64,000 nt of DNA from Bryobacteraceae bacterium CoA2 C42 (lineage in GTDB: Bacteria > Acidobacteriota > Terriglobia > Bryobacterales > Bryobacteraceae): positions 1-64,000 of the forward strand of contig JAINDL010000029.1 of the NCBI GenBank assembly GCA_019931245.1. The letters are read 5' to 3'. The position numbers and the translations under genes were made by a program. Within the stretch, counting starts at the first letter, position 1. The number at the start of each line of letters is the position of its first letter. Below, piece after piece: positions 1 through 64,000 of the stretch. The notes below the pieces were generated by a model. It had not been told where the DNA came from and made no database searches. It saw nothing but the letters and a program-made list of their open reading frames with translations.

Positions 1-144
1 GTGCGCTTATTAGGAACCGCGCACAACGGACTCGCTTCGTCGGCCTGTGCGCTTATTAGGAACCGCGCACAACGGACTCGCTTCGTCGGCCTGTGCGCTT
101 ATTAGGAACCGCGCACAACGGACTCGCTTCGGCCTGTGCGCTTT
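1..144. repeat. Tandem 46-bp repeat with internal hairpin, about 3.2 copies
   Basis: Copies occupy 1-46, 47-92 and 93-135, followed by a 9-base start of a fourth (136-144). The third copy lacks three bases (GTC at the unit's GTCGG). Each unit opens with GTGCGC, a 12-base spacer and GCGCAC, an exact 6-bp inverted repeat that could fold as a stem-loop, followed by about 22 unique bases. The array starts at base 1, so it may extend beyond the window. It ends 7 bp before the stop codon of the neighbouring minus-strand DUF1501 gene, so it would lie in that transcript's 3' region. It could be an intergenic repeat family, a structured 3' end or a simple VNTR; spacing and unit length do not fit a CRISPR array. 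Confidence 0.9.
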
Positions 145-151
145 TGACGTC

Positions 152-1495
152 TCAGGCGAGGATGGCTTTGACGACGTTGCCGTGGACGTCGGTGAGGCGG
201 AAGTCGCGGCCGGCGTGGCGGTAGGTGAGGCGGGTGTGGTCGAAGCCAAGGCAGTGGAGGATGGTGGCGTGGAAGTCGTGGACGTGCACGGGGTTTTCCG
301 CGATCTCGATGCCGAACTCGTCCGACTGGCCATAGACGATGCCAGGCTTGACGCCGCCGCCGGCGAGCCAGGAGGAGAAGACCTTGTTGTAGTGCTCGCG
401 ACCATGCGGGGCGCCAGCCCAGGGGGTGCGGCCGAACTCGGTGGTCCAGACGACGAGCGTATCCTCGAGCATACCGCGGGATTTGAGATCTTTGATGAGG
501 CCGGCGATGGGCTTGTCGGCGTTTTTGGCCAGCGGAATCATGCCGTTGATTTCGGCGTGGACATCCCAGTTGTTCGAGGAGCCGGTATCGATTAGCTCAA
601 TGAAGCGGACGCCGCGCTCGGCGAGGCGCCGGGCGACCAGGCACTGCCAGCCGAAGCCGGAGGTTTGGCCGCGCTCGAGGCCGTAGAGCTGCATGGTGGC
701 GTCGGATTCCTTCGAGAAGTCGAAGACGGCGGGCATCTCGCTCTGCATGCCGAAGGCGGTTTCAAAGCTCTGGAGGCGAGCGGCGAGGGCGGGGTCGCCG
801 GGGCGGGCGGCCTGGTGCTGCTGGTTGAGGCGTGCGAGCAGGCCGAGTTCGAGCGACTGGAGCTTTTCGCTGGGGGCGCGGCGGGCGAGGTCGGCGACAG
901 GCTGAGCACCGCCGACGATGCGGGTGCCGGCGTGGGCGCCGGGGAGAAAATCGGAGGACCAGACCTGAGCGCCGGCGTAGGGCAGGACGGGGGCGAGGGC
1001 AATGAAGCTGGGAAGGTTCTGGTTTTCCGTGCCGAGTCCGTAGCTGACCCAGGAACCGATGGAGGGGCGCTTCACGGTGACCGATCCGGTGTGCATGCCC
1101 ATAGTGGCCTGGAAGTGGTCGTTGTGATCGTTGTGGAGCGAGCGGATGACGCAGAGGTCGTCGACGATGCCGGCCATTTCGGGGAACAGGTCGCTGACGC
1201 TGGTGCCGCAGCGGCCGCGGGGGCGGGCGCTCCAGGGAGAGGGCAGGAGGCTTGAGCCTTTCTTACCGAAAGGCTTTTTGCTGGCGGCGGCTTCGACGAG
1301 GGCGGGCTTGGGGTCGAAGGTGTCGACGTGGGAGACGCCGCCGGTCATGAAGAGAAAGATGACGCGCTTGGCTTTGGCCGGAAAGTGGGGCGATTTGGGG
1401 GCGAGGGGGTTGGCGAGCAGGTCTTGTACGACGGCGGGCAGGAGGGCGGAGGCTCCGAAGAGGGAGCGGAGGAGTTGGCGGCGGGGCAGGGTCAT
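152..1495 (-). CDS. DUF1501 family protein, Tat-exported
   Basis: A 447-residue protein of the DUF1501 family, which has a sulfatase/alkaline-phosphatase-like fold; the substrate is unknown. The N-terminus MTLPRRQLLRSLFG carries a twin-arginine signal (R5-R6) and a hydrophobic stretch. The family core follows with FMTGGVSHVDTFDPKP at about residues 49-64, and the conserved end RLTYRHAGRDFRLTDVHG near the C-terminus. I start at MTLPRRQ because the open frame further upstream runs into the preceding gene. It lies 10 bp downstream of the DUF1549/DUF1553 gene on the same strand, the usual pairing for these families in Acidobacteria, Planctomycetes and Verrucomicrobia, so the two are probably co-transcribed. 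Metal binding and enzymatic activity are family inference only. Confidence 0.93.
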   Translation of the reverse strand: MTLPRRQLLRSLFGASALLPAVVQDLLANPLAPKSPHFPAKAKRVIFLFMTGGVSHVDTFDPKPALVEAAASKKPFGKKGSSLLPSPWSARPRGRCGTSVSDLFPEMAGIVDDLCVIRSLHNDHNDHFQATMGMHTGSVTVKRPSIGSWVSYGLGTENQNLPSFIALAPVLPYAGAQVWSSDFLPGAHAGTRIVGGAQPVADLARRAPSEKLQSLELGLLARLNQQHQAARPGDPALAARLQSFETAFGMQSEMPAVFDFSKESDATMQLYGLERGQTSGFGWQCLVARRLAERGVRFIELIDTGSSNNWDVHAEINGMIPLAKNADKPIAGLIKDLKSRGMLEDTLVVWTTEFGRTPWAGAPHGREHYNKVFSSWLAGGGVKPGIVYGQSDEFGIEIAENPVHVHDFHATILHCLGFDHTRLTYRHAGRDFRLTDVHGNVVKAILA

Positions 1496-1505
1496 GGCAT
1501 ACACC

Positions 1506-3842
1506 TCAATCGACGAAGAAGAACTCGTTGCTCGACAGGAGGACGCGCATATAGCTGGTCCAAGAAGCGCGGGCTTCGAGTTGGCCGGTGGTTTGGGCGA
1601 GGAAGCGGGCGGCCATCTGCTGTTCGGCGGGGGAGGGGGCACGGTGGAAGAGCAGTTGGTGGGCGAGGCGGATCCGCCCGGCGGTGGTGGGTTCGGCCAT
1701 GCCGACGCGGACGGCGAGGGCGTCGGCCTGTTTTTGGACGAACTCGTTGTTCATGAGATAGAGCGCCTGGGTGGCGGTGTTGTTGGCGGCGCGGACGGCG
1801 GTGGCGGCGTTCGCGTCGGCGCCGTCGAACAGGTCGAGATAGGCGTGGGGCCGGAAGCGCTGCTGGAAGAGATAGACGCTGCGCTTGTTGTGGTCGAAGG
1901 CGGCGGGGTCGGCGACGAAGGGGCGATGCTGGGTTTGGATGTAGCTGGCGCGGGGGGCGAAGGGGTGGGGACCGCCGGGCACGGGGTCGAGGTTACCGCT
2001 GGCAAGGAGCATGGAGTCGCGGATCTCTTCGGCGGTGAGGCGGCGACGGTCGAAGCGCCAGTAGGTTTCGTTTTTGGGATCTTTGACGGCATTGGCCTCG
2101 AGGTGGCCGGAGGCGCCTTGCCAGGCGCGGGAGAGGAGGATCTGTTTGTGAAGCTGCTTGAGGCTCCAGCCGTTCGACAGGAGGGTAGCGGCGAGGTGGT
2201 CGAGGAGTTCGGGGTGAGTGGGTTTTTCGCCGCGGGCGCCGAAATCGTTGGGGGTGTTGACAATGCCGCGGCCGAAGTGCCAGGTCCAGACGCGGTTGGC
2301 GAGGACGCGGGCGGTGAGGGGATTGGCGGGATCGGTGATCCAGCTGGCGAGGAGGTCGCGGCCGCTGCCGGGGTGGGCGGGGGGCACCTGCTGGCCGCCG
2401 AGGATGGTGAGGAAGCCGCGGGGGACTTCGGGGCCGAGGGTGGCCGGGTCGCCCTTGACCATGATTCTGGCGTTGACGGGGGTGGCTTCCGCGACGGCGT
2501 AGGCCATGGGGAGGTCGGGCCAGGAGCCACGGATCTGGAGGAGTTCGGCCTGGGCCTCGAGGAAGGCGAGGCGTTGGGGGGTGGGGGATTTCGGGTCTTT
2601 GCCTTCGCCCTTTTTGACGGTGCGGTAGGCGTTGACCATGCGCTCCTGCTGTTTGCGGAGGCGTTCGGAGTCTTTGGGTTCGAGGGCGGCGAAGCCGTCG
2701 AGGTACTGATGGTGTTCGAGGCCGGCCCAGGCGTATTTGCTGCTATTGAAGATGCCGGCGAGGGCGTAGTAGTCGGCGGTGGGGATGGGGTCGAACTTGT
2801 GATCGTGACAGCGGGCGCAGCCGACGGTGAGGCCGAGGGCGACTTTGCCGAGGTTGTCGATGGTGTCGTCGATGGTGAGGTAGAACTCGCCTTCGGTTTG
2901 GCCGAAGCGGCGGGCGTTGGCGAGGTAGCCGGTGGCGATGAGCTTGTCGCGGCGGTCCTCTTCGTTGAGGTGGGGCAGGATGTCGCCGGCAATTTGTTCG
3001 CGGAGGAAATCGTTAAAGGGTTTGTCCTGCTGGAAGGAGCGGATGACGTAGTTGCGGAAGCGGTACATCTCCGGGACGGGATAATCGGAGGCGTCACCGG
3101 CGGTGTCGGCGTAGCGGACGACGTCGAGCCAGCGGCGGCCCCAGTGTTCGCCGTAGGCGGGGGAGGCGAGGAGGCGGTCGAGGAGCTTGGGGAAGGCCTG
3201 GGGGGAGGGGTCGGCGAGGAAGGCGGCGGTTTCCTGCGGGGTGGGGGGCAGGCCGGTGAGGTCGTAGGTGGCGCGGCGGAGGAGGGTGAGTTTGGAGGCG
3301 CGGGGGAGGGGCTTGATCTGCTTTTCGTCGAGCCTGGCTTTGAGGAAGCGGTCGATGGGGTTCTGGTTCCATTCGGGGTCGGCGATGGCCGGGGGGGCGG
3401 CGGCGCGGAGGGGTTGATAGGCCCAGTGCTTCTTTTCTTTTTCCCAATCGTAGGCGGGTTTGGCGGCGGCGACGGCGCCGCCGGTGCGCGGGTCCGGGGC
3501 GCCCATTTCGACCCAGGCGACGAAATTGGCGACCTGGTCTTTGGGCAGCGGGTTGCCGGGCGGCATTTTGAGATCTTTGTGGGTGCCCTGAATGACCTTG
3601 ATGAGGAGGCTTTCCTGGGGCTTACCGGGGACGACGGCGGGGACGCCACTGCGGCCGCCTTTGCGGGTGGCTTCGAGGGAGTCGAGATAGAGGCCGCCTT
3701 CGGCTTGTTTCAGTTTGGCGCTGTGGCAGCCGTAGCAGCGGGCGGCGAGGACGGGGCGGATTTTCGCTTCGAAGAAGTCGAAGTCCGGGGTGGCGGCCGG
3801 CAGGAGAGCGACGGTACTCAGGGCGAACAGGAGGGGGCGCAT
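1506..3842 (-). CDS. PSCyt1-DUF1549-DUF1553 (PSD1) exported protein
   Basis: A 778-residue exported protein. A signal peptide (MRPLLFALSTVALLPAA) is followed by a PSCyt1 cytochrome-c-like domain with the heme motif CYGCH (C36, C39, H40). The DUF1549 domain comes next, containing a second CxxCH, CARCHDHKFDPIPTADYY, about mid-protein, and then a C-terminal DUF1553 domain ending in a phenylalanine-rich NEFFFVD. These proteins are common in Planctomycetes and Acidobacteria and have no established reaction; a periplasmic c-type heme redox role coupled to the DUF1501 partner is plausible from the motifs. The partner follows 10 bp downstream. At 778 residues it is compact compared with the 1062-residue paralogue at 14894, which has an extra middle region. 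Confidence 0.95.
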   Translation of the reverse strand: MRPLLFALSTVALLPAATPDFDFFEAKIRPVLAARCYGCHSAKLKQAEGGLYLDSLEATRKGGRSGVPAVVPGKPQESLLIKVIQGTHKDLKMPPGNPLPKDQVANFVAWVEMGAPDPRTGGAVAAAKPAYDWEKEKKHWAYQPLRAAAPPAIADPEWNQNPIDRFLKARLDEKQIKPLPRASKLTLLRRATYDLTGLPPTPQETAAFLADPSPQAFPKLLDRLLASPAYGEHWGRRWLDVVRYADTAGDASDYPVPEMYRFRNYVIRSFQQDKPFNDFLREQIAGDILPHLNEEDRRDKLIATGYLANARRFGQTEGEFYLTIDDTIDNLGKVALGLTVGCARCHDHKFDPIPTADYYALAGIFNSSKYAWAGLEHHQYLDGFAALEPKDSERLRKQQERMVNAYRTVKKGEGKDPKSPTPQRLAFLEAQAELLQIRGSWPDLPMAYAVAEATPVNARIMVKGDPATLGPEVPRGFLTILGGQQVPPAHPGSGRDLLASWITDPANPLTARVLANRVWTWHFGRGIVNTPNDFGARGEKPTHPELLDHLAATLLSNGWSLKQLHKQILLSRAWQGASGHLEANAVKDPKNETYWRFDRRRLTAEEIRDSMLLASGNLDPVPGGPHPFAPRASYIQTQHRPFVADPAAFDHNKRSVYLFQQRFRPHAYLDLFDGADANAATAVRAANNTATQALYLMNNEFVQKQADALAVRVGMAEPTTAGRIRLAHQLLFHRAPSPAEQQMAARFLAQTTGQLEARASWTSYMRVLLSSNEFFFVD

Positions 3843-3907
3843 GGCGACCTAAATAAATCATATCCCGTCCTGGCTTGGGGCGCATCCGTTGCAGGGAGGA
3901 TAGCAGG

Positions 3908-4816
3908 ATGCATGACAGCAAAGACCCGATTGAGGAGTTAGTTCACCTTTACGTGGACGGGGCGTTCAACCGGCGGGAGTTGGTGGCGCGGGTAACGCGG
4001 ATGCTGGGTAGTCCGGCGGCGGCGGTGGCCGCTGTGAGCGGATTGGCGGAGTTGGAGGCGCAGGGGCCGGGGGCTTGTCCGGCCGGGGTACGGGTGCCGG
4101 TGGACGCACCGGACATTGTGGCGCGGGATATTGAGTTCGCGGGGGCGGAATCGCCGATCTACGCCCATTTCGCGCACCCGCGGAATATGCAGGGGCCGCA
4201 GCCGGGGCTGATTGTTATCCACGAGAACCGGGGGTTGGTAGAGCACATTAAAGATGTATGCCGGCGGGCGGCGCGGGCCGGATTTGTGGCGATTGCGCCG
4301 GATCTGCTGAGCCGGCAGGGCGGGGTGCAGGCGTTTGCCGAGCCGACGCAACAGACGGCGGCGTACAACCGGACGACGGTGGAGCAGCGGCGGAGCGACC
4401 TGATCAGCGCGCTCGACTACCTGAAGTTTTCGCCGCTGTGCCAGTTTGACCGGATTGGCGCGCTGGGCTTCTGCGCCGGGGGCGCCAACGTTTGGGAGTT
4501 GGCCGTGTACCTGGAGGAGTTGGCGGTAGCGGTGCCGTTTTACGGAACGCCGCCGGCGGTGGAGGTGCTGCAGCGGATTCAAGCGCCGGTGCTGGCGATT
4601 TACGCCGAGCGGGACCGGGCGTTGACGGCGCGGATGGCGCCGGTGCTGAGCGAGTTACTGGCGCGGCAGAAGCGGTTCGGGTTCAGTGTGTACGAAGGCG
4701 TAGGGCATGCCTTCGTGAATGACACGGGCGCCAACTATAACGCCACCGCCGCGTGCGAGGCTTGGGCGCAGGCCATGACGTTCTGCAACAAATGGCTGCG
4801 AGCGCCGCGGACTTAG
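3908..4816 (+). CDS. Dienelactone hydrolase family protein
   Basis: A 302-residue alpha/beta hydrolase of the dienelactone hydrolase family. The nucleophile is Cys189 in GFCAGGANVW, with Asp236 (AERDRALT) and His267 (GVGHAF) completing the triad and Glu106 in HENRG, the residue that activates the cysteine in this family. About 75 residues precede the hydrolase domain, a helical N-terminal extension seen in the longer carboxymethylenebutenolidase-like members. I start at the ATG at 3908 because AGGGAGGA lies 7 bases upstream; an in-frame TTG at 3875 has no such site. No export signal is visible, so it is probably cytoplasmic. Divergent from the DUF1549 gene and convergent with the receptor gene 4 bp away. 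The substrate is unknown. Confidence 0.92.
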   Translation: MHDSKDPIEELVHLYVDGAFNRRELVARVTRMLGSPAAAVAAVSGLAELEAQGPGACPAGVRVPVDAPDIVARDIEFAGAESPIYAHFAHPRNMQGPQPGLIVIHENRGLVEHIKDVCRRAARAGFVAIAPDLLSRQGGVQAFAEPTQQTAAYNRTTVEQRRSDLISALDYLKFSPLCQFDRIGALGFCAGGANVWELAVYLEELAVAVPFYGTPPAVEVLQRIQAPVLAIYAERDRALTARMAPVLSELLARQKRFGFSVYEGVGHAFVNDTGANYNATAACEAWAQAMTFCNKWLRAPRT

Positions 4817-4820
4817 GCGG

Positions 4821-7178
4821 CTAGAAGATCCAATTGAGGCCAATGATCGGGAAGAGGCCTAACTGTTCATTGGCCACGGGGCGGTTGGCGCGGCGCGCCC
4901 ACTGGTATCCGGAGATATTCTCGCGGTTGATGACGTTCTGGGCGCCGAGGAAGACCAGGAGCGGTTTGTCGCGGAAAGTGAAGGTACGGTCGACGCGGAC
5001 GTCGATGCGGACGTAGGCGGGGACGCGGAGATCGTTGACGCGGGTCAGGTCAAAAATGCCGCGGCGCTGCTGGGTGGAGAGCGCCGTATTGAACGGGGTG
5101 TAGGGCCGGCCGGAGGTGACGGTGGTGCGGGCCGAGAACTCCCATCTTTTGTTCAGGCGGTAGCCGCCGACGGAGTTGAAAATAACCGGGAAGTCGTAAG
5201 TAGAAGGGCGGAGGACGCCGTCGAGGCCGGCCTGGCGGGCGCGGCTGATGGAGAGGTTGGCGTTGCCGAACCACTTGGCGCCCCACTTCTTTTCGGCGAA
5301 GAGTTCGACGCCGCTGGCGCGGCCGCGGCCGGCGCTGGTGAGCGGGAAGAGGATGTCGCGAATCTGGAAGGTGTCGCCGACGCTGGCGAGCGAGAGCGAA
5401 GGGAACTGCGTAGAGACGGGGTAGTCTTTGTAGTCCTTCCTATACGCCTCGACCGTGAAGCGGAGCGAGGCGCTGGGGATGTAGGTGAAGCCGGTGACGA
5501 CGTGCTGGGCGCGGAAGGGGGTAAGGAAGCGGTTCTGCGGGAAGGCAGCGAGGAAGAGGAACTGGGGCTGTTGGAAGTAGGTGCCGAAGCTGGCGCGCCA
5601 GGAGAGCTTATCGTTGATGCGGTAGCTGAGGCCGGCGCGGGGGCTGAAGCGGGTGCGGGCGATGAACTGATAGTTGTCGACGCGGCCGCCCCAGGTGAGA
5701 TTCCAGCGGCTGTTCAGGTTGCGGCTGCTCTGGACGTAAGCGCTCGACTGGCGGGCGGAGAACTGCTGGCGGATGTCGAAGGGGTTGACGTCGCGGATGG
5801 TGGTGTACGGGCTGTCGGTGCCGAAGGGGGAGGCGGCGTTGTAGTTGACGCGGAAGAGCTTGAAGCTGCCGCCGGCCTGGAGTTTATCGAGCAGGGGGAG
5901 GTAGCCGGTGTAGTCGTATTTGATGGTGGTCTCGCCTTCCCGGGAGTTTTCGCGGAAGACAGTGGGGCTTGCGGCGATGAGGTTGGGGATATTAGCCGTA
6001 GGCGGGGGGATGCCGTTGCGGATGAGGTCGCGGACGGATTGGTCGACGCGGGCTTCCGAATGGGTAATGCCGAGCAGGCCGACGCCGCGGGCGCCGTAGA
6101 GACGCTGCCAGTTGAAGCCGTTGGCGCTGCGCCAGCCGCCGTAGCGGATGTCGAGGTTGTTGAGCTCCTCTTCGTCGAAGGTGGCTTTGCGCTCCTTCTC
6201 TTCGCGGAGGCCGAGGCGGATGTCGTCCGAGCCGGAGATGGAGACGGCCCAGATGCGGTCGCGGGGAGTGAGGTCGTAGAGGACTTTGGCGTTGTAGGTG
6301 TAGAGCACGGGGACGCCGCCGATGCCGATGTCTTTGGTGAACAGGTCGAGATAGCTGCGGCGGGCCGAGACGATCCAGGAGCCTTTGCCTTTGTTGAGGG
6401 GGCCTTCGACGATGCCGCCGATGCCGGGGTCGCCGGCGGTGATGCGGCCGCGGAGGCGGTCGCGGGCGCCTTCGGTCTGGGCGACCTGGAGGACGCTGGA
6501 GGTGCGATTGATGAACGGCGCGGGCTGGCCGCCGGTGAGGAAGGTGACGTCGCGGATGAGTTGGGCGTCGAGAATGCTGGTGGTGCCGCCGGCCGAGGCG
6601 AAGTTGGCGAAGGCGTTGATGTTGGGGATTTCGATGTTGTCGACGATGAAAAGATTTTCGAGGGGGCTGCCGCCGCGGACGATGATGTCGTTGCGGAAGT
6701 CGTTGGCGCCGATGGCGACGCCGGGGAGGAGCTGGACGTAGCGGGAGACGTCCTGGCGGGCGCCGGCGGCTTTGAAGAGCTCTTCGGTTTGAATGACGTA
6801 GCTCGAACTTTTGATCTCTTCGGGGGCGACGAAGACGGATTCGGTGACGGTAAGCGTCTGCTGCAGGGCGCCGGCGGCGGCGAGGGTGACCTCCACCTTG
6901 CCTTCAAGACCGGCGCGGACGGTGACGACGGAGCTGCGGATGGGGGGCTGGCCGGGGGCGGTGATGTCGAGCTGGTAGTCGCCGGGGCGGAGGTCCGGGA
7001 AGCGGAAGAGGCCGCGGTCGTCCGAGGTGGTGCAGCGGGAGGAGTCCACGAGGCAGACCTTGACCTGCGGGGCGGGCTGACCCTGGGCGGTGGTGACGGT
7101 GCCGAGGAGGCCACCGACGCCGGTCGTGTCCTGAGCAGCGAGGGGCAGGGAGAGCAACAGCAGAAGGAGAACACGCAT
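4821..7178 (-). CDS. TonB-dependent outer-membrane receptor
   Basis: A 785-residue outer-membrane receptor. A signal peptide (MRVLLLLLLSLPLAAQ) is followed by a carboxypeptidase-regulatory-like beta sandwich (about residues 22-100, with PDLRPGDYQLDI). A plug domain follows (about 115-240; NDIIVRGGSPLENLFIVDN), then a 22-strand-type barrel ending in GLNWIF with the terminal aromatic used for BAM recognition. The substrate cannot be deduced. On the same strand, 31 bp downstream of the amidohydrolase gene, so receptor, exported amidohydrolase and FAH-type enzyme may form one transcription unit that takes up and degrades a shared compound. That functional link is inference from gene order. Confidence 0.94.
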   Translation of the reverse strand: MRVLLLLLLSLPLAAQDTTGVGGLLGTVTTAQGQPAPQVKVCLVDSSRCTTSDDRGLFRFPDLRPGDYQLDITAPGQPPIRSSVVTVRAGLEGKVEVTLAAAGALQQTLTVTESVFVAPEEIKSSSYVIQTEELFKAAGARQDVSRYVQLLPGVAIGANDFRNDIIVRGGSPLENLFIVDNIEIPNINAFANFASAGGTTSILDAQLIRDVTFLTGGQPAPFINRTSSVLQVAQTEGARDRLRGRITAGDPGIGGIVEGPLNKGKGSWIVSARRSYLDLFTKDIGIGGVPVLYTYNAKVLYDLTPRDRIWAVSISGSDDIRLGLREEKERKATFDEEELNNLDIRYGGWRSANGFNWQRLYGARGVGLLGITHSEARVDQSVRDLIRNGIPPPTANIPNLIAASPTVFRENSREGETTIKYDYTGYLPLLDKLQAGGSFKLFRVNYNAASPFGTDSPYTTIRDVNPFDIRQQFSARQSSAYVQSSRNLNSRWNLTWGGRVDNYQFIARTRFSPRAGLSYRINDKLSWRASFGTYFQQPQFLFLAAFPQNRFLTPFRAQHVVTGFTYIPSASLRFTVEAYRKDYKDYPVSTQFPSLSLASVGDTFQIRDILFPLTSAGRGRASGVELFAEKKWGAKWFGNANLSISRARQAGLDGVLRPSTYDFPVIFNSVGGYRLNKRWEFSARTTVTSGRPYTPFNTALSTQQRRGIFDLTRVNDLRVPAYVRIDVRVDRTFTFRDKPLLVFLGAQNVINRENISGYQWARRANRPVANEQLGLFPIIGLNWIF

Positions 7179-7209
7179 TCGTATTCTTGTTCGGATGATC
7201 GCGGGCGGG

Positions 7210-9009
7210 TTAGCGGACTAACTTAATGTTGTCGATTTCGAGCCAGGTGCGGACGCCGGCGGGACGGCTGATGACAAATGTTACAGCGGTGGCGTCGGCG
7301 CAGGGGCAGCCAAATTCGGCGAGGGGGATGCGGAATCGTTTCCAACCGGCGCCGGGAGTAAACGGAGTTGTAACTGGATCCGCTTTGGCGCGGCGGGCGA
7401 GGGATAAGTTGTAGGCCAGGCTGTCGCCGCGGGCTTCGAACTCGAGGGTCTTCCAGCCGGCGAGGTCCATGGGCTCGATGCCGCCGGGGCGGAGGGGCAG
7501 GGTGAGGTGGACACGGGGTTTGGAGGACTCGGACATTTGGGCCTGGATGGCGAGGGCGAAGTTGCCGGGGGCGCGGGGGGCGCGCTGGAAGAGGGCGCGG
7601 GAGAGGTCGGCGCCGCCTTCGTAGGTGTTGATCCAGCGGGTGTCGAGGCGGCTGCGGCCGTCGACGCGTTCGAAGTCATCGAGGAGGGCGGGCGCGGGGA
7701 TAGGGGCGAGGGGCGTGGGGCCGGGGGCGGCGAGGGCGGCGGCGAGTTGGGGGAGGTTTTGTTCGACGCCGTTGAGCCAGACGCGGTGGACCTTTTGGAT
7801 GTCCTGGATGTTTGCGTGGGGGGCGCCGTCGATTAAGACGAGGTCGGCGAGTTTACCGGGTTCGATGGAGCCGCGGTCTTTGTCGACGCGAAGGACGCGG
7901 GCGGCGTTGAGGGTGGCGGCTTTGATGGCTTCGAGGGGAGGAACGCCGGCGTCGGCGAGGAGGGTGATTTCGCGGAGGGTGGCCCAGCCGTGGTGGGTGT
8001 TGGCGATGCCGGCGTCGGTACCGGTGACGAGGGGGATGCCGGCGTCGAAGAGGGCTTTCGAGTTTTGCTTGAGGACCTCGTATTTGCGGATGCGGAGGGC
8101 CGAGGGCGGGGCGAAGGCCGGGCGGGTGCGGAAGACCTGGAGGGAGACGGTATCGAGGACTTTGGCGAGGAGGTCGTCGAGGGCGGGGGTGCGGGGTTCG
8201 TAGACGGCGGCGGTGGGGCCGTAGGCGGTGCGGCCGGCCTTCATCAGGGCGAGGAGTTCGTCGTCGAAGGGTTTGTCCTGCATGCCGTGCATGATGGCGT
8301 CGACGCCGGCGGCGGCGGCGATTTTGCCTTTGTCGACGGTGACGGTGTGGGTGAGGACGGGAAGGTTAGCTTTGTGGGCCTCTTCGACGATGGCGCGGAG
8401 GGTGCCTTCTTCCATGCTAGTGAGATCGGCCGAGGAGCCGTAGCGCCAGCCGTCGGAGAAGACTTTGATGACGTCGGGGCGGTAGGGGAGGAGGCGGCGG
8501 ACGGCGGCGCGTCCTTCGCGGGGGGTGAGAACTTCCTGGGTGAAGATTTCGCCGCGGCCGATTTCGAGGCCATGGCCGCCGGGGGTGGTGATGCGGCTGG
8601 CGAGATGGAGGCGGGGGGCGGGCCAGGCGCCGGAGGCGGTGAGGCGGCGGACGGTCGAGAAGGTTTCGCCGTAGGTGCCGAAGTCGGCGACGGTGGTGAC
8701 GCCGCTGAGGAGGTAGGCTTTGAGATTTTTGCCCCAATCCTGGCCGGAGCCGCTGACGGTGGCGGCCTGGACGTGGGTGTGCAGGTCGAAGAGGCCGGGC
8801 AGGAGGGTTTTGCCGCGGGCGTCGAGGCGGGTGGAGTTGGGGGCGGGAAGGTTCAAGCCGACGGCGACGATGCGTCCGTTCGAGACGAGGACGTCGGCTT
8901 GACGCGGGGGGGCGCCGGTGCCGTCGATGAGGGTGGCGTTCTGAATCAGGAGGCTCTGCGCCGGAGCGAGTCCGGCGCAGAGCAGAAAGAGGCCTAGGCT
9001 ACGCTTCAC
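7210..9009 (-). CDS. Exported amidohydrolase with C-terminal CIA30-like beta-sandwich
   Basis: A 599-residue protein with a signal peptide (MKRSLGLFLLCAGLAPAQS). The metal-dependent amidohydrolase core (about residues 20-430) has the metal motif HTH in LLPGLFDLHTHV, later histidines in VLTHTV and IMHGMQ, and the metal aspartate in LVTGTDAG. This is the imidazolonepropionase/prolidase-like group. From about residue 440 an extra domain (LLDDFERVDGRSRLDTRW through TWLEIDNIKLV) resembles the CIA30/galactose-binding beta-sandwich found appended to periplasmic amidohydrolases. The start overlaps the end of the upstream FAH gene by 11 bp, indicating translational coupling. The substrate is unknown; peptide-like or cyclic amides are typical for the family. 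Confidence 0.92.
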   Translation of the reverse strand: MKRSLGLFLLCAGLAPAQSLLIQNATLIDGTGAPPRQADVLVSNGRIVAVGLNLPAPNSTRLDARGKTLLPGLFDLHTHVQAATVSGSGQDWGKNLKAYLLSGVTTVADFGTYGETFSTVRRLTASGAWPAPRLHLASRITTPGGHGLEIGRGEIFTQEVLTPREGRAAVRRLLPYRPDVIKVFSDGWRYGSSADLTSMEEGTLRAIVEEAHKANLPVLTHTVTVDKGKIAAAAGVDAIMHGMQDKPFDDELLALMKAGRTAYGPTAAVYEPRTPALDDLLAKVLDTVSLQVFRTRPAFAPPSALRIRKYEVLKQNSKALFDAGIPLVTGTDAGIANTHHGWATLREITLLADAGVPPLEAIKAATLNAARVLRVDKDRGSIEPGKLADLVLIDGAPHANIQDIQKVHRVWLNGVEQNLPQLAAALAAPGPTPLAPIPAPALLDDFERVDGRSRLDTRWINTYEGGADLSRALFQRAPRAPGNFALAIQAQMSESSKPRVHLTLPLRPGGIEPMDLAGWKTLEFEARGDSLAYNLSLARRAKADPVTTPFTPGAGWKRFRIPLAEFGCPCADATAVTFVISRPAGVRTWLEIDNIKLVR

Positions 9010-9847
9010 TCACTACAGGATTGCGCAACTGGCCGAGGCCTTGCACTTCGATGATGCAATCGTCGCCGGCTTTGAGCAGGCGCTGGGGTTTGCGGGCGAA
9101 GCCGACGCCGGCGGGGGTGCCGGTGGTGATGATGTCGCCGGGCTTGAGGGTCATGACCTGGGAGATGTAGCTGAGGAGTTTGGGCAGCTTGAAGATGAGC
9201 TCGGAGGTGTTGGAATCCTGCAGCACTTCGCCGCTGATGGTGGCCTTGATGGGGAGGGCGTGGGGGTCGGCGATTTCGTCTTTGGTGACGATGTAGGGGC
9301 CGATGGGGCAGAAGGTGTCGATGCTCTTGCCCATGAGCCACTGGGAGGAGGCGAGCTGGAGGTCGCGGGCGGAGACGTCGTGGAGGTTCATGTAGCCGAA
9401 GACGTGGCTTTCCCAATCGGCTTCGGCGATGTTCTTGCCGGGCTTACCGATGACGACGGCGAATTCGGCTTCGTAGTCGGGGGTTTGGGCGACTTTGGGG
9501 AGGACGATTTCATCGCCGGGGCCGATGATGCAGTTGTTGAACTTCGAGAAGATGGTGGGGACGGTGGGGATGGCCATGTTGGATTCGATGGCGTGATCCC
9601 GGTAGTTGAGTCCGACGCAGAGGATCTTTTCCGGGCGCGTGAGGGGCGCGAGGATGCGGACGCCGGCTTCGGCGACCTGACCGGTGGCGGAAGCGGCGTA
9701 GGCAGCGGCCTTGGCGGGACCTTCGGGATCCGCGATGAGGGCATGGAGATCGGCGTAGCCGGCGCCGGCGAGGGGGGTGATGGTGGAGCCATCGGAGACG
9801 CCCGGCTCAGGCTGGCCGCCGGGACGCGCAAACATCAAAAGTTTCAT
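8999..9847 (-). CDS. Fumarylacetoacetate hydrolase (FAH) family protein
   Basis: A 282-residue FAH-fold enzyme, the family covering 2-keto-4-pentenoate hydratases, acylpyruvases and oxaloacetate decarboxylases. Family motifs visible are ILCVGLNYRDHAIE, the metal ligands in DYEAEFAVVIG (E-x-E) with the aspartate in GYMNLHDVSARDLQ, and the C-terminal PGDIITTGTPAGVG. I use the ATG at 9847 (MKLLMFARPGG); a TTG three codons upstream is possible. It overlaps the downstream amidohydrolase gene by 11 bp. A second FAH-family gene lies at 37593, with distinct sequence. The exact substrate cannot be assigned. Confidence 0.93.
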   Translation of the reverse strand: MKLLMFARPGGQPEPGVSDGSTITPLAGAGYADLHALIADPEGPAKAAAYAASATGQVAEAGVRILAPLTRPEKILCVGLNYRDHAIESNMAIPTVPTIFSKFNNCIIGPGDEIVLPKVAQTPDYEAEFAVVIGKPGKNIAEADWESHVFGYMNLHDVSARDLQLASSQWLMGKSIDTFCPIGPYIVTKDEIADPHALPIKATISGEVLQDSNTSELIFKLPKLLSYISQVMTLKPGDIITTGTPAGVGFARKPQRLLKAGDDCIIEVQGLGQLRNPVVSEA

Positions 9848-9937
9848 AGTTTCCAAATTGTATCAATGCGGGGTGAGAATGGCGGGGTAAAATGGAGACT
9901 TAGGGAGGGGAGTACTAATCTGCCGGAGTATTTAGCG

Positions 9938-11032
9938 ATGGTGCTGATCCTGCTCTGCCACTGGGAAGTGTGGCGCTGGACGCGGGACCGGATGCCGCAA
10001 CTGGTTTGGCTGTTGGGGGCGAGCGCGTTGTTTGGCGCGGCGGGGATGTTTTTTGAGTTGCCCTGGGCTTGGCGGTACGTGCCGCCGGGGGAGTGGTTTT
10101 TCTGGGCGCGGGGCGCGGCGATTGCGTGGGGGATCTGCTCCTGCGGGACGACGCTGATCTGGGCGCTGGGCCGGCGGATGACGCCGCGGTTTGATCCGGG
10201 GCGGCGGCAGTTGGTGCTGACGGCGCGGGCGGTGGCGGCGGCGGCGCCGGCGGCGGTGACGGGGTTTGGCATTCTGGTGGGGCGGCGGGACCTGCAGGCG
10301 GTAGAGGTGGAGATGCGGGTGCCGGGGCTGTCGAAGGATCTGGACGGCGTCCGGATTGCGCAGCTGAGCGACATCCACTACGGACCGTTTTTGAGCCGGC
10401 GGGAGTTGGCGCAGGCGGTGGGGATGGCGAACGACTTCCGGCCGCATCTGACGGTGGTGACCGGGGATTTGATCACGCGCAACGGCGACCCGATTGAGGA
10501 GTGTCTGCGGGAGCTTGCGGCGCTGCGGGCGTCGAGCGGGGTGTGGGGCTGTATGGGGAACCATGAGATCTACGCCAACTGCGAGGCGTACGTGCAGCGG
10601 GAGGGCCGGCGGCGGGATCTGCATTTTCTGCGGGGGCAGAAACAGGAGTTGCGCTTTGGCGAGGCGCGGCTGAACCTGGCCGGGGTGGACTATCAGAAGA
10701 TGCACGGGGATTACTTGCGCGGGGCCGAGGCGCTGCGGGAGGCCGGGGCGTGGAACGTGCTGCTGTCGCACAACCCGGACGCGTTCCGGACGGCGGCGGA
10801 GCAGGGTTGGGATCTGATGCTGGCGGGGCATACGCACGGGGGGCAGGTGACGGTGGAGTATCTGCATCAGCATTTGAACTTTGCGCGGTTTTTCACGCCG
10901 TATGTGTACGGGCGGTATGAAGAGGGGGGATCGCAGTTGTACGTGACGCGGGGGATTGGAACGGTAGGAATCCCGGCGCGGATTGGAGCTCCGCCGGAAG
11001 TGGCGTTGATAAAACTGTGCGCGACCTCATAA
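9938..11032 (+). CDS. Membrane-anchored metallophosphoesterase (YkuE/YaeI type)
   Basis: A 364-residue protein. Three hydrophobic segments at the N-terminus (LVWLLGASALFGAAGMFF, FWARGAAIAWGICSCGTTLI, AVAAAAPAAVTGFGILVG) precede a calcineurin-like phosphoesterase domain. That domain has all metal motifs: QLSDIHYG, VVTGDLIT, GCMGNHE, LLSHNPD and AGHTHGGQ. This architecture matches the membrane metallophosphoesterases such as B. subtilis YkuE and E. coli YaeI, some of which act on lipid-linked or UDP-diacylglucosamine-type substrates; the substrate here is unknown. I start at the ATG at 9938 with GGAG nine bases upstream; an in-frame ATG at 9866 lacks a good site. Its 3' end overlaps the next gene by 16 bp. 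Confidence 0.93.
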   Translation: MVLILLCHWEVWRWTRDRMPQLVWLLGASALFGAAGMFFELPWAWRYVPPGEWFFWARGAAIAWGICSCGTTLIWALGRRMTPRFDPGRRQLVLTARAVAAAAPAAVTGFGILVGRRDLQAVEVEMRVPGLSKDLDGVRIAQLSDIHYGPFLSRRELAQAVGMANDFRPHLTVVTGDLITRNGDPIEECLRELAALRASSGVWGCMGNHEIYANCEAYVQREGRRRDLHFLRGQKQELRFGEARLNLAGVDYQKMHGDYLRGAEALREAGAWNVLLSHNPDAFRTAAEQGWDLMLAGHTHGGQVTVEYLHQHLNFARFFTPYVYGRYEEGGSQLYVTRGIGTVGIPARIGAPPEVALIKLCATS

Positions 11033-11760
11033 TCAGCGATATTCACGCCAATCTCGAGGGTCTCGAGGCCGTGGTGGCGGCGGCGCGGGACGGGTACGAC
11101 CGGGTGGTGTGCTGCGGGGACCTGGTGGGCTACGGGGCGGATCCGAACGCGGTGGTGGATTGGGTGCGGGCGCACGCGGCGGTGGTGATCCGGGGCAACC
11201 ACGACAAGGTGGCGGCGGGGCTCGATTCGATGGAGGCTTTCAACCCGATGGCGCGGCAGGCGGCGGTGTGGACGGCGAGCGCGTTGACGGCGGAGAATCG
11301 GGCGTGGGTGAGGGGGCTCGAGCGGGGGCCGGTGGTGGTGGACGGGGCGTACGCGGTGGTGCACGGGTCGCCGCGGGACGAGGATGAGTACGTTGTGGAG
11401 GGGCCGGAGGTGCGGGTGGCGATGGAGGCGGCGACTGAGGAGTTGACGTTCTTTGGCCATACGCACGTGCAGGGGGGCTTTCAGTTGAAGCAGCGGCAGG
11501 TGATTGCGATCGGGCCGCCGTTTCTGGACGAGAGCGAGTACACGTTTGCGCTGTCGCCGGACTACCGTTACCTGGTGAATCCGGGGTCGGCGGGGCAGCC
11601 GCGAGACGGGGATTGGCGGGTGGGAGCGGCGATTTACGATGCCGGGGCGAAGACGGTGCGGCTGCTGCGGGTATCCTATGACCTCGAGACGGCGCAGCGG
11701 AAGATTCGGGAGGCGGGGCTGCCGCCGCTGCTGGCCGACCGGCTGGCGCGCGGCTATTGA
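11017..11760 (+). CDS. Soluble metallophosphoesterase (MJ0936/YfcE-like)
   Basis: A 247-residue cytoplasmic phosphoesterase of the calcineurin-like superfamily, PF12850 type. Motifs are IISDIHANLEGL at the extreme N-terminus, CCGDLVGYG, IRGNHD, VVHGSP, FGHTHVQ and VNPGSAGQPRD; the last is diagnostic for the YfcE/MJ0936 branch. The start is a GTG inside the preceding metallophosphoesterase gene, giving a 16-bp overlap and strong translational coupling of two different phosphoesterases. Characterised relatives act on phosphodiesters in vitro; the biological substrate here is unknown. Confidence 0.93.
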   Translation: MRDLIISDIHANLEGLEAVVAAARDGYDRVVCCGDLVGYGADPNAVVDWVRAHAAVVIRGNHDKVAAGLDSMEAFNPMARQAAVWTASALTAENRAWVRGLERGPVVVDGAYAVVHGSPRDEDEYVVEGPEVRVAMEAATEELTFFGHTHVQGGFQLKQRQVIAIGPPFLDESEYTFALSPDYRYLVNPGSAGQPRDGDWRVGAAIYDAGAKTVRLLRVSYDLETAQRKIREAGLPPLLADRLARGY

Positions 11761-11776
11761 CGAAACGAAGCCAACG

Positions 11777-13591
11777 TCAGGGAGCGGCGGGGGCGTGCTG
11801 GGGATGAAAGTGGGTGAAGATTTTGCGGGCGGCGGCGGGGCCGACTTCGCGGGCGAGGGTGGATTCGGTGGCGAGTTTGACGGCTTCGAGGCTGCCGATG
11901 GTCTGCAGGAGCTTTTCGACGGTGCGTTCGCCGACGCCGGGGACGTTGAGAAGCTCTGAGCGCATGCGGGTGATGTTGCGGCGGGTGCGGTGGAAGGTGA
12001 CGGCGAAGCGGTGGGCTTCGTCGCGGATGGTTTGGATGACGTGGAGGACGGGGTTGTGGCGGTCGAGGCGGACGGGTTCGTCCTCCTGGCCGTAGATGTA
12101 GATGATCTCTTCGCGTTTGGCGATGGAGGCGATGGTCTGGTCGGTGATGCCGAGGGCTTCGAGGGCTTCGGCGGCGGCGTGGAGTTGGCCGAGGCCGCCG
12201 TCGATGAGGACGACGCTGGGGAACTTGGCGCCCTCTTCTTTGAGGCGGGAGTAGCGGCGGGTGACGACTTCGCGCATGGAGGCGAAGTCGTCGTTGCCGG
12301 CGACCGTCTTGATGATGAATTTGCGGTAGTCGGCCTTTTTCATCTTGCCGTCCTCCCAGACGACCATGGAGGCGACTTTATCGGTGCCCTGGATGTGGGA
12401 GATGTCGAAGCATTCGATGCGGCTGGGGGGAGCGGGGAGGTTGAGGGAGTCTTCGAGGGCGTTGGCGATGGACTGGGCGGTGGGTTTGAGGATGCGGAAG
12501 CGGGCTTCAAAGCAGTGTTTGGCGTTGGTTTCGGCGAGGTCGAGGAGAGCTTTTTTTTCGCCGCGCTGGGGGGTGCGGATTTCGACGCGGCGGCCGCGTT
12601 TTTCGGTGAGGAGTTCGGCGAGGGCTTCGCGGTCTTCAAAGTCGTCGGGGACGTGGACGATGAGCGGGACGTAGCGCTGGTCGAGGTAGACCTGCTTGAG
12701 GAGGGCGGCGAGGAATTCGGGGGCGTCGAAGTCGAAGCGGTCTTCCCAGTAGAACTCGCGGCGGTCGACGATGCGGCCGTTGCGGACGTGAAAGAGGTTG
12801 ACGGCGAGGAGCGGGGGTTCGGCGTAGTAGGCGAAGATGTCGATGTCGTCGCCGTGGGCGGTGGCCATTTTCTGGGTTTGGGCCATTTCCTCGATGGTGA
12901 CGAGGTTGTCGCGGAGGCGGGCGGCGCGTTCGAAATTGAGCTCTTCGGCGGCTTCGGCGATTTGGTGGCGGAGGTGGGATTCGAGGTCTTTGAGGCGGCC
13001 TTCGAGGAAGAGGCGGGTTTGGCGGACGGCCTCGGCGTATTCGGGGGCGGCGACGAGGCCTTCGACGCAGGGGCCGAGGCAGCGGCGGATGTGGTACTGC
13101 AGGCAGGGGTGGGAGTGTTTGCGGTTGAAGTCGATTTTGCAGGAGGGGATTTTGAACTGGCGGTGGATGAAGTCGGTGAGGCGGTAGGCGAGGTTGCCGG
13201 GGAAGTAGGGACCGAAGTAGGAGGCGCCGTCTTTGCGGAGGCGGCGGGTGACGAAGACGCGGGGGACGCGTTCGCTCGTGAGTTTGATGTAGGGGTAGGT
13301 TTTGTCGTCCTTGAGGAGGACGTTGAAGCGGGGCTTGTGCTGCTTGATGAAGTTGTTTTCGAGGGCGAGGGCCTCTTTTTCGTTTTCGACGACGATGTAG
13401 TCGAGGTCGGCGGCTTCGGAGATGAGGGTACCGGTTTTGGCTTCCGAGAGGCGGTCGTCGGAGAAGTAGTTGCGGACGCGGGCGCGGAGGTTCTTCGCTT
13501 TGCCGACGTAGATGATGTCGCCGAAGGCGTTTTTGTAGAGATAAACGCCCGGCAGGAGGGGCAACTGCGACACTTTCTCGCGGAGATTCAT
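11777..13591 (-). CDS. uvrC: Excinuclease ABC subunit UvrC
   Basis: A 604-residue nucleotide-excision-repair nuclease that makes both incisions around a UvrAB-bound lesion. The N-terminal GIY-YIG nuclease is clear (LPGVYLYKNAFGDIIYVGKAKNLR). The UVR domain follows (EAAEELNFERAARLRDNL), then the UvrC RNase H-like endonuclease (RIECFDISHIQGTDKVASMVV, VVLIDGGLGQL), and a C-terminal helix-hairpin-helix pair (LLNVPGVGERTVEKLLQTIGS). I start at MNLREKV, which matches family starts; a GTG 11 codons upstream is in frame but would overlap the divergent gene. The stop lies 16 bp from the convergent phosphoesterase gene. Confidence 0.97.
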   Translation of the reverse strand: MNLREKVSQLPLLPGVYLYKNAFGDIIYVGKAKNLRARVRNYFSDDRLSEAKTGTLISEAADLDYIVVENEKEALALENNFIKQHKPRFNVLLKDDKTYPYIKLTSERVPRVFVTRRLRKDGASYFGPYFPGNLAYRLTDFIHRQFKIPSCKIDFNRKHSHPCLQYHIRRCLGPCVEGLVAAPEYAEAVRQTRLFLEGRLKDLESHLRHQIAEAAEELNFERAARLRDNLVTIEEMAQTQKMATAHGDDIDIFAYYAEPPLLAVNLFHVRNGRIVDRREFYWEDRFDFDAPEFLAALLKQVYLDQRYVPLIVHVPDDFEDREALAELLTEKRGRRVEIRTPQRGEKKALLDLAETNAKHCFEARFRILKPTAQSIANALEDSLNLPAPPSRIECFDISHIQGTDKVASMVVWEDGKMKKADYRKFIIKTVAGNDDFASMREVVTRRYSRLKEEGAKFPSVVLIDGGLGQLHAAAEALEALGITDQTIASIAKREEIIYIYGQEDEPVRLDRHNPVLHVIQTIRDEAHRFAVTFHRTRRNITRMRSELLNVPGVGERTVEKLLQTIGSLEAVKLATESTLAREVGPAAARKIFTHFHPQHAPAAP

Positions 13592-13599
13592 AGAACGCG

Positions 13600-14004
13600 G
13601 TGCGTTATCCTTTGATTGTGGCACGCGGACTCTGGTTAGCTTTGTTTGCCGCGGTATGGCTTTGGGGGCAGGCGCCGGTTCCGGCGCCGCAGGAACAGGA
13701 ACCGCCCGAGGAAGATACCGCGCTGACCGGGGCGAAGGAGTATGCCTTTAATCCGCTGCAGGCGGAAAAAGAGTTGAAGATCGGCCTGTTTTACGCCAAG
13801 CGGAGCAGTTGGAAGGCGGCGATCATGCGATTCCGCGAGGCGACGCGCTGGAATCCTGGGTTAGCGGAGGCGTGGCTGCGGTTGGGCGAGTCGCTTGAGC
13901 GCGCGAAGGATCGGAAGGGCGCGCGTCAGGCGTTTGCGAAGTATCTGGAGCTGGAGCCGGAGGCGAAAAACGCCGCGGAGATTAAGAAGCGGATGGGCTC
14001 GTAG
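13600..14004 (+). CDS. Exported TPR-containing protein
   Basis: A 134-residue protein with an N-terminal hydrophobic export segment (LWLALFAAVWLWGQA), an acidic proline-rich spacer and about two tetratricopeptide repeats (LKIGLFYAKRSSWKAAIMRF, AWLRLGESLERAKDRKGARQAF). It resembles the short YfiO/BamD-like or lipoprotein-type TPR scaffolds, but there is no lipobox cysteine. The start could be GTG 13600 or GTG 13618; both lack an obvious ribosome-binding site. Divergent from uvrC with only 8-26 bp between starts, so the two must share overlapping promoter DNA. It converges on the TIR gene with a 23-bp overlap. Partner unknown. Confidence 0.8.
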   Translation: MRYPLIVARGLWLALFAAVWLWGQAPVPAPQEQEPPEEDTALTGAKEYAFNPLQAEKELKIGLFYAKRSSWKAAIMRFREATRWNPGLAEAWLRLGESLERAKDRKGARQAFAKYLELEPEAKNAAEIKKRMGS

Positions 14005-14545
14005 CCTTGATCGTGGTCAACAGTTGGCGCAGGCCCGTCTCCGGCTCCGGGAACAGGTCGATGTACTGCAATTGCGCCGTAATCTGCCGCGGCAGAGGGC
14101 AATCTTCGAGCCGCACGGGGATGACAAAGGGGTATTCGAGCGGCCATTCCGCGGCCCGTTCGAGCGCGTAGCGCAGTTCGGCATGAAACCGGCTGGGCCG
14201 GCTGAGAGCATGTTGGGAAAAGCAGGGGATGAAGAAGTCGGCTTTGCTAATGGCTCGCTCAATGGCTTTGGGCCAGTTTTGACCGGGAAGCAGTTTCCGG
14301 CGGTCCATCCACGGATGAAAGCCGGCGTCTTCGAGAGCCTCGAAGAGCGTTTCGACGAAAGGGGCATCTTCGATGGTGTAGGCGAGAAAGACTCGCTTGC
14401 CGCCCGCGGCACGAAAGCGAATCTGCCCGGCCTCGTCGGTTCGCAGGGAGCCGACCGCTTCGATGTCGATGGTCAAGCCCTCAGCGAGGCATTGCCGAAT
14501 GACTTTGGCGATGTCGTCGAGTCCAGGTTTCGGAGGTGCTTTCAT
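13982..14545 (-). CDS. TIR-domain protein with HU-like N-terminal segment
   Basis: A 187-residue protein. Residues 51-185 are a bacterial TIR domain: VFLAYTIEDAPFVETLFEAL, then FHPWMDRRKLLPGQNW, then the F-x-x-E region FHAELRYALE with Glu123 in the position of the catalytic glutamate of NAD-cleaving TIRs, and QLQYIDLF. Residues 8-50 (DIAKVIRQCLAEGLTIDIEA, then VGSLRTDEAGQIRFRA) read like the helix-plus-beta part of HU/IHF, so this appears to be an HU-like/TIR fusion. No signal peptide is present. The start codon overlaps the stop of the HU-like small gene upstream as ATGA. Function is not established; NAD hydrolase or immune-effector activity is a family-based possibility. The N-terminal HU call is inference from pattern. 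Confidence 0.87.
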   Translation of the reverse strand: MKAPPKPGLDDIAKVIRQCLAEGLTIDIEAVGSLRTDEAGQIRFRAAGGKRVFLAYTIEDAPFVETLFEALEDAGFHPWMDRRKLLPGQNWPKAIERAISKADFFIPCFSQHALSRPSRFHAELRYALERAAEWPLEYPFVIPVRLEDCPLPRQITAQLQYIDLFPEPETGLRQLLTTIKATSPSAS

Positions 14546-14718
14546 TCGGACTCCTCGCGCGTGGGGCGGATGACCCCGAGGCCCCTGACTTTCACCTGTT
14601 TTCGCTGTCGCAGCGTAGTCACGAGGCGGGTGACTAGCTGATCGAGTTGGTCGGCCGCGACCGCGGGCGGCTGACCCGTTGCCGCCGCGATGCGGTCGAG
14701 CAGTTCCGGAGTGGTCAT
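14542..14718 (-). CDS. Short HU-like protein coupled to the TIR gene
   Basis: A 58-residue protein. It aligns by eye with the first two helices and first beta turn of HU (PELLDRIAAATGQPPAVAAD, then QLVTRLVTTLRQRKQVKVRG, then LGVIRPT), matching HU's ELIDAVAE...A...GEKVQLIGFGTF pattern. It stops just where HU's DNA-grasping beta arm would begin, so it is either a minimal HU-like dimerisation module or a truncated paralogue. The stop codon overlaps the ATG of the TIR gene (ATGA), implying translational coupling and a joint function. There is no strong Shine-Dalgarno before the ATG. The full-length HU gene at 30107 is separate. Confidence 0.75.
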   Translation of the reverse strand: MTTPELLDRIAAATGQPPAVAADQLDQLVTRLVTTLRQRKQVKVRGLGVIRPTREESE

Positions 14719-14893
14719 TGCAAGCCCAGAATAAGGGGCAGGCCGGGGTCAACCCGGACAAGACGAGGGCCTGGAGGGTGATAACTATCGGGGACTCAAA
14801 GGGATACGAGAGGCAAAGATTTTCCGATGCCTCGTGAACGGCTGTTTGTCCGGGCGGGAGAATGACGCGGCAAGCCTGATAGAATCGGGGTGC

Positions 14894-17800
14894 ATGCGGC
14901 GCTGGTTGATTGTGGCTACGATGGCGTCTTTGCTCCCGGCAGCAGAGCAGGATGAGTTTTTTGAGCGGAAGGTGCGGCCGGTGCTGGCGGGGCGCTGCCA
15001 GAGCTGCCACGGGGCGCAGAAGCAGTTTGCGGCGCTGCGGCTGGATGACCGGGAGTCGATTCTGAAGGGCGGGATGCATGGCCCGGCGGCGGTGCCGGGG
15101 CAGCCGGAGGCGAGCCTGTTGATTCAGGCCGTCAAGCACGAGGGCCGGAAGATGCCCATGGGCGAGAAGCTACCGGAGGCCGAGATTGCCGCGCTCGAAG
15201 AGTGGGTGCGCGCGGGGATGCACTGGCCGGCGGGCGCCAAGCCGGCCGGGGCGGGTTTAGCGGCGAAGGCGTTTTATGAAAAGCTGCGGCGGGAGCACTG
15301 GTCGTATCAGCCGGTGCGGAGCGTGGCGCCGCCGGCGGGGAAGGCGGCGCATCCGGTGGACCGGTTTCTGGACGCGCGGCGGGCGGCGGCGGGGCTGAGC
15401 CTGGCGCCGGCGGCGGAGCGGCGGGTGCTGGCGCGGCGGGCGGCGTATGTGGTGACCGGGCTGCCGCCGGAGGCGGGGCTGCTCGAACGGTTTTTGAACG
15501 ACCGGAGCGCGGGGGCTTACGAGCGCTACGTGGACGCGCTGTTGGCGTCGCCGCGCTACGGCGAGCGGTGGGCGCGGCACTGGATGGACGTGGTGCGCTA
15601 CGCCGAGACGCACGGCTACGAGTGGAACTACGAGATTCAGGGGGCGTGGCGGTACCGCGATTATCTGATCCGGGCGTTCAACCTGGATGTTCCCTACAAC
15701 CAATTTGTGCGGGAGCACGTGGCGGGGGATTTGCTGGCGAAGCCGCGGGTGGTGGAGGGGCGCAATGAGTCCGTACTGGCGACGGCGTTCTACCGGCTGG
15801 GGGAGATGGGCCACGACAACTGCAACCAGTTTCGCGAGCTGCGGACGGATGTGGTGGACAACCAGATTGATACGTTAACCAGGGCATTTCAGGGGGCAAC
15901 GGTTTCGTGCGCCCGTTGCCACGACCACAAGATCGACCCGATTCCGACCGAGGACTACTATTCGCTTTACGGGATTTTGAACAGCTCGCGGCAGGTGGCG
16001 CGCACGCTCGAAGTAGGCGCGGCGCCGCCGGCGGGGGTGGCGGAGCTGAAGCTTGCCATCCGGCAGGAGCTGGCGACGGCGTGGCTGGGCGCGACGGCGA
16101 AGCTGGAGGCGGAGTTGGCGGCGGCGCTGGCGGAGCAGAAGGACGCGCCGGAGGCGGCGGGGTTGGCGGCGGGGCTGGAGGCGGCGCGGGTGCAGCAGTG
16201 GAGCCGGCTGCTGCAACGGGACAAGGTGGACCTGGCGGATCCGCTGGCGGTGTTTGCGCATCCGGCGGCGGAGTATGCCAAGGAGGCGGCGGCGCGGGAG
16301 CGGTTCAACCGGGAGAAGTTTGTGACGGCGGCGGACTTCCGGGCGGGGGTGCCGGCGGGGTGGAGCGCGGAGGGCTTGGGACTGCAGGCGGGGCAGGCGC
16401 GGGCGGGCGATTTTGCGGTGGCGACGGAGGGGCGGGCGGCGGTGGAAGGCATCTTCCCGGCGGGGTTGTTTACGAATCTGGTGACGGACCGGTGGAACGG
16501 GTCGCTGCGGTCGCCGATGCTGCCGGCGGAGAAGAAGTTTGTGAGTTTCGAGGCGCTGGGGGGCAAGTTTGCGGCCCGGCGGGTGATTCTGGACCACTGC
16601 GTGATTGGCGAGAACTATGACGTGCTGGACTCGCCGCGGCTGCGGTGGGAGAAGGTATCGGCCAAGGACGCCGCGAAGTTTCCGGTGTATCTCGAACTGA
16701 ACACGAAGACGGATAACCCGCGGATTCCGGACCGCCCGGGGCGGTTGAAGAAGACGCCGGACGCGAGTCCGCGGTCTTACTTCGGGGTGACGCGGGTGCT
16801 GTACCACGATGAGGACGTGACGCCGCAGGAGACGCTGGAGCATGTAGCGGCGCTGGTGGCGGCGCCAACGCCGGCGCAGTTTGCGGCCATGGCGCGGCAG
16901 GCGGTGCGGGCGTGGGGCGCGGGGACGGCGACGGCGCAGGATGTGAAGTGGTTGAATTGGCTCGTCGACAACGGCGTGCTAGTGAACTCGCGGAATCTGA
17001 CCCCGGCGCTGCGGCGGCTGACGGACCGGTTTCGCGCGATGGAAGCGGGGATGGTGGATCCGACGGTGGTGGCGGGGATGGGCGATTTTGACCCGGGGGC
17101 GGATCATCCGATCTTTCAGGCGGGGTCGGCGACGAATCCCGGGCGGGTGGCGCCGCGGCACTTTTTGAGTCTGATGCCGGAGGGGCTGAAGCCGGTGGGG
17201 CCGGCCGGGAGCGGACGGCGGGAGTTGGCCGAGGCGATGGCGAGCGAGGAGAATCCGCTGACGGCGCGGGTGATGGTGAACCGGATCTGGCACCATGTGT
17301 TCGGCCGGGGGATTGTGGCGAGCACGGACGACTTCGGGAGCAATGGCGCGGCGCCCTCGCATCCGGAGCTGCTCGACTATCTGGCGACGGAGTTCGCGCG
17401 GCGGGGATGGTCGACGAAGGGGATGATCCGGCTGTTGCTGACGTCGGCGGCGTTTCAACAGGGGAGCGCGGCGGAGGCCGCGGCGCGGGCCAAGGACCCG
17501 GCGAATGCGCTGCTGCACCATTATCCGGTGCGGCGGCTGGAGGCCGAGGCGGTGCGCGATACGCTGCTGGCGGTATCGGGCCGCTTGGAGGAGAAGCTGT
17601 ACGGGCCGAGCATACAACCGCACCGGAGCGAGCCGCAGGAGCACCGGCGGCTGTTTCAAGGGCCGCTGGATGGAGACGGGCGGCGGAGCGTTTACCTGAA
17701 GATCACGCGGATGCAGGGTCCGCGGTTTTTGGAGCTGTTTGATTTTCCAAGCCCGCTGCAGACGCGGGGCAATCGGGATGTGACGAACGTGCCGCCGCAG

Positions 17801-18082
17801 GCGCTGGCGCTGTTGAACGATCCGTTTGTGCTGGACCAGGCGCGGGTGTGGGCCAAGGCGCTGACGGCGCAGCGGGACGATGCGGTGGACGCGCGGATTG
17901 GGCGGATGTTCCTGCGGGGGCTGGGGCGGCCGGCGACGGAGGCGGAATTGGCTAACTGGCGGGCGCTGGCCGGGGAGTTCGCGGCGCGGCACGGGGCCAG
18001 GGATGTGCTGGGGAGCGAAGCGGTGTGGACCGATGTGGCGCATGCGCTGTTTAACCTGAAGGAGTTTGTGTACCTGCGATGA
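14894..18082 (+). CDS. Large PSCyt1-DUF1549-DUF1553 exported protein
   Basis: A 1062-residue exported protein, paralogous to the gene at 1506. A signal peptide ([17 protein letters not shown]) is followed by PSCyt1 with heme motif CQSCH (C35, C38, H39), DUF1549 with [20 protein letters not shown], and a C-terminal DUF1553 domain. Between the last two is an insertion of about 280 residues (roughly 390-670) containing an alanine-rich helical stretch and a beta-rich portion ([19 protein letters not shown]) that may be a carbohydrate-binding-like sandwich. I start at MRRWLIV, since that gives a proper signal peptide; the frame is open upstream. The stop overlaps the DUF1501 start as ATGA. Confidence 0.94.
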   Translation: [1062 protein letters not shown]

Positions 18083-19434
18083 AGATCAGCCGCCGGGAGT
18101 TACTGCGTACGAGTTCGACGGGCTTTGGGTATCTGGCGATGGAGTCGCTGCTGGCCGGGGCGGCGCCGCACTTCGCGGCCAGGGCCAAGAACGTGATTTT
18201 CTGTTTCATGCCGGGCGGGGTGGGGCAGATGGACAGCTTTGATCCGAAGCCGAAGCTGGCCGAGTTGGACGGGCAGGCGGCGGTGCTTGACAACTACGTG
18301 GCGGGGCCGAAGCGGAAGTGGCTGAAGTCGCCGTGGGCGTTCCGGCAGCACGGGCAGTCGGGGCTGCCGGTGAGCGAGATCTTTCCGCATATCGCGAGCG
18401 TGGCGGATGAGTTGACGGTGATCCGTTCGATGAAGAGCGAGTTTCCGCTGCACGCGCGGGCGAATGTGTTTCTGCACACGGGGCGGAACTTTGGCGGATT
18501 TCCGAGTTTGGGTTCGTGGGTGAACTACGGGCTGGGCAGCGTGAACAAGAACCTGCCGGGCTATCTGCTGCTGAACCACGGGGACAACCCGCCGGGCGGG
18601 TTGGAGAACTTTTCGAACGGGTTTTTGCCGGCGACGCACCAGGCGATGGGGGTGCGGGCCGACGGGGTGCCGGTGGACAACATTGTGCCGGCGGGGGCGG
18701 CGCTGCAGGGCGCGAAGATGGCGGCGGTGCGAGCGCAGGACCGCGAATTTCTGGCCGCGACGGCGAACGCGGATGCGGTGGAGGCGGCCATCAGCAACTT
18801 TGAGATGGCCTACCGGATGCAGGCGCTGGCGCCGGATGTGTTGAACCTGGACCGGGAGACGGAGGCGACGAAGAAGCTGTACGGGTTGGACGCGACGAAT
18901 CCGCACAAGCGGGCTTACGGGCTGCAGTGTTTGCGGGCGCGGCGACTGGTGGAGGCGGGGGTGCGGTTTGTGGAGATTACGCCGCCGAACCTGTACGGCG
19001 GGAACAACGGGACGTGGGACCAGCACGATAAGCTGCGGGAGGGCCATTCGACCAACGCCATGGTGACGGACCAGGCGGTGACGGCGTTGATTAAAGACCT
19101 GAAGTCGCGGGGTTTGCTGCAGGAGACGCTGGTGCTATGGGCCGGGGAGTTCGGGCGGACGCCGGATACAGGGAACGGGGACGGGCGGGATCATCATCCG
19201 TTTGGATTCACGATCTGGATGGCGGGGGGCGGGGCGAAGGCGGGGTTGATTTACGGGGCGACGGATGAGTTAGGGAACCATGCGGTAGAGAACGTGATGA
19301 CGGTGCATGATCTGCATGCGACGGTGCTGCATTTGTTGGGGTTGGACCATACGAAGCTGAGCTACCGGTTTGGCGGGCGGGATGTAACGCTGCCGGATGT
19401 GCACGGGCGGGTGGTGCGGGCGCTGGTGGGGTAG
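18079..19434 (+). CDS. DUF1501 family protein, Tat-exported
   Basis: A 451-residue DUF1501 protein. The N-terminus MKISRRELLRTSSTGFGY is a textbook twin-arginine signal (R5-R6). The core has FCFMPGGVGQMDSFDPKPKL at about 41-60 and the late motifs LWAGEFGRTPDTGNGDGRDH and LSYRFGGRDVTLPDVHGRVV. It is translationally coupled (ATGA overlap) to the DUF1549/DUF1553 gene, a tighter arrangement than the pair at 152-3842. The fold is alkaline-phosphatase/sulfatase-like; the reaction is unknown. Its own Tat signal makes the nearby tatA gene relevant to its export. Confidence 0.94.
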   Translation: MKISRRELLRTSSTGFGYLAMESLLAGAAPHFAARAKNVIFCFMPGGVGQMDSFDPKPKLAELDGQAAVLDNYVAGPKRKWLKSPWAFRQHGQSGLPVSEIFPHIASVADELTVIRSMKSEFPLHARANVFLHTGRNFGGFPSLGSWVNYGLGSVNKNLPGYLLLNHGDNPPGGLENFSNGFLPATHQAMGVRADGVPVDNIVPAGAALQGAKMAAVRAQDREFLAATANADAVEAAISNFEMAYRMQALAPDVLNLDRETEATKKLYGLDATNPHKRAYGLQCLRARRLVEAGVRFVEITPPNLYGGNNGTWDQHDKLREGHSTNAMVTDQAVTALIKDLKSRGLLQETLVLWAGEFGRTPDTGNGDGRDHHPFGFTIWMAGGGAKAGLIYGATDELGNHAVENVMTVHDLHATVLHLLGLDHTKLSYRFGGRDVTLPDVHGRVVRALVG

Positions 19435-19445
19435 GAGGGCGGGAG

Positions 19446-19534
19446 TGGTGCCCGGGGCGGGACTTGAACCCGCACACCCGTTTCCGGATAACGGATTTTA
19501 AGTCCGTTGCGTCTGCCGATTTCGCCACCCGGGC
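19446..19534 (-). tRNA. tRNA-Leu (anticodon UAA)
   Basis: On the minus strand the acceptor stem GCCCGGG pairs with CCCGGGC, with discriminator A and an encoded CCA (19446-19448). The anticodon loop CTTAAAA gives anticodon UAA, reading UUA. A long variable arm (the class II hairpin CGTTATCCGGAAACGGGTG) and the T-loop GTTCAAG are visible. Length including CCA is 89 nt, as expected for tRNA-Leu. It lies 11 bp beyond the DUF1501 stop codon, on the opposite strand. Confidence 0.97.
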
Positions 19535-19634
19535 ACTGAGGATATTGTACCTGCTTGGGGAGAACCGCTTGTGGGTTATTGGGGCCCGGAAAGAATGATT
19601 GTGTCGATACCGGGCAGAGGGCATCCAGGGAAGC

Positions 19635-19853
19635 ATGGAACAAAAACCGGAAGATACCAGGACATGGCCCGAATTGGCGATTGGTCTGTTTGACCAACTG
19701 ACGGGCCGTGGCGCCGAGATTTCGTATGTTTTCGAGAACATGGAGGTGCATGTGCCGAGCTCGACGGCGGCGAATGCGGAACACGCTTTGTGGCGGGTGA
19801 ACGGCACGATGCGGATCCGGACGAGTGGCGGGACGATGCCGCCTCGTGCGTGA
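19635..19853 (+). CDS. Small conserved-looking hypothetical protein
   Basis: A 72-residue acidic protein without signal peptide or membrane segment (starts MEQKPEDTRTWPELAIGLFD; later ISYVFENMEVHVPSS and ALWRVNGTMRIRT). The pattern is an N-terminal helix followed by beta strands. AGGGAAG just upstream of the ATG at 19635 supports this start over the codon at 19599. I recognise no named family. The next small gene begins inside its last codons in another frame. No function is inferred. Confidence 0.6.
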   Translation: MEQKPEDTRTWPELAIGLFDQLTGRGAEISYVFENMEVHVPSSTAANAEHALWRVNGTMRIRTSGGTMPPRA

Positions 19854-20052
19854 GCCGGAGCTAGCGCTGGAGCTGCAGATTGAAAACGGGGGCCATCGGA
19901 TGCGGATTTCGGGTTCGGCCGGCCAGTACGTAGCCGAGTTCCCTTCTCTGCGGTCGTTGGTGCATTTTCTGGCCATCGGCTGGCGGTGGCGCGGACAGGT
20001 CCCCCGGGGCTGGCGAGTGCAGATGGCATGGCGTGGACTGCGGTGGGGATAA
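19846..20052 (+). CDS. Small hypothetical protein overlapping the preceding gene
   Basis: A 68-residue basic frame starting at a GTG and overlapping the preceding small gene by 8 bp. It contains ALELQIENGGHRMRISGSAG and then a tryptophan/arginine-rich tail (GWRWRGQVPRGWRVQ). The first half has a beta-strand pattern like the end of the preceding protein, so the two could be an ancestral single protein separated by a frameshift or two coupled small genes. It also overlaps the start of the SDR gene. Real translation is uncertain. Confidence 0.4.
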   Translation: MREPELALELQIENGGHRMRISGSAGQYVAEFPSLRSLVHFLAIGWRWRGQVPRGWRVQMAWRGLRWG

Positions 20053-21518
20053 CGAAAGGCACGATTGCCATGGCGGGGGCGACGGGTTACGTGGGCGGGC
20101 GGTTGGCGCCGCGGCTGCTGGAGTTGGGCTATGGCGTGCGGTGTCTGGTGCGCACGCCGGAGAAGCTGGCGGACCGGCCGTGGGCGCAGGGTGAGGGGGT
20201 GGAGGTCCGGCGGTGTGACCTGTCGGACCGGGCGGCGCTGACGGAGGCGCTGCGGGGGTGCGCGGCGGCGTATTACCTGGTGCATTCGATGGTTTCGGCG
20301 AGCGCGGAGTACGCGCAGCAGGACCGGCGGCTGGCGGAGACGTTCGGCGCGGCGTGCGCGGCGGCGGGGGTGGGGCGGATTCTCTATCTGGGCGGGCTGG
20401 GCGAGACGGGGGCGGGGCTGAGCGAGCATTTGCGAAGCCGGAGGGAGGTGGAGGGGGCGCTGGGGGCGAGCGGGGTGCCGGTGACGGTCTTTCGGGCGGC
20501 GATGATCATCGGGTCCGGGTCGGCTTCGTTTGAGATTCTGCGCTATCTCGTGGAGCGGCTGCCGGTGATGATTACTCCGAAATGGGTGGCGACGCCGTGT
20601 CAGCCGATTGCGATTCGGAACGTGATTGGTTACCTGACCGGGGCGCTGACGGTGCCGGAGACGGTGGGCGGGGTGTACGATATCGGGGGCCCGGAGGTGT
20701 TGACTTACCGCGAGTTGATGCGGCAGATGGCGGAGGCGCTGGGGGTGGGGCGGCGGTACGTGATTCCGCTGCCGATTCTGTCGCCGCGGCTGAGTTCGTA
20801 CTGGATTCATCTGGTTACGCCGTTGAGCAAAGAGATCGCCAAGCCGCTGGCCGAGGGGCTGCGGAACCCGGTGATCTGCCGGGAGCAGCGGTTGGCGGCG
20901 CTGATTCCGCAGGAGCTGTTGACGGTACGGCAGGCGATTGGAGCGGCGCTTAAGAAGATTGCGGAGCGGGAGGTGGAGACGTCGTGGTCGATGGCGGGGG
21001 TGATCCCGGGCGACCCGGACTGGGCCGGGGGGACGGTGTTTCGGGACGAGCGGAAGGTTACCGTGGCGGCGCCGGACTGGGCGGTGTACCGGGCGGTGTG
21101 CCGGGTGGGCGGGGGCCATGGGTGGTACGCCGCGGATTGGTTGTGGCGGCTGCGGGGATGGATGGACGAACTGGTGGGCGGGCCGGGGCTGCGGCGGGGG
21201 CGGCGGGACCCGGAGGCGGTGGGCTACGGGGAGGCGCTGGACTTCTGGCGGGTGGTGGGGATTGAGCGGGACCGGCGGCTGGCGCTGCGGGCGGAGATGA
21301 AGCTGCCGGGGGAGGCGCGGCTGGAGTTTGTGATTCGAGAGATGGGGGAGAACGGGTGTGAGTTGACGCAGCGGGCGTTGTTTGCGCCGCGGGGGTTGTT
21401 CGGGTTGCTGTACTGGTATGCGGTGGTGCCGCTGCACCATGTGGTGTTTAACGGGATGCTGCGGGGGATTGAGCGGGAGGCGCGTCGACTGGCAGCAGCA
21501 GGAGCAGATCGAGGCTGA
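20028..21518 (+). CDS. SDR-type NAD(P)-binding protein with DUF2867 domain
   Basis: About 496 residues. The N-terminal two thirds is an atypical SDR/NmrA-like Rossmann domain (AMAGATGYVGGRLAPRLLE, AAYYLVHSM, ILYLGGLGE). The C-terminal third is a DUF2867 domain (GWYAADWLWRLRGWMDELVG, FWRVVGIERDRRLAL, LFGLLYWYAVVPLHHVVF). The pairing is a known family of oxidoreductase-like proteins with unassigned substrate. The start is uncertain: ATG 20028, GTG 20043 or ATG 20070; the dinucleotide-binding strand KGTIAMAGATG needs one of the first two. The 3' end overlaps the convergent rlmA-like gene by 71 bp. Codons are strongly G-ending. Confidence 0.88.
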   Translation: MAWTAVGITKGTIAMAGATGYVGGRLAPRLLELGYGVRCLVRTPEKLADRPWAQGEGVEVRRCDLSDRAALTEALRGCAAAYYLVHSMVSASAEYAQQDRRLAETFGAACAAAGVGRILYLGGLGETGAGLSEHLRSRREVEGALGASGVPVTVFRAAMIIGSGSASFEILRYLVERLPVMITPKWVATPCQPIAIRNVIGYLTGALTVPETVGGVYDIGGPEVLTYRELMRQMAEALGVGRRYVIPLPILSPRLSSYWIHLVTPLSKEIAKPLAEGLRNPVICREQRLAALIPQELLTVRQAIGAALKKIAEREVETSWSMAGVIPGDPDWAGGTVFRDERKVTVAAPDWAVYRAVCRVGGGHGWYAADWLWRLRGWMDELVGGPGLRRGRRDPEAVGYGEALDFWRVVGIERDRRLALRAEMKLPGEARLEFVIREMGENGCELTQRALFAPRGLFGLLYWYAVVPLHHVVFNGMLRGIEREARRLAAAGADRG

Positions 21519-22254
21519 AGGTGACGCGGCCGGGGGCGGGGGGTTGGGGCTGCAGCGGGCGGTAGATGGCGTGGAGGACGTCGGCGACGGCGGCGTCGTC
21601 GAGGTCGGCCGTTGTGGTGGCGCGGCGTTGGGCGGCGAGGGTGAAGTGGGGGGCGAAGTCGGCGACGGCGACGGGGATGCGGTCGCGGGAGGGGCCGCGG
21701 AGTTCGATGAGGTCGTCGGGGGCGGGGATGGCGAGGAGGAGGCGGCCGGTGGGACGGAGGACGCGGTGGAACTCGGGGGCGTTTCGGCGGGCGGTGATGG
21801 AGAGGACGAGGGAGAAGGTTTGGTCACCGTAGGGGATCTGGCGGTCGGCGTTGGCGAGGACCCACTGGCAGTGAGGGTAGCGGCGGGCGGCGGCGAGGAT
21901 GGCGGGTTGGGAGATATCGACGCCGTGGCCTTGGGCGCCGGTCTGTTCGGCGAGGGTGCCGAGGTAGTAGCCGTCGCCGCAGCCGGCGTCGAGGACGGTG
22001 TCGGCGGGGGAGAGGGCGGCGAGATCGCGGATGGCGTGGAGCAGGGGGAGGAAGAGGCCGCGGTCGGAGAGGCGGCGGCGGGCGTGGACGGCTTCGGCGG
22101 TGTCGCCGGGGTTTTTGGACCGGCGGTCCTGGGGTTGGAGGAGGTTGATGTAGCCGCTGCGGGCAACGTCGAAGGAGTGAAGCCGGGGGCAGGAGTAGGC
22201 GTTGCCGGTCCGGGTGAGGGGTTGGCCGCAGCCCCGGACGGTACAGAAGAGCAT
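21448..22254 (-). CDS. rlmA: 23S rRNA (guanine-N1)-methyltransferase, RlmA family
   Basis: A 268-residue SAM-dependent methyltransferase modifying G745/G748-type positions of 23S rRNA. The N-terminal zinc site is visible as C4, C9, C22 and H26, followed by the family signature FDVARSGYINLLQPQDRRSK and PGDTAEAVHARR. The SAM motif is VLDAGCGDGYYLGTL at about 87-101. The first Cys pair has four residues between, not the usual two. Convergent overlap of 71 bp with the SDR gene affects its C-terminal tail, which is proline/alanine-rich and probably not conserved. Divergent from the epimerase with 32 bp between starts. Confidence 0.9.
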   Translation of the reverse strand: MLFCTVRGCGQPLTRTGNAYSCPRLHSFDVARSGYINLLQPQDRRSKNPGDTAEAVHARRRLSDRGLFLPLLHAIRDLAALSPADTVLDAGCGDGYYLGTLAEQTGAQGHGVDISQPAILAAARRYPHCQWVLANADRQIPYGDQTFSLVLSITARRNAPEFHRVLRPTGRLLLAIPAPDDLIELRGPSRDRIPVAVADFAPHFTLAAQRRATTTADLDDAAVADVLHAIYRPLQPQPPAPGRVTFSLDLLLLLPVDAPPAQSPAASR

Positions 22255-22286
22255 TGCCTTCGAGTGTAGCGGAGTAGACTTGGACG

Positions 22287-23267
22287 ATGGATGCGCTGGT
22301 GATTGGCGGGACGCGGAATTTGGGTCCGGGGATTGTGGAGGAGCTACGGGAGCGGGGGTTTCGGGTGACGGTGTTTCACCGGGGGGTGACGCCGGCGGCG
22401 CTGCCGGAGGATGTGGAGCGGGTGCACGGGGACCGGGCGGTGGAGGCGGATTTGCGGCGGGGGGTGGGGGGCCGGAGCTTTGACTTTGTGGTGGACACGA
22501 CCTTGTACACGGGGCCGGAGGCGGCGGTGGCGGGGCGGGTGCTGGCGGGGCGGGTGGGGCGGTATGTGATGCTGAGCACGGGGCAGGTGTACCTGGTGCG
22601 GACGGGGGTGACGCGGCCGTTCCGGGAGGAGGATTACGAGGGGCCGGTGATGGCGGCGCCGGAGGGAGCCGATTACGGGGACTGGCTTTATGGGGTGGAC
22701 AAGCGGGCGGCGGAGGAGACGCTGTTGGGCGTGCCGGAGCTGCCGGTGACGGTGCTGCGGCTGCCGATGGTGCATAGCGTGCGGGACCACTACCAACGGA
22801 TTGGGGCGTATCTAGCCCGGCTGCTGGACGGGGGGCCGATTCTGGTTCCGGCCGGGGAGGAGCCGGGGCTGCGGCATGTGTACGGCGGGGATGTGGTGCG
22901 GTGTATCGGTGAATTGGCGGGGGGCGGGGCAGGATTGGACCGGGCTTACAACCTGTCGCAGAGCGAGGCGCCGGGGTTGCGGGAGTTTTTGGAGGAGTTG
23001 GCGCGGTTGGTGGGGGCGGAGCTGCGGCTGGTGGAGGTGGAGCGGGAGCGGCTGGAGGCGGCGGGCTTGTTGCTGGACTGTTCGCCGTTTAGCGGGCGGT
23101 GGATGTCGGCGCTCGATAACGGGCGGAGCCGGCGGGAGTTGGGGGCGCGGTTTACGGAGTGGCGGGAGTATTTGCCGGGGCTGGTGGAGGGTTTGGTGGA
23201 GCGGGTGCGGGAGGCGCCGCCGCGGTATGGGAATCGGATGGCGGAGTTGGCGCTGTTATCGGATTGA
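22287..23267 (+). CDS. NAD-dependent epimerase/dehydratase family protein
   Basis: A 326-residue extended SDR protein. The dinucleotide motif is at the start (MDALVIGGTRNLGPGIVEEL), followed by VTVFHRG, the strand FDFVVDTTLY, and YVMLSTGQVY. The expected active-site YxxxK is replaced by YGVDKRAAEE (Y-G-V-D-K), which fits YxxxK. It resembles the CSP41/isoflavone-reductase-like branch whose members often lack proven catalytic activity. No signal peptide. The coding strand is very G-rich. Substrate unknown. Confidence 0.88.
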   Translation: MDALVIGGTRNLGPGIVEELRERGFRVTVFHRGVTPAALPEDVERVHGDRAVEADLRRGVGGRSFDFVVDTTLYTGPEAAVAGRVLAGRVGRYVMLSTGQVYLVRTGVTRPFREEDYEGPVMAAPEGADYGDWLYGVDKRAAEETLLGVPELPVTVLRLPMVHSVRDHYQRIGAYLARLLDGGPILVPAGEEPGLRHVYGGDVVRCIGELAGGGAGLDRAYNLSQSEAPGLREFLEELARLVGAELRLVEVERERLEAAGLLLDCSPFSGRWMSALDNGRSRRELGARFTEWREYLPGLVEGLVERVREAPPRYGNRMAELALLSD

Positions 23268-23315
23268 AACGGTTTGGTAACGGCGGTGCATTGTTAGCTG
23301 GCTACGCTCAGTAGC

Positions 23316-26300
23316 ATGAAGATCTATTTGGGATTGTTGACGATCGTGTCGGCCCTCTGGGCGCAGACCGACTCGGCCTCTTTACGGGTGCTCGTGGAAG
23401 ACCCGAGCGCGGCGGCGGTGGCCGGGGCGAAGGTGACGCTGGTGAACCGCGGAAGCGGGGCGCGGCTGCTGGTAGAGAGTTCGGCCGATGGCTACGCGCT
23501 GTTCAGCCCGATTCAGCGCGGCACCTACGACGTGGAGGTGGGGCGGAGCGGATTTAAGAACGTGAAGCTGAGCGAGGTGCGGATCAATATTGACGAGCGG
23601 CGGCTGGTGCGGGTGAAGCTGGAGGTCTCTACGGTCAGCGAGACGGTGGAGGTGACGGCGAGCGTGGCGGCGATTCAAACCGAACAGGGATCGCTGGGGC
23701 AGGTGATCAGCGGGCGGACGGCGGTGGAGCTGCCGCTGGCGGGCCGGCGATATACAGAGTTGGCGCTGCTGTCGCCCGGGGTGGCGGCGAGTACGCTGAA
23801 CCCGACGACGCGCGGGCCGGGATGGTTCGTCGCCAACGGGAACTACCATACGCAGAACAACTTTCTGCTCGACGGCGTGGACAACAACCAGGGCACGCAG
23901 AACGCGCAGAGCCTGAGCGCGCAGGTGGTGCAGCCGAATCCGGACGCGATTGCCGAGTTCAAGGTGCAGACCAATTCGTTTTCGGCCGAGTTCGGGCGCA
24001 GCGCCGGGGCGGTGGTGAACGTATCGATCAAAAGCGGCAGTAACGAGACGCACGGCACCGGCTACTACTTCAACCGGAACTCGGCGCTGGCGGCGCGGGG
24101 ATGGACGAATAACCTGCAGAACGTGCCGAAGAATAATTTGAAGTGGGACCAGTTTGGCGGCACCATCGGGGGGCCGGTGGTGAAGAACAAGCTGTTCTAC
24201 TTTGGCGCTTATGAGGGCTTCCGGCAGAGCTTTGCCGATACGTTTCTGACTACCGTGCCGACGATGGCGCAGCGGCAGGGGCAGTTCGGGGCGCTGAACA
24301 TTGTGGACCCGTCGACGAATGCGGCGTTTCCGGGTAACGTGATTCCGGCGTCGCGCTTCGATGCGCTGGCGAAGAAGGTGATTGACCTGTACCCGGAGCC
24401 GAACACGGCGGGCCAGTTCCAGAACGGGCGGCCGACCAATAACTACAGCCTGCAGCGGGACGGCAACGAGAACACGCATAAGTTCGACACGCGGCTTGAC
24501 TACAACGTGAACGACCGGAACCAGATCATGGGGCGCTTCAGCTGGCTGCGGCAGAAGTTCAACCGTGATGCGATCTTCCCGGGCCTGGCCGATGGCGTGG
24601 GCAACCAGGGCGCGCAGTTCAACGAAAACCGCAGCCTGGCGCTGGCGTGGACCAAGACGATTTCGCCGCGGATGGTGAACACGCTTCGCTACGGCAACAA
24701 CGATACGTTCGCCGAGTTCGCGCACGCCACGGCCAGCGGCCAGAAGGCCGATGCCTTCGGCTTCCGCGGATTTCCGCCGGAGATGCTGCAGGTGGGCGGG
24801 CTGCCGCTGATCAACCCGACCAACTACAACCAGCTCGGCACGCGGAACTTTCGCCCGCAGTTTCAATCGCCGAAGCTGAACCAGATTATCGACACGATTT
24901 CGCTCACCGCGGGCAAGCACTTCCTGCGCGGCGGTTTTGAGATGCGGCTCAAGAACAACAGCTTCATTGACGTGACGCGACGGACCCCGGCCTATAACTT
25001 CCAGGGGCGGTTCACCAACGACGCCATGGGCGACCTGCTGCTGGGCTTCCCCGAGAGCGTGCAGTTGAACACGGTGCCGGAGGTGAAGCAGTTGCAGGAG
25101 GCTTATAGCTTCTTCCTGCAGGACGACTGGAAGCTAAGTCCGCGGCTGACGCTGAACCTGGGCCTCCGCTACGAGTACACAACGCCGTTCTACGGCAGCG
25201 GGACGAACAAGAACATCAACTTCGACCCGGCGACGGGTGGCCTGGTGCTGGCGAGCGACAAGGACAAGTACCTGACGACGCCGGACAAGAACAACTTCGG
25301 CCCGCGGCTGGGCTTTGCCTGGCAGGCGATCGAGGAGAAACTGGTGGTGCGGGGCGGCTACGGGATCTTCTACAACGCCGAGGATATCTATGGTTCGGAG
25401 GCGAGCCTGGCGCTGAACCCGCCGCAACTGATTCAGCCGACGCTGCTGCGGGTGGGCACGGGCCCGGCGCCGGTGCGGCTGAGCGATCCGCTGCCGGCGG
25501 GGGTGCTGTCGAACTTCGACAGCCGGACGATCGGCCTGCGGACGCGGGAGCGCAACCAGCGCAGCGGCCGCATTCAGCAGTTCAACCTGGCGGTGCAGTA
25601 CCGGGTGAACCGGGCGAGCACGTGGGAGGTAGCCTACGCCGGGAACCGGGGCGTGAACCTGTTCGGGCTGTACGAGCGGAACCAGACGGCGTTCGGCGTG
25701 GATGGTTCGGTGGCCGCCAACCGGCCGTTTCCGCTGTGGCAGGGCATTCAGACGGGCGCGAGCCGGGGCAAGAGCTGGTACAACGCGCTGCAGACGAAGT
25801 TTGAACATAACTTCTCGAACGGGTTGTATGCCCTGGTCAGCCTGACGTGGGCGAGCGCGATCGACCAGGTGGGCACGTGGGACGCGGGCGCTTCGCCGCA
25901 GTTTCTCGACCGCTTTGACCAGGAGAACGGCCGGATGACGCAGACGCCGAAGGTGCAGTACACAACGGCGGTGACCTACGAACTGCCGTTTGGCAAGGGC
26001 AAGAAGTTCGGCAGCGGCTGGAACGGCTTCACCGATGCCGTGCTGGGCGGCTGGCGGACGTCGGGGATTATTAACTGGCGCACGGGCCTGCCGCTGAACG
26101 TCAGCCTGAACAGCAACGGCATCGACCCGCGCACGGGGCAGGCCTATCGCTTCCTGAACCGCAACGGCGGCGGGCTGCGGCCGGACCGGGTGGGCGAGGC
26201 CAACACGGGCATCGATCCGAAGACCGACCGCTTCCGGTTCCTCGACGCGGCGGCGTTCCGGATCCAGGCCGTGAACACGCCCGGCAACGCGGCGCGGAAT

Positions 26301-26522
26301 GCTGCCTACGGGCCGCGGCTGTTCAATACGGACTTCAACCTGTCGAAGGGCTTCCGCCTGACCGAGCGGCAGAGCTTCGATATCCGGTGGGAGGCGTTCA
26401 ACCTGTTCAACACGGTGAACTTCAACAACCCGCAGACGACGGTGGGCAACACCAACTTCGGCTGGATCACCTCGGCGCGCGACCCGCGGATCATGCAGCT
26501 GGCCATTCGCTACCGTTTTTAG
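23316..26522 (+). CDS. Oar-like TonB-dependent receptor
   Basis: A 1068-residue outer-membrane protein of the large acidobacterial Oar/TonB family. A signal peptide (MKIYLGLLTIVSALWAQ) is followed by a carboxypeptidase-regulatory-like domain (about 20-110; GTYDVEVGRSGFKNVKLSE) and a plug domain (about 115-240; DGVDNNQGTQNAQSLSAQVV, FSAEFGRSAGAVVNVSIKSG). A long barrel rich in aromatic and glycine strands follows, ending in LAIRYRF with terminal phenylalanine. Codon usage is more C-ending than in neighbouring genes, suggesting high expression. The substrate is unknown; relatives are proposed to bind large polymers. An exported hydrolase follows after 15 bp and may be co-transcribed. Confidence 0.95.
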   Translation: MKIYLGLLTIVSALWAQTDSASLRVLVEDPSAAAVAGAKVTLVNRGSGARLLVESSADGYALFSPIQRGTYDVEVGRSGFKNVKLSEVRINIDERRLVRVKLEVSTVSETVEVTASVAAIQTEQGSLGQVISGRTAVELPLAGRRYTELALLSPGVAASTLNPTTRGPGWFVANGNYHTQNNFLLDGVDNNQGTQNAQSLSAQVVQPNPDAIAEFKVQTNSFSAEFGRSAGAVVNVSIKSGSNETHGTGYYFNRNSALAARGWTNNLQNVPKNNLKWDQFGGTIGGPVVKNKLFYFGAYEGFRQSFADTFLTTVPTMAQRQGQFGALNIVDPSTNAAFPGNVIPASRFDALAKKVIDLYPEPNTAGQFQNGRPTNNYSLQRDGNENTHKFDTRLDYNVNDRNQIMGRFSWLRQKFNRDAIFPGLADGVGNQGAQFNENRSLALAWTKTISPRMVNTLRYGNNDTFAEFAHATASGQKADAFGFRGFPPEMLQVGGLPLINPTNYNQLGTRNFRPQFQSPKLNQIIDTISLTAGKHFLRGGFEMRLKNNSFIDVTRRTPAYNFQGRFTNDAMGDLLLGFPESVQLNTVPEVKQLQEAYSFFLQDDWKLSPRLTLNLGLRYEYTTPFYGSGTNKNINFDPATGGLVLASDKDKYLTTPDKNNFGPRLGFAWQAIEEKLVVRGGYGIFYNAEDIYGSEASLALNPPQLIQPTLLRVGTGPAPVRLSDPLPAGVLSNFDSRTIGLRTRERNQRSGRIQQFNLAVQYRVNRASTWEVAYAGNRGVNLFGLYERNQTAFGVDGSVAANRPFPLWQGIQTGASRGKSWYNALQTKFEHNFSNGLYALVSLTWASAIDQVGTWDAGASPQFLDRFDQENGRMTQTPKVQYTTAVTYELPFGKGKKFGSGWNGFTDAVLGGWRTSGIINWRTGLPLNVSLNSNGIDPRTGQAYRFLNRNGGGLRPDRVGEANTGIDPKTDRFRFLDAAAFRIQAVNTPGNAARNAAYGPRLFNTDFNLSKGFRLTERQSFDIRWEAFNLFNTVNFNNPQTTVGNTNFGWITSARDPRIMQLAIRYRF

Positions 26523-26537
26523 CGGTATAACGGGGGG

Positions 26538-27458
26538 ATGCTCTCCCGTCGTGATCTCGGTTGGCTGCTGGCACTGCCGGCAATAGCAAAGGAAAAGGGG
26601 TTCGAAGCGATGGCGGGGAAGTTCCCGCCCCGCGAACGAACCCCGGTTTCCGTGGAGACGCTCGGCGAGGCGCAGGTAGCGCAGGGCTACCGGCGGCAGA
26701 AGATCCGCTATGGCGCCAAGCCGGGCAATCCGGTGTATGCGTGGGTGCTGACGCCGGATCAGTGGAGCGGCAAGGCGGCGCTGTGCCTGCACCAGACGAC
26801 GCGCATCGGCAAGGACGAACCGGCCGGGCTGGGCGGGAAGCCGAACCTGCACTACGCGCACGAACTGGCGCAGCGGGGCTATCTGTGTCTGGCGCCGGAC
26901 TATCCTTCATTCGGCGATGACGTGACGGACTTTCCGAAGGACGTCTTCGCGGCCGGGCTGGCTTCGGGAACGATGAAGGGGATGGTGAACCACCGGCGGG
27001 GCGTGGACCTGCTGCTGGAGCGCGGGGCGAAGTCGGTAGTGGCGATCGGGCATTCGCTGGGCGGCCACAATGCGCTGTTTATCACCGGATTCGACCGGCG
27101 GATCCGCGCGGCGGTGACCAGTTGCGGCTTCACGTCGATGGCCAAATACAAGGGCGGGAACCTGAAAGGCTGGGACCAGGACCGGTACATGCCGCGGGTG
27201 CGGGAGCGGTACCACAACAACCCGGCCGAGGTGCCGTGGGACTTTCCGGACCTGTTCCGGATGATGGCGGGGCGGGCGTTGTTCATCAGCGCTCCGCTGC
27301 GGGACGACAACTTCGACAACAGCGGGGTGCGCGACACGGTGGCGGCGGTGAGCGGCGTGTTCCGGCCCGGGAAACTGGTGACCGCGTATCCGGACTGCGG
27401 ACACGATTTCCCAGCCGAAATCCGCCAACAGGCCTACGCGTTCCTCGACCGTGCGTAA
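26538..27458 (+). CDS. Exported alpha/beta hydrolase (acetyl-xylan-esterase/dienelactone-like)
   Basis: A 306-residue protein starting MLSRRDLGWLLALPAIA, a Tat-like or Sec export signal. The hydrolase fold carries the nucleophile elbow GHSLGGHNA, an aspartate in RDDNFDNSG and a histidine in DCGHDF. LCLHQTT near residue 94 marks the oxyanion region. It fits the alpha/beta hydrolase family 7-like/acetyl-xylan-esterase-type proteins that Acidobacteria and Planctomycetes export. It sits 15 bp downstream of the Oar-like receptor, so substrate import and hydrolysis may be linked; this is inference. Substrate unknown. Confidence 0.9.
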   Translation: MLSRRDLGWLLALPAIAKEKGFEAMAGKFPPRERTPVSVETLGEAQVAQGYRRQKIRYGAKPGNPVYAWVLTPDQWSGKAALCLHQTTRIGKDEPAGLGGKPNLHYAHELAQRGYLCLAPDYPSFGDDVTDFPKDVFAAGLASGTMKGMVNHRRGVDLLLERGAKSVVAIGHSLGGHNALFITGFDRRIRAAVTSCGFTSMAKYKGGNLKGWDQDRYMPRVRERYHNNPAEVPWDFPDLFRMMAGRALFISAPLRDDNFDNSGVRDTVAAVSGVFRPGKLVTAYPDCGHDFPAEIRQQAYAFLDRA

Positions 27459-27544
27459 CCCTTTTACAAAAGTTTCACAACCTGGAGACGACTGGACGCC
27501 AAATTGCCCGTAAGATCAAGTCCGGAGCCTTACACGGATTACAG

Positions 27545-27892
27545 ATGCCGATCTTCCAGGACGAATTTCTTTTTATTGACCATTCGGTGGTGTTTTTTGA
27601 GGATAGGCGGTTAACGTTGACACGCAAGGAGTTCGAGCTGTTGGCGGTCCTTTCGCAGAACGAGGGCGAAACGATTGAGCGGGATTTGCTGCTCGAGACG
27701 GTGTGGGGATACTGCCGGGGAACGCGGACGCGGACGCTGGACGTCCATGTGCGACGCTTGCGCCGCAAGCTGGGCGGTTATGGCGAATCTTACATTCAAA
27801 CCATCTTCGGGGTAGGTTACCGGTTTTCCCGTTTGCGCCCCGCGCGGGCGCTCGTAATGCCCGGTCCATCGGTCTACGCAATCGGCGCCTGA
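27545..27892 (+). CDS. Effector-only OmpR/PhoB-type winged-helix regulator
   Basis: A 115-residue protein consisting of a PhoB-type DNA-binding domain: LTLTRKEFELLAVLSQNEGE, then TIERDLLLETVWG, then the recognition helix and wing TRTLDVHVRRLRRKLG, and YIQTIFGVGYRF. There is no receiver domain; only about 20 residues (MPIFQDEFLFIDHSVVFFED) precede the usual N-terminal beta sheet. I start at ATG 27545; the frame is open further upstream but overlaps the hydrolase gene in a different frame. It could be constitutively active, or regulated by an unseen partner such as the soluble kinase at 29210. A truncated response regulator is the main alternative. Confidence 0.85.
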   Translation: MPIFQDEFLFIDHSVVFFEDRRLTLTRKEFELLAVLSQNEGETIERDLLLETVWGYCRGTRTRTLDVHVRRLRRKLGGYGESYIQTIFGVGYRFSRLRPARALVMPGPSVYAIGA

Positions 27893-27896
27893 GCAG

Positions 27897-27924
27897 GCAA
27901 AACCCTCTACAATAGAGGTTTTGC
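27897..27924 (+). promoter_or_regulatory. Hairpin enclosing aroA ribosome-binding site and a -10-like box
   Basis: The arms GCAAAACCCTCTA (27897-27909) and TAGAGGTTTTGC (27913-27924) are complementary with one bulged C, around a 3-base loop, and end directly at the aroA ATG. The right arm contains AGAGG (27914-27918), the best Shine-Dalgarno for aroA with six bases spacing, so folding would hide it. TACAAT (27908-27913) within the element resembles a -10 box; if used, the leader would be only a few bases. It may be a terminator-like element of the upstream regulator or an RBS-occluding hairpin; the sequence does not decide. Confidence 0.6.
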
Positions 27925-29208
27925 ATGCAGGTAACGATTCAACCCGCGTCCGCGATCAGCGGCGCCATCCGGCTTCCCGGCGATAAATCCATCTCGCACC
28001 GCTACGCGATTCTGGCCTCGATTGCCGAGGGCACCTCCACGCTCCGCAACTACTCCACCGGGGCGGACCCGCATTCGACGCTGCACTGCGTCGAGACGCT
28101 GGGCATCGGCGTCGAGAAGGACGGGACTACCGTGAAGGTCCACGGCAAGGGGTTGCGGGGCTATGCGGCGCCGTCGAAGACGCTTGATGTGGGCAACTCG
28201 GGGTCGACGATCCGGATGATGAGCGGGATTCTGGCCGCGCAGCCGTTTACGAGCCGGCTTGAAGGCGACGCCTCCATTGCGCGGCGGCCGATGAAGCGGA
28301 TTATCACGCCGCTCGAGCTGATGGGCGCGCGGATCAGCGCCGTCGACGGGACCTATCCGCCGCTGGAGATTCAGGGCAACCCGGAGTTGCGGGCGATTGA
28401 CTATACGCTGCCGGTGGCGAGTGCGCAGGTGAAGAGCTGTGTCCTGTTTGCCGGGCTGTACGCCGACGGGACGACGGTGACGCGGGAGTCGCACAAGACG
28501 CGCGACCATTCCGAGATTGCGCTCAAAGAGTTCGGCGCCGAGATTACGGCGCGGGGCACGACGGTCTCGATTACGAGCGGGGCGGCGCTGACCGGGCGCG
28601 AGTTGCTCGTGCCGGGCGATCTTTCGGGTGCGGCGTTTTTTCTGGTGGCGGCGATTCTGGCGCGGGAGTCGAATCTGGTGATCTACGACGTGGGCGTGAA
28701 CCCGTCGCGGACGGCGTTGATCGACTTTCTGGTGGGCGGCGGGGCGCAGATCAAGGTGCTCGACGTGCGGTCTTCGGGCGGCGAGTTGATCGGCGATCTG
28801 CAGGTGCGGGCGAGCCGGTTCCGGGGCGGGTTGATTGAGAAGGGCACGACGGCGGCGTTGATTGACGAGATCCCGGTGCTGGCCGTGCTGGGCGCGATGA
28901 GCGAAGAGGGGCTGGAGGTCCGGGACGCGGGCGAGTTGCGGGTTAAAGAGACTGACCGGATTGCCACCGTGGCCGAGAACATGCGGCGGATGGGAGTGAC
29001 CGTGGAGACGACGCAGGACGGCATGCGGATTCCGGGTAAGCAGAAGTTCCGGGCCGCGGAGGTGGAGTCGTTCGGCGACCACCGGATTGCGATGGCTTTC
29101 GCCGTGGCGGCGCTGTTTGCCGATGGTGCGAGCACGGTAAACGAGGCCGAGGCGGCCAGTGTGTCGTTTGCCGAGTTCTACGATACGCTCGACCGCATTC
29201 GAGGCTGA
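27925..29208 (+). CDS. aroA: 3-phosphoshikimate 1-carboxyvinyltransferase (EPSP synthase)
   Basis: A 427-residue enzyme joining shikimate-3-phosphate and phosphoenolpyruvate in the sixth step of chorismate synthesis. The substrate-binding LPGDKSISHRYAILAS (K21, S22, R26) is at the start, LDVGNSGSTIRMMSGIL is the second signature, and the late motifs RVKETDRI and FGDHRIAMAFAVAAL (here SFGDHRIAMAF) are present. Length is typical. The hairpin covering its ribosome-binding site is unusual. A soluble histidine kinase gene starts 1 bp after its stop. aroB is on the other strand at 32199. Confidence 0.97.
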   Translation: MQVTIQPASAISGAIRLPGDKSISHRYAILASIAEGTSTLRNYSTGADPHSTLHCVETLGIGVEKDGTTVKVHGKGLRGYAAPSKTLDVGNSGSTIRMMSGILAAQPFTSRLEGDASIARRPMKRIITPLELMGARISAVDGTYPPLEIQGNPELRAIDYTLPVASAQVKSCVLFAGLYADGTTVTRESHKTRDHSEIALKEFGAEITARGTTVSITSGAALTGRELLVPGDLSGAAFFLVAAILARESNLVIYDVGVNPSRTALIDFLVGGGAQIKVLDVRSSGGELIGDLQVRASRFRGGLIEKGTTAALIDEIPVLAVLGAMSEEGLEVRDAGELRVKETDRIATVAENMRRMGVTVETTQDGMRIPGKQKFRAAEVESFGDHRIAMAFAVAALFADGASTVNEAEAASVSFAEFYDTLDRIRG

Positions 29209-29209
29209 C

Positions 29210-29845
29210 GTGGAGCGAGATACCGAGCTGACCGTCGCCGGCCTGGCGCACGACCTGAACAACGTGTTTGAGACGTTGGCGGAGTCGGCCGAACTGCTCG
29301 GGCGGGACCCGAAGTGGGCCCGTTTGGCGGCGACGATTCGCCGGAGCGTGACGCGGGGCAGCCGGATTGTGGACAGTCTGACGGAGACGGCGCGGGAGTC
29401 GGGCGAAGTGCAGGCGGTGCTCGACAACGCGATTCAGCACGCGGACGACTTTTTGCAGGTGACGCGGGCGGCCACGGTGACGTGGCACCGGGAGATTGAG
29501 CCGGGCTTGCGGCTGCCGGGTTCGACCGCGGGGTGGGAGCGGGTGTTCGTCAATTTGTTTCTGAACGCGGCACAGATTAAGCCGGAAGAGGCCGTGATTG
29601 AAATTGCGGCGCGGCGGCGGGCGGAGAATCTGGTGATCACGGTGGCGGACAACGGACCGGGGATTTCGGCCGAGATTCTGCCGCACATTTTTGAGCCGCG
29701 TTTTACGACGAAACGAAGCCGGAGCCGGACGGGGCTGGGGCTGCACATTGTTTCGTCGATCGTGCAGAGCAACGGCGGAACGGTGAGCGCGGAGAACCGG
29801 GAGCCGCGCGGGGCGCTGTTTACGATTACGCTGCCGGTGGATTAA
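29210..29845 (+). CDS. Soluble sensor-less histidine kinase
   Basis: About 211 residues with only catalytic parts: an H-box at the start (LTVAGLAHDLNNVFETLAES, phospho-acceptor His14) and a HATPase domain with N box NLFLNAA, G1 DNGPGISAEILPHIFEPRF, the FTTK element and G2 GLGLHIVSSIVQSNGG. No transmembrane segment or sensor domain is seen. I start at GTG 29210, with GAGG five bases upstream; an earlier GTG at 29159 lies within aroA. It follows aroA by one base. No receiver gene is adjacent; the nearest DNA-binding candidate is the receiver-less regulator at 27545, so its partner is unknown. Confidence 0.88.
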   Translation: MERDTELTVAGLAHDLNNVFETLAESAELLGRDPKWARLAATIRRSVTRGSRIVDSLTETARESGEVQAVLDNAIQHADDFLQVTRAATVTWHREIEPGLRLPGSTAGWERVFVNLFLNAAQIKPEEAVIEIAARRRAENLVITVADNGPGISAEILPHIFEPRFTTKRSRSRTGLGLHIVSSIVQSNGGTVSAENREPRGALFTITLPVD

Positions 29846-30106
29846 GCAGGCACGCGGAAGCCTTGCGCCAAAGGGCTTTGCGGCACAGAGGCGGGTCCGG
29901 AGGCCCGCAAGATGGGGGCTTGAAGCGCGCAGAACGGAAAAAACTCCGGAAAATGGGGCTCCCGGAGCGATTTTCCCTTTACAGGAGCAGGAAAACTGCC
30001 TTATGATTGCAACTGCATAGGAATCGATTGGAACATTTCAGCATGAAAATGATTGAAACGTTTTAGGCGGGTTCCGATTCTCCAGGAGAATCAGTAAAGG
30101 AGCAAC
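29846..30106 (+). other. 261-bp intergenic leader of the HU gene
   Basis: No gene is seen. A GC-rich first half holds two short stem-loops: GCGGG/CCCGC at about 29891-29908, and CTCCGG (29944-29949) with CCGGAG (29962-29967), the latter followed by GATTTTCCCTTT, which could terminate the kinase transcript. The second half (about 29970-30106) is AT-rich compared with the surrounding DNA and probably carries the HU promoter, but I cannot pick -35 and -10 boxes with confidence. AAAGGAG upstream of the HU ATG is a strong ribosome-binding site. Confidence 0.4.
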
Positions 30107-30427
30107 ATGGCTGTCGTAACACGTATGACGCAGACGCAACTCGTCGCTGCCCTCGTCGAGGGTGTGGAAGGGATCAATAAGAAGCAGGCGAAGGCATTTT
30201 TGACACTGTATGCCGAAATCGCCATCAAGGAAACCAAGAAGAACGGGGTGGCCGTGCTTCCGGGTCTCGGCCGCCTGGTGCGCCAGGAGCGCAAAGCGCG
30301 CACGGGCCGCAACCCTGCCACGGGCGCGACCATCAAGATTCCGGCCAAGAAGGTTGTTAAGTTCCGCGTAGCGAAGGCGGTGAAAGACGCCATCGTGCCG
30401 CCGAAAAAGACCAAGGCTTCGAGCTAA
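30107..30427 (+). CDS. HU family DNA-binding protein
   Basis: A 106-residue nucleoid protein that bends DNA non-specifically as a dimer. It has the HU helices (TQTQLVAALVEGVEGINKKQ), the saddle strand VAVLPGLGRLVRQERKAR, the arm with the intercalating-proline motif GRNPATGATIKIPAK, and the C-terminal FRVAKAVKDAI. A lysine-rich tail (PPKKTKASS) extends beyond the standard 90 residues. A strong ribosome-binding site (AAAGGAG), a long AT-rich leader and a good terminator suggest high expression. It is full-length, unlike the HU-like gene at 14542. Confidence 0.96.
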   Translation: MAVVTRMTQTQLVAALVEGVEGINKKQAKAFLTLYAEIAIKETKKNGVAVLPGLGRLVRQERKARTGRNPATGATIKIPAKKVVKFRVAKAVKDAIVPPKKTKASS

Positions 30428-30466
30428 ACCTCTCTCTCCTCTTTCCATCCAGTTCCAAAAACTCAA

Positions 30467-30501
30467 AACCCCCGCCGGGACTCCCAGCGGGGGTTCTTTT
30501 C
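30467..30501. terminator. Bidirectional intrinsic terminator between HU and tatA
   Basis: A 9-bp perfect stem AACCCCCGC (30467-30475) / GCGGGGGTT (30487-30495) with an 11-base loop. On the plus strand it is followed by CTTTTCTT, and on the minus strand by TTGAGTTTTT, so it can end both the HU transcript and the convergent tatA transcript. Confidence 0.9.
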
Positions 30502-30546
30502 TTACCGATTCCGTTCCGCCCAAATTGCGGGCGACCAGAGGAAGCC

Positions 30547-30726
30547 TTACGCCTGCTTCTTTTCTTCGGCCTGTTCCGGGGCTTTTTCTTCGCCTTTGAG
30601 AGCGTTCTTGAAGTTCTTGATCCCCTCGCCCAGACCCTTTGCGACCTCGGGAATCTTCTTCCCGCCGAACAGCAAAGCGGCAATGGCCAGGATGACCAAT
30701 AGTTCTTGCCAGCCAAATCCTCTCAT
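30547..30726 (-). CDS. tatA: Sec-independent translocase subunit TatA/TatE
   Basis: A 59-residue single-span membrane protein of the twin-arginine translocase. The transmembrane segment [20 protein letters not shown] is followed by the amphipathic helix [19 protein letters not shown] and a charged tail. I start at MRGFGWQ because AAAGGAGG lies just upstream; the frame is open further upstream without a ribosome-binding site. It has its own promoter-like region (TATAAT). No tatB or tatC is adjacent in the window. The Tat-type signals on the two DUF1501 proteins and the hydrolase at 26538 are candidate substrates. Confidence 0.95.
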
Positions 30727-30753
30727 ATGGCCTCCTTTGGAATTTACGCCTTT

Positions 30754-30777
30754 ATTATACCCATACGGCAAGCCGTA
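30754..30777 (-). promoter_or_regulatory. tatA promoter with palindromic operator-like site
   Basis: On the minus strand a perfect TATAAT -10 box (30754-30759) lies about 28 bp before the tatA start codon. Immediately upstream is an exact inverted repeat TACGGC-TT-GCCGTA (30764-30777) that fills the spacer. The -35 position reads TTTCCT, a poor match. A palindrome in the spacer fits a MerR-like or repressor site, but no regulator can be named. Confidence 0.5.
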
Positions 30778-30790
30778 GGAAACCAGCCGG

Positions 30791-31465
30791 CTAGCGAACG
30801 AAAGCGCCGGCCAGCGCGAAGACCAGGCCAAGCAGCCAGACCGGAGCGGTCATGGCGAAGCCCTTGGCTTTGCTGACCCCGGCCAGGGCGGCAAAGCCGA
30901 GGCCAAGGATAACGATGTACCAGACGGTGAAGAACGAGAAGTAGTTGAGCAGGGCGGCGAGCAGGGGCGGGGCCTCGGCGCCGAGCAGCAGGTCGAAGCC
31001 GAAGGCGGGTTGCAGTCCTTTCATCGAAGCGAGCGTGCCGCGGAGGTGGACGACGACGGACTGGGCCACCTGCGCGAGCAGGGGAATCAGCGAGCAGTGG
31101 GCGAGCAGCGTGAAGACCTCCGGGAACTGGAGCCGGGCGCCCAGGATGGTGCCGAAGCCCAGGACGAGGGCGCTGCTGATGGCGAGCATGACGGCGAGCA
31201 TGACGGGGGTCATGATCATCGAGAAGTTCAGGCTGGAGCGCATGAGGTCCATGGATTCGCGGGCTTTCTGTTCGGCCATTTGCTCGAGCATGTCCTGGTA
31301 CATGGCGTTTTCGAGGAGCGGGCGCAGCAGCAGGCTGAGGGCGACGGAGGCGAGAGCGGCGAGGGCGAGCGGAGGGAGCCAGGCGAGTCTGCCCTGGGTG
31401 CGCTGGCAACGGACCGAGGCGACCGGATCGAGAAAGATGTTGAGGATGGCGAGAACGGCGTTCAT
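30791..31465 (-). CDS. YIP1 family integral membrane protein
   Basis: A 224-residue polytopic membrane protein. The start [21 protein letters not shown] matches Yip1-domain bacterial proteins (region before a first helix [18 protein letters not shown]). Further spans are [58 protein letters not shown] and [17 protein letters not shown]. Function in bacteria is unknown. It overlaps ubiE by 4 bp and is the last gene of the aroB-ubiE operon. Confidence 0.85.
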
Positions 31466-32202
31466 GGTTTGCGGGCGCTCTGTTTACGGGCAATATGCAG
31501 GGCGACGATGCCGAAGGTGAGGCGGTCGAAGGTGACGTCGGCAAAGCCGGCGGAGCGGAAATCGGCGGCGAGGGCTTCGGCGCCGGGGAATTTGCGGACC
31601 GATTCGGGCAGGTAGGTGTAGGCATCGGGGCGGCCGCTGAGCAGGGCGCCGATGCGGGGGAGGATCTGCAGGCTGTAGAAGTTGTAGAGGGCGCGGAAGG
31701 CGGCGTTGGGCGGGGTGGAGAATTCGAGAATCGCGGCGGCGCCGCCGGGGCGGAGGACGCGGTGGAGTTCGGCGATGCCCTTGCGGTAGTTGGCGAAGTT
31801 GCGGAAGCCGAAGGCGCAGGTGACGAGGTCGAGCGAGGCGTCGGCGAGGGGGAGCGCGAGGGCGTCGGCTTCAAAGAGCGGGGAGCGGGCGCGTTTGGCC
31901 TGGGAGGCGGTAAGCATGGGGTGGCAGAAGTCGCTGCCGAGGAGGGGGGCGCGGCGGCGCTTTTCGAGGGCGAGCAGCAGGTCGCCGGTGCCGCAGCAGA
32001 GGTCGAGGATGCGCGCGGCGGGGTTGTCGAGGTAGGCCTGCACGCGGCGGACGGTGTGGGCGCGCCAGAGTTGATCGATCTGGAGGGAGAGGACGCGGTT
32101 CAGCAGGTCGTAGCGGGGGGCGACATCGGCGAACATGCCGCGGACCCAGCGGGCGGCCTCCTGTTCGGTGCGGGCGCCCGGGGGGGTGGTGCCGCGGCTC
32201 AT
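31462..32202 (-). CDS. ubiE: Demethylmenaquinone/ubiquinone methyltransferase UbiE/MenG
   Basis: A 246-residue SAM-dependent C-methyltransferase that completes menaquinone (or ubiquinone) synthesis. Signatures are VAPRYDLLNRVLSLQIDQLW at about 27-46, the SAM motif ILDLCCGTGDLLLAL, the family pattern VTCAFGFRNFANYRKGIAEL, VLRPGGAAAILEFS and the late FGIVALHIARK. An acidobacterium would be expected to use it for menaquinone. Both ends overlap neighbours by 4 bp (aroB upstream, YIP1 downstream), so it is translated as part of an operon. Confidence 0.96.
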   Translation of the reverse strand: MSRGTTPPGARTEQEAARWVRGMFADVAPRYDLLNRVLSLQIDQLWRAHTVRRVQAYLDNPAARILDLCCGTGDLLLALEKRRRAPLLGSDFCHPMLTASQAKRARSPLFEADALALPLADASLDLVTCAFGFRNFANYRKGIAELHRVLRPGGAAAILEFSTPPNAAFRALYNFYSLQILPRIGALLSGRPDAYTYLPESVRKFPGAEALAADFRSAGFADVTFDRLTFGIVALHIARKQSARKP

Positions 32203-33254
32203 GCCAGGGCCGCGGCGGCGGCGGCGACGACATCGGCGTGGGGGATGCCGCGGACGATCTCCGTCCGGCCGATGGCGGTGGCGAGGACGAAGTGGGTTTG
32301 GCCCTGAATGGTTTTCTTGTCCTTGTAGATGTGGCCGGCGAGGGCTTCGGCGGTGACGCCGGGGACGGGCGGGAGCGGGCCGTAGAGACCGATGACGCGG
32401 GCGATTTCGGCGGCGGTGGCGGCGTCGAGGTGGCCGGTGCGGACGGCGAGGTGGCCAGCGGCGAGCATGCCGTAGGCCACGGCTTCGCCGTGGAGGAAGA
32501 CGGAGTAGCTCGTCTCGGCTTCGAGGGCGTGGCCGAGGGTGTGGCCGTAGTTGAGAATGCGGCGCAGGCCGCCCTCTTTTTCGTCGGCCGAGACCACGCC
32601 GGCTTTGATGCGGACGCTTTCGTCGATGATCTTTTCGAGTACTTCCGGGTCCTGCGCGAGGACCGCATCGGCGCGTTCGGCCATAATGGCGAACAGTTCG
32701 GGGCTGGCGATGATACCGTGCTTGACCACTTCGAAGAGGCCGGCGCGGAACTCGCGGGGGGGCAGGGAGGCGAGGACAGTGGGGTCGATGAGGACGGCGT
32801 GAGGCTGGTGGAACGAACCGATCAGATTCTTGCCGCCCACCAGGTTGACGCCGGTTTTGCCGCCCACGGCGGCGTCCACCTGCGCGAGAAGCGTGGTGGG
32901 CACCTGAATCACCGGGACCCCGCGCATGAAGATGGCGGCCAGAAAGCCGCCGACATCGCCGCAGATGCCGCCGCCGAAGGCGACGACGACGCTCGAACGG
33001 TCCGCGCCGCGGGCGAGCATCTGGTCGGCGAGGGATTCGACTACGCTGAGCCGCTTGTTCGGTTCGCCGCCGGGATAATGCAGCACCTCGAAACCGGCCA
33101 GGCGGGGGGCGTAGAGTGCGTGAACATCCGGGGTGGTGACCACGAAAACCTTGCCGGCTTGGGCCGGCAGAAAGTCGGGAATTCGGGCGCTAATTCCGTT
33201 CCGGACGGTGCAGGTATAGGTTTGCGCAGCGGTGGTGACGACGTGGGAAGGCAC
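32199..33254 (-). CDS. aroB: 3-dehydroquinate synthase
   Basis: A 351-residue enzyme converting DAHP to 3-dehydroquinate, second step of the shikimate pathway, NAD- and divalent-metal-dependent. Motifs are VVAFGGGICGDVGGFLAAIF, VPTTLLAQVDAAVGGKTGVN, IDPTVLASLPPREFRAGLFE and the metal histidines in ILNYGHTLGHALE plus LHGEAVAYG. I start at a GTG (33254) with AGGAA upstream; this gives a normal length. It is divergent from nadB with only 22 bp between starts. Confidence 0.97.
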   Translation of the reverse strand: MPSHVVTTAAQTYTCTVRNGISARIPDFLPAQAGKVFVVTTPDVHALYAPRLAGFEVLHYPGGEPNKRLSVVESLADQMLARGADRSSVVVAFGGGICGDVGGFLAAIFMRGVPVIQVPTTLLAQVDAAVGGKTGVNLVGGKNLIGSFHQPHAVLIDPTVLASLPPREFRAGLFEVVKHGIIASPELFAIMAERADAVLAQDPEVLEKIIDESVRIKAGVVSADEKEGGLRRILNYGHTLGHALEAETSYSVFLHGEAVAYGMLAAGHLAVRTGHLDAATAAEIARVIGLYGPLPPVPGVTAEALAGHIYKDKKTIQGQTHFVLATAIGRTEIVRGIPHADVVAAAAAALA

Positions 33255-33276
33255 TGATTTCCTTGTACCATAGGGA

Positions 33277-34776
33277 TTGCGGATTACTACGGATTTCCTT
33301 GTCATTGGCGCCGGGGTGGCGGGGTTGCGTGCGGCGATCACGCTGGCTGGGGTGGGCCAGGTGTTGGTGCTGGCCAAGGATACGCTGCATGAATCGGCCA
33401 GCGAGTACGCCCAGGGTGGCATTGCGGCAGCGTTGAGCGACGACGACCAGGTGGCGCTGCACGAGCAGGACACGATGCAGGCCGGCGACGGGCTTTGCGA
33501 CGCCGAAGCCGTGCGGACGCTGGTGGCCGAAGGGCCGCGGGTGATTGAAGAGCTGCTGGGCTGGGGCGCGGAGTTCGACCGCGAGGACGGCGAGTTGGTC
33601 TTCGGCCGGGAGGGGGCGCATTCGCGGAACCGGATTCTGCACGCGCACGGCGACTCGACCGGCCGCGAGATCTCCCGCACGCTATACCGTCGGGCCGCCT
33701 CGCTGGCGAACGTCCGTTTTTTGAGTTTTGCCGCGGTGACCGACCTTTTGCTGCACAACGGGGAGGTGCGGGGCGCCATGGCGTTCGACGCCCGGCATCA
33801 GCAGCAGATTCCGATCTACGCTCGCGCCGTGCTGCTGGCGACCGGCGGCCTGGGCCGGGTGTACAAGGAGACGACCAACCCGGACGTGGCCACCGGCGAT
33901 GGCGTCGCGATGGGCTACCGGGCCGGCGCGGTGGTGGAGAACATTGAATTTGTCCAGTTCCACCCCACGGCGCTGCACCTGGACGGCGCGCCGCGGTTTC
34001 TGCTGTCGGAGGCGCTGCGCGGGGAAGGCGCTTATTTGCGAAACGCCGCCGGCGAGCGGTTTCAGGACGAACTCGCTTCGCGCGACATCGTGAGCCGGGC
34101 GATTGTCCGCGAGATGGGGCGGACCGGGGCGCCGCACATGTTTCTGGACATGACGCACTTTCCGCCGGGCGCTATGGAGGCCCATTTTCCGCGCATCTTT
34201 GAGACGTGCCTGCACTATGGGCTCGACCTCCGGCAACAGCCGGCGCCGGTGCACCCGGCGGCGCATTACGCGATGGGCGGGGTGCAGACGGACCTGGCCG
34301 GGCAGACGACGGTCCCCCGGCTGTTTGCCGCCGGTGAGGTCGCCTGCACCGGCGTACACGGCGCCAATCGCCTGGCGAGCAACTCGCTGCTCGAAGGGGT
34401 AGTTTTCGGGGCGCGCGCGGCCGAGGCAATGCAGGGCCTGGCGGCGGTTAAGGCGGAGGGTGAAACGCCGCGGCCCGAGCTGTTTCCGGCCATCAGCGAA
34501 GCCCATCTGCGAGCGATTGCCTGGGAGTACTGCGGCATTACGCGGGACGGGGCCGGGCTGCGGAAGGCGCTTGAACTGTTCCGGTCGGTGCCGCTGGAGG
34601 CCAAGCGGCAGGCGCAGCGGGTTGACTATGAGCTGCGGAGCCTGCACCAGGTGGCGCTGCTGATTGCCGAAGCGGCGCTCACGCGGCGGGAGAGCCGCGG
34701 GGGCCACTACCGGAGTGACTTTCCGGACAAGAGCGCGCCGGAGAACTCGCGGCTGCGGCGCGGCACGTTAGAATAG
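33277..34776 (+). CDS. nadB: L-aspartate oxidase
   Basis: A 499-residue flavoprotein oxidising L-aspartate to iminoaspartate, the first step of de novo NAD synthesis; NadA (45187) uses the product. It has the FAD motif [46 protein letters not shown] with active-site residues, [10 protein letters not shown], the GGVQTD loop and [21 protein letters not shown]. The start is a TTG directly after AGGGA, which is unusually close. It is slightly shorter than E. coli NadB. It precedes hslV by 11 bp. Fumarate reductase/succinate dehydrogenase flavoproteins are relatives, but the [13 protein letters not shown] pattern favours NadB. Confidence 0.95.
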
Positions 34777-34787
34777 GCGTTAGATTC

Positions 34788-35326
34788 ATGTCTCAACGGA
34801 TTCGATCGACGACGGTCCTGGCGGTGCGCCGGGGAGGGAAGGTCGTCATGGCGGCCGATGGCCAGGTAACCATGGGTTCGGAAGTACTCAAGGGGAACGC
34901 CAAGAAGCTGCGGAAGCTGTACAACGGCAAGATCATGGCCGGGTTTGCCGGCTCGACGGCCGATGCCTTTTCGCTGTTCGCGCGGTTTGAAACCAAGCTT
35001 GAACAGCACAACGGCAGGCTGGACCGGGCCGTGGTGGAGTTGGCCAAGGACTGGCGGACCGACAAGGTGCTGCGGCATCTGGAGGCGCTGCTGCTGGTGG
35101 CTGACAACGAAAAGATCTACCTGCTCGGCGGCAACGGCGATGTGATTGAGCCGGATGACGACGTGATGGCGATTGGCTCCGGCGGTTCGTTTGCGCGCTG
35201 CGCGGCGGTCGCCCTGCTGCAGAACACGGAGTTTCCCGCGCGGGAGATTGTCGAGAAAGCCATGAAGATCGCCGGCGACATGTGCATTTACACGAACCAC
35301 ACGTTCGTGTTTGAGGAGTTGAGCTA

Positions 35327-35327
<1 letters not shown>
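34788..35327 (+). CDS. hslV: ATP-dependent protease peptidase subunit HslV
   Basis: A 179-residue proteasome-like threonine peptidase that forms a dodecamer capped by HslU. The family start [20 protein letters not shown] aligns the nucleophile to Thr8, so a seven-residue propeptide (MSQRIRS) would have to be removed, as in ClpQ-like forms, in contrast to E. coli HslV, where only Met is lost. [20 protein letters not shown] and the end [14 protein letters not shown] are typical. The stop overlaps the hslU ATG (TAATG). Confidence 0.97.
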
Positions 35328-36696
<1,369 letters not shown>

Positions 36697-36697
<1 letters not shown>

Positions 36698-37596
36698 TGC
36701 GGCGGCTGGCGATCATCGCGCTGTGTGGCTGGCTGGCCGGGTGCGGGTACATCGGCGACCCGCAGCCGCCGGCGCTGCTCATTCCGCTGCCGATCGTCGA
36801 TCTCGCGGCCGAGCAGGTGGGCGGGAAGATCCGGCTGCGGTTCACGATTCCGGACCTCACCACCGAGCGGTTGCCGGTGAAGGACGTGACCGTGGACCTG
36901 CGGGGCGGCGAGGCGCCGATTCCGGTGGCGGCGCGCGCGCCGGGCGCCGTGGAGGCCGAGGCGCCGGTGGCGGCGGCGTGGGTGGGCCAGGAGATCGCCT
37001 TTCGGGTGCGGCTGCAGAATGCCAAGGGGCGGTACTCGGAGTGGTCGAATGCCGTGCTGCGCCGGGTGGTGGCTCCCGTGGGGACGCCGGCTGATTTGAG
37101 CGTGAAACCGGAACCGGGCGGGATGGCGCTGCGTTGGTCCGGGGTGGCAGAGACGTGGTCCGTGCTCCGCGATGGCGTGGCGGTGGCGACCGTAAGTAAG
37201 CCGGAGTATCTGGACGCGGCCGTGGAGCCGGGCAAGAGCTATCGCTACCAGGTACAGGCCGCGGTGAAAGCCGGGACGGGGACGGCGGTGAGCGAACCGA
37301 CGGCGGAGGCGGCCGTGCCGTACGTGGATCGTTTCCCGCCGGCGCAGCCGGTGCGGCTGAACGTCATCGCCAGCGCGAACGCGATCGAGCTTTCCTGGGA
37401 GCGCAACACGGAGGCTGACCTCAAGCACTACCGCGTCTGGCGGGACGGCCAGGTGCTGGCCGACGCCATCGACGTCCCCGCGTATACTGACCGCACGGCG
37501 GCCCGCGGAAAGAGCTACCGCTACGCCGTCTCCGCCGTAGATCTTTACGGCAACGAAAGCTCGCCATCGCAACCAGTGGAGATCACAACACCGTGA
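36697..37596 (+). CDS. Lipoprotein with fibronectin type III-like domains
   Basis: A 299-residue exported lipoprotein. The signal peptide ends in a lipobox LAGC (cysteine near residue 16), then GYIGDPQPP. Three beta-sandwich repeats of fibronectin III type follow: about 30-115, 125-215 (MALRWSGVAETWSVLRDG, GKSYRYQVQA), and 225-299 (IELSWERNTEADLKHYRVWR, GKSYRYAVSAVDLYGNES). I start at ATG 36697, overlapping the hslU stop as TGATG; a GTG one codon earlier is possible. It overlaps the FAH gene by 4 bp. Role unknown. Confidence 0.9.
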
Positions 37597-38387
37597 CCAG
37601 ATTTGTACGCTTCAGTCTCGACCGGGGCATCGCGCCAACGGCGCCGGATAGCCATCCCGGAGTTCGCTATGGAATCTTGAACGGCGAGACGATTCAGGAG
37701 ACGCCGTCGCTATTTGAATATCGCCCCGGCACGACGCACGGGCTGAAGGCGGTGCGTCTGCTGCCGCCGGTTTCGCCGTCGAAGATCGTCTGCGTGGGGC
37801 GCAACTACGCCGACCACGCCAAGGAGTTGGGCAACGCCGTGCCCACCGAGCCGCTGATTTTTCTGAAGCCGCCGAGTTCGCTGATTGCGCACGGGGATGC
37901 AATTCACTATCCGGCGCTGTCGAGCCTGGTGAGCTACGAGGCCGAACTGGGCGTGATCATCGGGCGCCGCGCCCGCAATGTCCGCAAGCAGGACTGGGCC
38001 GACTACGTGTGGGGCTATACGTGCGTCAACGATGTAACCGCGCGGGACCTGCAGAAGAAGGACGGCCAGTGGACGCGCGGCAAGGGTTTCGATACGTTCT
38101 GCCCGGTGGGGCAGTGGGCCGTGCCCGCCGGCACCGTAGCGCTTAAAGGGCTGCGGGTGCAGGGCTACCTGGACGGCAAGCTGGTGCAGGACGCCCCGGT
38201 GACGGATATGATTTTCGACCTGGGTGATATAATGGCCTATGTCAGTCGATTCATGACACTTGAGCCGGGAGATCTCATTGCCACCGGCACTCCCCCTGGG
38301 GTTGGTCCCCTGTTGCCGGGCTCTGCGGTCCGCGTTGTCATTGAAGGCGTGGGCGCGCTAGAAAACCCTATTATCTCCGAATCCTGA
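37593..38387 (+). CDS. Fumarylacetoacetate hydrolase (FAH) family protein
   Basis: A 264-residue FAH-fold enzyme, compact form. Motifs are KIVCVGRNYADHAKELGN, FLKPPSSLI, metal ligands in SYEAELGVIIG with the aspartate in CVNDVTARDLQ, and PGDLIATGTPPGVGPL. It resembles the acylpyruvase/2-hydroxyhepta-2,4-diene-1,7-dioate isomerase branch; oxaloacetate tautomerase or decarboxylase activity is also known in this branch. The GTG start overlaps the lipoprotein stop by 4 bp. It is distinct from the FAH gene at 8999. Confidence 0.94.
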   Translation: MTRFVRFSLDRGIAPTAPDSHPGVRYGILNGETIQETPSLFEYRPGTTHGLKAVRLLPPVSPSKIVCVGRNYADHAKELGNAVPTEPLIFLKPPSSLIAHGDAIHYPALSSLVSYEAELGVIIGRRARNVRKQDWADYVWGYTCVNDVTARDLQKKDGQWTRGKGFDTFCPVGQWAVPAGTVALKGLRVQGYLDGKLVQDAPVTDMIFDLGDIMAYVSRFMTLEPGDLIATGTPPGVGPLLPGSAVRVVIEGVGALENPIISES

Positions 38388-38396
38388 GAACTCACC

Positions 38397-39044
38397 ATGA
38401 AAATCTTTCTCGATACCGCCAACCTGGACGAAATTAGAAAAGGCGCCGACTGGGGCATTGTTGACGGCGTTACCACCAATCCTTCGCTGATTGCCAAGGA
38501 AGGCCGGCCGATTGAGGAGCAGGTCAAGGCGATCTGCGACATCATCGACGGGGATATCTCGGCTGAGGTCGTCGCCGTCGAAGCCGCCGCGATGATTGAA
38601 GAGGGCAAGAAGCTTGCGAAGATCCACAAGAACATCGTGGTGAAGCTGCCGCTGATCCGCGATGGCATCAAGGCGTGCAAGGCGCTGTCGAGCGAGGGTA
38701 TTCGCACGAACGTGACCCTGTGCTTCTCGGCTCCGCAGGCGCTGTTGGCCGCCAAAGCGGGCGCCTATCTGGTGAGTCCGTTCGTCGGCCGCCTGGACGA
38801 CATCGGCCACGTGGGCATGGAACTGATCGAGCAGATCACGGCGATCTATTCGAACTACGACTTCAAGACGCAGGTGCTGGCCGCGAGCATCCGGACGCCG
38901 ATTCACGTGGTGGACGCCGCGCTGGCGGGCGCCGATGTGGCGACGATGCCGTTCAAGACGCTGGATATGCTGTTCAACCATCCGCTGACGGACCGGGGCT
39001 TGGAGCAGTTCCTTAAGGACCACGCCAAGTCGCTCGGCAAGTAA
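38397..39044 (+). CDS. fsa: Fructose-6-phosphate aldolase / transaldolase-like (FSA/TalC)
   Basis: A 215-residue class I aldolase of the short transaldolase family. The start [20 protein letters not shown] and [13 protein letters not shown] are diagnostic. The Schiff-base lysine is K83 in [41 protein letters not shown] and the late [13 protein letters not shown] are present. Without a biochemical test, aldol cleavage of fructose-6-phosphate versus transaldolase activity cannot be settled from sequence. It lies 9 bp after the FAH gene in the same run of plus-strand genes. Confidence 0.95.
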
Positions 39045-39052
39045 CGTTGCTC

Positions 39053-39481
39053 ATGCTGTTCGCCTGGCTGCCGGGATCTTCGCTTGCCTGGGTCGTGCCG
39101 GCCTCGGTGGGCGTGGTCGCCCTCGGGGCTGGGGCTTGGATTCTGGCCGGAGCGATCCGCGCCCGGCGCAGCCCGGCCGAAGTCGAACGGCGGCGGCGGA
39201 TTAAGCTGCACGTGGTGGGGCGGATGGGCGAGGCGACCGTTGAGCAGGCGGATGCGGAAACTTTGCGCTACTGTTACGAGATTGCGGGCGTCTACTACTC
39301 TACGTCCCAGGATATCGGGGCGCTGGCGGAACACCTGCCGGCTCCTCCGCACCTACTGATCGGCAATGCGCTGATCAAATATCACCCCCAGAACCCGGCG
39401 AATTCGATCCTGATCTGTGAACACTGGTCGGGATTGCAGGCCGGGCGCAACGCATCTGAACGAGGAGAATCAAACCAATGA
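39053..39481 (+). CDS. Membrane-anchored hypothetical protein
   Basis: A 142-residue protein with one N-terminal span (LAWVVPASVGVVALGAGAWILAG) followed by an arginine-rich stop-transfer (AIRARRSPAEVERRRR) and a soluble domain of about 100 residues (IKLHVVGRMGEATVEQADAE, YYEIAGVYY-like segment, HLLIGNALIKYHPQNPANSI). I choose ATG 39053 over the TTG two codons upstream. Its stop overlaps the ATG of the Dabb gene. No family recognised; the soluble part is probably cytoplasmic by the positive-inside rule. Confidence 0.75.
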   Translation: MLFAWLPGSSLAWVVPASVGVVALGAGAWILAGAIRARRSPAEVERRRRIKLHVVGRMGEATVEQADAETLRYCYEIAGVYYSTSQDIGALAEHLPAPPHLLIGNALIKYHPQNPANSILICEHWSGLQAGRNASERGESNQ

Positions 39482-39852
39482 AGCAATTTCTGATGATCGC
39501 CATGGCGGCTGTGATGCTGACCGTGGGCGCGAGTTCCGCCGCGGCCCAGAGCAAGACCGCTCCGAAGTCGGTGATTCACGTGGTCACCGTGAAGTGGAAG
39601 GCCGGCACGACGCCCGCGCAAATCAAGGCCGCGCTCGACGGCGTGCAGGCGCTGCCCGCCAAGTACAAGGGCATCACCCGCGTGTGGACCAACTCGATCA
39701 AGGTGCAGGGCGGCAAGGCCAATGCGTTCGTGATGGAGTTCAAGGACGAGGCGGCGCTGAAGGCTTACGCTGACAGCCCGGCGCAGAAGGAGTGGTACGG
39801 CGTCTATCTGCCCATCCGCGAAGAGAGCACCACCTTCGACATCACCAACTAA
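39478..39852 (+). CDS. Exported Dabb (stress-responsive A/B barrel) protein
   Basis: A 124-residue protein: a signal peptide (MKQFLMIAMAAVMLTVGASSAAAQ) followed by one Dabb domain (VIHVVTVKWKAGTTPAQIKA, then LPAKYKGITRVWTNSIKVQG, then FVMEFKDEAALKAYADSPAQ). Dabb proteins are small ferredoxin-like dimers; most are cytoplasmic, so export is noteworthy. Four-base overlap with the preceding membrane-anchored gene suggests joint translation. Converges on fdhD; a very stable hairpin overlaps its 3' side. Substrate unknown. Confidence 0.9.
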   Translation: MKQFLMIAMAAVMLTVGASSAAAQSKTAPKSVIHVVTVKWKAGTTPAQIKAALDGVQALPAKYKGITRVWTNSIKVQGGKANAFVMEFKDEAALKAYADSPAQKEWYGVYLPIREESTTFDITN

Positions 39853-39853
39853 G

Positions 39854-40672
39854 CTACCTGGGCACCCCCGCCGGATTGGCCACAATCCGGTGGGGGTGCG
39901 TATAGACGTTGCAGCGCTCGCGGCGGAGGAAGCCGACCAGCGTGATGTGGTGCCGGCGGGCCAGTTCGACGGCCATTGTCGAGGGCGCGCCGATGGCGGC
40001 AACGATAGTGGCTTGCGCAGCGGCGCATTTTTGCAGTAGTTCGTAGCCGGCCCGGCCGCTGAGCAGGACGATGTGACCCGCCAAGGGGAGTTGGCCGGTG
40101 CGCAGGCGGTGGCCGATGAGTTTATCGAGCGCATTGTGGCGCCCGATGTCCTCGCGGAGCGCGAGGAGTTCGCCTGCGGGCGTGAAGAGCGCCGCGGCGT
40201 GCAGCGCGCCGGTGCGTTGGAAGGCCGGCTGCGCGGCGGCCAGACGGCCGGGCAGGGCGTAGAGCAGCCCGATGGGGAGCGTGACGGCGGAGGCCTCCGG
40301 CGGCGAGGCGAGGCCGGGGAGGTCTTCGCGGCCGCAGAGACCGCAGGCGGCGGTGCGGGCCAGGTGGCGGCGCGCGGTCGCGACCGGCTCAACGCCCGGC
40401 CGCAGGGCCACCAGGACGGAGCCGGGCTGCACGTGGATGCCTTCGATTTGGGCGGCGCCGGTGAGCCAGCCTTCGGCGTGGAGCAGGCCGCAGGCGAGGT
40501 CCTCCTCCTGGCCGGGCGAGGCGAGGGTGAGGCCAAGGGTTGCGATCTCGCGCCGGTCCTTGAAGGAGTACTCGACGCGGATCTCGACGGGTTCTTCGGC
40601 GCCGAGGGAGTCGGAGGCCGCCTGCGCGCGGCCCCCTTCCCAGCGGGCGACCGGAACCTGTTTTTCCGGCAT
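39854..40672 (-). CDS. fdhD: Formate dehydrogenase accessory sulfurtransferase FdhD
   Basis: A 272-residue protein that transfers sulfur from IscS to the molybdenum cofactor so that formate dehydrogenase becomes active. The CGLCG motif (C110, C113), PVEIRVEYSF at the start, GGAL-type signature replaced by RTGALHAAALF, REDIGRHNALDKLIGH and the end LVGFLRRERCNVYTHPHRI are diagnostic. No formate dehydrogenase gene is in the window. Its final codons form the right-hand side of the long palindrome at 39862-39899. moaA (44188) acts in the same cofactor pathway. Confidence 0.96.
   Translation of the reverse strand: MPEKQVPVARWEGGRAQAASDSLGAEEPVEIRVEYSFKDRREIATLGLTLASPGQEEDLACGLLHAEGWLTGAAQIEGIHVQPGSVLVALRPGVEPVATARRHLARTAACGLCGREDLPGLASPPEASAVTLPIGLLYALPGRLAAAQPAFQRTGALHAAALFTPAGELLALREDIGRHNALDKLIGHRLRTGQLPLAGHIVLLSGRAGYELLQKCAAAQATIVAAIGAPSTMAVELARRHHITLVGFLRRERCNVYTHPHRIVANPAGVPR
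39862..39899. terminator. 16-bp stem-loop at the convergent Dabb/fdhD ends
   Basis: Arms 39862-39877 (GCACCCCCGCCGGATT) and 39884-39899 (AATCCGGTGGGGGTGC) pair over 16 bp with a single G-U, around a 6-base loop. It lies 10 bp past the Dabb stop and is entirely inside the last codons of fdhD. No U-tract follows on the plus strand, so it is either a hairpin that ends or protects the Dabb transcript or a structure within fdhD mRNA. Confidence 0.65.
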
Positions 40673-40678
40673 GCGGGT

Positions 40679-41548
40679 TTAGCGGAGGCTGCGGAGCAGC
40701 TCGATGGCGGCTTTGATGTCGTCGACGTGGGCGAGCTTGGCCTGGTGGCGATCGTCCATGTCCTGGTCGAGCGAGACCTCGCGCTCAATGGTCAGCGGGC
40801 CGGTGTAGCCGACCTTCTTGAGGGTATTGACGAAGTTGGCCATGCCGACCGAGCCCTGACCGAGGGGCATTTCGGTGCCGAGGGTGCCGGGTTTGGCGGG
40901 GTCGGGCCAGTTGCCGTCTTTGGCGTGGACGGAGACGACGTGCTTGCCGACGAGTTCGAGGGCGGCGATGGGCTCCGAGGTGCCGTAGAGGATGAGGTTG
41001 GCGGGGTCGAAGTTGAGCTTGAGGTTGGGCCGGTCGACGTCTTCGAGGAAGTGCAGCAGGGAGGCGGCGGGTTCCTGGCCGGTTTCGAGGGCGAAGGTGA
41101 TGCCGTGTTTGGCGGCGTAGTCGCAGATGCGGCGGACGAGGTCGCGGACGGGGGCGTAGTTGGGGTGGGCGTGGTCTTCGGGGACGAAGCCGACATGGCA
41201 GGCGAAGATGGGTACGCCCATGGCGGCGGTTTCGTCGATGACCTGGTAGGTGCGGGCCTCGCGATCGGCGCGGGTGGCGGCGGGGATGAAGCCGACGGTT
41301 TGTTCGACGGTGGGGGCGTCGGCGTAGCTTTCGCCGTCGTAGGCGGCGAAGACGGCGGTGACGGCGAAGCCTTCCTCGGCGAGGGCCTGTTTGTAGACAG
41401 CGCCGAGACCGGCGAGGGGGACGGCGCCGGTGAAGCCGAGGTGGCCGCAGCGGATGCCGAGCGACTTGACGGCGCGGATCATCTTCAGCGGTTCGGTATC
41501 GCCCCAGAACATCAGGCCAACTTCTAACTCTTCGAGTGCAATTGCCAT
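40679..41548 (-). CDS. Sugar phosphate isomerase/epimerase (xylose-isomerase-like TIM barrel)
   Basis: A 289-residue AP-endonuclease-2/xylose-isomerase-like TIM barrel. Metal-site motifs are IFACHVGFVPEDHAHP (His), FALETGQEP (Glu), LKLNFDPANLILYG (Asp), SVHAKDGNW (His, Lys, Asp), and the final glutamate in GPLTIEREVS. Cytoplasmic by lack of a signal. The substrate is not deducible; members include inosose isomerases and 3-keto-sugar enzymes. It lies 6 bp upstream of fdhD and 5 bp downstream of ogt on the same strand. Confidence 0.9.
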   Translation of the reverse strand: MAIALEELEVGLMFWGDTEPLKMIRAVKSLGIRCGHLGFTGAVPLAGLGAVYKQALAEEGFAVTAVFAAYDGESYADAPTVEQTVGFIPAATRADREARTYQVIDETAAMGVPIFACHVGFVPEDHAHPNYAPVRDLVRRICDYAAKHGITFALETGQEPAASLLHFLEDVDRPNLKLNFDPANLILYGTSEPIAALELVGKHVVSVHAKDGNWPDPAKPGTLGTEMPLGQGSVGMANFVNTLKKVGYTGPLTIEREVSLDQDMDDRHQAKLAHVDDIKAAIELLRSLR

Positions 41549-41553
41549 GGATA

Positions 41554-42045
41554 CTATTCTCTGTCAGCGGCGAAGAAGTTGCACTGCCTTTCCCAGGCGA
41601 GGAGCCAGGCTTTGGCGTCGAGGCCGCCGGCGAAGCCGGTGAGGCGGCCGGAGGCGCCGATGACGCGGTGGCAGGGGATGACGATGGGCAGGGGGTTCGC
41701 GCCGTTGGCGAGGCCCACGGCGCGGGAGGCGTTGGGTTTGCCGAGACGGGCGGCGAGGGCACCGTAGGTGGTGGTTTCGGCGTAGGGGATATTGCGGAGG
41801 AGGGCCCAGACCTGGGCTTGGAAGGGGGTTCCCTGGGGGCTTAGGGGGATGGAGAAGTGTTGGAGGGTGCCGGCGAAGTAGGCGGCGAGTTCTTGGGCGG
41901 CGAGCGGGAGTTCGCCTTCCGAAAGAGTCTGGCGGAGGGCTTCGCGGCGGGGGGAGTTGGCGAAGAGGATTTCGGTGAGGGTTTCGCCGTGGCCGACGAG
42001 GGTGAGTTCGCCGATGGGGGTGGCGAGGGGCTGCCAGAGGGTCAT
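41554..42045 (-). CDS. ogt: Methylated-DNA--protein-cysteine methyltransferase
   Basis: A 163-residue suicide DNA-repair protein removing methyl groups from O6-methylguanine. The active-site PIVIPCHRVIGASGRLTGFAG contains the acceptor cysteine; FQAQVWALLRNIPYAETTTYGALAARLG is the helix-turn-helix with the arginine finger further on (SRAVGLANGANP). The ATG overlaps the stop of the Ada-AlkA-like gene by 4 bp, so the direct-reversal and base-excision enzymes are translated together. Confidence 0.95.
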   Translation of the reverse strand: MTLWQPLATPIGELTLVGHGETLTEILFANSPRREALRQTLSEGELPLAAQELAAYFAGTLQHFSIPLSPQGTPFQAQVWALLRNIPYAETTTYGALAARLGKPNASRAVGLANGANPLPIVIPCHRVIGASGRLTGFAGGLDAKAWLLAWERQCNFFAADRE

Positions 42046-43076
42046 GCCTGGGATCTCCAGAGGTGCACGGCGGCGTAGGCGCGCCAGGGGCGCCAGGCTT
42101 CGGCGCGTTGAGCGAGTTGTTTTTCGGTGCAGTGGGCGGCTTTGCGGAGGACGAGGTCGCCGGCGGGGAAGGCGTCGGGGTCGGCGAGGGCGCGCATGGC
42201 GTAATAGGCGCGGGTCCAGGGGCCGATGCCGCGGATGCCTTCGAGGCGCTCGTTGCCGTCGAGGACGGCGCGGGCGTAGGCGCGGAGGGTCTGCTGGCGG
42301 GCGGCGGGGAGGCCGATCGAGGAGAGGTCGGCGTCGGCGAGCTGCTCCGGAGTAGGCATTTTGCGAAACGAAGCCAAGAGGCGGCCGGCGAGGGTGCGGG
42401 CGCCGGCGACGGAGATCTGCTGGCCGAGGATGGCGCGGATGCCGATTTCGAAGGGATCCCAGGCGCCGGGGACGCGGAGGCCGGGCCGGGCGGCGAGTAG
42501 GGGGGCGAGGAGGGGGTCGGTACGCAGGGCTTCGCGGATGGGGAGGGGGTCGGCGTCCGCGTCGAACAGGCGGCGGGTGCGGCGGAGGAGATCGGGGGAG
42601 GGGTGGGGGGTGGCGCCTTCGATGTGGAGGAGGAGGTGGGGGGCGGTGTAGCGGACCGTGATGGTGACGTCGTCGCAGTGGCGGGTGTAGCGGTGGTCGT
42701 CGACTTCTTCGAGGCCGGGGATGGCGCGGGCGCGGAGGAAGGCGAGTAGGCTGGGCCAATCGTAGGGTTGGCGGACGGGGAGGAGGAGGGGGGAGTCCGC
42801 GGGTGGGCGTTGGGTTGGGGCGAGGGGGGCGATGGGAGGGCGGATGGCGGGTGGTTGGACGGCGGCGGGGCGGCAGCGGAGGCAGGGGCGGAAGCCGGCG
42901 GCTTCGGCGGCAGCGGCGGTGAGGTAGTAAACCACGTTGGCTTCCTTGGCCGCGGGGGCGGGGCAGACGGGACGGCAGTAGATCCGCGTGGTGCGCACGG
43001 CGACAAAGAAGCGGCCGTCGAAGCGGGGGTCACGGGCGCGGCGGGCCGATTGGCAAAGCTGCGGATCGAGGGTCAC
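42042..43076 (-). CDS. Ada metal-binding domain fused to AlkA-type DNA glycosylase
   Basis: A 344-residue repair protein. Residues 1-70 are the Ada zinc domain: DPRFDGRFFVAVRTTRIYCR and RPCLRC give zinc ligands C34, C38, C65 and C68, with C34 the equivalent of the methylphosphotriester acceptor. A proline-rich linker (71-105) leads straight to AlkA_N (YDWPSLLAFLRARAIPGLEE) and a HhH-GPD glycosylase (GAWDPFEIGIRAILGQQISV, IRGIGPWTRAYYAMRAL) with the catalytic aspartate in FPAGDLVLRKA. The AraC-type helix-turn-helix normally between these parts is missing. Coupled to ogt. Confidence 0.92.
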   Translation of the reverse strand: MTLDPQLCQSARRARDPRFDGRFFVAVRTTRIYCRPVCPAPAAKEANVVYYLTAAAAEAAGFRPCLRCRPAAVQPPAIRPPIAPLAPTQRPPADSPLLLPVRQPYDWPSLLAFLRARAIPGLEEVDDHRYTRHCDDVTITVRYTAPHLLLHIEGATPHPSPDLLRRTRRLFDADADPLPIREALRTDPLLAPLLAARPGLRVPGAWDPFEIGIRAILGQQISVAGARTLAGRLLASFRKMPTPEQLADADLSSIGLPAARQQTLRAYARAVLDGNERLEGIRGIGPWTRAYYAMRALADPDAFPAGDLVLRKAAHCTEKQLAQRAEAWRPWRAYAAVHLWRSQA

Positions 43077-43136
43077 TTCCCCTAGCTTATAGCCGGTGGG
43101 TGCACGCGGCGGCGTTTTGGCGTACGCTGACAGGGT

Positions 43137-44186
43137 ATGTCACAGATTAAAGGTCCCGCATTGTTCCTCGCGCAGTTCATGGGCGACGAGGCTCCTTTCA
43201 ATTCTCTTCCCGCCATCACGGAGTGGGCGAAGTCGCTCGGTTACCTCGGCGTGCAGCTCCCTTCGTGGGATAGCCGCATCATGAACCTCGAGAAGGCCGC
43301 GAAGTCCAAGACTTACTGCGATGATCTCAAGGGCCAGACCAACGGGCTGGTGATCACCGAACTGGCGTCGCACCTGCAGGGGCAGTTAGTGGCGAGTCAT
43401 CCGGCTTACGACGAACTTTTTGATGTCTTCGCGGCGTCCGAGGTGCAAGGCAACCCGGCGGCGCGGAGCGAGTGGGCCGTGAAGCAGTTGAAGCTGGTAA
43501 TCAAGGCTTCGGCGAACCTGGGCCTGAAGGTGACGCCGTCGTTCTCCGGCGCGCTGCTGTGGCCGACCATTTATCCGTGGCCGCAGCGTCCGGCGGGGCT
43601 CGTCGAAGAGGGCTTCAAGGAGCTGGCCAAGCGGTGGAAACCGATTCTGGACTTCGCCGACCAGCACGACGTGGATTTCGCCTACGAGCTGCACCCGGGC
43701 GAGGATCTGTTCGACGGCGCCACGTTTGAGCGCTTCCTCGAAGCCACGGGCAACCATCCGCGGGTCCATATCAACTATGACCCGTCGCACTTCGTGCTGC
43801 AGTGCATGGACTATGTCGGATTCATCGACGTTTATGCGAGCCGCATCAAGGCCTTCCATGTGAAGGACGCCGAGTTCCGGCCTTCGGCCAAGGCGGGCGT
43901 TTATGGGGGTTACTTGAACTGGCAGGAGCGGCCGGGGCGGTTCCGCAGCCTGGGCGACGGGCAGGTGGACTTCAAGCAGGTGTTTTCGCGGCTGACGGCG
44001 GCGGGCTATGCAAGCTGGGCCGTGCTCGAATGGGAGTGCTGCTTTAAAGACAGCGCGCAGGGGGCGGCGGAGGGGGCTCCGTTTATCGCCTCGCACCTGA
44101 TTGATGTCCCGAAGAAGGCGTTTGACGATTTCGCGGGCGCTTCGAGCGATGCCAAGCGGAACCGGCGCATTCTGGGACTGAAATAA
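43137..44186 (+). CDS. Sugar phosphate isomerase/epimerase (TIM barrel)
   Basis: A 349-residue xylose-isomerase-like TIM barrel. Visible are GYLGVQLPSWDSRIMNLEKA near the start, ELASHLQGQLVASHPAYDEL (metal histidine region), FAYELHPGEDLFDG (Glu, His), VHINYDPSHFVLQ (Asp), IKAFHVKDAEF (His-x-Lys-Asp) and a closing WAVLEWECCF (Glu). Cytoplasmic. AGGGT precedes the ATG. Codons are C-ending. The sequence is only distantly similar to the TIM barrel at 40679. Substrate unknown. Confidence 0.92.
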   Translation: MSQIKGPALFLAQFMGDEAPFNSLPAITEWAKSLGYLGVQLPSWDSRIMNLEKAAKSKTYCDDLKGQTNGLVITELASHLQGQLVASHPAYDELFDVFAASEVQGNPAARSEWAVKQLKLVIKASANLGLKVTPSFSGALLWPTIYPWPQRPAGLVEEGFKELAKRWKPILDFADQHDVDFAYELHPGEDLFDGATFERFLEATGNHPRVHINYDPSHFVLQCMDYVGFIDVYASRIKAFHVKDAEFRPSAKAGVYGGYLNWQERPGRFRSLGDGQVDFKQVFSRLTAAGYASWAVLEWECCFKDSAQGAAEGAPFIASHLIDVPKKAFDDFAGASSDAKRNRRILGLK

Positions 44187-44187
44187 G

Positions 44188-45186
44188 CTAGCCGCCGATG
44201 GAGTACATCGGCCGCGGGGGCGCCACAAATTTTTGGGTGTTGATCTCGTGGCCGATCCACTTCCGCGCTACCGTCTCCCGGATGGTAGCGCGGATTGCGT
44301 CGTCGGAGGCGTTGCTGCGCAGGAGGCCTTTGACATCGGTCTCTTCGATGGCGAACAGGCAGTAGCGCAGCTTGCCGTCCGAGGTGAGGCGGATGCGGTT
44401 GCAGTTGAGGCAGAAGGGGTGGCTGACGGAGCTGATGAAGCCGATGCGGCCGATGCCGTCGGTGAAACGGAACTCGCTGGCGGGGGCGCGGGGGTCGCGA
44501 TCGGGAATCTCGGCGAGGGGGCCGATGCCGGCGGCGAGGAGGGCGAGCATGTCGTCCTGGAGGAGAACCTTCGACTTATCCCAGAGGCCTTGGGCGTCGA
44601 GGGGCATGAACTCGATGTAGCGGATTTCGATGCCTCGCTCGCGGCCGAATTGGGCCAAGGGTACGATGTCGGGTTCGACGAGGTTTTTGACGGCGACGGC
44701 GTTGATCTTGATGGGGCCGAAGCCGAGGGATTGGGCTTTGTCGAGGCCGGCGAGGACTTTGGGGAGGTCGTCGCGGCGGGTGATGTGGGCGAAGCGGGCG
44801 CGGTTGAGGGTGTCGAGGTGGACGTTGAGGCGGCGGAGGCCGGCGCGGTAGAGATCTTCGGCCTGGTCGGCGAGGAGGACGGCGTTGGTGGTGAGAGCGA
44901 TGTCCTCGACGCCGGGGATGGCGGTGAGCTTTTCGATGAGAACCGGAAGATCTTTGCGGACGAGGGGTTCGCCGCCGGTGATGCGGAGTTTGCGGACGCC
45001 GAGCGAGACGGCGACGCGGGCGAAGCGGGCGATTTCCTCAAACGAGAGGATCTCTTCGCGCGGCATGAACTTGACGCCGTCTTCGGGCATGCAGTAGAAG
45101 CAGCGGATGTTGCAGCGGTCGGTGACGCTGATGCGCAGGTTGTCGTGCAGGCGGGCGAAGGCGTCGATGAGGGGTGCTTCGGCCAT
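44188..45186 (-). CDS. moaA: GTP 3',8-cyclase MoaA
   Basis: A 332-residue radical-SAM enzyme that rearranges GTP in the first step of molybdopterin synthesis. The N-terminal cluster is CNIRCFYC (C25, C29, C32), LRITGGEPLVRKDL binds SAM, the GTP-binding second cluster is CLNCNRIRLTSDGKLRYC (C-x2-C-x13-C), and the C-terminus ends in the required Gly-Gly (MYSIGG). Its ATG directly abuts the nadA stop codon without intervening bases. Convergent with the TIM-barrel gene 1 bp away. Confidence 0.97.
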   Translation of the reverse strand: MAEAPLIDAFARLHDNLRISVTDRCNIRCFYCMPEDGVKFMPREEILSFEEIARFARVAVSLGVRKLRITGGEPLVRKDLPVLIEKLTAIPGVEDIALTTNAVLLADQAEDLYRAGLRRLNVHLDTLNRARFAHITRRDDLPKVLAGLDKAQSLGFGPIKINAVAVKNLVEPDIVPLAQFGRERGIEIRYIEFMPLDAQGLWDKSKVLLQDDMLALLAAGIGPLAEIPDRDPRAPASEFRFTDGIGRIGFISSVSHPFCLNCNRIRLTSDGKLRYCLFAIEETDVKGLLRSNASDDAIRATIRETVARKWIGHEINTQKFVAPPRPMYSIGG

Positions 45187-46119
45187 TTACTTCACGGCGA
45201 GCATGCGTTCGATGGGCAGGCGGGCGCGTTCCATGAGTTCGGGGGAGAGTTCGACGCGGGGGGCGAGGGAGGCGAGACAGTCATGAAGCTTTTCTAATGA
45301 ATTTTTCTTCATGTATGGACATTCGCTGCAGTTACAGTTTTCGTTGGTGACGAAGTAGAACTGTTTGTGGGGGGCGAATTTGCGGAGCGAGTGCTGGACG
45401 CCGCTTTCGGTCATGACGATGAAGGAGTTGCGCTCGCTTTCGATGCAGAACTTGATGAGGGCGGAGGTGGAGCCGATGAATTCGGCCTGGCTGAGGACGT
45501 TGGCGGGGCATTCGGGGTGGGCGACGACCATGGCTTCCGGATGGGCGGCGCGGGCTTCCATGACCTTACGAGCGGCGAAGGTGGTGTGGACGATGCAGGC
45601 GCCCTGCCAGATGCGCATATTTTCGCGGCCGGTCTGTTGTTTGACGTAGTTGCCGAGGTTACTGTCGGGGAGGAAGAGGATGGGTTGGTGGGCGGGGATG
45701 GAGTTGACGACCTTGACGGCGTTGGACGAGGTGCAGATGATGTCGCTTTCGGCCTTTACGTCGATGGAGGTGTTGATGTAGCTGACGACGACGTGGTCCG
45801 GGTACTTGCGTTTGAAGGCGCGGAGCATGTCGACCGGGCAGCTGTCGACGAGCGAGCAGCCGGCTTCGCGGTCCGGGACGACGACGGTGCGGGTGGGGTT
45901 GAGGGCCTTGGCGGTTTCGGCCATGAACCAGACGCCGCAGAAGGCGATGACTTCGCAGTCGAGTTCCCGGGCCTTGCGGGCGAGTTCGAGGCTGTCGCCG
46001 ATGACGTCGGCGAGTTCCTGGATCTCGGATTCCTGGTAGTGGTGGGCGAGGATGACCGCGTTGCGTTGGCGCTTCAGCGCGAGGATCTCGTCGGCGATGC
46101 CGGCACTGACTGGAGTCAT
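45187..46119 (-). CDS. nadA: Quinolinate synthase NadA
   Basis: A 310-residue 4Fe-4S enzyme condensing iminoaspartate with dihydroxyacetone phosphate to quinolinate. Family features are VILAHHYQESEIQELADVIG with His residues, the cluster cysteines in VIAFCGVWFMAE, AHPECPANVLSQA and NCNCSECPYMKKN, and the internal VSYINTSIDVKAESDIICTS and MRIWQGACIVH. It is the partner of nadB at 33277 but at a separate locus, here with moaA, also an iron-sulfur enzyme. Divergent from the TIGR03437 protein; the 65-bp gap contains an AT-rich CTATATAGTAT stretch. Confidence 0.97.
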   Translation of the reverse strand: MTPVSAGIADEILALKRQRNAVILAHHYQESEIQELADVIGDSLELARKARELDCEVIAFCGVWFMAETAKALNPTRTVVVPDREAGCSLVDSCPVDMLRAFKRKYPDHVVVSYINTSIDVKAESDIICTSSNAVKVVNSIPAHQPILFLPDSNLGNYVKQQTGRENMRIWQGACIVHTTFAARKVMEARAAHPEAMVVAHPECPANVLSQAEFIGSTSALIKFCIESERNSFIVMTESGVQHSLRKFAPHKQFYFVTNENCNCSECPYMKKNSLEKLHDCLASLAPRVELSPELMERARLPIERMLAVK

Positions 46120-46184
46120 AGAAATTAGAGAAACGCGGTAGGAAGCCCGCCTCTCTATATAGTATCCTGCCGGGGGAGCACAGA

Positions 46185-48299
46185 ATGGATTTGCGGCTAT
46201 GGGGTTTGCTGATGGTGACGGCGGCGGGGGCTTGGGCCCAGGCGGCGGGGGTGAACTGCCGGGCGGCGGCGGTGCCGGCGATTGTGCGGGTGGAGGGGTT
46301 GAGCGAGCGGGTGGGCGATATGGTGCTGAACTGCACGGGCGGGGCGCCGGGGGCGACGCTGCGGGGCGAGTTGACGCTGATCTCGTTTGATGGGCCGGTG
46401 ACGAACCGGCTGCTGGCGAACAGCGCGCTGGATATTGTGGTGACGGCGAACAACGGGTCCGGGGAGGCGATTGTGAATACGACGGCGCAGGCGGTGGCGG
46501 CCAACCAGGTGACGCTGGGGGGCTTGCAGGTGGTGCTGTCGGCGACCGGGACGGTGGCGCTGCGGATTACGAACGTGCGGATTGCGCCGCCGAGCGCGAC
46601 TGAGCAGGCGGTGCGGGTGGCGCTGGCGTCGGTGGCGGCGGGGCCGATCCGGACGGATGCGGCGCCGTTTACGGTGGGGATTACGCAGCGGGGGCTGTTG
46701 GCGACGTATGCGACGACGTTTTTGTGCACGCAGTCGCGGCTGCCGGAGGTGGTGAACTTTGGGGAGTTTGTGCGGCGCGGGGTGCGGTTTGCTTCGGTGC
46801 GGTTGACGGAGGGGTTTGCGAGCGCGTTTGAGCGGCGGGGTCCGCAGACGGACGCGGGGACGCGGCTGCTGGTCCGTTACTCCGGGTTTCCGGCGGGGGC
46901 GCGGCTGTTTACGCCGGCGGTGGTGGTAGGTTCGAACGGGGCGACGCCGACCTCGGCCGGGGATTTGGGGCTGCCGGTGAGCGGGGGCCGTTATTTTTCG
47001 GGGCTGGGCGGGCAACTGCTGCTGGCGCGGGTGGGGGGCGCCGATCTGGCGGGGTCGGGGGGAACGCCGCTGTTTACGCCGAGCGGCGGGGTGGGGATAA
47101 CGGAGTTTGATCTTGTGGCGGAGGTGCCGCTGGTCAACGGAGCGGGGGCGGCGGTGTTTGAGGTGATGGACAGCGCGGCGAATCTGCGCGAGTCGGCGCA
47201 GGTGCCGACGTTTTTGATTCTGGAGCAGCGGCCGGAGGGGGGTTCGGCGCGGGCGGGCGTGGCCTTACACCTGGGGCCGCTGTCGAACGCGGCGGCGCCG
47301 AGCGTGATTGCTCCGGTGCCGCGGTTTCAGGAGGTGGCGCCGCCGGGCGACTGCACGGCGCTGGGGGACTGCGATGCGAACCTGTTTCCGCGGCTGGCGG
47401 TGGAGTCGGCCGAACTGACCTACGATGTGCTGATTGGTTCGAGCGGACAGACGCGGTACATCCGGGTGCTGAACCAGGGGGGTGGGGTGATGGCTTGGGC
47501 GGCATCGGTCGTGTATCGCCAGGGGAGCGGATGGCTTCGCCTGGACCCGGAGAGCGGGGTGAACAACGCGACGATACGGCTTGATGCGGTAGCGGACGCC
47601 GGCTTTACGCCAGGGACCTACGAAGCGGCGGTAGTGATCGACGCGGGTCCGCTGGCGGGCACCCGGCAGGCCACGGTCCGGATGGTGGCGCGGGAGCGCA
47701 CCACCCCGCCGGCGCCGGCCCCGGTGGTGACGGGGGTGACGCACGGGGCGTTCCAGGATGGGCCGCTGGTGCCCGGGTCGCTGGGGACGGTTTTCGGGCA
47801 AAACCTGGCGGGCACGGCAGTCCGGGTGACCATGGACGGGCTGGAGGGGGGCATTCTCTATGGCGACAGCCGGCAGATCAACTTTCAGCTACCGCCCGGG
47901 TTAGCGGGGCGGGCGAGCGCGCAGTTGATTGTGACAGTCGATAGTCTGCAGTCGACGCCGCGGGCGGTGGCGCTGGCGACATCGAACCCCGGGGTGTTTC
48001 CGGGCGCGATTTTGAATCAGGACAACTCCGGGAATGCACCGGACAACCCTGCGGAAGCGGGCAGCGTGGTGCAGGTATTCCTGACGGGATTAACCGAGAC
48101 GGGCGCGACGATGCGGGTGCACGACCGGGCATTTACCGAGGCACTATACGCAGGCCCGGCGCCGGGGTTGATCGGGGTGCAGCAGGTGAATGGGCGGATT
48201 CCACCGGACCTGCATACGATCACGAGCGACCTCGTCATCTGTGCGAGGGCGAACTGCAGCGCTCCGCGGCGGATTTCCGTGCGTCAGAGCAGTCGCTAG
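46185..48299 (+). CDS. Secreted protein with BACON-like and TIGR03437-like C-terminal domains
   Basis: A 704-residue secreted protein. A signal peptide (MDLRLWGLLMVTAAGAWAQA) is followed by about 390 residues of beta-rich, valine/alanine-rich sequence without recognised domains and with a cysteine pair (VNCRAAA, VLNCTGG). A BACON-like beta sandwich follows (about 405-490; IGSSGQTRYIRVLNQGGGVM), then a TIGR03437-like domain (about 505-695; GTVFGQNLAG, YGDSRQINFQLP, NPGVFPGAIL, AEAGSVVQVFLTGLTETG) typical of Solibacter-type acidobacteria. GGGGGAG precedes the ATG. Function unknown; adhesion or extracellular binding is a guess. Confidence 0.88.
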   Translation: MDLRLWGLLMVTAAGAWAQAAGVNCRAAAVPAIVRVEGLSERVGDMVLNCTGGAPGATLRGELTLISFDGPVTNRLLANSALDIVVTANNGSGEAIVNTTAQAVAANQVTLGGLQVVLSATGTVALRITNVRIAPPSATEQAVRVALASVAAGPIRTDAAPFTVGITQRGLLATYATTFLCTQSRLPEVVNFGEFVRRGVRFASVRLTEGFASAFERRGPQTDAGTRLLVRYSGFPAGARLFTPAVVVGSNGATPTSAGDLGLPVSGGRYFSGLGGQLLLARVGGADLAGSGGTPLFTPSGGVGITEFDLVAEVPLVNGAGAAVFEVMDSAANLRESAQVPTFLILEQRPEGGSARAGVALHLGPLSNAAAPSVIAPVPRFQEVAPPGDCTALGDCDANLFPRLAVESAELTYDVLIGSSGQTRYIRVLNQGGGVMAWAASVVYRQGSGWLRLDPESGVNNATIRLDAVADAGFTPGTYEAAVVIDAGPLAGTRQATVRMVARERTTPPAPAPVVTGVTHGAFQDGPLVPGSLGTVFGQNLAGTAVRVTMDGLEGGILYGDSRQINFQLPPGLAGRASAQLIVTVDSLQSTPRAVALATSNPGVFPGAILNQDNSGNAPDNPAEAGSVVQVFLTGLTETGATMRVHDRAFTEALYAGPAPGLIGVQQVNGRIPPDLHTITSDLVICARANCSAPRRISVRQSSR

Positions 48300-48325
48300 T
48301 TCACCGGTAAGCCGAAGCTGGGGTG

Positions 48326-48850
48326 CTATGGTCCTGCTCGCTGGACCAGGCGAGGGCCGGAAACGAACGGGGGCTCCGGAGCGGGGAGGATACTGTCCGA
48401 GAGGGGTGGGGCGGCGCCTTGTTCGGCATTGAAGACCGACAGTGCCTTGGCCAGACGGCCCAGATCGCCATGTTCGTCCACCATCATTTCGTGCTCTACC
48501 CAATTCGACAGGGGAATATTGCGGAAGAAGAGCCGCTCCTGCAGGACCATCGTGCGCTTGGCGGCCCTAGGGGACTTGGATTCGCGGACGTAGTGGCGCT
48601 CCTCTACTCGGATATCGGCCAGGAAGCTGTCGAGCGAGCGGCGCTTGACCTCTTCTTCAGCCGCGCGGACTTTGTCCTCGAGGCCCTGCTGCTGCGCGTG
48701 GAGCTGGGCTTGCAGCTTGGCGATGGACTCACGTTCCAGTGAGACCGCCACTTCGAGGCGGGCCTGCATCACAAAGTAGGAGAGGAGCGACGAACCGGCC
48801 GCGATGAACAAAGGCAGCAAAATCCAGAGGAGACCGTCAACTGGCATCAT
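48326..48850 (-). CDS. Membrane-anchored coiled-coil hypothetical protein
   Basis: A 174-residue protein: a short N-terminus, one transmembrane segment (GLLWILLPLFIAAGSSLLSYFV), a coiled coil of about 55 residues (ARLEVAVSLERESIAKLQAQ, then LHAQQQGLEDKVRAAEEEVK), a small basic/polar region (FLADIRVEERHYVRESKSPR) and a proline-rich tail. Topology resembles small division or envelope-organising coiled-coil proteins, but I recognise no family. Two adjacent ATG codons begin it (48850 chosen). Confidence 0.75.
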   Translation of the reverse strand: MMPVDGLLWILLPLFIAAGSSLLSYFVMQARLEVAVSLERESIAKLQAQLHAQQQGLEDKVRAAEEEVKRRSLDSFLADIRVEERHYVRESKSPRAAKRTMVLQERLFFRNIPLSNWVEHEMMVDEHGDLGRLAKALSVFNAEQGAAPPLSDSILPAPEPPFVSGPRLVQRAGP

Positions 48851-48989
48851 GCTGGAGTGATCGGCAGAACGATCGAAAAACTTGCCAACTGGCCATCAAT
48901 TTTAGTTTCACCTTGGAAACACCCTAGAAGGACCGGTTATTTGGCAGCGTCTGCCGTACCGCATTGCCCAAACATCCGACCACCGCCCA

Positions 48990-49039
48990 CTCGCTTGCCG
49001 GTTCTGACTGCCGAGAGTCAGCACCGGAGCGCAAGCGAG
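48990..49039. other. Long nested stem-loop in a 257-bp gene-free gap
   Basis: In the gap 48851-49107 the only structure I see is this hairpin. CTCGCTTGC (48990-48998) pairs with GCAAGCGAG (49031-49039), CGGT (48999-49002) with ACCG (49023-49026), and CTGACT (49004-49009) with AGTCAG (49016-49021), leaving a 6-base loop and a 4-base bulge. It lies 3' of the receptor gene and 5' of the coiled-coil gene on the minus strand, with no T-tract on either side. It may be a processing or stability element, or a repeat remnant. The rest of the gap shows nothing. Confidence 0.6.
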
Positions 49040-49107
49040 CCCCGGGTGGGGCTGCGCGGAAGCGTGAGAGCGAATGGAGGACGGTTCCAGGCTGCCGACG
49101 GCAGGGG

Positions 49108-51336
49108 TTAGAATTGCACGATCAGGCCGAGGCTATATCCGCGTCCAATCTGATTCAGCGATGTTTCGCTGAGTACGCGGCCGGTACGCGGATCAAACGA
49201 TTCCAGGCCCACAAAACCGCGGTTTCCCCGATTGAGCAGGTTGATTCCTTCGAGAATCACGGTCCAGCGCGTTGGCCCGAGATGGATACTTTTGTTCAGC
49301 CTAAGGTCGAACCGGCTGTAAGGCGGCAAGCGGAGTTGATTTCGGTCGCTGGCGAGGAAAAGCGTGCCGTCGACCTTGCGGAAGAAGCCGGCTTCCGGTT
49401 GCCCGCTGCCGTAACGCCACAGGCTGCTTAAGCTCCAACTTTGCGAAAGGCGGTAGAGCCCGAAGGCGGTGGCGGTGTGACGTTGGTCGAAGTCGGTGGG
49501 AAAGCTTAAGCCCGTTGTATTCTCCCGCAGGCGAGTCTGCAGCCAGCCATAAGAGAGCCAGCCGGAGAAGCGATTGCCGCTCCGGCGCTGCAGCATGATT
49601 TCCAAACCGTTCGCGTGGCCGTTGACTGCGTTGAGCGGCAGGCCGGCAAGGGAGACGACGCGATTGTTAATCAGCCGGGGTTCGTCCAACGCAAAAATCT
49701 GCCGGCGGTCTTCGCGCCGGAAAAGTTCCAGCGTGAGTCGTGCCTTCTCACCTACGGGATAATCGAGGCCGAGCGTGAAATGATCGGAGCGTTCGGCTAC
49801 GAGCGCAGGATTGCCGTCGCGGCTCAAGAGTTGCGCGAGCGGGGCGAATTGGTAGTGGCGTCCGAAGCCCGCGCGGAGGGCACCACCGAAGCGACCCGGT
49901 TTCCAAACAAGACCCGCGCGGGGAGAAACCAGGGTTTGCCGGGTGTAGCGGTCGTTTTCGAGGCGGGCACCGGCCGTCAGGCTCACATTCTCGCGGAGCG
50001 CAAGGGTGTCCTGCACATAGAAGCTCCGTTGCGTTGTCGAACCGCGGAAGCGATCGGCGAGAATCGGTTGGCGTACGGAAGGCAGATAGAACTGCGCTTC
50101 GCCCTCGGTAGCCACGGAACGGAGATAGGTGCCCGCCTCTACGCGGTGGCCAGCGGACTGCACCAACCAGTCGTGCCGGCCACCGAATTGGGTTTGTGGT
50201 TGGCGGGCCAGAAGGATCGCCTCCGCGTTGCGGGCACGGAGGCCGGCTTGCAGGGCAAAGACCTTGGTCTGGGCGATGGCGCGCGGCGAAAGCGTCCAAT
50301 CCCAACTGAGAACGGCCATGCCGTTGACCGAGTCCTGCTTCGTGGCGGTATTGAGGCCGAAGCGCTGGGTGCTCTGGCGATCATCGATGCGGAACCGTCC
50401 GCCTACGGCGGAGAAGCCGAGGCGATGGTGTGAGCTGGCGTCGAGGAGCAGCTTCACCTGGCCGTCGTCGAAAACGGTGCCGCCATCGCCTTCTTTAGCT
50501 GAAAGGCGGCGGACGTAGTCGAGCGCGCTGGAACGGTAGCCGACCAGGAAGGAACCGCGGCGGGTGAAGGGGCCATCGACCACGAGGGAGGTGCCGAGTT
50601 GCAAGCCGGTGCTGATGCGGGTGTCGATCTTCTGACGGTTGCCTTCGCGGGAGACGAGGTTGACCACGCCGCCGGTGACGAAGCCGTGCCGGGCGGGGAA
50701 AGCGGCGGGCAGGACGCTGATCTCCGCGATGCGGTCAGTAGGGATAATGGAGAATGAGCCGCGGTCGCGATCGTTGCCCACCGAGTCGCCGGAGATCAGG
50801 TGCTGAAAGCCGTCGATATAGATGCCGTCAAGCATGATGCCGGTGCGTTGGAAGCTGGCGCCGCGAATGGAGATTTCGCCCCGGAAGTCATCGGCCACGG
50901 TGACGCCGGGCAGTGCCTGCACGGAGCGCAGCGGATCGGCAATGAGGTTGGTGCCGAGCGCCTGCACTTCGGTCTTGTGGAGCGTGTACTCCGACGGGGC
51001 GGACTTGCCTTCGAGTCCGTCGAAAACACCGGCGGTGACGTTGACGACAGAACTGATGGTGCCGGCGTCGGGCTGCAGGAAGATCTCGACGTCCGTACCT
51101 CCCTCGGCAACTTCGATGGTCTTCTTGAGCAGGGCGTAGCTGGGCAGGGAGATACGCAAGCTGAGTTCGCCGGGCGTGGCGCCCGGGATGACAAAGTGGC
51201 CTTGGGCATCAGTGGAGGCCGTACCAGCCGGGGAAGCCACTCTGACGGCCGAGAGGGGCTCCTTGGTGCGGGCGTCCACCACGCGCCCGCGCACGTCTAT
51301 CGACAGGAGCAGGAGCATTAGCGTACCCAAAGCCAT
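49108..51336 (-). CDS. TonB-dependent receptor
   Basis: A 742-residue outer-membrane receptor. The start MALGTLMLLLLSIDVRG gives a short hydrophobic signal; there follow a carboxypeptidase-regulatory-like domain (about 15-90; GELSLRISLPSYALLKKTIE), a plug (about 110-235; DDFRGEISIRGASFQRTGIM, VTGGVVNLVSREG) and a barrel ending in YSLGLIVQF with terminal phenylalanine. The start lies inside the end of the beta-lactamase-type gene (19-bp overlap), so the receptor is translated with that secreted enzyme. Codons use more CGC/GCC and less CGG/GGG than the genes before 48 kb, hinting at a different origin. Confidence 0.93.
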   Translation of the reverse strand: MALGTLMLLLLSIDVRGRVVDARTKEPLSAVRVASPAGTASTDAQGHFVIPGATPGELSLRISLPSYALLKKTIEVAEGGTDVEIFLQPDAGTISSVVNVTAGVFDGLEGKSAPSEYTLHKTEVQALGTNLIADPLRSVQALPGVTVADDFRGEISIRGASFQRTGIMLDGIYIDGFQHLISGDSVGNDRDRGSFSIIPTDRIAEISVLPAAFPARHGFVTGGVVNLVSREGNRQKIDTRISTGLQLGTSLVVDGPFTRRGSFLVGYRSSALDYVRRLSAKEGDGGTVFDDGQVKLLLDASSHHRLGFSAVGGRFRIDDRQSTQRFGLNTATKQDSVNGMAVLSWDWTLSPRAIAQTKVFALQAGLRARNAEAILLARQPQTQFGGRHDWLVQSAGHRVEAGTYLRSVATEGEAQFYLPSVRQPILADRFRGSTTQRSFYVQDTLALRENVSLTAGARLENDRYTRQTLVSPRAGLVWKPGRFGGALRAGFGRHYQFAPLAQLLSRDGNPALVAERSDHFTLGLDYPVGEKARLTLELFRREDRRQIFALDEPRLINNRVVSLAGLPLNAVNGHANGLEIMLQRRSGNRFSGWLSYGWLQTRLRENTTGLSFPTDFDQRHTATAFGLYRLSQSWSLSSLWRYGSGQPEAGFFRKVDGTLFLASDRNQLRLPPYSRFDLRLNKSIHLGPTRWTVILEGINLLNRGNRGFVGLESFDPRTGRVLSETSLNQIGRGYSLGLIVQF

Positions 51337-53249
51337 ACTCCCTGGCGGCTGGAGCCGTCGGCGCTGGACAGTTCGACAAAGGCCCGCCCGGCGGAGGCGT
51401 TCGCGGGCACGCGTACGTTGAACTGGAGCACGCCCGCCACAAAGCCGGGTGCGGCGCCGGCGTACAGGACATCAGCGGCCTGGTCGCCGATGCGCGCGCG
51501 GGGGGCGTTGCGGAGCGCGTTGGCGCCGCTAGGCACCTCGCCGTCCTGGAGTACGGTAGAGAAGTTCTCAAGGCCCGAGCCCCACAGCGTGACGACGCTG
51601 CCACGCGCGGCGGGCGCCTGCTCGCCGTTGAGGGCGCCATCGCTATTCAGGGCGACGGCCAAGGCGCGGCCGTTGCCGGAAAGCGTGAAGACGCCGGGTG
51701 CGGTGTCGAGCACGGACGCCGTGAAAGTGGACGAGCGTTGACCGTTGCGAACTACTTCCACGCGCGCCAGGGCCCGGCCTTTCAAGGCCATGGGGGCGAC
51801 CGCGTTGATCTGGTTGCGCGAGACGTACAGCAAGGGCGCGGACAGGCCGTCGAAGAGCACCTCGACGCCGCCCAGCGAAGTGGCCACGCGGCCGCTTGAG
51901 TCGAGCCGGGTGCCGAGCGCTTCGACCGGACCGAGGTTCATGCCGTAGAGGGAGACGAGGCCGCCCGGGCTTACGCCCGCCACTTGAGCGGCCGCGCTGA
52001 CTGCTCCCGCGACGCGAGGCGCAGCCGACGGCAAAAACGAATCAAAGGCATCGCCGGTGGGCCACTGCCGGACACTGAGCAGGGTGCCGGCGATGGCTTC
52101 CAGCAATTCGTCGACCGCCGTCTCCGACTCCGGCAAGCCGTTGAACGTCATGGCAAAGCACACGCCGCCCAGGTCGCTGCGGTAGAGCAATGCGTAAGTC
52201 CCCTCGAGGGCGCCACTGTGGAGCCAGTCGAGGCTCGCGCCATTTTGCTCGAGCATCCAGCCTAGGCCATAGTAGCCACCGGTGGGCGTGAACGAGGGGC
52301 GGTTGGTCATCTGCCGGATGGTTTCGGGCCGCAAGAGCGCGGGTCCCTTGCGCCCGTCGACACCGTTGGCAAAGCGGACGAGGTCAATGGGAGAAGCGAT
52401 CCAGGCGCCAGCGCCCTGGATGACCTCAAAGTAGAAGCCGCCATCGGGTGCCGGCACTTCCGCGCCAATGCCCGGATAGAACGCGGGAAGCCGCGCCGCG
52501 GAGTAGTATTCGACTTCTCCCAGGCGCCGCTGCGCAGGGAGCGCGCCACCGAGCGCCATGCGCTGGATGCCCATCGGCTCCAGCACCGTGTCGCGCACGA
52601 GCGTTTCGTAGGGTACGCCCGCGACGCGTTCGATCAGACGGCCCAGCAACAGCATTCCGAAGTTGGAATAGGCGTAGCGCGTCCCGGGCTGAAACTGCAG
52701 CGGCTGCTTCGCCATAAAGCGAATCACATCGTCAACGGTCAACGGCTGGCGCAACGGCAGGGTGAGGCCCAGGCCCTCTACCACGGCGTAGCTCCCCAAG
52801 GGGTCGAAGGACGCTTCGGCATCCCAGCCACCGGAGTGCTGCAGCAGGTGGCGAACGGTGATCTGATTCCAGCGGGAATCGGCGAGAATACCGGCCGGCA
52901 GCACTGCGGTACCGAGCAGAGGGACGATCGGGGCGTCGAGCGACAAGCGCCCATCCTGGACAAGGCGCAACGTGGTCATGGATGTGATCGGTTTGCTGAT
53001 GCTGCCAATACGGAAAAGTGAATCGGGCTGGACGGGTGTCTTGAGCGCGGTATCGGCCAAGCCGAAGCCGCGGGCATAGACGAGGCGCCCACCCTGCGTT
53101 ACGGCGAGGGAGCCGCCGTTGGTTTTGGTCTTACCGAGGTAGTTGGTCATGGCCCGGTCGAGGGCGGCCAGGGCTGGTACGGCGGTACCGGTTTGGGCCG
53201 GTAGGACGGGGAGTAACGCGAGGAGGATTGCAAACAGTGGAAATCGCAC
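51318..53249 (-). CDS. Secreted beta-lactamase-fold serine hydrolase fused to TIGR03437-like domain
   Basis: A 643-residue exported protein. A signal peptide (MRFPLFAILLALLPVLPAQ) is followed by a class C beta-lactamase/penicillin-binding-type domain (about 25-400): SxxK at S83-K86 (GSISKPIT), the YxN motif Y194-S195-N196 (YAYSNFGML) and HSG in WLHSGALEGTY. Residues about 425-640 form a TIGR03437-like domain (VSPGGLVSLYGMNLGPVEAL, LYVSRNQINAVAPMAL, TAPGVF, GSVVTLWGSGLENF, FNVRVPANASAG). Esterase or D-aminopeptidase activity is more likely than antibiotic hydrolysis. It overlaps the downstream receptor gene. Confidence 0.92.
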   Translation of the reverse strand: MRFPLFAILLALLPVLPAQTGTAVPALAALDRAMTNYLGKTKTNGGSLAVTQGGRLVYARGFGLADTALKTPVQPDSLFRIGSISKPITSMTTLRLVQDGRLSLDAPIVPLLGTAVLPAGILADSRWNQITVRHLLQHSGGWDAEASFDPLGSYAVVEGLGLTLPLRQPLTVDDVIRFMAKQPLQFQPGTRYAYSNFGMLLLGRLIERVAGVPYETLVRDTVLEPMGIQRMALGGALPAQRRLGEVEYYSAARLPAFYPGIGAEVPAPDGGFYFEVIQGAGAWIASPIDLVRFANGVDGRKGPALLRPETIRQMTNRPSFTPTGGYYGLGWMLEQNGASLDWLHSGALEGTYALLYRSDLGGVCFAMTFNGLPESETAVDELLEAIAGTLLSVRQWPTGDAFDSFLPSAAPRVAGAVSAAAQVAGVSPGGLVSLYGMNLGPVEALGTRLDSSGRVATSLGGVEVLFDGLSAPLLYVSRNQINAVAPMALKGRALARVEVVRNGQRSSTFTASVLDTAPGVFTLSGNGRALAVALNSDGALNGEQAPAARGSVVTLWGSGLENFSTVLQDGEVPSGANALRNAPRARIGDQAADVLYAGAAPGFVAGVLQFNVRVPANASAGRAFVELSSADGSSRQGVWLWVR

Positions 53250-53359
53250 AAGGCCAGCGTAGGGGTCGGCCGGAAAAGCCGCATCGGCCGGAAGTCTCGA
53301 ATCGGTGTCATGCTTTTGGCGGAGGCGGCAGAGGCCTCACAGCCATTACACTGAAGACG

Positions 53360-54505
53360 ATGGAAGCTCGACCGCTGCTGTTCTGGGTTCGCTGGGGAGG
53401 CGTCTTCGTTTGTCTTGTCGCGGTCCTGATCTCGCAGACGGCTCCTTCTGTCAAGCCGCAACGCTGGCTGATCGCCGTCAGCCTGCTGCACGTAGGTTCA
53501 TTCCTCCGCGTCACCCGGCAGTTTCCTCCCGGCCCACGCTGGCCGACGGCCTGGCTTGTCTTGCAATTCGCACTTGCCTCGCTGCTTGATCAGGGCACGA
53601 CCTGGGTGGTAAATGCCCTCTCCGTCCCTCTGGCCGTGCCGCGCGAGGCACGCCGGCGTTGGTTGAGCATCGCGTTGGCATGCACGATGACCGGGACCGC
53701 GCTGAACATCTGGTGGAGCCTGCGCGGCGTCCCGCCGGAAAAGCTGCCTGGGCAGGAACTGGCGGTCACCTGGGCGTTGAGTTACTTCGAGACGCTGCTC
53801 TGGGGGGTGATCGCCTACGTTGCGTCCGGGCTGATTGTGAAGATGGAAGCCGATAAGCGGCAATTGGCGGCGCTCAACGCTGAGTTGATCAGTTCGCGCG
53901 CGATGTTGGCTGAATCGAGCCGGATGGCGGAGCGGTTCGACATCGCGCGCGAACTGCATGACTCGCTGGGGCATCACCTGACGACGTTGAACCTCGAACT
54001 CGAGATCGCCCAGCACTGCCCGCCGGTCGAGCGCGACGAACAGGTGCGCAAGGCGCAGTTCCTAGCCCGTCTGTTGTTGGCTGACCTGCGCGACACGGTG
54101 ACGTTGTGGCGGCGGGAACTGAGCGACGGGTTGCCGGAGGCTCTGCACAGCCTTTCCGCCGGAGTTTCCCACACGAAAGTACATGTAAGAATCGACCCGG
54201 AACTGCCCTCGCTGGCACCGCCGCGGGCGCACGCATTGCTCCGCTGCGCGCAGGAAGCATTGACGAATGCGTTGCGGCATAGCGGGGCTTCGGAAATCTG
54301 GATTGAGGCGGTGGCCGCTCCTGGGGAGGTGGAAGTGCGGGTGCGCGACAACGGTGTGGGTTCCGCGCGGATCTCGCCGGGCAACGGGCTGACGGGTATC
54401 CGTACGCGCGCGCAGGAACAAGGCGGGTCGGCCGCCTTCGAGTCACCGGTCTCGGGAGGATTCCTGCTGAGCGTGCGCATTCCGCAAACGGGAGACGCGG
54501 CGTGA
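53360..54505 (+). CDS. NarL-type membrane sensor histidine kinase
   Basis: A 381-residue kinase. About five transmembrane segments fill residues 8-160 (VFVCLVAVLI, WLIAVSLLHVGSF, AWLVLQFALASLL, WLSIALACTMTGTAL, YFETLLWGVIAYVASGLIV). A short coiled linker leads to a HisKA_3 dimerisation domain with phospho-acceptor H200 (IARELHDSLGHHLTTLNLEL) and a HATPase domain (CAQEALTNALRHSGASEIWI, VRVRDNGVG, NGLTGIRTRAQEQGG). I start at MEARPLLF. Overlaps its response-regulator gene by 4 bp. Divergent from the beta-lactamase-type gene with a 110-bp gap, which it may control. Confidence 0.94.
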   Translation: MEARPLLFWVRWGGVFVCLVAVLISQTAPSVKPQRWLIAVSLLHVGSFLRVTRQFPPGPRWPTAWLVLQFALASLLDQGTTWVVNALSVPLAVPREARRRWLSIALACTMTGTALNIWWSLRGVPPEKLPGQELAVTWALSYFETLLWGVIAYVASGLIVKMEADKRQLAALNAELISSRAMLAESSRMAERFDIARELHDSLGHHLTTLNLELEIAQHCPPVERDEQVRKAQFLARLLLADLRDTVTLWRRELSDGLPEALHSLSAGVSHTKVHVRIDPELPSLAPPRAHALLRCAQEALTNALRHSGASEIWIEAVAAPGEVEVRVRDNGVGSARISPGNGLTGIRTRAQEQGGSAAFESPVSGGFLLSVRIPQTGDAA

Positions 54506-55143
54506 TCCGGTTGCTGGTGGTGGAAGACGAGACGCTCTTTCGCGTGGGGCTGCAGAAACTGCTGAGTCTGCATGAAGAGTTCGAGATCATCGGAGAGGCA
54601 GCCGATGGGGAAGAGGCGGTGCGGGCCGCACAGGAACTGCGGCCCGACGCGGTGATTATGGACGTCCATCTACCGCGGTGCTCCGGTATTGTGGCCTTGG
54701 AAAAGTTGCGCGAGCTTGGCTTGCAAACGCCCGTGATTCTGCTGTCAACCTTCGACGAAGAGGACTCCTTTCTGAAGGGGATGCGCGCGGGCGCCAGCGC
54801 GTTCTTGCGCAAGGACGTCTCGTTTAATGATCTAGTGGCCACGATTCATGCCGCACTCCGTGGGGAACGCGTCTTCCGCCCCAGCATTACGGCCAAGGCG
54901 GCACAGCGGGCCTCGGCAATGAAACCTGCGTTTGACGTGCTGGATCTGCCCGATCCCCTCACCAAACGCGAGGTGGAGGTCCTACGCTTGATGGCCGCCG
55001 GGATGAGCAATAAGGAGATCGCCACTGCCTTGAGCGCGGGCGAGGCGACGGTGAAGAGCCATGTGTCGAGCGTACTGTCGAAGATGGGTGTGCGCGATCG
55101 GACGCGCGCGGTGCTGCGCGGGCTCGAACTGGGGTACGTCTGA
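54502..55143 (+). CDS. NarL/FixJ-family response regulator
   Basis: A 213-residue two-component regulator. The receiver has acidic pocket E8-D9-E10, phospho-acceptor D54 (DAVIMDVHLPRCSGI), the switch LLSTFDEED and lysine in FLRKDVS. A LuxR-type helix-turn-helix follows (about 150-210; LTKREVEVLRLMAAGMSNKE, IATALSAGEATVKSHVSSVL). The GTG start overlaps the kinase stop as GTGA. It is the last intact plus-strand gene before the relic integrase. Confidence 0.95.
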   Translation: MIRLLVVEDETLFRVGLQKLLSLHEEFEIIGEAADGEEAVRAAQELRPDAVIMDVHLPRCSGIVALEKLRELGLQTPVILLSTFDEEDSFLKGMRAGASAFLRKDVSFNDLVATIHAALRGERVFRPSITAKAAQRASAMKPAFDVLDLPDPLTKREVEVLRLMAAGMSNKEIATALSAGEATVKSHVSSVLSKMGVRDRTRAVLRGLELGYV

Positions 55144-55256
55144 TCAAGAACGTTTCCGCGACGGCCATCCGATATTCGGGACGCGCACCCAGATGAGGGC
55201 CTTCCCGCCTTCTCCTGTCCAGCGGTTGGCGGCGCGGTAGATGGCCATCGGCAGCT
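55144..55256 (-). other. Unassigned coding fragment beyond the integrase remnant
   Basis: Just past the integrase fragment's stop, a different minus-strand frame is open: DLKLPMAIYRAANRWTGEGG, then KALIWVRVPNIGWPSRKR, ending at a stop at 55144-55146. It may be a further, frameshifted piece of the same decayed element or of another gene. I recognise no family. Confidence 0.35.
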
Positions 55257-55450
55257 TCAGGTCCGCCCGCCGAGTCTTCGATTCGCGTAGAAGGTATCGA
55301 TGTCGGGTGCGGTGACCTGATTGAGCATCACGTATCCACGCGAGATGACCAGTGCGCGAATCTGCTTGGCGAACTTCTTATGCTTGCGTAGCGTCGACGC
55401 CGGGATGCCCGAGCCTTCGCGCACGGTGAGGAACGCACGAATAGCCTCAT
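55257..55450 (-). pseudogene. Tyrosine-integrase remnant, core-binding part
   Basis: Read on the minus strand this is EAIRAFLTVREGSGIPASTL, then RKHKKFAKQIRALVISRGY, then VMLNQVTAPDIDTFYANRR, ending in a stop at 55257. The pattern is the N-terminal SAM-like core-binding domain of phage-type tyrosine recombinases. The catalytic domain is absent. Its upstream half lies at 57098, on the other side of the IS element; when the element and one copy of the TCAT duplication are removed, the two halves join in one frame (ITPDEAIRAFL). A dead gene: insertion, nonsense codon and truncation. Confidence 0.82.
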
Positions 55451-55451
55451 G

Positions 55452-55464
55452 CTAAATCCGGCAT
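55452..55464. repeat. IS left terminal inverted repeat
   Basis: CTAAATCCGGCAT, exact reverse complement of 57084-57096. The direct repeat TCAT flanks at 55447-55450. Confidence 0.88.
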
Positions 55465-57045
55465 TTAGCCAGCGGTTTGGAGGCTGCTTCCGCCCTCCAG
55501 GGGGCCCGTGCCCCCGCAGAATTTCCAGAAAATCTGCCGGAACATCGTGGGCCATCGCTCGGCCGGTTCTAACTGCTCCGCATCATCCACAAACCGCCGT
55601 AAGTAGTTGCTGATCTTGCGCAAGTACTCCGCGATCGTCCTCGCCTTTCCGTGCACGCTCGTCATCTTCAACTTCACCGTCCGCGCATGTTCGGTCTGCT
55701 GCGCCACTCCCTCCATCCGCGACGGCCGCGTCGTGATCGCCTCCTGGTGCCGGTCCCCCGTCCCCATCCGCGTGTAGATCCCCCACCAGTTGTAAGTCAG
55801 CCCCACCAACCGCGCCATCAACCGGCTCCGCTTCAGATCCTTCGTCGTGTACCCCGTCCACCTCCACTGGTTCTTCAACTCATCGAACATGTTTTCGGCG
55901 TCCGCCCGGTCCCGGTAGGCCTGCGCCAGCACCCGCACATCGCTCTGCTCCCAACTCGTCACCAACACCGCATGCTCGTACCAATCCCCATCCGCCTGCT
56001 CGATGATGGTCCCCGGAAAACAGACCTGCCCCTTCCTCGTGCCCGAAGCCTGCAACGGCGGTTCCTTCAGCTTCTTCCGCAACACAATCACCCGCCGCTG
56101 GCGAGTCCAACCCTGCGACTGCAACTCCGTCTCCACGCCGAACCATCCCTGGCCGGCGTCCTGCCACTCCGCCTTCTAGTTTCTGGCCAGCCGGGCAATC
56201 GTCCGGGCGACATTCTGCGTCTGCCGCAGCTTGAATCGGTACGGCAACCGCCGTTCCTCTGCGCCCGCCATCATCTTCTCGTTGGCGTGCGCGATGTCGC
56301 CGCGAATCAAGGTGGGCCACAGCCTGCGGTCCCGCGCGTCGAGCCAGCCCCAAAGGGCCGGCTGGGCGTACTCGCTGGCTGATTGGTTGCCCGCCTGGGC
56401 ATCGACGTTGAGAACGAGTTTGCCCGCAGCGAGCACCATGACCTGATAGACATGCGAGGGCCGACCGGGCTTGGTGAGGTTGTAGCCGATACGCGCCTCT
56501 TCTTGGCGGCCATAGAGGGTTTTGATGGTCGCATCGAGATCGAGCACCCAGGATTGTTCGAGCAAGGGGGAAAAGGTGCGATCCATCTGCTGGTCGATCC
56601 AGGCGGTGACGGCTTCGTCATTAGCGCCTTCGAAGGCGCGGCGGACGCTGTCTTCACTGCGGAAGGTCTTGACGCCGAACAGGCCGGCCACGACGGCGTC
56701 GCCGGTGAGGGCGGTGATGTGGGAGTAGCGGCGTTGGCCGATGGGGATGGAGTAGACGATGGTGGCGAGTATTTCGGCTTTGCGGGGCGCGTGGGGACTG
56801 GAGTAAGTGAGGGGGCAGGAGTCGACGAACTCGGTCCAGGTGTCACTGGTTTTGAGAAAGTCGAGGAAGTAAGCGAGGAGACCGTGGCGGGTGACGGCGG
56901 GGGCCGGTTCCCAGTGGACTTCGACGGAGCCGCCGAAAGTGTCGACGCGGTGGGGCGGCGGGAAGGAGTCCGGGGAGGAAGAGGCTTCACCCTTTGGGTG
57001 AATAGCGGAAACGGGTTTGATCGCGTTTATCCCGTTTAGTATCAA
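55465..57045 (-). pseudogene. IS1380-like DDE transposase interrupted by an amber codon
   Basis: The frame would encode about 526 residues but has one TAG at 56176-56178. The first 289 residues include the two acidic motifs WVLDLDATIKTLYGRQEEAR and LIRGDIAHANEKMMAGAEER; the downstream 236 include the last acidic motif AENMFDELKNQWRWTGYTTK and RLMARLVGLTYNWWGIYTRM. Reading is in the same frame on both sides (ARLARN, stop, KAEWQDAGQGWFG). Probably inactive unless the stop is suppressed. Sequence is otherwise intact, so the inactivation looks recent. Confidence 0.88.
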
Positions 57046-57083
57046 TTACATCAAGGGCAAAATGTGCAAACGAAGGCCTCTCC

Positions 57084-57096
57084 ATGCCGGATTTAG
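57084..57096. repeat. IS right terminal inverted repeat
   Basis: ATGCCGGATTTAG, reverse complement of 55452-55464. The direct repeat TCAT follows at 57098-57101. Confidence 0.88.
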
Positions 57097-57097
57097 A

Positions 57098-57444
57098 TCA
57101 TCCGGGGTGATCGGCGAATTGGCAACGACCGCCGCGGAAGCCACCCGCGCCAGATCCGCCCCCGGAGGCAGGAGAGGGTGGGCTGGCACGGTCCACGATC
57201 CAGCGGACTCTCAGGCCGCAATGACCACCCTGGCCTCCGCCCAGTTGGACTTCTCCGTGTTCGCTGTTTTGAATTCTCCGCTGCGGGTGGTCGATGCGGG
57301 GATGGACAAACGACATTTCCGGGCGGCGGGCCGAAGTTCGCCGGTTCGCCCGTCAAACGTCCGTCCAAGTAAACAGCGAGATGCGCACCGACGCCAGGCA
57401 TCAAGAAAGAGCGACTGAGGCTCACACCGGCGCGCAGGGAGCAA
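57098..57444 (-). pseudogene. Tyrosine-integrase remnant, N-terminal part
   Basis: On the minus strand this frame reads GEFKTANTEKSNWAEARVVI, AA, a TGA at 57211-57213, then ESAGSWTVP and ADLARVASAAVVANSPITPD, continuing in phase into the fragment at 55257-55450. The segment resembles the arm-type N-terminal of integrases (a run like ST.T.N...A..IA.WE), where the TGA would replace a tryptophan codon. The first 50 or so residues from 57444 are low in resemblance, so the true start is unknown. About 50 bp separates it from the 3' end of tRNA-Ser. Confidence 0.7.
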
Positions 57445-57492
57445 AGTTGGCCGGAGAGCGAGGCTGAGATCGCTAACTCGATAAAAAGATTA

Positions 57493-57582
57493 TGGCGGTG
57501 AGGGTGGGATTCGAACCCACGGTACCCTTTCGGGTACGTCGGTTTTCGAGACCGATCGATTCAACCACTCTCGCACCTCACC
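57493..57582 (-). tRNA. tRNA-Ser (anticodon CGA)
   Basis: On the minus strand GGTGAGG pairs with CCTCACC, with discriminator G and encoded CCA at 57493-57495. The anticodon stem TCGGT/ACCGA holds the loop CTCGAAA, anticodon CGA, reading UCG. A long variable arm (GTACCCGAAAGGGTAC) and the T-loop TTCGAAT are present: class II tRNA, 90 nt with CCA. The 3' end faces the integrase relic, the usual orientation for a tRNA attachment site. Confidence 0.97.
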
Positions 57583-57619
57583 GCGAGCGTTCTTTTAGTT
57601 TACCAGACCACTGGGGGTT

Positions 57620-58750
57620 CTACATGAAGTAGTCTTTCACCTTGTCAAACAGGCCGCGCTCCTGGGGGTCGGTGTCGGTCGGGAGGACCTCGCGGAGCTG
57701 CTCGAACAGCTTGCGCTGTTCGCGGGAGAGCTTGCCGGGCACCTTGACGTGGATATTGACGATGACATCGCCGCGGCCACCCGAATTGAGATACGGTACG
57801 CCCTTGTTGCGGATGCGGATCTGCTCGCCATGCTGGGCTCCTTCGGGCACTTTGACGCGCTCGACGCCGTCAAAGGTGAGCACGTCGAGTTCGGTGCCGA
57901 GAGCGGCTTGGGCGACATTGATCGAAACGGTGCAGTGGAGGTCGTTTTCACGCCGCTCAAAGACGGAATGTTCCTTGATCTGGAGTACGACGAAGAGGTC
58001 GCCCGGGGGGCCTCCGTTGGCTCCGGACTGACCTTCGTTGGCGAGGCGGAGGCGGGTGCCATTGTCGACGCCGGCGGGGATGGTGACGCGGAGCTTGCGG
58101 TCGACCCGCTGGAAGCCATCACCGGAGCACTTGGTGCAGGCTTTGCGAATCAGCTGGCCGCGGCCGCTGCAGGTGCGGCAGGTTTGGCGGATGGTGAGAA
58201 AGCCCTGCTGGAGCAGGACTTCGCCGCGGCCTTTGCAGGTGGCGCATTGGGTGAGGCCGTCGTTGGCATCGGCGCCGGTGCCTTTGCACAGGACGCATTG
58301 TTCGGCGCGGGGCACCTGGATTTCGGCGCTCATACCGCGAATGGCGTCTTCGAGGGTGATTTCGAGGTCGTAGCGGAGGTGTTCGCCCTGGCGGGCGCGG
58401 GTTCGGCCGCCGCCGCCCCGGCGGCCGCCGCCGAACAGGTCGCCAAAGCCGAAGAAGTCTCCGAGAATGTCGCTGAAGTCGCCAAAGGTTTCCGGATCGA
58501 AGCCGGGCGGTCCGCCGGCGGCGCCGCTGACGCCCTGGTGGCCGTAGCGGTCGTAGGCCGCGCGCTTCTGCGCATCGGCGAGTACACCGTAGGCTTCGGC
58601 GGCCTCTTTGAACTTCTCTTCGGCGGCTTGGTCGTTGGGGTTCCGGTCGGGGTGATATTGCAGGGCGAGCTTGCGGTAGGCGGCCTTCAGCGCCGCTTCG
58701 TCGGCGCCTTTGCTCAGGCCCAGGACCTCATAGTAGTCGCGCTTGCTCAC
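57620..58750 (-). CDS. dnaJ: Chaperone protein DnaJ
   Basis: A 376-residue type I Hsp40 that delivers substrates to DnaK and stimulates its ATPase. The J domain (3-70) has HPD in LQYHPDRNPND; a Gly/Phe region (GDFFGFGDLFGGG) follows; the zinc domain contains four CxxCxGxG repeats (CVLCKGTG, CATCKGRG, CRTCSGRG, CTKCSGDG); then the client-binding C-terminal domains. Translationally coupled to grpE (4-bp overlap) in hrcA-grpE-dnaJ order. dnaK itself is not in the window. Confidence 0.98.
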   Translation of the reverse strand: MSKRDYYEVLGLSKGADEAALKAAYRKLALQYHPDRNPNDQAAEEKFKEAAEAYGVLADAQKRAAYDRYGHQGVSGAAGGPPGFDPETFGDFSDILGDFFGFGDLFGGGRRGGGGRTRARQGEHLRYDLEITLEDAIRGMSAEIQVPRAEQCVLCKGTGADANDGLTQCATCKGRGEVLLQQGFLTIRQTCRTCSGRGQLIRKACTKCSGDGFQRVDRKLRVTIPAGVDNGTRLRLANEGQSGANGGPPGDLFVVLQIKEHSVFERRENDLHCTVSINVAQAALGTELDVLTFDGVERVKVPEGAQHGEQIRIRNKGVPYLNSGGRGDVIVNIHVKVPGKLSREQRKLFEQLREVLPTDTDPQERGLFDKVKDYFM

Positions 58751-59262
58751 CGGACCGCTACCTTGACCATCGCAGGTCGCAGATTGCGGCCTTTGAAGTT
58801 ATAGCCGCGTTGGAAGACGGCGAGGACGGTCTGGTCCTGGGCCTCTTCGGTGGAGACCATTTCGATGGCGTGATGCAGGTGGGGGTCGAACTTCTGGCCG
58901 GCGGCTTCGAGAGGTTCGAGGCCGAGCTTTTTGAGGGTATCCTGGGTACGCTGATAGATGAGTTCCATGCCGCGAACATACTCGGCATCGGCGCAGGGTA
59001 CGGTGAGGGCGCGTTCGAAGTCATCGAGCACCGGCAGGACGGCGCGGACGGCCTCCATGGCGGCGTACTCGCTCGATTCCATGCGCTCTTTTTCGGTGCG
59101 CCGCCGGAAGTTTTCGAAGTCGGCGCGCTGGCGCAGCAGCAAATTTTGCAGTTCGGTCTTTTCAGCGACCAGAGAATCCCGCTCGGCGAGCAGGTTCGGG
59201 GCGGCGTTTTCCGCCGGTGGCTCGCTCTGGGCGGCCTCTTTGTTTTCCATATCCAGGCTCAC
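58747..59262 (-). CDS. grpE: Nucleotide exchange factor GrpE
   Basis: A 171-residue DnaK cofactor. An acidic, flexible N-terminus and a long helix (LAERDSLVAEKTELQNLLLR) precede the family core FENFRRRTEKERMESSEYAA, VLPVLDDFERAL, MELIYQRTQDTLKKLGLEPL, FDPHLHHAIEMVST and GYNFKGRNLRPAMVKVA. The start is GTG 59262 or ATG 59250, four codons later; neither has a strong ribosome-binding site. It follows hrcA by 40 bp and overlaps dnaJ by 4 bp. Confidence 0.97.
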   Translation of the reverse strand: MSLDMENKEAAQSEPPAENAAPNLLAERDSLVAEKTELQNLLLRQRADFENFRRRTEKERMESSEYAAMEAVRAVLPVLDDFERALTVPCADAEYVRGMELIYQRTQDTLKKLGLEPLEAAGQKFDPHLHHAIEMVSTEEAQDQTVLAVFQRGYNFKGRNLRPAMVKVAVR

Positions 59263-59302
59263 AGTAACAGTGTATCGTCCCGCCTGCCCGTTTTGACAGC
59301 GG

Positions 59303-60337
59303 CTATTCGGAGAGCGATTCGACGGTGGCGCCGACCTGGGAGACAGCGGCCATGACCTGGGAGTAGTTCATCCGCATCGGGCCGAGAACCGCGAACTTGG
59401 CAGCCAGGCCGGTAGGGAGCGTGACGTTGACTCCGATTAGACTCAACTCCTCCATGCTGGGGTGCAGCTCCCCGAGACCGACCTGGACGCCGACCGCACC
59501 GGGTTCGGCTTCGAGGAAGCGTTCGAGCAGAGCCAGCAGCCGCTGCTTTTCTTCGAGAGTCCGGAACAGGTCGCGGAGCTTTTCCTTGTCGAGAGCGAGG
59601 TCGATCAGGAACAGGTTGGAGGTTCCATCCAGATGCACTTCCGGGGTGAGGCCGACTTCGAGCAGACCCTTCTGGTAGAGCATTTCGAGACGCTGCAGCA
59701 TGGCGTCGCAGGTGGCGCGTTCCTGGGCCAGCCGTTCGCGGATGGCGACCTGGATGCGGGAGAGAGTCCAGCCCTTGAAGTTCTCGTTGAAATAGTTACG
59801 GACCGTGTTCAGTTGGTCCTGAGTCACGGACTGATCGAGAGCGACGACGCGGTTGCTGACGCGGTGGTCGCGAGTTTCGACGACCATGAGGACGCGGCGG
59901 TCGGCGAGGAGCAAGAGCTCGATTTGGGCCAGCGTTTGGGATTTGGTGGGGATGGCCGCTGCGATGCCGACGTTATGGGTCATCTCGGTGAGCAGATGAC
60001 TGGACATCTCAAGGCGGCCCTCCATGCTTTCGGCGCGGCGCAGTTCGGTGCGCATACGGTGTACTTCGGTGAGCGGCAGGCGCCGGGTGGCGAGGGTCTG
60101 GACGTAGCGGCGAAAGGCCTTGACGGTGGGGATGCGGCCGGCCGAGGTGTGCGGTTGGGCCAGATATCCTTCGTCGTAGAGATCGGCCATGACGTTGCGA
60201 ATCGTGGCGGGACTCAAGTGGCCCCCGGCTTTGGCAATCGTGCGCGAGGCAACGGGCTCTCCGCTCTCGATGTAGGTTTCTACAATCGAGTGCAGGATGG
60301 AACGGGCCCGCTCAGCATATTGCGACCGATTCACCAT
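59303..60337 (-). CDS. hrcA: Heat-inducible transcription repressor HrcA
   Basis: A 344-residue repressor of heat-shock genes that binds CIRCE operators. The winged-helix part contains ILHSIVETYIESGEPVASRT and HLSPATIRNVMADLYDEGYL, AQPHTSAGRIPTVKAFRRYV; the C-terminal part has VVETRDHRVSNRVVALDQS and the family end LGPMRMNYSQVMAAVSQVGA. It heads the hrcA-grpE-dnaJ operon. No CIRCE (TTAGCACTC-N9-GAGTGCTAA) is visible in the 70 bp upstream or between hrcA and grpE. Confidence 0.97.
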   Translation of the reverse strand: MVNRSQYAERARSILHSIVETYIESGEPVASRTIAKAGGHLSPATIRNVMADLYDEGYLAQPHTSAGRIPTVKAFRRYVQTLATRRLPLTEVHRMRTELRRAESMEGRLEMSSHLLTEMTHNVGIAAAIPTKSQTLAQIELLLLADRRVLMVVETRDHRVSNRVVALDQSVTQDQLNTVRNYFNENFKGWTLSRIQVAIRERLAQERATCDAMLQRLEMLYQKGLLEVGLTPEVHLDGTSNLFLIDLALDKEKLRDLFRTLEEKQRLLALLERFLEAEPGAVGVQVGLGELHPSMEELSLIGVNVTLPTGLAAKFAVLGPMRMNYSQVMAAVSQVGATVESLSE

Positions 60338-60407
60338 AACGCTTTGGATAAATTGTAGGGGACGCGAGAGTTCCGCGCAACACCCTGGTCCTTCCCTGGT
60401 CTTTCCC

Positions 60408-62144
60408 CTAGTCCTTCGCCCTGTCGGCGATCAGGCCTACCATGGCCCGTGAGAAGCCCTCGACGAAGGCGGTTCCGCGATTCATGAGATTGTCGCGGGT
60501 CATGTAATCGGCGGGAATATCGGGCTGAACGCCAATGTTTTCGATGTAGCTGGTGGTGGGATAGCCAGGGGCGGTGTAGGCGCGGGCGCGGGTGACGAGG
60601 GAGACCGTCGTTCGCGCGCCGCCCTCCGAGTAGAAGCCGACGGGGCTCTCGGTGACGGTGCCGCCGGCACCGGCCGTGCGGTAGCCGTAGAGTTTGGCGA
60701 TGCCGTTGTCCTGGGCCATGGCAGCGAAGATATCGCCGGCCGAGGTGGAGAACTCGTCCACGAGGAGGAGAATCGGCTTGTCATAGCCGAGCGGCCGGAA
60801 CGACCGGTCCACGGCCGGAGTCGCCTCGAGCGAAGCGGAGCAGAAGGGGAGGGGTCCGGTCCGGCCGCGGTTCTCGCCGAAGGCGGCCAGCACATCGCGA
60901 TAGGCGCCTTCAAACATGGCGATCTCCCAGGGTTCCAACCCATCGTCGGTCGTCAGCTGGGCGGATTCATAGAAAGCCTGAACCCATTCGAGGGTGGGTC
61001 GGAGTTCGTTGCCGAAGGTGAAGTAAGGCTTGGTGGTGAGGTAGCCCATCAGCTCGGCGGCATAACAGCCGAAGCCGCCAGGATTGCGCATGACGTCCAC
61101 GACAAGGCCGTCGGTATTGGCTTTGAAGAAGGCGATTTCGGCCGCCCACTGGCGTACGGCCAGGAACAGCAGCGAATAGTCGAGGGGCTGAAAATCGGCG
61201 ATGCGGATGTAGCCGATGCGCTGGCCGCCGCTCTCGTAGGTACCCGAGTAGAAGTAGTCGGAGCGGTTGCGGCCGAGACGCTGGGTAAAGTTCGACGGCA
61301 GGCGGAACACCGGCGCCCGACTGCCAAAACCGGCCAGATGGCGCAATCCGCCCGGGACGACGTTGCTTTCGAGGCGTTCGCGCAGGCGGCGAGTCCGGGC
61401 GATGACCAATTGCCGCGGCCCGGCGTCCGACTGCGTCGAGACAGCAGCGGGGACCGGCGTCCGGCCCGCGAGGAAAACATTGGGTACCGCGCCGAGTTTG
61501 GTTACCGGAAAACCGGTCTTGTCCCAGGGAATGGTGTAGGATTGCTCGGTGCCGTCGGCGTGGCGGACCAGCAGGCTGGCCGATTCCCCGAGACGGGCGG
61601 CGAAAGGCAGCATGCTCTGGGGCCGGTAGACGAGGAAGTCGGCCGAGAATCGCAGGGTCGACCGCTCGTTAGCAAACCGGATGACCTTGGCGATCTCCTT
61701 GACGACGTCCATGACGGGCCGACCATCAAACAGAACAATCTCATCGCCCACTTCGAACGGATAGCGGGAGGCGGGTAGATACGACCGGTCGATCTGCTCG
61801 ATGAGCACGCGGCCATCGTAGATGTCGGTGTAGAGGTGCAGGTCGGCGACGAAGTTCGACCGCATGGAGTAGGAGGAGTGAATATCGTTGAGTCCGGCAA
61901 CGTATTCGGCGAGGATCTGGAGGTATTCGACATCGTCGGCGCTGCGCCGGATCCGGTCCGCCCACGGGGCGATGTTGAACAGATCAAAGCTCTGCGTGTC
62001 GCGCTTCCACTCGTAAGGCGCGTATTGCTTGACGTAAAGCGAGACGAGCGACTGGAAGTCGGCGAGCTTCTGGGCGACGGTCAACTGGGCCGCGGCGGGC
62101 CAGACAAAGAGCGCGACCAGCGCGGCGGTGCGTCCGCAGGCCAT
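60408..62144 (-). CDS. Exported S41 (C-terminal-processing-like) peptidase
   Basis: A 578-residue secreted protein starting MACGRTAALVALFVWPAAAQ (signal peptide). A helical N-terminal domain, a PDZ-like middle (VGDEIVLFDGRPVMDVVKEI) and a C-terminal S41 protease domain follow, with the nucleophile serine in LLVDEFSTSAGDIFAAMAQ and GLVVDVMRNPGGFGCYAAEL as the characteristic strand. The open frame extends 28 codons upstream, but MACGRT gives the proper signal. Role: unknown proteolysis in periplasm or outside. Divergent from the small membrane protein, 42 bp between starts, with TACAAT between. Confidence 0.92.
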   Translation of the reverse strand: MACGRTAALVALFVWPAAAQLTVAQKLADFQSLVSLYVKQYAPYEWKRDTQSFDLFNIAPWADRIRRSADDVEYLQILAEYVAGLNDIHSSYSMRSNFVADLHLYTDIYDGRVLIEQIDRSYLPASRYPFEVGDEIVLFDGRPVMDVVKEIAKVIRFANERSTLRFSADFLVYRPQSMLPFAARLGESASLLVRHADGTEQSYTIPWDKTGFPVTKLGAVPNVFLAGRTPVPAAVSTQSDAGPRQLVIARTRRLRERLESNVVPGGLRHLAGFGSRAPVFRLPSNFTQRLGRNRSDYFYSGTYESGGQRIGYIRIADFQPLDYSLLFLAVRQWAAEIAFFKANTDGLVVDVMRNPGGFGCYAAELMGYLTTKPYFTFGNELRPTLEWVQAFYESAQLTTDDGLEPWEIAMFEGAYRDVLAAFGENRGRTGPLPFCSASLEATPAVDRSFRPLGYDKPILLLVDEFSTSAGDIFAAMAQDNGIAKLYGYRTAGAGGTVTESPVGFYSEGGARTTVSLVTRARAYTAPGYPTTSYIENIGVQPDIPADYMTRDNLMNRGTAFVEGFSRAMVGLIADRAKD

Positions 62145-62186
62145 CAGGCGCTGGTACAATGAGCGTTTGTCTGTAGGAAGGATCTG

Positions 62187-62582
62187 ATGGTTCAAGCTCT
62201 CTTGCGCGGTTACAGTGTTCTGTTTCACGGGGTTCTCTGCCTTTTTTGCCTGGCGATGGCGTTTGTGGGGTGGCTAGCCGGCAGCACACAAATGACGATC
62301 GACGTGCTCCCCTGGACGGGCCAGGAGTTGCAAGCGTGGCTATTGGGATTATCGGCCATTGGCTTAATTGCTACAGCATTGGCAGCGACGGGGAAGCTAA
62401 AATTTTTGTTTCTGCCCTGGACGCTGGTGGTGGTGGGGTTCGTGGGGCGCGGTTTATGGGCCAGCCGCTATTATGACGGCCCGGAGGATCTGCAGGCTTC
62501 CCTCTTTTTTCTGGTTGGCGCACTAGCCACGGTGCTGGGGGGGATCAGTTTTCTCCGGCAGGCTTCTGTTAAGCGCCGGTGA
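62187..62582 (+). CDS. Small four-span membrane protein
   Basis: A 131-residue hydrophobic protein with about four transmembrane segments (YSVLFHGVLCLFCLAMAFVG, LQAWLLGLSAIGLIATALAA, FLFLPWTLVVVGFVGRGLWA, ASLFFLVGALATVLGGISFL). No family recognised. AGGAAGGA precedes the ATG. Overlaps the DUF429 gene by 4 bp. Confidence 0.75.
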   Translation: MVQALLRGYSVLFHGVLCLFCLAMAFVGWLAGSTQMTIDVLPWTGQELQAWLLGLSAIGLIATALAATGKLKFLFLPWTLVVVGFVGRGLWASRYYDGPEDLQASLFFLVGALATVLGGISFLRQASVKRR

Positions 62583-63319
62583 TCGCAGTTGGCATTGACC
62601 TGACGGGCAGTGAGAAGAAGCCGAGCGGTTGGGCCTGCCTGCGGGGCCGTGCGGCGGAGTTGCGTCTGCTGCGGACGGACGCCGAACTGGTGGAGGCGAC
62701 GCTCGGGGCGGGGCCGGCGGTGGTTTCGCTCGACTCGCCGCTGGGCCTGCCGCGGGAGCGGGGGTCGATTATCCGGGACGCGGAGCGGGAGATGATGGCG
62801 CTGCGGATTGGGGTGTATCCGTGCCTGCTGCCGTCGATGGTGCGGCTGACGGAGCGGGGCATGGCGCTGGCGCGGACTTTCGCCGCGGCCGGACTACCGG
62901 TGATTGAGGGCTTTCCGGGTTCGGCGCAGGACGCGCTGGGGATTCCGCGGAAGAAGACGGACCTGGGGGCGCTGCGGCAGGGGTTGATCGATTACGGATT
63001 GACGGTTCCGGAGCGGCGGATCCAGCACGACGAGCTGGACGCGTTGACGGCGGCGCTGGTGGGGCAGTTTTGGCTGCGGGGGGAGTTCCACGCCTTCGGC
63101 AACGCCGAGGAGGGCCCGATCATCACGCCTTGCCGGTGGCGGGGGACGGTGCAGTTGGCGCCGTACACGCGGGTGGGGGAGAACTATCTGGCGTTCCGGT
63201 GGGGGCTGCGGGTGGGCGCGACGGGGCCGGTGCTGACGCCGCCGCGGGTGAAGACGAACAAAGCGCTGTTTGCGGCGCTGGACGCGCTGGCGGCGGGGGC
63301 GGGGTTTACGGCCGGGTGA
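62579..63319 (+). CDS. DUF429 domain protein (predicted RNase H-like nuclease)
   Basis: A 246-residue DUF429 protein. The start IAVGIDLTGSEKKPSGWACL has the first acidic residue, VVSLDSPLGLPRERGSIIRD the second, and HDELDALTAALVGQFW the late Asp motif of the RNase H-like fold. Predicted nuclease function is family-level; the substrate is unknown. The GTG start overlaps the membrane-protein stop by 4 bp, so the two may act together. The end overlaps the convergent carboxypeptidase gene by 14 bp. Confidence 0.88.
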   Translation: MIAVGIDLTGSEKKPSGWACLRGRAAELRLLRTDAELVEATLGAGPAVVSLDSPLGLPRERGSIIRDAEREMMALRIGVYPCLLPSMVRLTERGMALARTFAAAGLPVIEGFPGSAQDALGIPRKKTDLGALRQGLIDYGLTVPERRIQHDELDALTAALVGQFWLRGEFHAFGNAEEGPIITPCRWRGTVQLAPYTRVGENYLAFRWGLRVGATGPVLTPPRVKTNKALFAALDALAAGAGFTAG

Positions 63320-64000
63320 CGAACGCTTCGATGTCCTGGGTGAACCGGGCGAGGGCGCCTTTGACGCTGTAGAACATGTGGCCGGCTTCGTAGAGGCGGG
63401 TGGTGATGTTTCTGCGGTACTCGGCGGGCAGGCCCATGTGGCTGAAGGTGTAGTCGGTGGCGAAGTAGGGGGTGGCGAGGTCGTAGTAGCCGGAGCCGAT
63501 GTAGACCTTGAGATAGGGGTTTTTGGCGAAGGCGTCGCGGAGGGAGTCGGCGGTTTCGACGTAGCGGTTCTGGCCGGCGGGCCCGTAGTCCCAGGGGCCG
63601 ATGCCGCCGCCGAGGATGTAGTAGTGGAGGTCGGATTCGTAGCCGAGTTCGCGGCGGGCGTAGTCGTTGAAGGCGGCGGTGTAGGGGGCGCGGATGGCGG
63701 TGAGGGAGGGGTCGAAGCTGGGGGTTTCGTCGCTGTCGTTTCCTTCGGTGGCGGTGAGGCGGCCATCGAGGCGGCCGACGATTTTTCCTTCGGCGCGGCG
63801 GAGTTCCTTGGTGAACTGCATGATTCTGGGCCGGAGGTTGTTGCGTTCGAGATACTCTTTGCTCAGGCCGGTGAGGCGGCTGAGTTTGTCGAGGGTGGCC
63901 TGGCGTTCGGCGGGGGTGAGGCGGTCGCCTTTCATGAGGGCGACGGCGTACTCGTGCAGGGCGAACTTTTCGGCTTCGGCGGTCGCCTCTTTGAGCCCGG
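63306..64000 (-). CDS. Peptidase S10 (serine carboxypeptidase) family protein, partial
   Basis: The C-terminal 231 residues of a larger protein whose beginning lies beyond the window; the frame stays open to base 64000 (LKEATAEAEKFALHEYAVAL precedes MKGDRLTP). Motifs of the S10 carboxypeptidase C-terminus are LKVYIGSGYYDLATPYFATD, with the catalytic aspartate, and RLYEAGHMFYSVKGALARFT, with the catalytic histidine. The nucleophile serine would be upstream. These enzymes are usually exported; the signal peptide cannot be seen here. Confidence 0.88.
   Translation of the reverse strand, partial: GLKEATAEAEKFALHEYAVALMKGDRLTPAERQATLDKLSRLTGLSKEYLERNNLRPRIMQFTKELRRAEGKIVGRLDGRLTATEGNDSDETPSFDPSLTAIRAPYTAAFNDYARRELGYESDLHYYILGGGIGPWDYGPAGQNRYVETADSLRDAFAKNPYLKVYIGSGYYDLATPYFATDYTFSHMGLPAEYRRNITTRLYEAGHMFYSVKGALARFTQDIEAFVTRP

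Follow-up and report, generated by a model that had tools for sequence, protein, structure and literature searches.

An island at tRNA-Ser(CGA) in an environmental acidobacterium, with a dead tyrosine integrase probably split later by an IS1380-family element

The window (the whole stretch of 64,000 nucleotides that was analysed) comes from the draft genome of an environmental acidobacterium (G000; 6.07 Mb in 237 contigs), and the locus described here is very probably best explained as a whole by an island at a tRNA-Ser(CGA) gene, the death of its integrase and the later insertion of an IS element. We propose that a tyrosine integrase targeting tRNA-Ser(CGA) would have inserted a small island at the 3' end of this gene, its own gene probably sitting directly behind the tRNA, as comparison with intact relatives shows for them. 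The integrase gene then decayed: it now carries a nonsense codon and internal deletions, and its catalytic end is gone, all of which can be seen in the sequence. With the integrase dead and no distal attachment repeat left, the island would have been fixed in place. Later, as an IS-free relic and a reading-frame test show, an IS1380-family element entered the dead gene in this genome, and not in the same-genus genome G016, duplicating TCAT. This is a clear fossil of a process well known in kind, not a new system, and the block is probably foreign. Counting against the explanation are the absence of a tRNA-end copy at the far border, the TCAG and extra bases of G016, an ordinary GC content, a blank Pfam search and the long branch of the relic in a tree. 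The features are as follows.

48940..57492, no strand: complete island of 8553 bp (about 6.9 kb if the IS is not counted), not present in G010
49108..51336, minus: TonB-dependent receptor (PF00593/PF07715)
51318..53249, minus: PF00144 (beta-lactamase-fold) hydrolase with a Solibacter C-terminal domain (TIGR03437 over cut-off)
53228..54505, plus: histidine kinase (PF07730, PF02518)
54502..55143, plus: LuxR-type response regulator (PF00072, PF00196)
55144..55256, minus: integrase scraps LKLPMAIYRAANR and WTGEGGKALIWV, adjoining via internal deletions (gapped alignment)
55257..55450, minus: integrase relic, core-binding (SAM-like) part (profile match, frame test)
55447..55450, plus: TCAT, left copy of the 4-bp target duplication (sequence, frame test)
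55451..57097, minus (transposase strand): IS1380-family element, 1647 bp (PF13701, NF033539, end repeats)
57098..57101, plus: TCAT, right copy of the 4-bp target duplication (sequence, frame test)
57102..57411, minus: integrase relic, N-terminal part (profile match of the joined frame, reading frames, consensus)
57493..57582, minus: tRNA-Ser(CGA), proposed integration target (ARAGORN), its 3' end (57493 side) facing the island

Excision of 55451-57097 with one TCAT copy gave a single minus-strand frame from about 57411 to 55257 with one TGA inside. In a six-frame search this joined frame matched a profile made from six relatives at an E value of about 1e-37 (profile positions 5-168), and the alignment is gapless at the joint. 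Keeping one TCAT copy gave one frame of 119.5 bits, keeping none gave two frames of 65.0 and 45.8 bits, and keeping both gave two frames of 67.2 and 44.1 bits; exactly one copy therefore restores the phase of the relatives. Among 900 shuffled frames, 516 were reported, with a top score of 2.2 bits. Pfam gave no match to the joined peptide, and consequently the integrase assignment rests on the purpose-built profile; two of the integrase relatives were scanned and matched PF00589 at 4.5e-11 and 2.5e-10. By these comparisons, the N-terminal and core-binding regions of the relic are homologous to tyrosine integrases (PF00589). The catalytic residues of these enzymes are an Arg, a His-x-x-Arg motif and a Tyr. 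At the catalytic end of the relic there is no profile match beyond about position 255, and no counterpart was seen in the relic for the HRFRH and Tyr regions of relative A1. The relic belongs to the tyrosine integrase family as a remnant, not as a working member.

The in-frame TGA lies at 57211-57213 (coordinates read by eye), where the majority residue among the six relatives is Trp, although not invariant. The core-binding part undergoes a frame change and then meets a stop at 55257-55259. Past 55257, the scraps lie in another frame and can be aligned, across internal deletions, with regions further along in intact integrases. Their gapped alignment, from which two of the six reference integrases dropped out, scored 76 in the window and 91 in G016, and these scores were reached by none of 1000 dinucleotide shuffles in either; scored singly against the profile, they give weak matches of 0.8 and 2.2 bits. 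An earlier reading of the sequence alone had joined the two integrase halves in phase across this excision and placed a TGA in the N-terminal half, and both points hold. The frame that it followed to 55257 also stands, but the relic goes on to about 55144. The relic lies on the same (minus) strand as the tRNA-Ser(CGA) beside it. Integrase similarity begins at a distance of about 80 bp from the tRNA, not about 50 bp as that reading had it. Searching the joined frame for integrase similarity, as it had proposed, succeeded with the six-relative profile and came up blank with Pfam.

The inserted element has perfect inverted repeats of 13 bp, one base in from each end, and the only two exact occurrences of its end repeat CTAAATCCGGCAT in the 6.07-Mb draft assembly are those at the ends of this element. 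Elements of the IS1380 family duplicate 4-5 bp of their target. The element shares with this family (NF033539, PF13701) a transposase of the family in a single gene, short terminal inverted repeats and a 4-bp duplication, and belongs to it on these grounds, but it differs in that the transposase is broken by a stop codon. This is a TAG at 56176-56178, in frame, at a position where its G016 and G015 relatives carry Lys and Glu. Against PF13701, the first half of the transposase scores over the curated cut-off and the second half under it. Because the stop codon splits the protein, each half (4.9e-20 and 2e-9) also stays under the curated 180 bits of NF033539, which is a whole-protein cut-off. 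Relatives of the element elsewhere in the same genome are diverged or partial (66-90% identity), four of them at a contig end. The IS1380-like assignment and the TCAT duplication of the sequence-only reading are thus retained, with the correction that the transposase gene is itself interrupted.

The same relic, free of the IS, occurs in G016, a genome of the same genus, and provides the comparison with a related genome lacking the element that the earlier reading had pointed to. G016 matches the window to 55449 and then from 57105, with eight G016 bases between. The relics of G000 and G016 both carry the TGA and the internal deletions and have both lost the catalytic end, and these common lesions show that the integrase decayed before the IS came. 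Lesions found only in G016 are four extra bases at the IS site, an 18-base insertion and another stop, as a result of which the two parts of its relic fall into different frames. At the site itself G016 reads TCAG where the window has TCAT, so that three of the four duplicated bases match. The two relics are 92.6% identical (275/297) to the left of the IS site and 85.0% identical (323/380) to the right. Together, these sequence comparisons support the order already proposed from the window alone, in which integration would have been followed by decay and then by insertion of the IS. Neither of the two outcomes that the earlier reading named as refuting it has come about, since the joined frame resembles integrases and a related genome carries the site free of the IS.

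The probable island border suggested by the earlier reading could be mapped using an empty slot in G010, where 7 bp separate the tRNA end from DNA that matches the window from 48938 leftwards; the island accordingly covers 48940-57492. On the side of the tRNA away from the island lies dnaJ. The expected copy of the tRNA-Ser 3' end to the left, as an attachment site, was found neither at the border near 48940 nor elsewhere in the window. A search with 21 bp of the tRNA 3' end and up to three mismatches had the tRNA itself as its single window match, and the only other window match scoring at least 13, at 63694-63710, falls beyond the island. Across the whole assembly, an 18-base piece of the tRNA end has six matches with at most two mismatches, one of them exact (the tRNA itself) and none at the border. 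We also compared the window at 48940, TTTGGCAGCG, with the tRNA end in G010, ATGGCGGTGA, and the likeness is too weak for a decayed repeat. Since a tRNA-end copy is missing near 48940, paired repeats cannot tie the cargo to the integrase. Base composition was rejected as a mark of the island, which has 64.4% GC against 66.4% on its left and 64.1% on its right; 6.5-kb stretches across the window have 62.8-68.2%, a range within which the island falls. Of the signs that define a genomic island, an integrase beside a tRNA and an empty site in a relative are therefore present, and the far copy of the tRNA end is absent.

The same slot differs in other genomes. It holds about 0.8 kb of other DNA in G009 (L020 2422-3231) and about 1.3 kb of other DNA in G001 (L021 2409-3677). 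In G017 the tRNA is followed by an intact integrase, and a different contig holds a 27-bp copy of the tRNA end, located 2.2 kb beyond a stretch that matches window 45820-48865; this link spans two contigs, with part of the insert read.

Lying as they do between the tRNA and the border defined by the empty slot, the four cargo genes would have arrived with this integrase. The hydrolase was considered as a resistance gene and this was rejected, given that the class C beta-lactamase models score far under their cut-offs (among 25 of 44 families listed) and that the Solibacter C-terminal domain is present. A search with the hydrolase (E up to 1e-100) found an orthologue, at 97%, in one of 60 other genomes, which is G016; relatives at 43% are found in G001 and G009, on contigs other than that of the slot.

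Identity between G000 and G016 per 500 bp was at first sight a clean step at both island ends, a reading we rejected since 44001-46000 is also 93-96% identical, and synonymous sites were tested for this reason. The four cargo genes have dS values of 0.071-0.107. Among the backbone genes, the left neighbour has 0.416 (459 of 704 codons aligned), the four right-hand genes have 0.430-0.616 and seven more distant ones 0.169-0.280, giving a range of 0.17-0.62 over all 12. The low cargo dS suggests that the dead island was exchanged by homologous recombination. Both integrase copies carry the same lesions, from which we infer that, if the block was exchanged after the two hosts had split, homologous recombination rather than the integrase would have moved it. 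The contrast could also owe something to imported divergent flanks or to a different synonymous rate. That a dead block, with integrase and repeat lost, passed between related species by homologous recombination through its flanking genes is a serious possibility which we put somewhat below an even chance; if true, the tRNA slot would be an exchange site independent of the element's own enzyme. Exchange through recombination at flanking core genes is described for other bacteria in PMC5635113. The situation there is similar, with one slot whose contents vary between genomes and with highly diverged flanking genes, but that paper concerns 80 species, compared with one slot in one genus here. 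Two separate observations were made in the same comparison. The dN/dS of the cargo histidine kinase between G000 and G016 (0.049/0.071) is much above that of the other three cargo genes. The left-border gene at 46185-48299, blank in Pfam, is unusually divergent, with a dN of 0.075 to G016 and 0.058 to G010, part of it being aligned.

These values also bear on the strongest of the alternatives, that the relic is left over from an older island and that the four cargo genes came separately, for instance by homologous recombination at the flanks. Cargo dS far under that of both flanks, and under that of the distant backbone, would agree with this, as would the missing distal repeat, the common functions of the cargo and the different DNA in the slot of G009, G001 and G017. 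However, the block fills the space from the border of the empty slot up to the relic next to the tRNA, which is the layout of an integrase-borne island, and we regard separate arrival as possible but rather unlikely. Much less probable is that the block is ancestral backbone deleted in other genomes: deletion could equally yield the clean G010 junction, but the 7 bp to about 1.3 kb left between backbone and tRNA in G010, G009 and G001 are too short for the cargo, and the 97% hydrolase occurs in just one of the other genomes searched. Coincidence of the TCAT match and the in-phase joint between unrelated open frames can practically be dismissed, since, even with a chance of about 1 in 256 for a 4-bp match and a peptide that Pfam does not recognise, the frame test and shuffles oppose it and the adjoining of both relic sides in G016 has already refuted it.

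Our preferred explanation, an integrase-borne island whose integrase died before the IS came, places the locus among the tRNA-gene islands with a tyrosine integrase mapped by Islander (PMC4383910). It is like these in having an integrase beside the tRNA on the same strand and an island that extends from the tRNA to the border of the empty site, and a related island in G080 has the far repeat; it is unlike them in that the integrase is dead and the distal repeat was not found. Searches requiring both attachment sites and an integrase gene would consequently miss it, and yet an empty slot is enough to map an island that lacks paired repeats. What the locus offers is an ordered record of integration, integrase death and IS insertion in one tRNA island, with the steps pinned by relatives, and its low cargo divergence hints that dead islands may still be exchanged. 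Beyond the first reading, the analysis adds the extent of the island, the lack of a far repeat, the interruption of the transposase, the low cargo divergence and the tRNA-Ser habit described below.

Integrase matches (E up to 1e-60) were found in 26 of 257 genomes of the order, at 30 loci. Of these, 25 directly follow a tRNA on the same strand (22 tRNA-Ser and one each of Leu, His and Lys); the remaining five comprise one convergent tRNA-Ser and four loci without a tRNA, two of which (L080 and L085) start at most 145 bases from a contig end. Searching with the relic peptide matched nine of 120 genomes, and all seven loci scanned hold tRNA-Ser, likewise G000 and G016. A tRNA-Ser(CGA) is upstream in all seven named relatives, at least three of which are identical to loci among the 30, and in one of which (L050) the match spans only residues 272-400; the 30-locus, 120-genome and named-relative sets overlap. 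In this acidobacterial family, tRNA-Ser genes are thus a repeated target of one integrase group. The G017 integrase is identical to one in Candidatus Sulfopaludibacter sp. SbA3, an acidobacterium, and a literature search for Sulfopaludibacter and integrase together found no publication.

A tree was made of 29 rows, namely the relic and 28 of the 30 loci, leaving out L084 and L088, in which no single stretch covers 300 profile positions. The relic falls in a nine-row group with support of 100/99, in which the other eight rows are all behind tRNA-Ser(CGA). Its branch is long (1.53), and for this reason its exact place is unsure. In G080 the last 23 bp of the tRNA recur without mismatch 13 kb away, as the distal repeat of the intact island.

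Some minor observations concern these related loci. The integrase groups (L063-L092) largely track the serine tRNA isoacceptor, with one group mostly behind CGA (plus a Leu and a His case), a second behind GGA and GCT, and a CGA case (L086) outside both. G080 holds one integrase of each main group. Its island behind tRNA-Ser(CGA) (L040 1094-14414, G080:C3) has eight scanned open frames, of which two match Pfam (AEP-TOTE primase-like and DUF4917) and six do not. In G076, a 30-base copy of the tRNA-Ser end, 96.7% identical and on another contig (L052 4473-4502, G076:C53), is possibly the far end of an island. On the acidobacterial contig of L050, the match to integrase residues 272-400 (2905-3387) begins at most three bases after tRNA-Ser(CGA) and is perhaps a remnant. 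Finally, in the same genus as the window, the integrase of L027/L084 (G003:C37), at tRNA-Ser(CGA), is also broken, with most of the catalytic part gone, which indicates that decay beside this tRNA happened more than once.
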